Below the pieces are notes generated by a model. That model saw nothing but the letters and a program-made list of their open reading frames with translations. It made no database searches and was not told the origin of the DNA. The position numbers and the translations under genes were made by a program. This document shows, one piece after another, positions 1-24,507 of a DNA stretch of 24,507 bases. The stretch is from the IMG/VR virus record IMGVR_UViG_3300027973_001702, positions 1 to 24,507 of that record; one strand, written 5' to 3'. Within the stretch, counting starts at the first letter, position 1. Each line of letters opens with the position of its first letter. The DNA comes from a virus.

Positions 1-40
1 TATCTTTGTTCCGGATCTTTCTTGGTCCGGAACAAAGATA
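1..40. repeat. Perfect 15-bp inverted repeat at the window edge
   Basis: Bases 1-15 are the exact reverse complement of bases 26-40, separated by a 10-base loop. The repeat lies inside the open frame of the large minus-strand gene at 1-1593. A perfect 15-bp stem in coding sequence is unexpected, and its position at the very first base raises the possibility of a fold-back or contig-end artefact. If so, the last five or so codons read there may not be genuine. Confidence 0.85.
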
Positions 41-1593
41 ATCTTGTTTTTATTTACATCTTCTACAAGTTCTGTCGTCAAACTAAAATCTGTAACAGCC
101 ATATCAAATCTTGTTTTTACAACAAGACCATATTCTATTCCGGTTTCTTTTACATATTCTTCCATTAACTGATACGATCTCATAATCGCATACAGCTGAG
201 ATTTAATATTAATTTCGGGAACTTTACTATATCTAAAGAATTTAATATCAGGGTCTATAGGATTATTTTCTATATAATCTTTATTACTTTCAATTGCATA
301 TTTTTTAATTCTAGAATCTTTTTTATATTCTTGCTTCAAAAAGTTTTCTATGCTGGGCTTGTTTAAATCGGTTTCCGTTCCCCACGTCCCCTGCTGGTCC
401 CAGGAGAAAATAAAAAAGTCTACTTTACGATATTTAATAAGGTAACTAGTTTTTAAAAAGTCCATGTCTCTAGCATGACCGGAGATAAGAACAGCAACTC
501 TTGGCTTAGCTGCAAGTTCCAATCCTTCCTTACAGTTTTTTATCCTGCGCTCTAAATCAGTTTTATCTTTTCCTATATGATCCAGATATTCTGCCTCGTT
601 AGGCTCTCTTTCTAGATATTTATTGAATAAACTCTTTACATCTTCTTCAGTAGCGTGATTCATTTTTTGTATTTCCTTTTTTATGTAATCCTCGATCTGA
701 AAAATCCCTTGTATTTTTCCAGTAAAAATATTAATTAAATTATTTTCTTTGGTCACGACTGGAATCCTAGGGTCTGCTGAATTCCTAACCTTTGACTTAT
801 AAGACTCATTGATCCCAGTTAGTTTAAAATGTTTTTTAAAACTAGGAAAGTACTTTAAGATATCTTCCTCTATAAGATTGACTTTTTCATCATTAGTTAT
901 AGATTTATCCGGAGAGTACTTAACATGCGATACCAGATATGTGCCATCTAGATACGGAAATATAGAAAATAAAGGCCCATCCACAAGGGTGAGTGCACCA
1001 AATGGAATATCAGATGTTTTCTCATATACGAATAGAGAATTGAGCTGATAGTCAACATTTTCATTTTTATTTAAAACATTGTTAGTGCAGTTTAAAACTA
1101 AGTCATAATCTTTTTGAAGCCTGGTTAAATCGCCTTTAGCTATTTTTTTCTTTACAATAACGTCTTGTAGTTTTTCTGTAAAAAACTCTTTTGACTTTAC
1201 AGGGTCAATGTATTTTTCATCTACTCGTATAGATCCTTCTATATTATTTAAATAATCGAGGGATACCTTTTCATAACTCCAACCCTCAAATATCTTTAAA
1301 TAAGTTTCTAAATCTATAAGAGAGTCAGTTTTTGGAATAGAGTAAATGTTATTTGGAATGTCAGAAACAAGGTCGTTGTATTCATTTAAAAATCTATTGA
1401 ATGTATTTTTACAAAGTTCTCTGGTTAAACTACTTCTTGCATAGTGAAATCCAAGGTGCAGCCTATTCTGATTCTTCAGAGATGTTTTTGAAAAAACATC
1501 TTCTTCTTCATACAGGACAACTTCATGGGAGTCTTTTAGCTTTAAAGCTAAGTGAGAGCCGACCCATCCAGCTCCAATTATTGCAATTTTCAT
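1..1593 (-). CDS. FAD/NAD-binding oxidoreductase fused to a glycosyltransferase-like domain (3' end outside window)
   Basis: The frame is open for 531 codons from an ATG at 1593 to the window edge, so the C terminus is missing. Residues 3-16 form a dinucleotide-binding Rossmann loop (IGAGWVGSHLALKL). It is followed by the NRLHLGFHYARS stretch typical of UDP-galactopyranose-mutase-like or D-amino-acid-oxidase-like FAD proteins of phages and polysaccharide loci. That domain appears to end near residue 305 (GKIQGIFQIEDYI). Residues about 312-352 (SLFNKYLEREPNEAEYLDHI) resemble the DUF4214 linker found in surface-glycan proteins. From residue 358 a second domain begins (RVAVLISGHARD, then FFIFSWDQQGTWG and VVKTRFDM), reminiscent of WavE-like or other polysaccharide glycosyltransferases. 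It starts 2 bp after the preceding glycosyltransferase gene. The FAD fold is fairly sure; substrate and C-terminal function are guesses. Confidence 0.75.
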   Translation of the reverse strand, partial: MKIAIIGAGWVGSHLALKLKDSHEVVLYEEEDVFSKTSLKNQNRLHLGFHYARSSLTRELCKNTFNRFLNEYNDLVSDIPNNIYSIPKTDSLIDLETYLKIFEGWSYEKVSLDYLNNIEGSIRVDEKYIDPVKSKEFFTEKLQDVIVKKKIAKGDLTRLQKDYDLVLNCTNNVLNKNENVDYQLNSLFVYEKTSDIPFGALTLVDGPLFSIFPYLDGTYLVSHVKYSPDKSITNDEKVNLIEEDILKYFPSFKKHFKLTGINESYKSKVRNSADPRIPVVTKENNLINIFTGKIQGIFQIEDYIKKEIQKMNHATEEDVKSLFNKYLEREPNEAEYLDHIGKDKTDLERRIKNCKEGLELAAKPRVAVLISGHARDMDFLKTSYLIKYRKVDFFIFSWDQQGTWGTETDLNKPSIENFLKQEYKKDSRIKKYAIESNKDYIENNPIDPDIKFFRYSKVPEINIKSQLYAIMRSYQLMEEYVKETGIEYGLVVKTRFDMAVTDFSLTTELVEDVNKNKIIFVPDQERSGTKI

Positions 1594-1595
1594 TA

Positions 1596-2414
1596 TTACA
1601 GCTCAAAACCAATGTTTGGGTAGTCCAGATACACATCGGACATAGTTATTTTTCTTTTTGTATTAGCTTTGTCATACATTATGTCATAAGCTTTTTTAAC
1701 TCTTTCAAACTCAATTCCAAGAGTCTCAGTAAACCCTACTGATTTTTGAATGGTCATTATCATTTGCTGAGCAGCTATTGAATGGTCGTAACTAGTATTA
1801 GCGTCGTGATATACAACCAAGCTCCAGTCTCTGTATATTTTTTTATTCATGCATATTGTAACTGCACAGAAAAAAGAATCTAATCCCCAACCAATACACA
1901 CTTTTTTAAACTCTCTATCAAAATGTCCATTTTCAAACATCCATTCAAAAAAGTTAATAACTATGTTTACTAAATCTCGTGATAGGGCAACCCACACTGC
2001 ATCCGTTTGAGTAGACAGGAATAACCCAGGATGCTTTTTTGATGCCTCGATAGAAGAACCATCCCAAGACCAAGAACTCGACCCGTTAACCGACGGAGCA
2101 TACGCCCAGCAATCCGGGTCTGAAATTAGAATAGACTCCGCTTTTCTAGTCAGTTCAGCGTGGTGTGAGTAGACGGCATCTCCAGCGTTAAAAATAAAAA
2201 CGGGATAGTCAGTTTTAATAAAGTCTTTTAACGAGTTGTAGAAATGCCCCAGAAAGAAAACTTTTTCGGCTCGGACCCAATTAGAGTTTAGCTCCGGCTT
2301 ACTTGAGTCGTTATACATCAAGTAGTCTATTCCAGCTTCAGATAGCTGCTTATCTACATTCAAAGAGTTTTCATAAACCCTGTCCCAGGAAACAACGTAG
2401 GTTTTACTTTTCAC
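1596..2414 (-). CDS. Putative GT-A-type glycosyltransferase
   Basis: 272 residues. A hydrophobic strand ending in FIFNAGDAVYS (73-83) looks like the metal/sugar-nucleotide site of GT-A folds, with NAGDA in place of a classical DxD. GWGLDSFFCAV (175-185) resembles the acceptor-side G-W-G-x-D motif, and VVYHDAN may supply the C-terminal metal-binding histidine. The start is GTG at 2414, with an AGGCGG ribosome site 6 bases upstream, overlapping the end of the preceding glycosyltransferase by 11 bp, which suggests coupled translation. It probably acts in the cytoplasm on a capsule-like or virion glycan. No signal peptide or membrane segment is seen. The family assignment rests on short motifs only. 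Confidence 0.65.
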   Translation of the reverse strand: MKSKTYVVSWDRVYENSLNVDKQLSEAGIDYLMYNDSSKPELNSNWVRAEKVFFLGHFYNSLKDFIKTDYPVFIFNAGDAVYSHHAELTRKAESILISDPDCWAYAPSVNGSSSWSWDGSSIEASKKHPGLFLSTQTDAVWVALSRDLVNIVINFFEWMFENGHFDREFKKVCIGWGLDSFFCAVTICMNKKIYRDWSLVVYHDANTSYDHSIAAQQMIMTIQKSVGFTETLGIEFERVKKAYDIMYDKANTKRKITMSDVYLDYPNIGFEL

Positions 2415-3108
2415 TTATTTCCGCCTTTCTATGCACCATGTTTCCTTTTAAAAAATCTTTAAAATCTTTTTTTGGATCATTGTAATCTAAGTTAAATCTT
2501 TCAGCATTTTTATCAAAGTCTTTATCATCTCTCACTGAATGATACAACCGATAGCAGTTTCCTGGAGCACGCAACATTGGTCTGTCATACAAAATTTTAT
2601 ATGCTTTATCAAAAGCTGTATCTTCGTATCCCCAACCAATAAAGTTTTCGTTCCAACCATTCATTTTCCAAAACATCTCACTAGTCATAGCCCAACCACT
2701 ACCAATATGCTCTAGCGAAAGAGTCGCATGTTGTTTTTCTATTTCATGTAGCTGCATGTCCCCCCCATCTAACGCTGCACAAGTAGTCATGTGCGGCTCC
2801 ACCGACTTTGTGTATAGGTAGGAGATAACATCTTCTTCTGATACAACCTTAAGGGCGTCTATTACAGAGTCCCGCTCGAAGACAGTATCAGCGTCCATAA
2901 CAATTAAAAACTTATAGCCATCTTCTATGGCTTTTATGCATCCACGATTTCTAGCTTCAGATACGTTAAATCTCTCTCCGACGCTATCAGAAAAGTATAT
3001 TTTAAAGTCGGAGAATGCAGGACCGTTATATCTCCAAGCAAGCTGAAATGAAAATTCTCGTTCGGGAGTACTCCTCCATGGAACAACAATAGCGGCGTCC
3101 ATTCTCAT
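2404..3108 (-). CDS. Family 2-like glycosyltransferase with galactosyltransferase C-terminal motif
   Basis: 234 residues. The N terminus (AAIVVPWRSTPERE) is the first strand of a GT2 fold. D72-A-D74 in LIVMDADTVF is the DxD metal/nucleotide-sugar site. GWNENFIGWGYEDTAFD (151-167) matches the C-terminal motif of the Glyco_transf_7C/GT2 galactosyltransferase group, where the W-G-x-E-D acid contacts the acceptor. The ATG at 3108 overlaps the TGA of the upstream small membrane protein by 4 bp. The donor sugar cannot be told from sequence. With the next two genes it forms a three-gene glycan-modification run. Confidence 0.85.
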   Translation of the reverse strand: MRMDAAIVVPWRSTPEREFSFQLAWRYNGPAFSDFKIYFSDSVGERFNVSEARNRGCIKAIEDGYKFLIVMDADTVFERDSVIDALKVVSEEDVISYLYTKSVEPHMTTCAALDGGDMQLHEIEKQHATLSLEHIGSGWAMTSEMFWKMNGWNENFIGWGYEDTAFDKAYKILYDRPMLRAPGNCYRLYHSVRDDKDFDKNAERFNLDYNDPKKDFKDFLKGNMVHRKAEISEK

Positions 3109-3278
3109 TTATTTTTATCTCCCATAGTCAGTCCGACAATCATCATAGTTGCGGCGACAAGAACAGGTTGACCCAGTAGCCAAAACTGCCAAGGAAGATT
3201 GATAGAAATAATCGTCCAAATAATCTCTCCCAATGCAAAATAAATAAAGAGAGCAGTCCAAATATCACGCTTCGACAT
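3105..3278 (-). CDS. Small two-helix membrane protein
   Basis: 57 residues, ATG at 3278. Two hydrophobic stretches are visible at about residues 7-26 (WTALFIYFALGEIIWTIISI) and 32-52, with a short charged tail (GDKNK). The start lies inside the end of the preceding small membrane gene (14-bp overlap) and the TGA overlaps the next ATG by 4 bp, so it sits in a fully coupled chain. Function is unknown. Two adjacent tiny membrane proteins next to glycosyltransferases might form a flippase-like or regulatory pair, but nothing in the sequence proves it. Confidence 0.7.
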   Translation of the reverse strand: MSKRDIWTALFIYFALGEIIWTIISINLPWQFWLLGQPVLVAATMMIVGLTMGDKNK

Positions 3279-3483
3279 AGAACCATAACCCTAACTCAAT
3301 TAGACCAAGAGTCCAAAAGACAATAGTCACCGCTGACAAGGTAACAAACTTAGTAAGTCGGAAATAGCCATCAGACAATCTCCAAAGTAGGAAAACAAAT
3401 ACAACAGACGAGAACAAATAAAAGAGTAGCCCAGGAATCGACAGCAGATGGTCCCAAATTGGGACTACTCCATAGCTATCCAT
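3265..3483 (-). CDS. Small two-helix membrane protein
   Basis: 72 residues with hydrophobic segments at about 13-36 and 46-70, split by a short basic/polar loop (SDGYFRLTK). Its ATG overlaps the thyX stop codon by one base (TAATG), so translation is probably coupled to ThyX. No recognised family. It could be a phage membrane accessory such as a superinfection-exclusion or spanin-like protein, but this is only inferred from size and topology. Confidence 0.75.
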   Translation of the reverse strand: MDSYGVVPIWDHLLSIPGLLFYLFSSVVFVFLLWRLSDGYFRLTKFVTLSAVTIVFWTLGLIELGLWFYVEA

Positions 3484-4181
3484 TATGGCGTTACTCTTCC
3501 ATTTTTATTAAATGTTTCATACGTTATAGGCATCTTCTCAGCCCAAAGGGATTCCATCTTTTCCGCAACCATTTCGATCTCCCGCTGGGGAAAAGATGGA
3601 AAGTGTGTACCTTCTCGCATAGTTCTTAGCGAAAGGAAGTTCATTAGTGAGCGTGCATTCATAGTCACAAACATAGATGAGTAGATATTTACTGGTAGTA
3701 CTCCTCGAGCTACTTCTCTAGCAATACCTGCGTCTAGCATTTTTTGGTATTCTTCATAAGCAGTCTTGTTAGCTTCATAGCTAGAGCGATAGACCTGAGC
3801 AAGCTGACCAAGATCTCCAAGTTCAAACTCGTAAGCACCAGGCTTACCTTTCTGAACTAATCTACGCTCTAGGTCTGGAACATAGAACGTAGGCTCTAGC
3901 TCCTTGTAACGACCAGATTCTTCGTTGTACGAAGCAATGCGGTGACGCATGAACTCGCGGAATACAAAAATAGGAGCCTCAACATAGAAGGTAAAAGCAT
4001 TGTGCTCAAACGGTGAACCATGGCGGTCACGCATTAAGTAGTTAATTAGTCCAGCATCTTTTTCTGGAGTAGAGGTCCCACCTCCAGTACTCACACGAGC
4101 AGACATAGCAACCATTTCGTCACTACCCATGCTCTGCACAAGCTCAACTATCATAGTGCTACGATACTTAATTTTAGTCAT
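3483..4181 (-). CDS. thyX: Flavin-dependent thymidylate synthase ThyX
   Basis: 232 residues, the usual ThyX length. The signature RHRxxSxNxxSxRY is complete at residues 79-92 (RHRIASYNEESGRY). ThyX makes dTMP from dUMP with methylenetetrahydrofolate and reduced FAD, and acts as a homotetramer in the cytoplasm. The ATG at 4181 is preceded by a strong GGAGG site and overlaps the upstream small gene by 8 bp. ThyX is common in actinobacteriophages and in actinobacteria. Together with the class II ribonucleotide reductase at 13493-15526 it supplies deoxynucleotides for phage replication. Confidence 0.97.
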   Translation of the reverse strand: MTKIKYRSTMIVELVQSMGSDEMVAMSARVSTGGGTSTPEKDAGLINYLMRDRHGSPFEHNAFTFYVEAPIFVFREFMRHRIASYNEESGRYKELEPTFYVPDLERRLVQKGKPGAYEFELGDLGQLAQVYRSSYEANKTAYEEYQKMLDAGIAREVARGVLPVNIYSSMFVTMNARSLMNFLSLRTMREGTHFPSFPQREIEMVAEKMESLWAEKMPITYETFNKNGRVTP

Positions 4182-4428
4182 CAGAGTCCTCCAAGAACTT
4201 AGCAGCTTTTTCTAGACCAGAAACTCTAAGCAGTTCAATTACTGCCAGACGCTCGTCTTTCATACCCATTAGGTATCCAAAGTCGTATGAAGAGTTAAGG
4301 GCGTCTGAAATAGACGCGTCTAAAGCACCCTTACTAGCTAGGTAGTTATTGACAATGTTACCGTCATTACTGGTAATTTCTCCCTCTAAATCTAGAGGCG
4401 CGGCATATTCAAAATCGTTAAGGGACAT
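4174..4428 (-). CDS. Small protein related to the ERERI-type run downstream
   Basis: 84 residues, acidic. The middle (FGYLMGMKDERLAVIELLR) matches the pattern G-x3-G-x-x-E-R-x-x-I-x-x-L-L seen in the four small proteins at 5221-6008, so it is probably a member of the same family with a longer N terminus. No catalytic motif is visible. A TACAAT hexamer lies 6 bases upstream of the ATG with no well-placed ribosome site, so it may be translated from a leaderless transcript. It overlaps thyX by 8 bp. Confidence 0.7.
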   Translation of the reverse strand: MSLNDFEYAAPLDLEGEITSNDGNIVNNYLASKGALDASISDALNSSYDFGYLMGMKDERLAVIELLRVSGLEKAAKFLEDSDD

Positions 4429-4463
4429 GTCTATATTGTACTACCTTTTGCCTATAAAAGTAT

Positions 4464-4865
4464 TTATCTCTCATAGTCATCCTCGATGCGGGTTATATCT
4501 TCTTCTTCGTACCAACCATACATTAGTTCTACGATTCTTGCAACCCTATTTGAAGTGTTCTCTATGCGGTGCTTTTCCATAAAAGGAACGTACACCGTCT
4601 CTCCAACCTCTGTCTCCCAGGTTCTATCTCCGACGGTTACAACAATACCGGCGTCTAAGATATACCATCTCTCAGAACGCTTTTCATGCGTCTGCAAAGA
4701 CAGCCTGCTTTTAGGGTTTATTGTTAAGACTTTTACACATGCAGGGGGGTCAACATCTTCTAAAACACTGTAGCCACCCCAAGGGCGCTCCCAGTCTACG
4801 GGAGCTGCTTTTGTGCAGCAAACACATTCAGGACCCTCGTAGTATGGGTTTTTAAAATCTCTCAT
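4464..4865 (-). CDS. Mannose-6-phosphate isomerase type II-like cupin
   Basis: 133 residues. The string WERPWGGYSVLED, then LSLQTHEKRSERWYIL, VGDRTWETEVGE, VYVPFMEKHRIEN and a tail ending in EEDITRIEDDYER is the C-terminal cupin of the GDP-mannose pyrophosphorylase/phosphomannose isomerase family (PF01050), with the metal-binding histidine in QTHEKRSE and a second in KHRIEN. It would interconvert fructose-6-phosphate and mannose-6-phosphate, or a similar sugar phosphate. The nucleotidyltransferase half of the bifunctional enzyme is absent. I use the ATG at 4865, preceded by AGAAGGAAAC, and not the GTG at 4910, because the latter lies inside a tRNA gene. It pairs logically with the phosphomannomutase-like protein at 9910-10656. 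Confidence 0.88.
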   Translation of the reverse strand: MRDFKNPYYEGPECVCCTKAAPVDWERPWGGYSVLEDVDPPACVKVLTINPKSRLSLQTHEKRSERWYILDAGIVVTVGDRTWETEVGETVYVPFMEKHRIENTSNRVARIVELMYGWYEEEDITRIEDDYER

Positions 4866-4885
4866 GTTTCCTTCTAACTCCCCTG

Positions 4886-4957
4886 AGCCCCAGGTGAATT
4901 CCGAGATCACAACCTACGCTTTACAAGAGCGTTGCTCTACCGTTGAGCTACTGGGGC
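4886..4957 (-). tRNA. tRNA-Thr (anticodon TGT)
   Basis: A 72-nt cloverleaf reads on the minus strand. The 7-bp acceptor stem GCCCCAG/CTGGGGC is perfect, the D stem is GCTC/GAGC, and the anticodon stem is ACGCT/AGCGT with loop CTTGTAA, giving anticodon TGT (Thr, ACA codons). The T arm is odd: the stem GTGAT/TTCAC has a T-T mismatch and the loop CTCGGAA departs from the usual TTCRANN, losing T54 and A58. CCA is not encoded. The 3' end is only 20 bp from the cupin ATG, so both are probably cut from one transcript. ACA is frequent in the Thr-rich fibre gene. Confidence 0.85.
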
Positions 4958-4969
4958 ATATTACTAGTT

Positions 4970-5086
4970 TTATTTTATATTACGTTCTGCGTCCCTGCGC
5001 TCTTTGTAGCACTTAAGACAGTAGCTTCCCATAAACCTAATTCTATGTTTACGGCATGGATAGCCTTTATAGACTCTCTTCTGCAA
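4970..5086 (-). CDS. Tiny Cys/His-rich probable zinc-binding protein
   Basis: 38 residues from a TTG start at 5086, chosen because GGAGG sits 6 bases upstream inside the end of the preceding gene. The sequence has C11-x2-H14 and C23-x2-C26 (PCRKH, then YCLKCYKERRD), a compact zinc-knuckle arrangement, with a basic and likely helical C terminus. Such proteins are often nucleic-acid or protein adaptors in phages. No named family is recognised. It overlaps the preceding gene by 20 bp and ends 13 bp before tRNA-Thr. The call depends on a non-ATG start and small size. Confidence 0.45.
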   Translation of the reverse strand: MQKRVYKGYPCRKHRIRFMGSYCLKCYKERRDAERNIK

Positions 5087-5228
5087 GGTCAACCTCCATC
5101 TGAAGAATGGTCAATCTATCACCGATCGACTCAATCTTCTCACGCATAACTGCCAGCCCAATTCCAGCTAGCTCTATTCGTTCTGCTAAGGCATCAATAC
5201 GTGCGTCTATATTTTCGTACTCAGGCAT
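5067..5228 (-). CDS. Small helical (coiled-coil-like) protein
   Basis: 53 residues starting MPEYENIDARIDALAERIEL. Regular spacing of I/L residues with charged positions suggests a single long amphipathic helix or coiled coil. The ATG at 5228 overlaps the stop of the upstream gene by 8 bp. It may be an oligomerising accessory protein; no function can be assigned. Its position within the run of small genes makes it part of the same transcript. Confidence 0.6.
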   Translation of the reverse strand: MPEYENIDARIDALAERIELAGIGLAVMREKIESIGDRLTILQMEVDLAEESL

Positions 5229-5436
5229 TTAGTTTTGCCTTCGCCTCGTTGTAAATAGCTAGAGTTTCCTCGTAGTGCTCTTCATCCACATCCTTAAGGA
5301 CACTTAGCAAAGCTTCTGCAATTGGAGGATAGAAGCCACCGTAAAGTCCAATAGATAGGTCTAGCATTCTTGAAATACGGTCACGCTCTGCTTGCACAGC
5401 AGCTGCGATAATGATGTCTTGCTCATTCGGGTTCAT
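5221..5436 (-). CDS. Small ERERI-family protein
   Basis: 71 residues from the ATG at 5436; an alternative TTG start at 5454 has no ribosome site. It carries AAAVQAERDRISRMLDLSI, the family helix with the E-R-x-R-I core, then a Gly/Tyr-rich segment (GLYGGFYPPIAEALLSVL) and a second helix. It overlaps the upstream gene by 14 bp. Related short proteins are common in actinobacteriophage genomes and have no known function; the repeated copies here suggest local duplication. Confidence 0.65.
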   Translation of the reverse strand: MNPNEQDIIIAAAVQAERDRISRMLDLSIGLYGGFYPPIAEALLSVLKDVDEEHYEETLAIYNEAKAKLNA

Positions 5437-5614
5437 TTGTTTCTTTCTGTTCAATAAATCTGATTATGTCTTCGGATTGGAAGTGGTCTCGGTAAAAGAA
5501 TTCACCGTCTACCAATTCAAAAGTACTTCTGTTGCTTTCAATCCATTCTAAGATACGTCGACGCTCTTCCGCAATACCATCTTTTTTGCCGTAGTCATAA
5601 GCATCGATGCTCAC
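5423..5614 (-). CDS. Small ERERI-family protein
   Basis: 63 residues, GTG start at 5614 forming a GTGA overlap with the preceding stop. It shows DYGKKDGIAEERRRILEWIE, the G-x3-G-x-x-E-E-R-R-R-I core, and the C-terminal element DIIRFIEQKE that corresponds to the 'LIALIKGE' ending of its upstream neighbours. The ribosome site AAGGGAGA lies within the last codons of the upstream gene. Function unknown. Confidence 0.7.
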   Translation of the reverse strand: MSIDAYDYGKKDGIAEERRRILEWIESNRSTFELVDGEFFYRDHFQSEDIIRFIEQKETNEPE

Positions 5615-5781
5615 TTGTTTTCTCCCTTGATAAGAGCGATAGCGCCTCGAAGATTAACTTCGGTACGATTTTTAATTAATTCTTCTAGCAGTTTGATGAT
5701 GCGTTCACGCTCTTCATTTACGCCAGACTGATAAGCCATGTCTATAGCTACCACTACATTTAAACCCTTGTCATTGTTCAC
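5611..5781 (-). CDS. Small ERERI-family protein
   Basis: 56 residues from a GTG at 5781. This start is preferred over the upstream TTG at 5838 because AAAGGAGA lies 6 bases before it and it makes a GTGA overlap with the preceding stop. The protein holds SGVNEERERIIKLLEELI and ends in IALIKGENK, the same ending as the preceding gene, showing recent duplication. No catalytic or metal motif. Probably one helix pair; function unknown. Confidence 0.7.
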   Translation of the reverse strand: MNNDKGLNVVVAIDMAYQSGVNEERERIIKLLEELIKNRTEVNLRGAIALIKGENK

Positions 5782-6008
5782 TTGTTCTCTCCTTTGATAA
5801 GAGCTATTAGCTCTTTTTGAGTTGCACACTTCCCACAAATATCGCAGTCAAATGTTTCAAGTCGCTCAACAATAACTTTGATAATGCGTTCACGCTCTTG
5901 TTGAATAATGGTGGCTACCAACTCGGAACCTACCTCATCTAACTTAAGGTTAATTTTTTTGGCTTGCATAGGGTTGTATTTTCTGTATAACTCTTCTGAG
6001 GTGCTCAC
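5778..6008 (-). CDS. Small ERERI-family protein with Cys motif
   Basis: 76 residues, GTG start at 6008 directly after the stop of the nucleotidyltransferase. It contains IIQQERERIIKVIVERLE, then FDCDICGKCATQKE with three closely spaced cysteines (C-x2-C-x2-C), and ends LIALIKGENK. This is the longest version of the family in the run and the only one with a likely metal site; its downstream neighbour lacks the Cys insert. Function unknown. Confidence 0.72.
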   Translation of the reverse strand: MSTSEELYRKYNPMQAKKINLKLDEVGSELVATIIQQERERIIKVIVERLETFDCDICGKCATQKELIALIKGENK

Positions 6009-6437
6009 TTATTCTTTCCATTCCTGCAGTATCCAGCTTGAACTATTCTTCTTGTCTTCGCCTCCGACACCGAACACGAACTCAAGTCTCTCTGACTGTA
6101 CCACCATCTCTGGTATGTTGTCAAGCGTTCTATCCCCACCGTTAGCAAAAATCACTTTATCACCAGGATTTGTAGCTAAAATCCACTTAATTGCGTCTAT
6201 TGCAGTGCCATCTTCGTCATCAAACTCAATAACGGCGTCTACGCTCTTCAGCTCCTCTAGGACGGCTCGACGCTCGTCTGCGGGCATAAAGGGCTTACCT
6301 TTTTTGCGTTTTAGCCATTCGTCGGAGTTTATTCCAACAATAAGGGCGTCTCCTAATTTGCGTGCAGCTTTAAAGTACTCAATATGCCCCGAGTGCAACG
6401 GATCAAATCCACCAGTTACAACTACTATTGTTCGCAA
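6009..6437 (-). CDS. HxGH nucleotidyltransferase (cytidylyltransferase/heptose-1-P adenylyltransferase-like)
   Basis: About 142 residues from a TTG at 6437. The frame opens further upstream but the fold begins at RTIVVVTGGFDPLHSGH. GGFDPLHSGH (9-18) is the HxGH nucleotide-binding site; GINSDEWLKRKKGKPFM and the ADERRAVLEEL segment match RfaE/HldE-C and glycerol-3-phosphate cytidylyltransferases. It would activate a sugar-phosphate or polyol-phosphate to a nucleotide-sugar. The C-terminal ISSTxxR-type motif is replaced by KKNSSSWILQEW. The TTG start overlaps the small membrane protein gene by 13 bp. In context it belongs with the mannose-phosphate enzymes and glycosyltransferases. Confidence 0.82.
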   Translation of the reverse strand: MRTIVVVTGGFDPLHSGHIEYFKAARKLGDALIVGINSDEWLKRKKGKPFMPADERRAVLEELKSVDAVIEFDDEDGTAIDAIKWILATNPGDKVIFANGGDRTLDNIPEMVVQSERLEFVFGVGGEDKKNSSSWILQEWKE

Positions 6438-6592
6438 TTTAGAATCGCCTGCTCTTCCGTTTGGTATCTGTCCCAACAATTATCTATCTTCCCAACCCCA
6501 GCAACAAAGAATCCATAGATTAAAGCCCCCAACATAGCAACAATAATTCCCGCAAAGATTAGAATTTCTTTCTTGGTTACATTTTCATTCAT
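6425..6592 (-). CDS. Small single-pass membrane protein
   Basis: 55 residues. The N terminus MNENVTKKE is charged, residues about 10-33 form one hydrophobic helix (ILIFAGIIVAMLGALIYGFF), and the C-terminal tail KIDNCWDRYQTEEQAILNC is polar with two cysteines. The ATG makes an ATGA overlap with the HNH gene stop. The N-CWD-x-Y-x-T-E-x-x-A-I-x-x-C tail looks conserved from memory of similar small phage proteins, but I know no function. The two cysteines could form a disulfide if the tail is outside the membrane. Confidence 0.7.
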   Translation of the reverse strand: MNENVTKKEILIFAGIIVAMLGALIYGFFVAGVGKIDNCWDRYQTEEQAILNCEQ

Positions 6593-6981
6593 TCTGTCAT
6601 TCCTTTACGTCTAGCTCTAGCAATTCTTGAACGCTTAGCATTGGCTGCACGACAGTCCGCGCATCTGCAGCCCTCTTTGTACTTTGCATAAACTCCATGA
6701 GGATTATCTACATGTCGTTCTTTCATGGTTTTTTCCTTGTGGCAAACATAGCATAGTACCTGACAGTTAGACAACTCTTTTGCTTGTATCTCAGGAGTAC
6801 GCGACCATATTCTAGTTGGATTCATAGTCTTTAGCTGACCGTCTATATGGTCTACTTCTAGTCTGTCGGCAGACCCACAGTTCTCGCAGCAGCCACCACG
6901 AGAGTCTATAAAGGCATTACGGTTAGCTTTACGCCACTCAACCTGGAATTTACGTTGCTTATCTTTATTCTTATAGGGCAT
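6589..6981 (-). CDS. HNH endonuclease
   Basis: 130 residues from the ATG at 6981, preceded by AAGAAGAGAACG and overlapping the upstream gene by 11 bp; a longer frame to 7026 is less likely. CENC (32-35) and the CYVC pair (77-80) form the zinc site. DH at 44-45, N72 and H81 are the HNH residues (LEVDHIDG ... LSNCQVLCYVCH). A second Cys cluster, GCRCADCRAANAK (104-116), follows after HGVYAKYK. The enzyme could be a homing nuclease or a packaging/host-DNA nuclease. No intron or terminase neighbour is visible in the window. Confidence 0.88.
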   Translation of the reverse strand: MPYKNKDKQRKFQVEWRKANRNAFIDSRGGCCENCGSADRLEVDHIDGQLKTMNPTRIWSRTPEIQAKELSNCQVLCYVCHKEKTMKERHVDNPHGVYAKYKEGCRCADCRAANAKRSRIARARRKGMTE

Positions 6982-7315
6982 CGTTCTCTTCTTTTTTAAT
7001 AGCTTTCTTTTTGTCTTTATAGTCAATAGCTAAATTCTGGTAAGTTTGATTCTTGTAGTGGACACGCTTTATCATATCTAAGCTGCAGCTTCTAAAAGCA
7101 TCTGAACCTCTAGGTCCACCAATAACATCTACCCACTCAATGCCCTTTTCAGTCTTTACGTACTTAACAAAGCGATAACGCCCAGTCCACCCAGTAATCT
7201 TTAGTTCCGTCCCCGGTTTGACATGACGTCCATTAATTTGCATCTCAGTCTGGATTTCCCACAAAGCATTAGGCTTAGGTCCTTCATCCACGACGACCTT
7301 TTTACGACGGCCCAT
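6971..7315 (-). CDS. Conserved phage hypothetical protein
   Basis: 114 residues starting at ATG 7315, with AAGGAGG 6 bases upstream and a 14-bp overlap with the recombinase gene. The N terminus is basic (MGRRKKVVVDEG). The core runs WEIQTEMQINGRHVKPGTE, then KITGWTGRYRFVKYV, EWVDVIGGPRG and a basic tail ending in acidic residues. Several beta strands and conserved aromatics suggest a small beta-barrel such as an SH3-like or KOW-like nucleic-acid-binding fold. I recall similar proteins in actinophages without known function. Confidence 0.75.
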   Translation of the reverse strand: MGRRKKVVVDEGPKPNALWEIQTEMQINGRHVKPGTELKITGWTGRYRFVKYVKTEKGIEWVDVIGGPRGSDAFRSCSLDMIKRVHYKNQTYQNLAIDYKDKKKAIKKEENDAL

Positions 7316-7997
7316 CTTCTGCCTCCTTTTCATCAATAGTTGCGTCTACGATATTCTTTACGGTCGAAGCATACCATACTCTGCCATTCTGTGTAGGAAC
7401 CCCGTCTCGGTTCAAACCCTCGGCAATAAGACGATAGCTGCGTCCATTACTTCTTTGTATCATAATACGCTCTTTAATGTCAAGAGGAGTTTTATTTTTA
7501 GGTCCCATGTCTACACCCCAGACAACACCGCGCTCGCGGCGGTCTTTATGTACGTCTTTCTGGCGAGCAGAGATGATTCCTCGTTCCATTTCCGCGAGCG
7601 CAGACATAATCGTCACAACAAAGCGCCCCTGGTAAGTAGAAGTGTCTAGGTTCAGGTCCAGCATGATCAGTCGCCAACCTTGCTTATTAGCCATGTCCAC
7701 GATATCTAGGAAGTCGGTAGTCGACCTAGCAAGTCTGTCGATTCTAGTAACAATAAGGGCGTTTGCTTCTTTGCGTTCCAGCCTACCCAAAGCACCCACC
7801 AAAGCAGGTCTACCTTTTACGTTTTTACCAGAACGGCCTTCTTCGCGCACAACCTCATATGAAGTGAATCCATGAAACTCGGCAGCGTTAATTAATGACC
7901 TCTCCTGAACGTCCAGAGACACCCCATCATTTACCTGCATCTGCGTAGAGACGCGGGCATAGAGTAGAGCTTTTCCAGGATCAATAGGTGCGTCCAT
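7302..7997 (-). CDS. Serine recombinase (resolvase/invertase family)
   Basis: 231 residues. LLYARVST places the nucleophile at Ser17. RSGKNVKGRPALVGAL, IVTRIDRLARSTTDF and SALAEMERGIISARQKD are the catalytic-core and E-helix motifs of serine recombinases. The C-terminal part (RSYRLIAEGLNRDGVPTQNG) is the start of a Recombinase-type helix-turn-helix. The protein is longer than a resolvase (about 185) but lacks the zinc ribbon and coiled coil of large integrases, so it may be a resolvase/invertase or a shortened integrase. The gene starts 4 bp after the zinc protein. It could resolve multimers, invert a host-range segment or drive lysogeny; no paired attachment sites were recognised. Confidence 0.92.
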   Translation of the reverse strand: MDAPIDPGKALLYARVSTQMQVNDGVSLDVQERSLINAAEFHGFTSYEVVREEGRSGKNVKGRPALVGALGRLERKEANALIVTRIDRLARSTTDFLDIVDMANKQGWRLIMLDLNLDTSTYQGRFVVTIMSALAEMERGIISARQKDVHKDRRERGVVWGVDMGPKNKTPLDIKERIMIQRSNGRSYRLIAEGLNRDGVPTQNGRVWYASTVKNIVDATIDEKEAEDGPS

Positions 7998-8001
7998 TAT
8001 T

Positions 8002-8520
8002 TTAGACCTTGTCTAGGCAGCTCTTACAGATAGAACCCATGAACTGGATATTTACGATAGGCATGACAAACTCGTAGAATTCGCCGCTTTCGTTGGTTGT
8101 GTGGCAACGGTCACAGAGTTCCTCACCACTACTGACATCTTTATTACCCTGCTCGACAGCGCACTCCATGCAGTAAAGAGTATTTGGCTGAGCAAGCATT
8201 CCAATCCAGATAGTTGGATTCATCGGATCAATGTGGCTACAGCGGTCCGGGGCAGGGACTTCTTCTCCCGCAGCCACCTTCTCTTCGAGGGTTGTCAGCC
8301 AGGTCCACTCTTCTAGGAGGTAGCCTTTTATTAAATTAGTTCGGCTATGGTCCATATCTACTTTAGAGTAGTCCAAGCTATCAGTTAGGACGTTCATTAA
8401 GTTATGGTGCACACCTCTGGCATGCTCACCGGCAGCCTCTATCTGCTCGGTAAAGTGCGCTTCTTTGATTGCGTTAATCTGGTCGTCATTTTCCATAATA
8501 GGTTCTTTCATTGTCGTCAT
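8002..8520 (-). CDS. Cysteine-rich (CxxC) protein of unknown function
   Basis: About 172 residues from ATG 8520; a TTG at 8550 is unlikely, and ATGs at 8511 and 8496 are also possible. The first half is helical and acidic. The second half has CSHID, YCMEC, LCDRC and ICKSC, four Cys/His pairs spaced like two treble-clef or zinc-ribbon units. Such proteins often bind nucleic acid. It sits between the palindromic element at 8576-8598 and the recombinase, so it may be part of a recombination or regulation unit. No family recognised. Confidence 0.7.
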   Translation of the reverse strand: MTTMKEPIMENDDQINAIKEAHFTEQIEAAGEHARGVHHNLMNVLTDSLDYSKVDMDHSRTNLIKGYLLEEWTWLTTLEEKVAAGEEVPAPDRCSHIDPMNPTIWIGMLAQPNTLYCMECAVEQGNKDVSSGEELCDRCHTTNESGEFYEFVMPIVNIQFMGSICKSCLDKV

Positions 8521-8575
8521 TGGTGAGCTTCTATAGTCTATAGTATACAAACTTAATCACATCTTTATACAGCGT

Positions 8576-8598
8576 TTATACAAAATAGTTTTGTACAA
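8576..8598. promoter_or_regulatory. Operator-like palindrome
   Basis: TTATACAAAA, a 3-base spacer and TTTTGTACAA form a 10+3+10 inverted repeat with one T/C difference. It lies in the only gap between the two-HTH gene and the zinc-protein/recombinase genes, with TATACT and TATAGA promoter-like hexamers between it and the next start. It looks like a binding site for a dimeric repressor, the HTH protein at 8618-9082 being the obvious candidate. Confidence 0.5.
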
Positions 8599-8617
8599 TA
8601 ACTCTCTAACCCGTTGT

Positions 8618-9082
8618 CTATCTAAGTCTCTCGGGTAGGCTGCTTCTTAATTTATCAATCTTGAACTCTATCTCAGAGATTTCTTTGATTTCTGCAAGGC
8701 ATATTAGCGAATGAAATACCTTTGATTTTCGTCCTCGGGGTGAAAGTACTTTGGTTGTTTTTACCGAATACTTCCTGGTCAAATATCTAATTCGCCCCTC
8801 AGGCAGACCCACTAGGATCGATGCTCTGCGGATTGACACATATTCCTCTTCTTCAACAAATACCGAAGTCGCCCCAAGATAGGTGCCATAATCTTTGCGA
8901 GGCTCTTTATTTTGAAAGTAACTAACTACTTCATTCTTATCAAGCATGTAGATAGCTCCTGAAGAAGCTGGTAGCCCAGTTGGATACTTAGTAAATATAC
9001 CTTTGACATTGGCTAAGTAATATATCATAGACGGGGTCTTACTTACAATAGTTGCCACGTTACGTACTGTTATTAGTTCCAT
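8618..9082 (-). CDS. DNA-binding protein with two MerR/excisionase-like HTH domains
   Basis: 154 residues. Residues 1-55 (ITVRNVATIVSKTPSMIYYL ... IYMLDKNEVVSYF) and 80-135 (YVSIRRASILVGLPEGRIRY ... KVFHSLICLAEI) each show the helix-turn-helix plus wing pattern of MerR-like/HTH_17 excisionase-type proteins. Tandem modules fit a recombination directionality factor or a repressor. The ATG at 9082 has no ribosome site; TATGCT ends 6 bases before it with TTGCGT 17 bp further up, suggesting a leaderless transcript that starts just after the RNA-operon terminator. It is read toward the recombinase gene, which it may control. Confidence 0.7.
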   Translation of the reverse strand: MELITVRNVATIVSKTPSMIYYLANVKGIFTKYPTGLPASSGAIYMLDKNEVVSYFQNKEPRKDYGTYLGATSVFVEEEEYVSIRRASILVGLPEGRIRYLTRKYSVKTTKVLSPRGRKSKVFHSLICLAEIKEISEIEFKIDKLRSSLPERLR

Positions 9083-9088
9083 ACTTAA

Positions 9089-9117
9089 AGCATAAAGAAA
9101 AAAGGGCTCAAACGCAA
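9089..9117 (-). promoter_or_regulatory. Possible leaderless promoter of the two-HTH gene
   Basis: TTGCGT (9117-9112) and TATGCT (9094-9089) are separated by 17 bp; the ATG begins 6 bases after the second hexamer. The -35-like box overlaps the terminator hairpin loop and stem. The match to consensus is modest (3/6 and 4/6). Confidence 0.3.
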
Positions 9118-9126
9118 GTTTGAACC
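9098..9126 (-). terminator. Rho-independent terminator of the tRNA/tmRNA operon
   Basis: On the minus strand GGTTCAAAC, loop TTGC and GTTTGAGCC form a 9-bp stem with one G-T pair, followed by C and six T. This is a textbook intrinsic terminator. It closes the RNA operon before the separately started two-HTH gene. Confidence 0.88.
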
Positions 9127-9409
9127 AGTCGCGAGCTACGCAGGTCTTGAACCTGCCCTGTCAGAGAACCCGAAGGTACTTCTTACGAAGCCTGACAAGC
9201 ATCCCCATTTAGCTCCACTGGAACCCTATGACCCATCATCCAGCGATATGCGACTTCCCAAATAGTTCGTTTGCAACCGAGATCTATTCAGTACATCAAT
9301 GGCAACTAACATTTCTGCCAGCCCCATGGTCTCTCCATTATTCATAGTTGAGAGGGTGCCCCATATGCAAATGGAACCTAGACCGCTTTACGCTTCTCTG
9401 TCTAGAGCG
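9127..9409 (-). ncRNA. Unexplained structured RNA region, tRNA-like at its 3' end
   Basis: The 283 bp between tRNA-Asn and the terminator are dense with hairpins on the minus strand. Stem 9210-9215/9133-9138 (GAGCTA/TAGCTC) encloses a three-way junction made of 9192-9198/9158-9164, a CTTC-GTAA-GAAG hairpin (9179-9190) and an ACC-TTCG-GGT hairpin (9168-9177). It also encloses GCAGG-TTCAAGA-CCTGC, a perfect tRNA T arm (9140-9156). A 7-bp hairpin (9216-9245) abuts the outer stem. Further stems lie at 9300-9320, 9330-9355 and 9378-9405. No D arm or anticodon arm can be fitted, so it is not a normal tRNA. Candidates include a GOLLD-like phage RNA, an intron remnant or a tRNA mimic. Confidence 0.5.
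9226..9345 (-). CDS. Possible 39-residue peptide inside the structured region
   Basis: ATG at 9345 to TAG at 9226 gives a peptide beginning MNNGETMGLAEMLVAIDVLN and ending LDDGS. Amino-acid composition is reasonable, but no ribosome site lies at the right distance and the frame crosses several RNA hairpins. An open frame of this length can arise by chance. Kept as a low-confidence alternative to the noncoding reading. Confidence 0.2.
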   Translation of the reverse strand: MNNGETMGLAEMLVAIDVLNRSRLQTNYLGSRISLDDGS

Positions 9410-9482
9410 CTGACCACTTTGGAGTCGAACCAAAAACCTATCGGTTAACAGCCGATTGCTCTGCCTATTGAGCTAGTGATCA
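9410..9482 (-). tRNA. tRNA-Asn (anticodon GTT)
   Basis: A 73-nt cloverleaf: acceptor TGATCAC/GTGGTCA (7 bp with one T-G pair), D stem GCTC/GAGC, anticodon stem ATCGG/CCGAT with loop CTGTTAA giving GTT, T arm TTTGG-TTCGACT-CCAAA and discriminator G. CCA is not encoded. It lies 71 bp downstream of the tmRNA within one operon and reads AAC codons, which are frequent in the structural genes here. Confidence 0.95.
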
Positions 9483-9486
9483 ATAT

Positions 9487-9551
9487 AAAAGGTCACAGGA
9501 AACCCTGCCAAACGAGGAGCTTCGGTGGCCACCGTACACTCCCGACCTTTT
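9487..9551 (-). ncRNA. Small three-way-junction RNA of unknown type between tmRNA and tRNA-Asn
   Basis: A perfect 8-bp stem AAAAGGTC/GACCTTTT (9544-9551 with 9487-9494) closes a 65-nt element. Inside, GGAG/CTCC encloses a CGGT-GGCC-ACCG hairpin, and CAGG-GTTT-CCTG forms a second arm. It is tRNA-sized, but no T-loop or anticodon loop can be fitted. It directly abuts the tmRNA 3' end and may be a processing signal, a decayed tRNA or a separate small RNA. Confidence 0.45.
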
Positions 9552-9553
9552 AG

Positions 9554-9869
9554 TGGAGATGCGGGGAATCGAACCCCGGTCCAGTTAAGGATCTATTGTT
9601 CTTCTACAAGCTTAGGTTTTACCAACCACGGTACTACGAAGGCGGGATCTTAAGGTCTCCTGCTGCAACCTTTTGGTTTGTCCTATTTATTTAAAGCCTG
9701 GATGCCCACATAGGACTTGTGCTTTTCCAGGGGTTCTAACTACCTATCAGGCAGCTAGAGCGAATGCAGAACGTGATTCAGCATTTATTTTGTTTAGCGG
9801 TTTTACGAGACTCCGCCATCTCGGCTTGCTTCACCAACTTCAGAATAACTGTCGAAACCAGTCATCCCC
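9554..9869 (-). ncRNA. ssrA: Transfer-messenger RNA (tmRNA)
   Basis: The RNA starts GGGGATGACTGGTTTCGACA, a classic tmRNA 5' end, and finishes with the T arm CGGGG-TTCGATT-CCCCG and CATCTCC, which pairs with GGGGATG to rebuild the alanyl acceptor stem. The tag frame follows AAATAAAT at 9782-9747: GCT GAA TCA CGT TCT GCA TTC GCT CTA GCT GCC, then TGA TAG, encoding AESRSAFALAA. The ALAA ending is the protease degron, and the resume context resembles that of mycobacterial tmRNA. At about 316 nt it is shorter than typical cellular tmRNA. It releases stalled ribosomes and tags unfinished proteins. CCA is not encoded. Confidence 0.93.
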
Positions 9870-9909
9870 TTGTTTGTCACTATTTAGTTGTAAGTACATT
9901 GTATCAGAT

Positions 9910-10656
9910 CTAGACCTTTTTTAGCAAATCTAATATTACTTCCAGAGTTTGCCAAGGGGTTTTCACTTCTATACATCTAACTCCAGTCTGTAGCACCGGA
10001 AAGTCATTACCGTCTTTATCAAATCTATCACCAACAAAAACTACTTCCTTAGTATTAAGAGAGTTTAGTCTGATAAGTTCTAATATCGCAAAACTTTTGT
10101 CAATACCTTTTTTTGTTATATCTACGCTAGTGGACCCACCGGCTCTAACTTCAAACTCAGGCAAGTATCCAGAAATCTTGGATTTAAGTTTTTTCTTCTT
10201 ATCACCATTTTTATCCCAGGAATCCTTAAGATACCCGGGAGCTCTTTGGCCTAACCCAGAAAAGGTAACCTGAGCACCTCTATTGTCAATGGTTTTGCCA
10301 TAGCTTTCTGTAGGCCAGTAACCAAGTAAGATAGCCGAAGCTTTTACAACTCTCTTAATCTTTTTAATCTCACGTCTTTTTAGTTTTAGTGAGTAAATAG
10401 GCTTCCAACTAAATAACCCAAACTTTAGATACGCGGCTCCACTAGTTGGCATGATAGATAAGTTTTTTAGATTAGCCCCCTTAGGCAGCCTTTTCACCAC
10501 CTGAGAAATAACCTGCTTTTTGGTGCCACCAGTAACTACGCATACCTGAGCTTTAGATAGAAGCTCGCTCAATAAGTATGCCATCTCCAAAGAGATAAAA
10601 CCCTTGCTAGGTGCAAGGGTTCCATCCAAATCAAAAGCTACAAGTTTTACAGACAT
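9910..10656 (-). CDS. Phosphomannomutase-like HAD-IIB phosphotransferase
   Basis: 248 residues, the length of eukaryotic-type phosphomannomutases. D9-x-D11-G-T (FDLDGTLAPS) is HAD motif I. VVTGGT is motif II. The cap holds DNRGAQVTFSGLGQRAP (124-140), like the PMM substrate loop. GGSTSVDITKKGIDK (173-187) supplies the motif III lysine, and GDRFDKDGND (209-218) is the motif IV metal site. It probably interconverts mannose-6-phosphate and mannose-1-phosphate or dephosphorylates a related sugar phosphate. The ATG overlaps the previous stop by one base, with AAGGA upstream. It matches the mannose-6-phosphate-isomerase cupin at 4464-4865. Confidence 0.85.
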   Translation of the reverse strand: MSVKLVAFDLDGTLAPSKGFISLEMAYLLSELLSKAQVCVVTGGTKKQVISQVVKRLPKGANLKNLSIMPTSGAAYLKFGLFSWKPIYSLKLKRREIKKIKRVVKASAILLGYWPTESYGKTIDNRGAQVTFSGLGQRAPGYLKDSWDKNGDKKKKLKSKISGYLPEFEVRAGGSTSVDITKKGIDKSFAILELIRLNSLNTKEVVFVGDRFDKDGNDFPVLQTGVRCIEVKTPWQTLEVILDLLKKV

Positions 10657-10799
10657 TAGTCCTTCTTTGTAACCAAACGACGCTTGATTGCATCAAAGAC
10701 CTTTGGACGCTTCTTATACGCCTTCTTCTTCATGCTTACTCGATCGTCGTTAGCTCCCTTAGCTGCAGGCTTATTGCCTCCACCATTTCCTTTTGCCAT
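10656..10799 (-). CDS. Small basic protein
   Basis: 47 residues from ATG 10799 with a perfect AAGGAG site 5 bases upstream. The N terminus is Gly/Ala-rich and flexible (MAKGNGGGNKPAAKGAND); the rest is strongly basic (VSMKKKAYKKRPKVFDAIKR), consistent with binding DNA or RNA. The TAA overlaps the next ATG by one base. No family recognised. Confidence 0.75.
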   Translation of the reverse strand: MAKGNGGGNKPAAKGANDDRVSMKKKAYKKRPKVFDAIKRRLVTKKD

Positions 10800-10827
10800 G
10801 ATTCTCCTTTTTAGTTGGACGTACTAA

Positions 10828-11061
10828 TTATACGTCTAGTCCGCGATTAGTTGCACGCCAAACTGATGGCGAGTGGTTTTCTTCCACTCCACGCTTGTGT
10901 TCAAAGTCTTCATATAGACGAATAATGTGGATGCAGGGATCACCTTCTTCAAACTCTAGGTCCTCAGCTTCACTGGTTGGTAGCCCATCATGCGTATAGC
11001 AGACCGAGGGACCAGCCCAACTATTATTTATGCCAACTTGTAGCCATTCTTCAAAAGTCAT
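10828..11061 (-). CDS. Conserved phage hypothetical protein
   Basis: 77 residues, acidic. It opens MTFEEWLQVGINNSWAGPSV and contains a CIHIIRLYEDFEHKRG segment followed by HSPSVWRATNRGL. I recall similar small proteins with HSPSVWRA-type endings in actinophage genomes; none has a known function. The ATG is preceded by AGGAGATATAA. A perfect palindrome sits 14 bp upstream of the start, and a hairpin terminator separates it from the holin, so it begins a new transcription unit that continues into the small basic protein and the HAD enzyme. Confidence 0.75.
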   Translation of the reverse strand: MTFEEWLQVGINNSWAGPSVCYTHDGLPTSEAEDLEFEEGDPCIHIIRLYEDFEHKRGVEENHSPSVWRATNRGLDV

Positions 11062-11074
11062 TTATATCTCCTAA

Positions 11075-11092
11075 ACTGTATAGATATACAGT
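11075..11092. promoter_or_regulatory. Perfect 8+2+8 palindromic operator
   Basis: ACTGTATA-GA-TATACAGT is a perfect inverted repeat just upstream of the ribosome site of the gene at 10828-11061 and overlaps TATACA/TATATC promoter-like hexamers on the minus strand. This layout fits a repressor-controlled promoter. It shares the TATACA/TGTATA half-site flavour with the element at 8576-8598 but is not identical. Confidence 0.6.
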
Positions 11093-11117
11093 ATCAGAGA
11101 TATGCTCCAGATGCAAC

Positions 11118-11145
11118 AAATCCCCCCGATTTCTCAGAGGGACTT
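11118..11145 (-). terminator. Hairpin terminator after the holin gene (possibly bidirectional)
   Basis: AAGTCCCTCTGA-GAAA-TCGGGGGGATTT forms a 12-bp stem with three G-T pairs and a GNRA loop on the minus strand, followed by GTTGC, a weak U tract. On the plus strand the same hairpin is followed by a run of eight T after a G, so it could stop transcripts coming from either side. It lies 13 bp beyond the holin stop codon. Confidence 0.6.
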
Positions 11146-11157
11146 GTTTTTTTAGGT

Positions 11158-11424
11158 TTAGAGTCCTGATTCCTTCTTGCCACGAGCAACTTCTGCTTCA
11201 GCAGAAGAGGCAAACGCAATGTTGATTTCCTGCTCGTCAAGAATTCCGTCTACAACGTACGCACGTGCTAGGGATTCGGCAACTTCCATGACACCAACAA
11301 AAGCGGCTACAAGAGCTGACTGCCAGAGCTCTACTCCAGCGATTGAACCAGCGGCTAGGACACCGCTGACCTTAAGGATAACTAAAGCGATTGTACGCTT
11401 AAGAATCATTTTTAATACATTCAT
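11158..11424 (-). CDS. Putative holin
   Basis: 88 residues. Two hydrophobic helices (about 10-27 and 33-50) include SGVLAAGSIAGVELWQSALV and AAFVGVMEVAESLARAYV, followed by DGILDEQEINIAF, a pattern seen in actinobacteriophage holins. A charged C-terminal tail follows. Holins form membrane holes that time lysis. No endolysin is next to it in this window. The ATG has GGGAGAAATT upstream and makes a 4-bp overlap with a 12-codon leader ORF. Confidence 0.78.
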   Translation of the reverse strand: MNVLKMILKRTIALVILKVSGVLAAGSIAGVELWQSALVAAFVGVMEVAESLARAYVVDGILDEQEINIAFASSAEAEVARGKKESGL

Positions 11425-11459
11425 AATTTCTCCCAGGAGGATAGTAGGGTGTAAGACAT
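11421..11459 (-). CDS. 12-residue leader peptide before the holin gene
   Basis: ATG at 11459 with GGGAGAGAG immediately upstream encodes MSYTLLSSWEKL and stops in an ATGA overlap with the holin ATG. A well-placed ribosome site plus a coupling overlap suggests a translated leader that delivers ribosomes to the holin start or tunes its timing. It is very short, so chance cannot be excluded. Confidence 0.4.
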   Translation of the reverse strand: MSYTLLSSWEKL

Positions 11460-11495
11460 CTCTCTCCCAAGAGCTTAATACTATTTTATCGTATT

Positions 11496-11810
11496 TTAGC
11501 GGTTGCGTCTTGGAGGAAGCCCGATATTGACGGGAATACCTCTACGTATCGCTTTTCTTTGGTATTCAGTAGTCCCACCCCAAATACCCAGTAGATCCGA
11601 GTTTTTTAGGGCATACTCTAGGCAACGCACCTGGTAGGGGCATTCCGAGCATGTCACCTTGGCCTCACGTTCCATAGAATATGTGCCACGTCTGCCAATA
11701 TTTCCATCAGGAACATCATCAGAGAAAAAGGCGTCAGGGTAGCTAGAAGCACATGGTGGTTCTCCATGTTCCATAAAGTTGGGATAATCGGAAGGGAAGA
11801 ACTCCATCAT
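11496..11810 (-). CDS. WhiB-family iron-sulfur transcription regulator
   Basis: About 104 residues from ATG 11810, with GAGAGA 9 bases upstream; the frame also allows a TTG at 11837. Four cysteines fit the WhiB [4Fe-4S] site: C20, then C54-x2-C57-x5-C63 (CSECPYQVRC). GIWGGTTEYQRKAIRRG (75-91) is the G-[IV]-W-G-G turn followed by the basic C-terminal region. WhiB proteins bind the principal sigma factor and are found only in actinobacteria and their phages, so this gene is the best host indicator in the window. In phages they can alter host transcription or block superinfection. Confidence 0.95.
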   Translation of the reverse strand: MMEFFPSDYPNFMEHGEPPCASSYPDAFFSDDVPDGNIGRRGTYSMEREAKVTCSECPYQVRCLEYALKNSDLLGIWGGTTEYQRKAIRRGIPVNIGLPPRRNR

Positions 11811-11827
11811 GTATTTGATTCTCTCTA

Positions 11828-12022
11828 TTAACGCCAACTCTGGCTAGTGCTAAAGCCCTGACCTTTAAAGTTAATAGGCGGTGCGGTGAACACTCTAATT
11901 AGTTTACCTTCACAACCCTCTTCAACGCAAGTCTGAGTTTCAGGCTCTTCTTCAGTAATAGAGCGAGTCATCTGATGCTCATGCTCAGGGTTTTCAGAGC
12001 ATTTATAGGGGTATGTAGGCAT
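11828..12022 (-). CDS. FmdB-like zinc-ribbon protein
   Basis: 64 residues. MPTYPYKCSE and the second half (TCVEEGCEGKLIRVFTAPPI, then FKGQGF) follow the FmdB/CxxC regulatory-protein family closely. The second knuckle is C32-x4-C37, while the first has only C8 followed by ENPEHEHQM, so the usual C-x2-C is replaced, possibly with histidines as ligands. FmdB proteins are small regulators of unclear mechanism. The stop is 2 bp after the NrdH-like gene's side of the operon, and the gene runs directly toward whiB. Confidence 0.82.
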   Translation of the reverse strand: MPTYPYKCSENPEHEHQMTRSITEEEPETQTCVEEGCEGKLIRVFTAPPINFKGQGFSTSQSWR

Positions 12023-12024
12023 GA

Positions 12025-12255
12025 TTAATCCTGGTGTACTAGGTTGTTAAGTTTGTCTAGACGGAATCCCGCCCAGCTGTTGGCCCCAGCAACCACTACA
12101 GGAGCAGAGGCATAGCCTTTTTCTTCAATAAGAGCAAATACTTCAGGACTGTCTTGAATCATCTTGGACTCAAACTCAATCCCTTTAACAGTAAGAAATC
12201 TTTTAGTCTGCTCGCAGGCAGTGCAGTTCGGGTTGCTGTATACAATTACGCTCAT
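12025..12255 (-). CDS. NrdH/glutaredoxin-like redoxin
   Basis: 76 residues from the ATG at 12255. VIVYSNPNCTACEQTKRFL contains the C11-x2-C14 redox site (CTAC) at the start of a thioredoxin-fold helix. SAPVVVAGANSWAGFRLDKL carries the cis-proline and the W-x-G-F/Y-R-x-D-x-L ending typical of NrdH. It would reduce the ribonucleotide reductase, most simply the NrdJ encoded upstream in the same run. The longer frame to 12297 adds a non-homologous N terminus and is rejected. Confidence 0.9.
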   Translation of the reverse strand: MSVIVYSNPNCTACEQTKRFLTVKGIEFESKMIQDSPEVFALIEEKGYASAPVVVAGANSWAGFRLDKLNNLVHQD

Positions 12256-12268
12256 TTTTATTCTTTCT

Positions 12269-12451
12269 CTAGCAGCCGGTACAGAAACGCCACACATTAA
12301 TTGCCAGGGTTGCCAGCATCCACAATGATATCAGTTGAATCCCCACCTCAGCTGCGACCATATAGGCAGACTTGTTAACAGTCGGTTTAAAGTTGTTTTT
12401 GATTATTTCATCAAAAAGTTGCTTTTCGTTTTTAGCTTCAACGGCAATCAT
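12269..12451 (-). CDS. Small C-terminally anchored membrane protein
   Basis: 60 residues. The N-terminal half is charged (MIAVEAKNEKQLFDEIIKNN). One hydrophobic helix spans about 31-53 (MVAAEVGIQLISLWMLATLA), ending in FCTGC. The ATG makes a 4-bp ATGA overlap with the DUF4430-like gene and has GAGG upstream. Its coupling to that exported protein suggests they work together at the membrane; no family is recognised. Confidence 0.7.
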   Translation of the reverse strand: MIAVEAKNEKQLFDEIIKNNFKPTVNKSAYMVAAEVGIQLISLWMLATLAINVWRFCTGC

Positions 12452-12927
12452 TCCGGGAACCTCTGGTTATCGTTCTCAAAGAATACAAGCCCAAGGGAGT
12501 CTCCAGCTTTGAGTGTTACTTGGTCAATTCCAGTTGACGCCCAGCCCCAAGGCAGAGCACCATCTTTTACTAAGACGGCCCAGTAAGCAAAGGCAGCTGG
12601 CATCTCGGCACACGTCTCGACATAGTTCTCGTGGTCTTTGATGCCGATCGGGCTAGTAGCACTAGGCAGCGAGTTTACACGACATACAATCTGTGAGCCA
12701 TATTTGCCAGTGCCTTCTATTGCTAGCCCAGCGTCAGCAAGAAGGTCAAGACCATTTGCTTTACCAGTTACAGGGATGCATTTGCTTGAGGTTGATTTAG
12801 AGTCTAAGACTCCGTAGTCCACTAGAACAGTCACGCATTCCTTGTTTGGCTGGCTGGCTACGACAAAGCCGATGCCTCCAACAACTAGGCCAGCGGTAAT
12901 TAAGATACTTAGATTTTTATTTTTCAC
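12448..12927 (-). CDS. Exported DUF4430/transcobalamin-C-like protein
   Basis: 159 residues from a GTG at 12927, chosen because GGAGGAGACC precedes it; it overlaps the adenosyltransferase by 11 bp. Residues 1-28 are a signal peptide or anchor (KNKNLSILITAGLVVGGIGF). The mature part shows VTVLVDYG, NGLDLLADAG, a conserved cysteine (IVCRVN) and YWAVLVKDGALPWGWA followed by VTLKAGDSLGLVF, the pattern of DUF4430, a family related to the C-terminal cobalamin-binding domain of transcobalamin. Four further cysteines could form disulfides outside the membrane. Lying between a cobalamin adenosyltransferase and a B12-dependent reductase, it may capture or hand over cobalamin; that role is inference. 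Confidence 0.65.
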   Translation of the reverse strand: MKNKNLSILITAGLVVGGIGFVVASQPNKECVTVLVDYGVLDSKSTSSKCIPVTGKANGLDLLADAGLAIEGTGKYGSQIVCRVNSLPSATSPIGIKDHENYVETCAEMPAAFAYWAVLVKDGALPWGWASTGIDQVTLKAGDSLGLVFFENDNQRFPE

Positions 12928-13492
12928 GGTCTCCTCCAGGAATCCATAAGACATCGCCAATCTCGCGATTAGCGTGTCTAGATAGTACGAATAGTAGGTC
13001 AGATAGTCGGTTGAGATATTTGGCGGTAGTGATGTTTACTCCCTCACCAAATGAGTGAATAGCATTCCAAGTCTGACGTTCCGCTCTGCGAACCACGGTT
13101 CTGGCTACATGAAGCTGAGCTGCCAACGGAGTCCCACTAGGAAGCACAAAAGTTCTAAGAGTGCTTAGAGGTTCATTGTACTGGTCGATTAGATTCTCTA
13201 GGCGAGTAACCTGCTCTTCCGTAACTCTTAGCGGTGGGTACTTAGGGTCGTCAATAACTGGTGTGCAGAGGTCTGCGCCAACATCGAACATATCGTTCTG
13301 AATGCGGAGCAGAACCTCTTTCACATCAGCATCAATCTCCATAGACAAGGCAACTCCAATGCTGGAGTTTGCCTCGTCCACGGTAGAGAACGCTTCAAGT
13401 CTGGCATCATTCTTAGAAGTACGACTCCCGTCTCCGAGAGAAGTAGTTCCTTGATCGCCAGTCTTCGTGTAGATGGTACTTAGTACAACCAT
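12917..13492 (-). CDS. PduO-type ATP:cob(I)alamin adenosyltransferase
   Basis: 191 residues, the standard PduO length. IYTKTGDQGTTSLGDGSR (7-24) is the ATP-binding N-terminal loop. AFSTVDEANSSIGVA, FVLPSGTPLAAQLHVARTVV with RRAER, and KYLNRLSDLLFVLSRHAN are the helix-bundle motifs that hold ATP and cob(I)alamin. It makes adenosylcobalamin, the cofactor of class II ribonucleotide reductase. Its ATG follows the nrdJ stop directly with no gap, so the two are almost certainly made together. Phage-encoded copies are unusual and indicate that cofactor supply limits infection. Confidence 0.95.
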   Translation of the reverse strand: MVVLSTIYTKTGDQGTTSLGDGSRTSKNDARLEAFSTVDEANSSIGVALSMEIDADVKEVLLRIQNDMFDVGADLCTPVIDDPKYPPLRVTEEQVTRLENLIDQYNEPLSTLRTFVLPSGTPLAAQLHVARTVVRRAERQTWNAIHSFGEGVNITTAKYLNRLSDLLFVLSRHANREIGDVLWIPGGDREK

Positions 13493-15526
13493 TTACTTGT
13501 TGTTCTCCACAATCAACTTGATTTCACAAGCGTCTGTGGTGCAGTAGGCATCGCCAATTGCATCGATAGCCATACCAGCGTAAACACCGCTGAATGAGAT
13601 AGGGAACAACTTACCAGCCGCATCCTCGTACTCTTCCTTAGTAATTTGGGTGTATGGCATCTGAGGGTATGTGAAGTTACCTGAAGGCAAGAACGATACA
13701 GTTTTTAGCTGACCGTCATACATGTGAAGTACAGACTCAACGTGCTTGGCTTCTGTCTCAGGGTCAAACGAGATAGTCACCGATACAGAGTTGTCTGACC
13801 AGTAACGCTGAGCAGTTGCAGCAAGTGCCATCTTTTCAAAGATAGTTACATCGCGTTCTGCACGCTTTGCACCAGACTTGATTGGGAAGAACACCACTGA
13901 AGTAGTCTCTGGAGATTCAGAGGCTGGCTCAATTGTGTAGTTAGCCATCTTGAATAGTGGCAACATCGGGTCGTTGTTTCCAAAGCGAATTGCACGCATG
14001 AAGTATTCGCCACCTGGAGTCCAGTGAACACCTGGAGACTCACCAGCAAGAATCGATACAGTGCCTGATGGCTTGACGGTCGTGGTCTTGATTGACTCAC
14101 GAATACCTAACCACTCCGAGTATGTAACGTCATACTTCTTGACAACTGCATAACCCTCGTCCATCCAAGTACGGAGAGCAGGGATACCATTGTTATCTGC
14201 AAAGTTAGCAATACCAGACATCGAGGTTCCGATACGACGGTTACGCTGCATGATTGCGTTGGTCTCTTCCCAGTGGGTAGGAAGAAGAGTCACGGTTTTT
14301 GCGTAGAGGTAAGCAAACTTCAAAGTGCGAAGATAGTCTTCCTTGCTTTCGTGACGGTTTAGGTAAGTCTCAACAAGAGTACACATTTCGTAGCTCTCCA
14401 AGGACTGCTCTGCACAAGGGTTGTAGCCCATGATGCGGTGGTCCTTGTTGTTGATTGGATCGCCTAGACGACCATAAGCCTTTGACACGTCTTCCCAGAT
14501 AACTCCAGGCTCACCGTTAAGGATGATTCCATCAATAATCTTTGAGAAGTCGGTACCAACGTTGACCATGACCGAGTTGTTTGACATCCAACCCCATCCT
14601 GGGATTTCTGGATCATATGAGTTACGCTCAGGAAACTTTTCAACATTCTTTAAGTTCAAGAAGTTGTCATCATCAATACGACCAATCAAAAGCTCAGCTG
14701 AACGACGAACGTTTCCGGAAACTACACAACGGCCGATAAGGTTTCCGATGTCCGCAATGTCAACAGTGGTGACTAGCTGACCCTTGCGTCCTAAAAAGAT
14801 TTGAGAGATCTTGTTGTGGAGCGCAATCAACGGTTCTGGGCCAGAAGCTGTGCCACCAAAAGTTGCAATAGGTGCACCATAAGGACGAATCTGGTCGTAG
14901 TTGAAGTCCCAGCGTGGCTGGTCTGGCTTTAGGAATGAATTGATTAGTGCAACAGTAGATTCCTGCCATCCCTCACGAGTGTCTGGGATTACATATTCCT
15001 GAGGCTGACCTGGTTCATAGATTTCAAAGTTTTTGTCAGCTCCTTTGTCGTCAAACCCAACGCCGACACCGAGCATGGATGCTTCCATAAGGAAAGCAAA
15101 TGGCTTACCTGGGTTTGCCTTGGTCATTTCCAAAGTAGACACAAAAGCACAGTTCTGCAAAGCAGCCGAGTTCTTCTGAACGTTTACGATATTGGTTCCC
15201 ATGACCCAGAGTCCACGGCCCGGAGGAGACCACTTTAGGTTGAATAGAGAGTCAAAAAACTCTTTAGCCGAGGCAGCAGCCTTAGCGTCTGACCATGGCA
15301 AGCGGTTCTGTTTTGCATGGTCCTTCTGGATTGAATAGGTTCCGTTGGTAACGCGCTCACAAACCTCCGACCAGGTTTCTTTGGTTCCATCTTCTTTTTT
15401 GCGTGAGTACGTGCGCAAGAAAGTTATCTCGCCTACAGAGTTGCCAGCGGCATCTTTGTAACCGAAAGGGGATTCTTTTTGCTTGTACTCCGCTACGAAC
15501 TCTTCATTTAGTTTAAATGAGAACAT
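13493..15526 (-). CDS. nrdJ: Adenosylcobalamin-dependent (class II) ribonucleoside-triphosphate reductase
   Basis: 677 residues, in the range of monomeric RTPR enzymes. PPGRGLWVMGT (101-111), NCAFVST with C126, GRCVVSGNVRRSAE (265-278) and the finger-loop motif NPCAEQSLESYEMC (369-382), with C371 as the probable thiyl-radical cysteine and E373 as partner, are all present. KPSGTVSILAGESPGVHW (around 490) is the substrate-phosphate region. The C-terminal shuttle pair C662-x4-C667 (CTTDAC) receives electrons from a redoxin such as NrdH. The enzyme converts NTPs to dNTPs using AdoCbl. The ATG has no ribosome site; TATAAC ends 5 bases upstream, suggesting a leaderless transcript. No intein is seen. 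Confidence 0.97.
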   Translation of the reverse strand: MFSFKLNEEFVAEYKQKESPFGYKDAAGNSVGEITFLRTYSRKKEDGTKETWSEVCERVTNGTYSIQKDHAKQNRLPWSDAKAAASAKEFFDSLFNLKWSPPGRGLWVMGTNIVNVQKNSAALQNCAFVSTLEMTKANPGKPFAFLMEASMLGVGVGFDDKGADKNFEIYEPGQPQEYVIPDTREGWQESTVALINSFLKPDQPRWDFNYDQIRPYGAPIATFGGTASGPEPLIALHNKISQIFLGRKGQLVTTVDIADIGNLIGRCVVSGNVRRSAELLIGRIDDDNFLNLKNVEKFPERNSYDPEIPGWGWMSNNSVMVNVGTDFSKIIDGIILNGEPGVIWEDVSKAYGRLGDPINNKDHRIMGYNPCAEQSLESYEMCTLVETYLNRHESKEDYLRTLKFAYLYAKTVTLLPTHWEETNAIMQRNRRIGTSMSGIANFADNNGIPALRTWMDEGYAVVKKYDVTYSEWLGIRESIKTTTVKPSGTVSILAGESPGVHWTPGGEYFMRAIRFGNNDPMLPLFKMANYTIEPASESPETTSVVFFPIKSGAKRAERDVTIFEKMALAATAQRYWSDNSVSVTISFDPETEAKHVESVLHMYDGQLKTVSFLPSGNFTYPQMPYTQITKEEYEDAAGKLFPISFSGVYAGMAIDAIGDAYCTTDACEIKLIVENNK

Positions 15527-15577
15527 ATGTAGTTATACCGTTTCTAGTAGGGAGTATTGGGTTGAATACCAGTATAC

Positions 15578-15597
15578 CTCGACTTTTAAAACTCGAG
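15578..15597. promoter_or_regulatory. Near-perfect palindrome between DUF3039 gene and nrdJ
   Basis: CTCGACTTTT-AAAACTCGAG is a 10+10 inverted repeat with one mismatched pair, centred 61 bp upstream of the nrdJ start. A related half, CTCGACTTTC, recurs at 15890-15899 near the start of the plus-strand block. It may be an operator or a weak terminator. Confidence 0.4.
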
Positions 15598-15608
15598 TAT
15601 TTGGTATT

Positions 15609-15827
15609 TTATAAGAATAGTGCCTCTACAATTTTTTTGCAAATTGGGCAAACCCTTAGTTTTTCGGGGTCTCTAGAGGGTACGAATTCTACCCCACATA
15701 GGGCTATTATGGTAGTTCCCATAATATACCCCTCTGTTACAGACGCTGATTCAGCATAATGAGCAAAATCCTCTGATTCATCCGTTTGACGCATGTCAGG
15801 TTTATCTAAAACATCAACGCTATTCAT
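15609..15827 (-). CDS. DUF3039-family protein
   Basis: 72 residues. The C-terminal half (ALCGVEFVPSRDPEKLRVCP, then ICKKI) has the C-G ... P-x-R-D-P ... C-P-x-C-K signature of DUF3039, a small zinc-binding actinobacterial family of unknown function. The N terminus is acidic (DESEDFAHYAESASVTEG). It is the first minus-strand gene after the strand switch. Finding it here strengthens the actinobacterial host assignment. Confidence 0.8.
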   Translation of the reverse strand: MNSVDVLDKPDMRQTDESEDFAHYAESASVTEGYIMGTTIIALCGVEFVPSRDPEKLRVCPICKKIVEALFL

Positions 15828-15899
15828 TAGGTAGGTCTTTCAATGGGTATATTCAGGAAAAGTAACCTTAGACATACATTCTATCCTATCTCGACTTTC

Positions 15900-15926
15900 T
15901 ATAAATGAGGTAAAATTAGAGGTAAA
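15900..15926 (+). promoter_or_regulatory. Candidate late-type promoter region for the fibre/sulfation block
   Basis: TATAAATG (15900-15907) resembles T4-type late promoters (TATAAATA), and TAAAAT (15911-15916) is a second -10-like box. No clear -35 box is seen. GAGGTAAA is directly repeated at 15907-15914 and 15919-15926. The first gene's ATG is 45 bp downstream of TATAAATG, with AAGGA as ribosome site. Confidence 0.3.
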
Positions 15927-15952
15927 GATCTATCTTCTCTTAAGGACCTGCC

Positions 15953-16318
15953 ATGAGCTGCGTTGCTGGAACCTATAACATTACTTGTAATCAAGGTGCT
16001 ACATTTAGTCGCACTATTACGTGGACTGACTCTGCCCGTAATCCGTACAACATCAGCACCTACACTGCACGAATGCATGTTCGCGAAACAGTAAACGCCG
16101 CTTCAACAATAGTAGAGCTAACAACAGCAAATGGACGAATTACTTTAGGGGCTAACGTTGCCACACAAGGCCAGGTGAGCCTGCTAATTGCTGCAAATAC
16201 TACAGCTAACCTAACCGCAGGACTCTATGTATATGACTTAGAGCTAGTTTCAAGCACGGGAGTAGTGGACAGAATTCTTGAAGGAAACTTCAAAGTTAGT
16301 GCCGAGGTAACTCGTTAA
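15953..16318 (+). CDS. Putative virion/baseplate-associated beta protein
   Basis: 121 residues, rich in Thr, Ala, Asn and beta-branched residues. It opens with CNQGATFSRTITWTD and continues with TYTARMHVRE, GRITLGANVATQGQVSLLI and LYVYDLELVSSTGVVDRILE followed by GNFKVSAEVTR. The alternating pattern suggests an Ig-like beta sandwich such as the N-terminal domain of baseplate upper proteins (BppU). Its stop overlaps the fibre gene start by one base (TAATG), so it likely forms the adaptor or chaperone for the fibre. The start has AAGGA 7 bases upstream. Confidence 0.7.
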   Translation: MSCVAGTYNITCNQGATFSRTITWTDSARNPYNISTYTARMHVRETVNAASTIVELTTANGRITLGANVATQGQVSLLIAANTTANLTAGLYVYDLELVSSTGVVDRILEGNFKVSAEVTR

Positions 16319-19300
16319 TGGCAACCTACTTCGATGACGAACAAAATAAAGTTATCGTCAATCCAAGGGACGTTAACAAGGTTATCGTTCAAGAGCAGCC
16401 TAACCATGTTGAAATTAGTATTGGCGGACCTCAAGGTATTCAAGGTGTTCAGGGTGTTCAGGGTGTTCAGGGCACAACTGGAATTCAGGGAAACACAGGT
16501 ATCCAAGGTAGCACAGGTGCTCAGGGTACCCAAGGTACAACTGGTATTCAAGGTACTGCAGGCTTCATTGGAGCTAATGGTACTCAGGGCACGCAGGGCA
16601 TTCAAGGTGTCCAAGGTCGTCAGGGTACCCAGGGTATAACAGGTATTCAAGGATTTGGATACGCCCAGCTACAAGGACCTTTAGGTTTTCAAGGTACAAC
16701 CGGCCCTCAAGGGACTCAGGGCGTTCAAGGCACTGAAGGGCTTCAAGGCGAAGTAGGTGCGACCGGTAATACGGGCGAGGGGGGTATTCAAGGCTTCACT
16801 GGCACTCAAGGCGCAACAGGTACTCAAGGTTTGCAGGGTCGTCAAGGTACTACAGGGTTACAGGGTCAAATTGGTACTCAAGGACTGCAGGGTCGTCAAG
16901 GTACTACAGGGACGCAAGGCCTGACAGGTGTCCAAGGAATCACAGGCGCAGGTACTCAAGGCACTCAAGGTGCAACAGGAGTACAAGGTACCCAAGGAAC
17001 CGTTGGCACTCAAGGTCTTCAGGGGCTAAAGGGAGACATTGGAGATACAGGCATACAAGGAACCACGGGTGCATCTGGAGATAGTTCAAGTCACTACCAC
17101 TACAACGCAAGAACAAATACAACAAGTGGTGACCCAACAACAAACCAACTCGGTTGGAATAACGCAACTCAAATAAACTCTACTGCTTTGCGAGTTAACC
17201 ACTTAGACGCTGACTCACAAGACAACAGCATTTTTCTTCATCTGATTAACCAGTATGACAATCTTATAGTCCAAGACAAAAACAATGCGGAAAATTTTCA
17301 AACTTGGGAAGTGTCGGGAACACCAACACTAAACGCAACTTGGGATGAGTTTCCAGTAACTTTAGTTAATTCAGCAGGTACAGGCACAACAAACTTTGCT
17401 AGTAATCACTCTTTACTTCTTATCATCATTTCCGTAGGAAATGTTGGTCCACAAGGTATTCAAGGTGTACAAGGCCTAACAGGCGCACAAGGAGCCCAAG
17501 GTACTACTGGTACGCAGGGTTTGACTGGCACGCAAGGCATCCAAGGAACCATTGGAACTCAAGGAATTCGAGGTTTACTAGGTCTTCAAGGTGCAACTGG
17601 TGCGCAAGGAACAACTGGTACCCAGGGTGAGTTAGGTACTCAAGGTACAACTGGAGCACAAGGCCTAATTGGTATTCAAGGTACTCAAGGTACTCTAGGT
17701 GTCCAAGGTATTCAAGGTGTACAAGGCACAACCTTCACAGGCTATGACTATGAAATTCACGTTAGTCAAGTAGATGGAAATGACACTACTGGTAATGGTG
17801 ATTTGCTTACTCCAGTTGCTTCTATTACTAAGGCATTGACTTTAGTAGATTCACAGCGTAAAACCATTATTGTTCACCCAGGGACTTACACTGAAAGCCC
17901 TTCAATAACTACTCAGTACACGACCATAACTGGACCTGGTCTTATTGGTGGAAACATCGTAATCTCTGGAACTGTAAGTACAAGTGTTGGCTGTACTATC
18001 TCGGGTTTAAAAATAACAAACCTTACTATCACTACGCCCACTGGTACAGGGAATGTAAACATCTTGAACTGTGAAGTTTCTGGAACTTTTACAAAGAGCA
18101 GTAATGCTGACTACACCGTTCTTCGTTTGTGTGACCTTGCTGCCGCAAGCATCACTGGGTCTGGTTTAGTCGCTATCTTTGGTGGAAATCCAAACTTCAT
18201 AACCGTCAACAACGCTAGTGCCAATGTAATTGTAAAAAGTGCTGTCACCGTTGCCCCTGTTCTAACTGCTGGAACTCTAAGCCTTGTAGATTCTGTAGTC
18301 GTTGCTGCTGTGACCAATGCCGTGACATCGGCTGCCTCAAGTGTGATTACTTTAGCAAACTGTCAACTACTGACTTCCGCACTAAACAATGTCGCACCAG
18401 TCGTTTTGAGCGGCTTCTACTCAATCCTCAACTGCGTATACGATAAGCCAAATTCAACCTTAGTTGCTTCGTCTGGTACTGGTGGCACAACAAACGCCAT
18501 TGATTACTTCCAGTACATCAACGCAGATAAGTTCATCACCCAAGGTGGTACTTCTGCCCAGTATGTAAAGGGTGACGGCTCGCTTGACTCTATAAGCCCA
18601 GTTGGAGCCCAAGGAACAACTGGTATTCAAGGTACTCAAGGTACTATAGGTCCTCAGGGATTAACCGGATCTCAGGGAACCACAGGAACCACGGGAGACA
18701 CAGGCTTACAAGGCACAACTGGATCTCAGGGAATTACCGGGGCTAATGGCATAGGATATGACAACTTAACTTCATCATCATCAGTGGTTATGGGGACAAC
18801 GGCAAAAACATTTTCAATGTCTTCTACTGGAGCACTTGCTCTAGGAACAAGAGTTCGTATAAGCCCAGTTTCTACGCCAACCTATTACATGGATGGCCCT
18901 ATCACCGCAATTACTGCTAACAGCAGTATCACAGTTACCGTAGATGTATTTAGTGGAAGCGGAACGTTCACAAGCTGGACAGTATCTGTAGTTGGGCAGC
19001 GTGGTGCCTCAGGCACTCAAGGTACAACTGGTACACAGGGTCTTACTGGGACAGGTACTCAAGGCACTCAAGGCACAACTGGCACGCAAGGTGGAACTGG
19101 GGCAGGTACTCAAGGTACAACTGGAACTCAGGGAACAACTGGAACAACAGGACTACAAGGTACAACTGGAACCACTGGAACTCAGGGAATAACTGGTACA
19201 CAAGGAACCACAGGTCTTCAAGGTTTAACTGGAACAGGAACTCAGGGTGTTCAAGGAATTAGCGGGGCTGGTGGAGTTTCACTTTCAGCAAATAATACTT

Positions 19301-20313
19301 TTACTGCTACTCAAACTTTTGCTACCACAAGCGGTAACACTGCCCCAGTGGTTATTAATCAAGGGACAATAACTACACCTCTTACAGCAGTATACACTTA
19401 CTATGATAAAGGCAATGGCTACTACTATTTTTCAATAGGAATGACATTACCATCTGGTCTTACAAACAATAATGGCTACACTGTCTACCTGACTGGCTCA
19501 AATTCACCAGTTGGACTTAGAACTCCATTTAGTGCATCTCTCTATTATGATGCTGTCAACTATGGTGGTTATTATTTCTATATTTACTATCCTGGGTACC
19601 CAAACTCCTTTAGCGTAACTGGTGTAACGATAGTTGCCTACTCATATGTAAACTTACTGGACATTAAAAATGCTGCTGGAACTACCTTAGCCAATGTGTC
19701 TTACGCAGGTGCTCTCACTGTCGCTGGGATTACTTCAACGGGTGCAATCACTGGTACTACAATCAGTGGTACATTAGTCACTGCTAATGCACTAAATCTA
19801 ACTACAAGCATTACCAGTGCCAATCCAAACACAAACAAAGTAGCCCATATGCCTATGGGTGCTGATGTCGCAGTAGCAGCAAATACTTGGACTGAGGTTG
19901 GTTTTTTTACTGGTAGCAACATTACTATCAATGGAACCAGTGCTTTGGGAGATGCTTCTTGGATAGTTAGTGGAAACATAATTATTCAAACACAGGCAAA
20001 TAATACTGCGGCTATAGTTACTGTTAAACTTTGGTCAAAAGATACTAATAATGTATCTTTGGGCGGACTAGCCTCGTCAGAAGTAACTATTCCAGCAATC
20101 TCTGGGGTTAAGGGAGTTGCAACAATACCAATTAACGCATTGCTACGCTCTAGAGCAAGTTTTGCTAGTGCTATTTTAGTATTTGATGTTTATAGCACCG
20201 CAGCAGTTACTGTAAAACGCTTTGTTCCTGACAATGCAACGGGGGATTCCTCGTCGCTTAGTACTTCTAGTGGAGACGGAACTAGTTTTACATTCTTAAA
20301 AGTGAAGGGATAA
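16318..20313 (+). CDS. Collagen-like tail fibre protein
   Basis: 1331 residues. Four collagen-type G-x-y blocks lie at about 37-254, 375-472, 763-812 and 893-987, dominated by GIQ, GTQ, GVQ and GTT triplets, with Gln/Thr instead of Pro in the Y position. Between blocks 2 and 3 (about 475-755) sits a probable right-handed beta-helix of the pectate-lyase/DUF1565 type (DGNDTTGNGDLLTPVASITK, then TIIVHPGTYTES). Residues 988-1331 form a Tyr/Gly-rich and then beta-rich tip, likely the receptor-binding part. Phage collagen repeats trimerise into rods. The N terminus (YFDDEQNKVIVNPRDVNKV) probably attaches to the virion. The DNA repeats are prone to length change by recombination. Confidence 0.9.
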   Translation: MATYFDDEQNKVIVNPRDVNKVIVQEQPNHVEISIGGPQGIQGVQGVQGVQGTTGIQGNTGIQGSTGAQGTQGTTGIQGTAGFIGANGTQGTQGIQGVQGRQGTQGITGIQGFGYAQLQGPLGFQGTTGPQGTQGVQGTEGLQGEVGATGNTGEGGIQGFTGTQGATGTQGLQGRQGTTGLQGQIGTQGLQGRQGTTGTQGLTGVQGITGAGTQGTQGATGVQGTQGTVGTQGLQGLKGDIGDTGIQGTTGASGDSSSHYHYNARTNTTSGDPTTNQLGWNNATQINSTALRVNHLDADSQDNSIFLHLINQYDNLIVQDKNNAENFQTWEVSGTPTLNATWDEFPVTLVNSAGTGTTNFASNHSLLLIIISVGNVGPQGIQGVQGLTGAQGAQGTTGTQGLTGTQGIQGTIGTQGIRGLLGLQGATGAQGTTGTQGELGTQGTTGAQGLIGIQGTQGTLGVQGIQGVQGTTFTGYDYEIHVSQVDGNDTTGNGDLLTPVASITKALTLVDSQRKTIIVHPGTYTESPSITTQYTTITGPGLIGGNIVISGTVSTSVGCTISGLKITNLTITTPTGTGNVNILNCEVSGTFTKSSNADYTVLRLCDLAAASITGSGLVAIFGGNPNFITVNNASANVIVKSAVTVAPVLTAGTLSLVDSVVVAAVTNAVTSAASSVITLANCQLLTSALNNVAPVVLSGFYSILNCVYDKPNSTLVASSGTGGTTNAIDYFQYINADKFITQGGTSAQYVKGDGSLDSISPVGAQGTTGIQGTQGTIGPQGLTGSQGTTGTTGDTGLQGTTGSQGITGANGIGYDNLTSSSSVVMGTTAKTFSMSSTGALALGTRVRISPVSTPTYYMDGPITAITANSSITVTVDVFSGSGTFTSWTVSVVGQRGASGTQGTTGTQGLTGTGTQGTQGTTGTQGGTGAGTQGTTGTQGTTGTTGLQGTTGTTGTQGITGTQGTTGLQGLTGTGTQGVQGISGAGGVSLSANNTFTATQTFATTSGNTAPVVINQGTITTPLTAVYTYYDKGNGYYYFSIGMTLPSGLTNNNGYTVYLTGSNSPVGLRTPFSASLYYDAVNYGGYYFYIYYPGYPNSFSVTGVTIVAYSYVNLLDIKNAAGTTLANVSYAGALTVAGITSTGAITGTTISGTLVTANALNLTTSITSANPNTNKVAHMPMGADVAVAANTWTEVGFFTGSNITINGTSALGDASWIVSGNIIIQTQANNTAAIVTVKLWSKDTNNVSLGGLASSEVTIPAISGVKGVATIPINALLRSRASFASAILVFDVYSTAAVTVKRFVPDNATGDSSSLSTSSGDGTSFTFLKVKG

Positions 20314-20316
20314 CAA

Positions 20317-21147
20317 ATGAAAACACTCTCGTATTTACACATTCCAAAATGCGGAGGAAAAGGATTTAAAAACCTTATTCCAATTCTAGAAGACAACGGT
20401 TTAAAAGTTTTTTCTAATATCACTCAAAACTTTGATGGCTACAATAAGTACGCCTTTGTTCAAACTCACTACGGCTCACACCCAAGTGATAACTACCCAG
20501 AAATCGAGACTGCTTGTGTCTTTAGAGACCCATTGGACAGAATGGTGAGTCAGTTTGCTTGGGCAATGATGACTGATGCTTGGTCAGTTTATTTTGAAGA
20601 ATATACAAAAGATGATATTGGGAACCTATTTAAGTATTTTCTTTTTACGGATGAAAAGTTTGTAAATAATAATAACTTGCAAACAAAATTTGTTTGTAAT
20701 GGGGTTGAAGAGGCTATTTTTTATGTAAAACACATTAATAAACTACTTCCTGAAGATGGCTCGATTAAGTTTGAAACCCAGCCTTCTCACGGTAGTTTTT
20801 GGAAAGAGTGGATGATTGCAAACGATAAGACCTCAATTGAATACGCAAAATCTCAAGTAGACAAGATGACTATTATCGACACCTTGGAAAACCATGACCG
20901 ATTTACTACCAATGTTTGCAACTGGTTCAAAGAAAACTACGACCTGGATATTGAAGAAGAGTTTAGAGCGTCTCTGGTCAACGAAAACCCTACCTTCAAC
21001 TACAGCATATTCACTGATAACCAAGGCAACGAGTGGACCACTGCTAAACTGAAGGCACTTTTAACTGAAGAAGAGATTGCAGGAGTGTACGAAAACAACT
21101 CGCTAGACTTAGAACTCTACAACTATGTGAAAGACAAAGTGCAGTGA
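20317..21147 (+). CDS. PAPS-dependent sulfotransferase
   Basis: 276 residues. HIPKCGGKGF (8-17) is the 5'-phosphosulfate-binding loop of the Sulfotransfer_2/heparan-sulfate sulfotransferase type, with K11 the likely catalytic lysine. FRDPLDRMVSQF (69-80) is the 3'-phosphate-binding motif (R70, S78). It would transfer sulfate from PAPS to a hydroxyl on a glycan or protein. The ATG has AAGGGATAACAA upstream, 3 bp after the fibre stop, and its TGA overlaps the next start by 4 bp. No signal peptide, so it works in the cytoplasm. The fibre, a host polysaccharide precursor or a small metabolite are possible targets. Confidence 0.85.
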   Translation: MKTLSYLHIPKCGGKGFKNLIPILEDNGLKVFSNITQNFDGYNKYAFVQTHYGSHPSDNYPEIETACVFRDPLDRMVSQFAWAMMTDAWSVYFEEYTKDDIGNLFKYFLFTDEKFVNNNNLQTKFVCNGVEEAIFYVKHINKLLPEDGSIKFETQPSHGSFWKEWMIANDKTSIEYAKSQVDKMTIIDTLENHDRFTTNVCNWFKENYDLDIEEEFRASLVNENPTFNYSIFTDNQGNEWTTAKLKALLTEEEIAGVYENNSLDLELYNYVKDKVQ

Positions 21148-21890
21148 TTATTCAAATCCTAGGACTACCAGGCTCAGGTAAAACAACCTTGGCAGAAGCC
21201 CTAAAGGAGCGTCTAAACGCTATTCACCTAAACGCAGACGAGGTTCGCTCCACCCTAAACTCTGACCTAGGCTTTAGTGAGAAAGATAGAGCAGAAAACG
21301 CTCGTCGCCTCGCTGAGATGGCTCGCTTGCTATCTAAGCAAGGTCACACTGTAATTGTTGACTTTATCTGCCCAACTAAGGCAACTCGTAAAGCGTTCGG
21401 CACCCCAGACATCAAGATTGTGATGAACACTATTGCCTCTAGTCGTTTTTCCGATACAGACGCTATGTGGATTCCAGTCATTGACGCTGACCACACTTTT
21501 TACGAGTGGAAGTCAGACAAAGAAATGGCTGACGAAGTAATTAAAAAGTTTAGCCTTTTCGACTGGTCTGCCCCAACAACTCTGATGCTAGGCCGCTACC
21601 AGCCTTGGCACGAGGGTCATCAAGCTCTAAAAGAGGAAGCACATAACCGAACCGAGCAAGTCTTAGTCGGTATCCGAAACACTTACGGCACTTCCGAGAA
21701 AGACCCTCTCACTTTTCATCAAGTAGTCGAGTTCATTCCAGAGCAACCAGATACCCTAAAGATGCGTCTACCAAACATTACAAACATTGTTTACGGGCGT
21801 GATGTCGGCTACCTAATCGAGAAGGTAGAACTGAGCCCAGAACTTCAGGCTATCTCAGCAACTAAAAAGCGTGCCGAACTGGGGCTATAG
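21144..21890 (+). CDS. APS kinase fused to an HxGH nucleotidyltransferase
   Basis: 248 residues. The N-terminal half is CysC-like: GLPGSGKTT (7-15) is the P-loop, NADEVRSTLNSDLGFSEKDR and ENARRLAEMARLL match the APS-binding part, and VIVDFICP corresponds to the FISP motif. The C-terminal half has GRYQPWHEGH (150-159) and ISATKKR (237-243), the two motifs of HxGH adenylyl/cytidylyltransferases. The kinase half would make PAPS from APS; the second half could make APS from ATP and sulfate or serve another nucleotide transfer. GTG start with a GTGA overlap to the sulfotransferase, strongly suggesting donor synthesis for that enzyme. Confidence 0.87.
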   Translation: MIIQILGLPGSGKTTLAEALKERLNAIHLNADEVRSTLNSDLGFSEKDRAENARRLAEMARLLSKQGHTVIVDFICPTKATRKAFGTPDIKIVMNTIASSRFSDTDAMWIPVIDADHTFYEWKSDKEMADEVIKKFSLFDWSAPTTLMLGRYQPWHEGHQALKEEAHNRTEQVLVGIRNTYGTSEKDPLTFHQVVEFIPEQPDTLKMRLPNITNIVYGRDVGYLIEKVELSPELQAISATKKRAELGL

Positions 21891-22084
21891 TGGCTAGTTC
21901 TAGAAAAATCTCTATTACTAAAGCAATAACATATAGGGTTTGGCAAAGCATAAACACTTTTTTAATTGCTTTATTCATCACAGGCAAGTTTGAGACTGCT
22001 GCTCAGATAGTCAGTCTAGAAGTGGTTGTTAAGGTTGTTGTGTACTACTGGCACGAACGCATATGGGTAAAGTTTAATAAATAA
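21890..22084 (+). CDS. DUF2061 membrane protein
   Basis: 64 residues, GTG start overlapping the APS kinase stop by one base. KAITYRVWQSINTFLIALFI followed by TGKFETAAQIVSLEVVVKVV and the ending YYWHERIW are the DUF2061 signature: a first helix after R-x-x, a second helix, then Y-x-x-H-E-R-x-W. The function of DUF2061 is unknown. Coupling to sulfation genes suggests a role in sulfate-related transport or regulation, but this is inferred from position only. Confidence 0.82.
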   Translation: MASSRKISITKAITYRVWQSINTFLIALFITGKFETAAQIVSLEVVVKVVVYYWHERIWVKFNK

Positions 22085-22090
22085 AAGTTA

Positions 22091-22759
22091 CTAAATAGCC
22101 CAAAGCATTCCAACATCCGATGTAGGGCGTAGGTTTGCTTTTTTCCAACCAACTTGCTCCCACTCTAGGGCAAGTTTTTCTCTCAGCTTTTTTAGATCAT
22201 TTTTAGATTTAATTGGCGACCATTCAATATCAGGTTCCTGCAGGTGGTGCTCAATAAATTGCATTCTAAACTTGGTGTAACCAATTGACTTTAAATACAA
22301 AAGTTGCTCTTCGTGCTGATCCAAAGTTTCTTGTGTCCACTCAAAAGCAAGCTTTCCGTAGTTTTTAGTCATACCCCTAAAGACAGCCCACTCCGCCCCC
22401 TCAACATCAATCTTGATAAGATCCGGCATCCCATATTGCTCGACTAACCAATCCATGGTGCATGTGTTCACGTAGATAGTTCTAAACTCTTTACCGTTGT
22501 AAGGCATAGACGAGTCAGTCAACCAAGACTTTTCCATAGTGGACAGCCCATCTTCAACGCATTCGTAAAACTCTATTCTGTCGCCAGTAGTTTCGGACAC
22601 AGCCAGTCTTAGCGGAACCACATTTGGGTCATAAATAAAATTACGTACAAGCTCGGCAAACACTTTAGGAGCTGGTTCTAGTGCAATAACTTTGTACCCT
22701 AAGTTTACGCCAGCTACAGTTGCGTCCCCACGGTTAGCCCCGATATCAAACATCAACAT
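22091..22759 (-). CDS. FkbM-family methyltransferase
   Basis: 222 residues. MFDIGANRGDATVAGVNLGY (3-22) is SAM-binding motif I, VIALEPAPKVF motif II, RLAVSETTGDRIEFYE a further core strand and LIKIDVEGAEW the FkbM motif with the E-G-A-E loop. These enzymes O-methylate sugars or small molecules. The start overlaps the TPR gene by 14 bp. The stop faces the DUF2061 gene with only 6 bp between and no terminator is visible. It likely caps or decorates the glycan built by neighbouring genes. Confidence 0.9.
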   Translation of the reverse strand: MLMFDIGANRGDATVAGVNLGYKVIALEPAPKVFAELVRNFIYDPNVVPLRLAVSETTGDRIEFYECVEDGLSTMEKSWLTDSSMPYNGKEFRTIYVNTCTMDWLVEQYGMPDLIKIDVEGAEWAVFRGMTKNYGKLAFEWTQETLDQHEEQLLYLKSIGYTKFRMQFIEHHLQEPDIEWSPIKSKNDLKKLREKLALEWEQVGWKKANLRPTSDVGMLWAI

Positions 22760-23330
22760 CTGGAACCAGCCTATCTAAGTTTTCATTTGCAGCATCTTTA
22801 TATAGCTTTGGGGAACGGTGGTCGGTTGCTATGTTAGTTAAAATCTCGATGCTATCTTCCTTACGTCCAACCCACCATGCGGCTATAGCTATTTGAAAGT
22901 TTAACGAGTACCAAGAATAATAACCAACGTCTGACGGTAAGCCCATAAACTGTCGATTGTACATAGTGCCCATAACTGCATAAGCGTAGCTTTCTGGCCA
23001 TAGACCAGACTTTTCATAAAATCTTGACAAAAGAAAATATGCTTCAGGGCGGTCAGGTAAAAAAGCTACTGCCTGCAACAAGACATTGCTAACTGTAAGG
23101 TCGCGGTTCTTCTGCCCCTCGATGCAAATAGAAATTTTAAGCAGAGCGCAGTACGCAGTGAGTGGGTCAGTTTTGTACCCATACTCTGCGGCTCGAAGAT
23201 AAAACCCAACAGCAGATGCAGTCTGCCCCAATTTTTCATACTCAAGGGCAATGTTGAAGTTCTTTTCCGGATTTAGCGAATCTGTAGATGCGTCAACAAT
23301 CAGTTGTTCAATGATTTCATTAGAACTCAT
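22746..23330 (-). CDS. TPR-repeat protein
   Basis: 194 residues, mostly helical. Repeats resembling TPRs occur at about 24-50 (NIALEYEKLGQTASAVGFYL), 93-120 (PEAYFLLSRFYEKSGLWPES) and 145-170 (NFQIAIAAWWVGRKEDSIEI). TPR proteins scaffold protein partners. In aquatic phages such genes often sit with glycosyltransferases, as here. The ATG overlaps the stop of the beta-propeller gene by 11 bp. No enzymatic motif. Confidence 0.75.
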   Translation of the reverse strand: MSSNEIIEQLIVDASTDSLNPEKNFNIALEYEKLGQTASAVGFYLRAAEYGYKTDPLTAYCALLKISICIEGQKNRDLTVSNVLLQAVAFLPDRPEAYFLLSRFYEKSGLWPESYAYAVMGTMYNRQFMGLPSDVGYYSWYSLNFQIAIAAWWVGRKEDSIEILTNIATDHRSPKLYKDAANENLDRLVPDVDV

Positions 23331-24336
23331 AACGCAACGCCTCCATAATCAAATTTTCAACAACAATCTTAGGGGTTCTTAAAACAAACGCAGCGTTATC
23401 TTGAAAACCAAAACTAATCAGAAGATCATTCTCATACTTTGCAGCACCAGCTACAAACTCAATGCGAGCTTCTAAGAACGTGAACGGTTCTGGAGATAGC
23501 CCAATAAGATTAAACTGCTCGTCCCAAACAACTAGGCGATGGCGATAGATTCCATCTTTTTGGTCCAGATAGTTTTTAAAAAGATCTACCTCGTGCGTTA
23601 TAGCAATGTAGACATTGCCCCATCGCACCACTTGGGAACTACCCCGCTGGTCTTTTGGTGGAATTAGTCCAGGGGTTAGGGATACCTGCTCACAGCGGGC
23701 TGGTTCGTCTGGCCAAGTCCTCACAACTTCAGTTGGAGAAGTCCACTTCACAAAGTGAAAAGGCTTGTCTACTATCGGCATCCAGTTTTTTTCGCAGTAA
23801 GAGTCATTAAGACCAGGAGCAGGAATGCGCAATCGAGATACCTCTTTGATTTCCCAGGTATCCCAGTCAATCTCCAACTTGCTGATCTCCATGCGCCCCT
23901 GACCATCCGGGGTTACATCGCGACGAACACCGATGTTGTAGTAGTCACCACCCCACTGGACCAGTCGGCAGTCTTCTTGACCAGTGAACTCCCACAGCGG
24001 CTCTATGTCCAGCTTCGATGTATCAACAGCGCCGTAGCCAACCATAGACAGGTTAGAGTCCAACTTGCAGATATAGTTAGTTGTGCGAAGAGCCTGATCT
24101 TGCTCGGGGTGTAGATAAGAAAGCGGACCCCAGCGACTAATAAATCGTTGATTGTTCTCCGAGTGATACAAAGTGTAGTTGACGTGACGGAGGTTTACAA
24201 GAATCTCGTTTTTAGAGTTGACAAAAACAGACGGGTTCATAAGCCCAGTACCGGAAGTTAATCCGTTAGAGATAACCAAAGGGGCAAGTTTGCCACCATT
24301 AGCCACAGATTTTTGAACTAAATTACTTGATGTCAT
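23320..24336 (-). CDS. Beta-propeller glycoside hydrolase/phosphorylase-like protein (GH130/GH43-like)
   Basis: 338 residues. NPSVFVNSKNEILVNLRHVN, then LWEFTGQEDCRLVQWGGDYY, YCEKNWMP, FHFVKWTSPTEVV, RGSSQVVRWGNVYIAITHEV and a final LLISFGFQDNAAFVL fit a five-bladed propeller with the E-D-x-R-L core seen in GH130-type mannoside phosphorylases and related proteins. Acidic residues in QEDCRL and CEKNWMP are candidate catalytic or sugar-binding positions. It may process or bind a glycan made by the cluster. The ATG follows the preceding gene by 2 bp. The exact family is uncertain. Confidence 0.65.
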   Translation of the reverse strand: MTSSNLVQKSVANGGKLAPLVISNGLTSGTGLMNPSVFVNSKNEILVNLRHVNYTLYHSENNQRFISRWGPLSYLHPEQDQALRTTNYICKLDSNLSMVGYGAVDTSKLDIEPLWEFTGQEDCRLVQWGGDYYNIGVRRDVTPDGQGRMEISKLEIDWDTWEIKEVSRLRIPAPGLNDSYCEKNWMPIVDKPFHFVKWTSPTEVVRTWPDEPARCEQVSLTPGLIPPKDQRGSSQVVRWGNVYIAITHEVDLFKNYLDQKDGIYRHRLVVWDEQFNLIGLSPEPFTFLEARIEFVAGAAKYENDLLISFGFQDNAAFVLRTPKIVVENLIMEALRYEF

Positions 24337-24338
24337 TC

Positions 24339-24507
24339 TTATTCATTTTTAGTTCCATTTAGTGTTATGTGAGAAGCAAACCGTCCACTAAATATGTATT
24401 CTCCCGCATGATCTACAGAAATCCAAGGGGCTGCATAAACCTGACCACCTAACGATCTCCACTTACGGCAGAAGTGATAATCCTCCGACAACAGAATACC
24501 TTCTGGA
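24339..24507 (-). CDS. C-terminal end of a probable glycosyltransferase (5' end outside window)
   Basis: 55 codons plus the stop are in the window. LLSEDYHFCRKWRSLGGQVY and AAPWISVDHAGEYIFSGRFA resemble the C terminus of GT-A-type glycosyltransferases, where S-E-D-Y-x-F-C-R supplies the acceptor-site acid and V-x-H a metal ligand. The gene continues beyond position 24507. It ends 2 bp before the beta-propeller gene. Confidence 0.6.
   Translation of the reverse strand, partial: PEGILLSEDYHFCRKWRSLGGQVYAAPWISVDHAGEYIFSGRFASHITLNGTKNE

Follow-up and report, generated by a model that had tools for sequence, protein, structure and literature searches.

Gene order of a cassette downstream of a tail-fibre gene

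Directly 3' of its tail-fibre gene, a 24.5 kb virus record of a freshwater phage (referred to here as the window, i.e. the whole stretch of DNA analysed) carries three genes originally predicted to encode a sulfotransferase (ST), a PAPS-making fusion protein and a DUF2061 protein, which raises the question of whether the phage produces its own activated sulfate donor and, if so, onto what the sulfate is transferred. The fibre gene (16318-20313, plus strand) encodes a collagen-type protein of 1331 aa with matches to PF01391 (E=3e-57) and to the tail fiber family phrog_5073 (1.3e-94). Its stop codon is separated by 3 bases from the start of the ST gene (20317-21147, plus strand; 276 aa), which is followed by the fusion gene (21144-21890, plus strand; 248 aa) and by a gene for a small predicted membrane protein of 64 aa (21890-22084, plus strand). 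The ST and fusion genes overlap by 4 bases (GTGA) and the fusion and DUF2061 genes by 1 base; the open reading frames, coordinates and motifs of the three overlapping, coupled genes were all found as predicted.

Two contigs from other samples, L002 and L167, exhibit the same gene order with 100% protein identity, so that this order is no assembly accident, and an assembly artefact was rejected. No description of a fibre-ST-fusion-DUF2061 unit was found in the open-licence papers searched. The most fitting reading of the cassette is a sulfation module of the phage in which known enzyme kinds occur in a new arrangement.

The sulfotransferase

The ST was identified as a PAPS-type, carbohydrate-like sulfotransferase by its match to PF03567 (E=4.9e-6; 27.3 bits, over the curated cut-off of 22) and by its AlphaFold2 model (pLDDT 83). 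Both PAPS-binding motifs of the original prediction were recovered, with sequence HIPKCGGKGF at aa 8-17 and FRDPLDRMVSQF at aa 69-80. The 5'-phosphosulfate-binding motif HIPKCGG (aa 8-14; 20338-20358, plus strand) is conserved in 18 phage sulfotransferases, with G14 invariant, while R70 and S78 of the 3'-phosphate-binding motif RDPLDRMVS (aa 70-78; 20524-20550, plus strand) are invariant in the same number. The consensus in the aligned phage sulfotransferases (n=18) reads HIPKxGG and RDPxxRxxS, and the general PAPS motif patterns (5'PSB PK.G; 3'PSB R..8..S) were both present in the ST.

The predicted structure has a sulfotransferase fold, with PDB entries 4ndz, 3f5f and 5t05 together with SULTs as its best matches; the top match was heparan sulfate 2-O-sulfotransferase with bound PAP (E=3.8e-5), followed by 6-O-sulfotransferase and then cytosolic SULTs. 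The original assignment is supported by motifs and predicted fold. Because the model best matches heparan sulfate 2-O-sulfotransferase, a carbohydrate is the somewhat favoured type of acceptor. The ST resembles the PF03567 carbohydrate sulfotransferases in its PAPS motifs and predicted fold, but identity in the structural match to heparan sulfate 2-O-sulfotransferase is only ~14%, and the ST is phage-encoded beside a fibre. No solved relative was found when its sequence was searched against the PDB, and close relatives were confined to L002-L004 and L167, with none in phage isolates.

An APS-kinase-like half joined to a small nucleotidyltransferase

The fusion protein matches phrog_10255, annotated 'kinase', over its full length (E=1.2e-58), and its AlphaFold2 model reached a pLDDT of 89.8. 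The matched part of its N-terminal half (aa 2-84; 21147-21395, plus strand) corresponds to PF01583 (4.3e-21) and carries the P-loop GLPGSGK as well as NADEVR and LGFSEKDR. When a profile built from 28 relatives was compared with the PDB, the top 24 sequences hit by this half were all of APS-kinase type, comprising APS kinases, PAPS synthetases and ATP-sulfurylase/APS-kinase fusions matched via their kinase domain, and a Foldseek search with the model returned almost only APS kinases, including the APS-bound entry 3uie and human PAPSS1. The N-terminal half is thus APS-kinase-like in sequence and predicted fold.

The fusion shares with the APS kinase CysC this fold and the P-loop, DxVR and LGFxxxDR motifs, all three of which were found. 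It differs in that the APS-kinase match ends at aa 84, short of a full-length CysC, in that a short stretch takes the place of the kinase's C-terminal lid region, and in that the NCBIfam apsK equivalog cut-off was missed (78.3 bits against 138.7). The protein is therefore not an orthodox CysC, although it may work like one, and phosphorylation of APS is the likely reaction of this half.

The C-terminal half (aa 145-248; 21576-21887, plus strand) is an HxGH nucleotidyltransferase (NTase) domain of ~105 aa with a match to PF01467 (3.3e-4) and the segments GRYQPWHEGH, YGRDVGY and ISATKKR. HEGH lies at aa 156-159 and ISATKKR at aa 237-243, in agreement with the predicted nucleotidyltransferase half, and GRYQPWHEGH, YGRxVGY and ISATxxR are near-invariant in 28 relatives. 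In a profile search of this half against the PDB, the nearest solved relatives were NMN adenylyltransferases (NMNATs), with no ATP sulfurylase among the matches at E<=1; a Pfam match to ATP sulfurylase (Sat, PF01747) was likewise not obtained. The NMNAT motifs HxGH and ISxTxxR are present, while the fusion scored below the curated NMNAT cut-offs, with 24.4 bits where one demands 127 and 20.4 bits where the other demands 181.2.

The claim of a PAPS-making fusion is consequently supported for the APS-kinase-like N-terminal half but not, at the level of recognisable domains, for the C-terminal half, which is nearest to NMNAT. Bifunctional PAPS synthetases (animal PAPSS; bacterial Sat-CysC and CysNC) also join a kinase-like half to a nucleotidyltransferase, and human PAPSS1 has the same N-to-C order, with 196-220 columns aligned by Foldseek. 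In contrast to these enzymes, the fusion measures only 248 aa, with a shortened kinase half and a C-terminal half of ~105 aa; when compared with their domain composition, the kinase-like half was present and the sulfurylase half was not recognisable. As a tentative possibility, the ~105-aa HxGH domain represents an undescribed minimal ATP sulfurylase unlike Sat and CysDN, which would make the fusion an unusually small bifunctional PAPS synthase. If the C-terminal half is an ATP sulfurylase, phages could make PAPS in hosts unable to activate sulfate.

The third gene, DUF2061, accompanies the fusion

The product of the third gene was assigned to DUF2061 (PF09834, E=1e-16; 61.5 bits against a cut-off of 23.1), as predicted. 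In 127 of 160 phage loci, a DUF2061 gene follows downstream of the fusion at a distance of no more than 2.5 kb, compared with two of 160 control loci, both of which carry the fusion; fusion and DUF2061 form a conserved pair. In Gammaproteobacteria, DUF2061 was recovered in 5 of 75 genomes, in a scattered manner, and its context there was uninformative.

Sulfotransferases track the fusion across phages

Viral contigs contain at least 594 proteins related to the fusion. A Pfam sulfotransferase match (E<=0.01) was obtained in 27 of 49 fusion-carrying records, some of the matches in this census lying under curated cut-offs and the records being partly related and in many cases fragments. The PF13469 search covered only the fusion set, in which PF00685 and PF03567 by themselves already give the count of 27. 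Forty-nine records sharing the window's ribonucleotide reductase served as controls; two of these carried a sulfotransferase, one of which (G082) was also the sole control with a fusion, and its sulfotransferase matches lie within 2.5 kb of that fusion. Sulfotransferases thus occurred in 27/49 fusion records versus 1/48 fusion-free controls (Fisher p=2e-9).

In a local comparison, an ST was located within 8 kb in 62 of 160 fusion loci and in four of 160 control loci; the queries were STs taken from fusion loci, which makes this search more prone to bias than the Pfam census. Of the four ST-positive control loci, three carry the fusion themselves and one, L172, is part of the contig of L003, which bears the fusion; the Fisher value for the local comparison was calculated with these four omitted (62/160 versus 0/156). 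Following dereplication of the fusion at 80% identity, an ST was retained in 13 of 28 cases. In 40 of the 62 loci, the nearest ST is encoded by the gene before the fusion, two before it or two after it. Chance neighbourhood was rejected on the basis of both control sets, and the cassette is real, recurrent and well above chance. The predicted co-occurrence of donor synthesis and transfer genes in phages was in this respect borne out, as the ST tracks the fusion.

The STs at fusion loci belong to several different, unrelated subtypes, as would follow from recruitment to a common source of the donor, and it is probable that the fusion supplies PAPS to phage sulfotransferases. In about half of the fusion records no ST was found, and the genomes of three cultured relatives (with a fusion ~38% identical) gave no PF00685 match. 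In two of the three the fusion is encoded near MazG-like genes, and in Bhz60 also near a NADAR gene. Given the missing PF00685 match, the fusion of these cultured phages would either work with sulfotransferases of the host or perform a further function. A separate arrangement was observed in L087 (2870-4570) and L090 (1357-3057), where the gene directly upstream of a distant fusion relative encodes 566 aa with a sulfotransferase match at the N terminus, the fusion relative of L087 being ~39% identical to the window's.

Linkage to fibre genes and divergence among relatives

Fibre-like genes, defined as long and Gly/Ser/Thr-rich, were present within 4 kb in 14 of 48 ST-positive versus one of 72 ST-negative fusion loci, counting loci with enough flank and without dereplication; those at L108, L139 and L140 match tail-fibre families. 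The closest relatives of the window retain the order structural gene, ST, fusion and DUF2061. The predicted fibre linkage therefore stands for these relatives and as a frequent association, but it is not universal, as many loci with ST and fusion lie away from fibres. Such unlinked relatives, which the original prediction had named as evidence against it, were in this way encountered in part.

Compared with L003 and L004, the window's fusion is 94-95% identical, its DUF2061 58-60% and its ST 36-38%, while the upstream fibre is essentially unrelated. Between L003 and L004, the corresponding values are 94% for the fusion, 84% for the ST and 49% for the upstream propeller-like protein. In this sample of three, the sequences give the picture of a donor enzyme that stays constant and a transferase that varies together with the fibre.

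In five further loci (L010:4755-5606, L011:886-1731, L028:7157-7999, L107:1012-1836 and L113:5337-6161), the ST-like part is located behind an N-terminal extension, and the extended gene precedes the fusion in all five. The extension is of one kind in L010, L011 and L028, with a phrog_7759 match in L010, and in these three loci the gene directly follows a virion-type gene.

A two-gene counterpart in SAR11

Adjacent overlapping genes correspond to the two halves of the fusion in over 40 SAR11 loci (L331-L374, for instance L358:6992-7773 and L345:6995-7776), and their products are ~50% identical to the phage protein. This kinase/NTase pair thus comprises the same two domains, yet its genes are separate and chromosomal, are situated in sulfur and C1 contexts, and were not found with DUF2061 beside them. 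Genes resembling dmdA and metF were observed near the pair in 38 loci. Genes resembling pqqC and aprM come after the pair in three loci, two of which also show aprB and aprA; in L358, aprA and aprB were assigned by NCBIfam.

Canonical ATP sulfurylase (PF01747) was detected in none of 24 SAR11 genomes, of which 21 contain the NTase. A proteome study reported AprBA as present in Pelagibacter ubique, and sat together with most of the cys pathway as lacking, and its table lists cysC in strains having aprA (PMC5069961). Because of the aprBA neighbours, the failure to find PF01747 in any of 24 genomes, the presence of the NTase in 21 of them and the reported lack of sat, the SAR11 NTase is a candidate for the missing ATP sulfurylase, even if its sequence is nearer to NMNAT. 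By extension from the SAR11 protein, the C-terminal half of the phage fusion is a candidate source of APS.

In three other SAR11 loci (L365:1606-2740, L375:6983-8195 and L377:6977-8489), the kinase gene occurs alone and is directly followed by an ST-like gene. Across these three genomes, the ST-like gene has one clear PF13469 match (L377), one weak PF00685 match and, in one case, a resemblance to STs by motif only.

Other genes in the window

Several minus-strand genes of the window are related to sugar or glycan metabolism, namely a galactosyltransferase-like gene (2404-3108), a mannose-6-phosphate isomerase C-terminal cupin (4464-4910), a heptose-phosphate adenylyltransferase-like gene (6009-6479), a HAD/phosphomannomutase-like gene (9910-10656) and an FkbM methyltransferase gene (22091-22759). 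These genes could supply the glycan that is sulfated.

A ribonucleotide-reductase-like gene, recognised by inspection, is located beside a PduO-type cob(I)alamin adenosyltransferase gene (TIGR00636, 8e-54) at 12917-15526 (minus strand), and the two possibly constitute a B12-dependent pair. A phage tmRNA gene (9553-9869, minus strand) with the predicted tag AESRSAFALAA adjoins a tRNA-Asn gene (9409-9482). At 22746-24336 (minus strand), a TPR-like gene is accompanied by a gene for a 338-aa protein, for which no family match was found; the two also occur together in other fusion phages (L014; L078:12540-13553). PADLOC analysis returned weak P-loop matches only.

Proposed function and alternative explanations

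In the module proposed here, the fusion would supply the activated sulfate donor PAPS, its N-terminal half phosphorylating APS that is possibly supplied by the C-terminal half, and the ST would move sulfate from PAPS onto a carbohydrate. The acceptor would be a glycan that is part of the tail fibre or is recognised by it, and the module would in this way adjust adsorption; the donor enzyme would stay constant while the transferase varies with the fibre, and DUF2061 would act as a membrane partner of the donor enzyme. We assign slightly less than an even chance to a sulfation module of this kind, with PAPS from the fusion and an ST acting on a fibre-linked glycan, and the placement of the acceptor on the virion fibre, or on something bound by the fibre, is advanced a little more cautiously. 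Phage-encoded glycosyltransferases that act on virions present a comparable case: they too are transferases with a link to genes for virion structure, and they could alter the surface of the virion. Unlike these, the ST would transfer sulfate rather than sugar, and it travels with its own donor-synthesis enzyme.

Alternatively, the same enzymes may sulfate a glycan or lipid of the host surface and thereby mask the receptor from rival phages (superinfection exclusion). The similarity of the ST model to polysaccharide sulfotransferases, the many ST and fusion loci away from fibre genes, and the glycosyltransferase-like, FkbM methyltransferase and mannose-6-phosphate isomerase-like genes of the window are consistent with such a target, which is nevertheless considered somewhat unlikely, given that the ST of the window, like that of its closest relatives, directly follows structural genes and diverges with them, an arrangement that suits a virion role better.

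The affinity of the C-terminal half to NMNAT also permits the fusion to be read as a kinase and NMNAT-like enzyme of NAD or other nucleotide metabolism, with an ST that uses host PAPS and a neighbourhood brought about by other causes. NadR likewise joins NMNAT and kinase domains, and the MazG-like and NADAR neighbours in cultured phages without a detected ST point in the same direction. However, the N-terminal half matches APS kinases and not nicotinamide riboside kinases, the ST association is tight across subtypes, and the aprBA and dmdA-like neighbours in SAR11 are sulfur-related. This explanation is thus decidedly unlikely, and NadR-like NAD salvage is disfavoured by the N-terminal half while being kept as a rival.

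A small target inside the host, either a metabolite or a signalling molecule, in place of any surface structure is regarded as very unlikely: SULTs of the wider ST superfamily are among the weaker fold matches and several unrelated ST subtypes occur, but the best fold matches are polysaccharide sulfotransferases and virion fibre genes are frequently close.

Finally, PAPS is the substrate of CysH, and cysC of freshwater phages has been read in terms of assimilatory sulfate reduction (PMC10914622), whereby a phage would raise PAPS for the host PAPS reductase and cysteine synthesis; since PF01507 (PAPS reductase CysH/CysD) was found in none of the 49 fusion records, though in all 14 control genomes, and sulfotransferases are present instead, this reading is, judged by phage gene content, extremely improbable for the phages analysed here. 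The freshwater genes are likewise APS-kinase-like and possibly the same genes, but in the records tested the fusion is linked to sulfotransferases and never to CysH.

Implications

The function of phage sulfotransferases has been stated to be unclear in a study of OM43 phages (PMC10580990). According to the census, PAPS in this large gene family more probably serves the transfer of sulfate, in many cases next to fibre genes of the virion. In SAR11, an ATP sulfurylase step has been reported missing, and the shared kinase/NTase pair offers a concrete candidate for it; if the C-terminal domain does have this activity, the pair would close the gap after AprBA where sat is reported absent. The co-occurrence of fusion and ST genes across hundreds of related phage contigs, far beyond expectation, suggests that sulfation of some component of the phage or host surface is carried out by many aquatic phages and, if this is right, sulfation would join glycosylation as a surface-modifying chemistry of phages.
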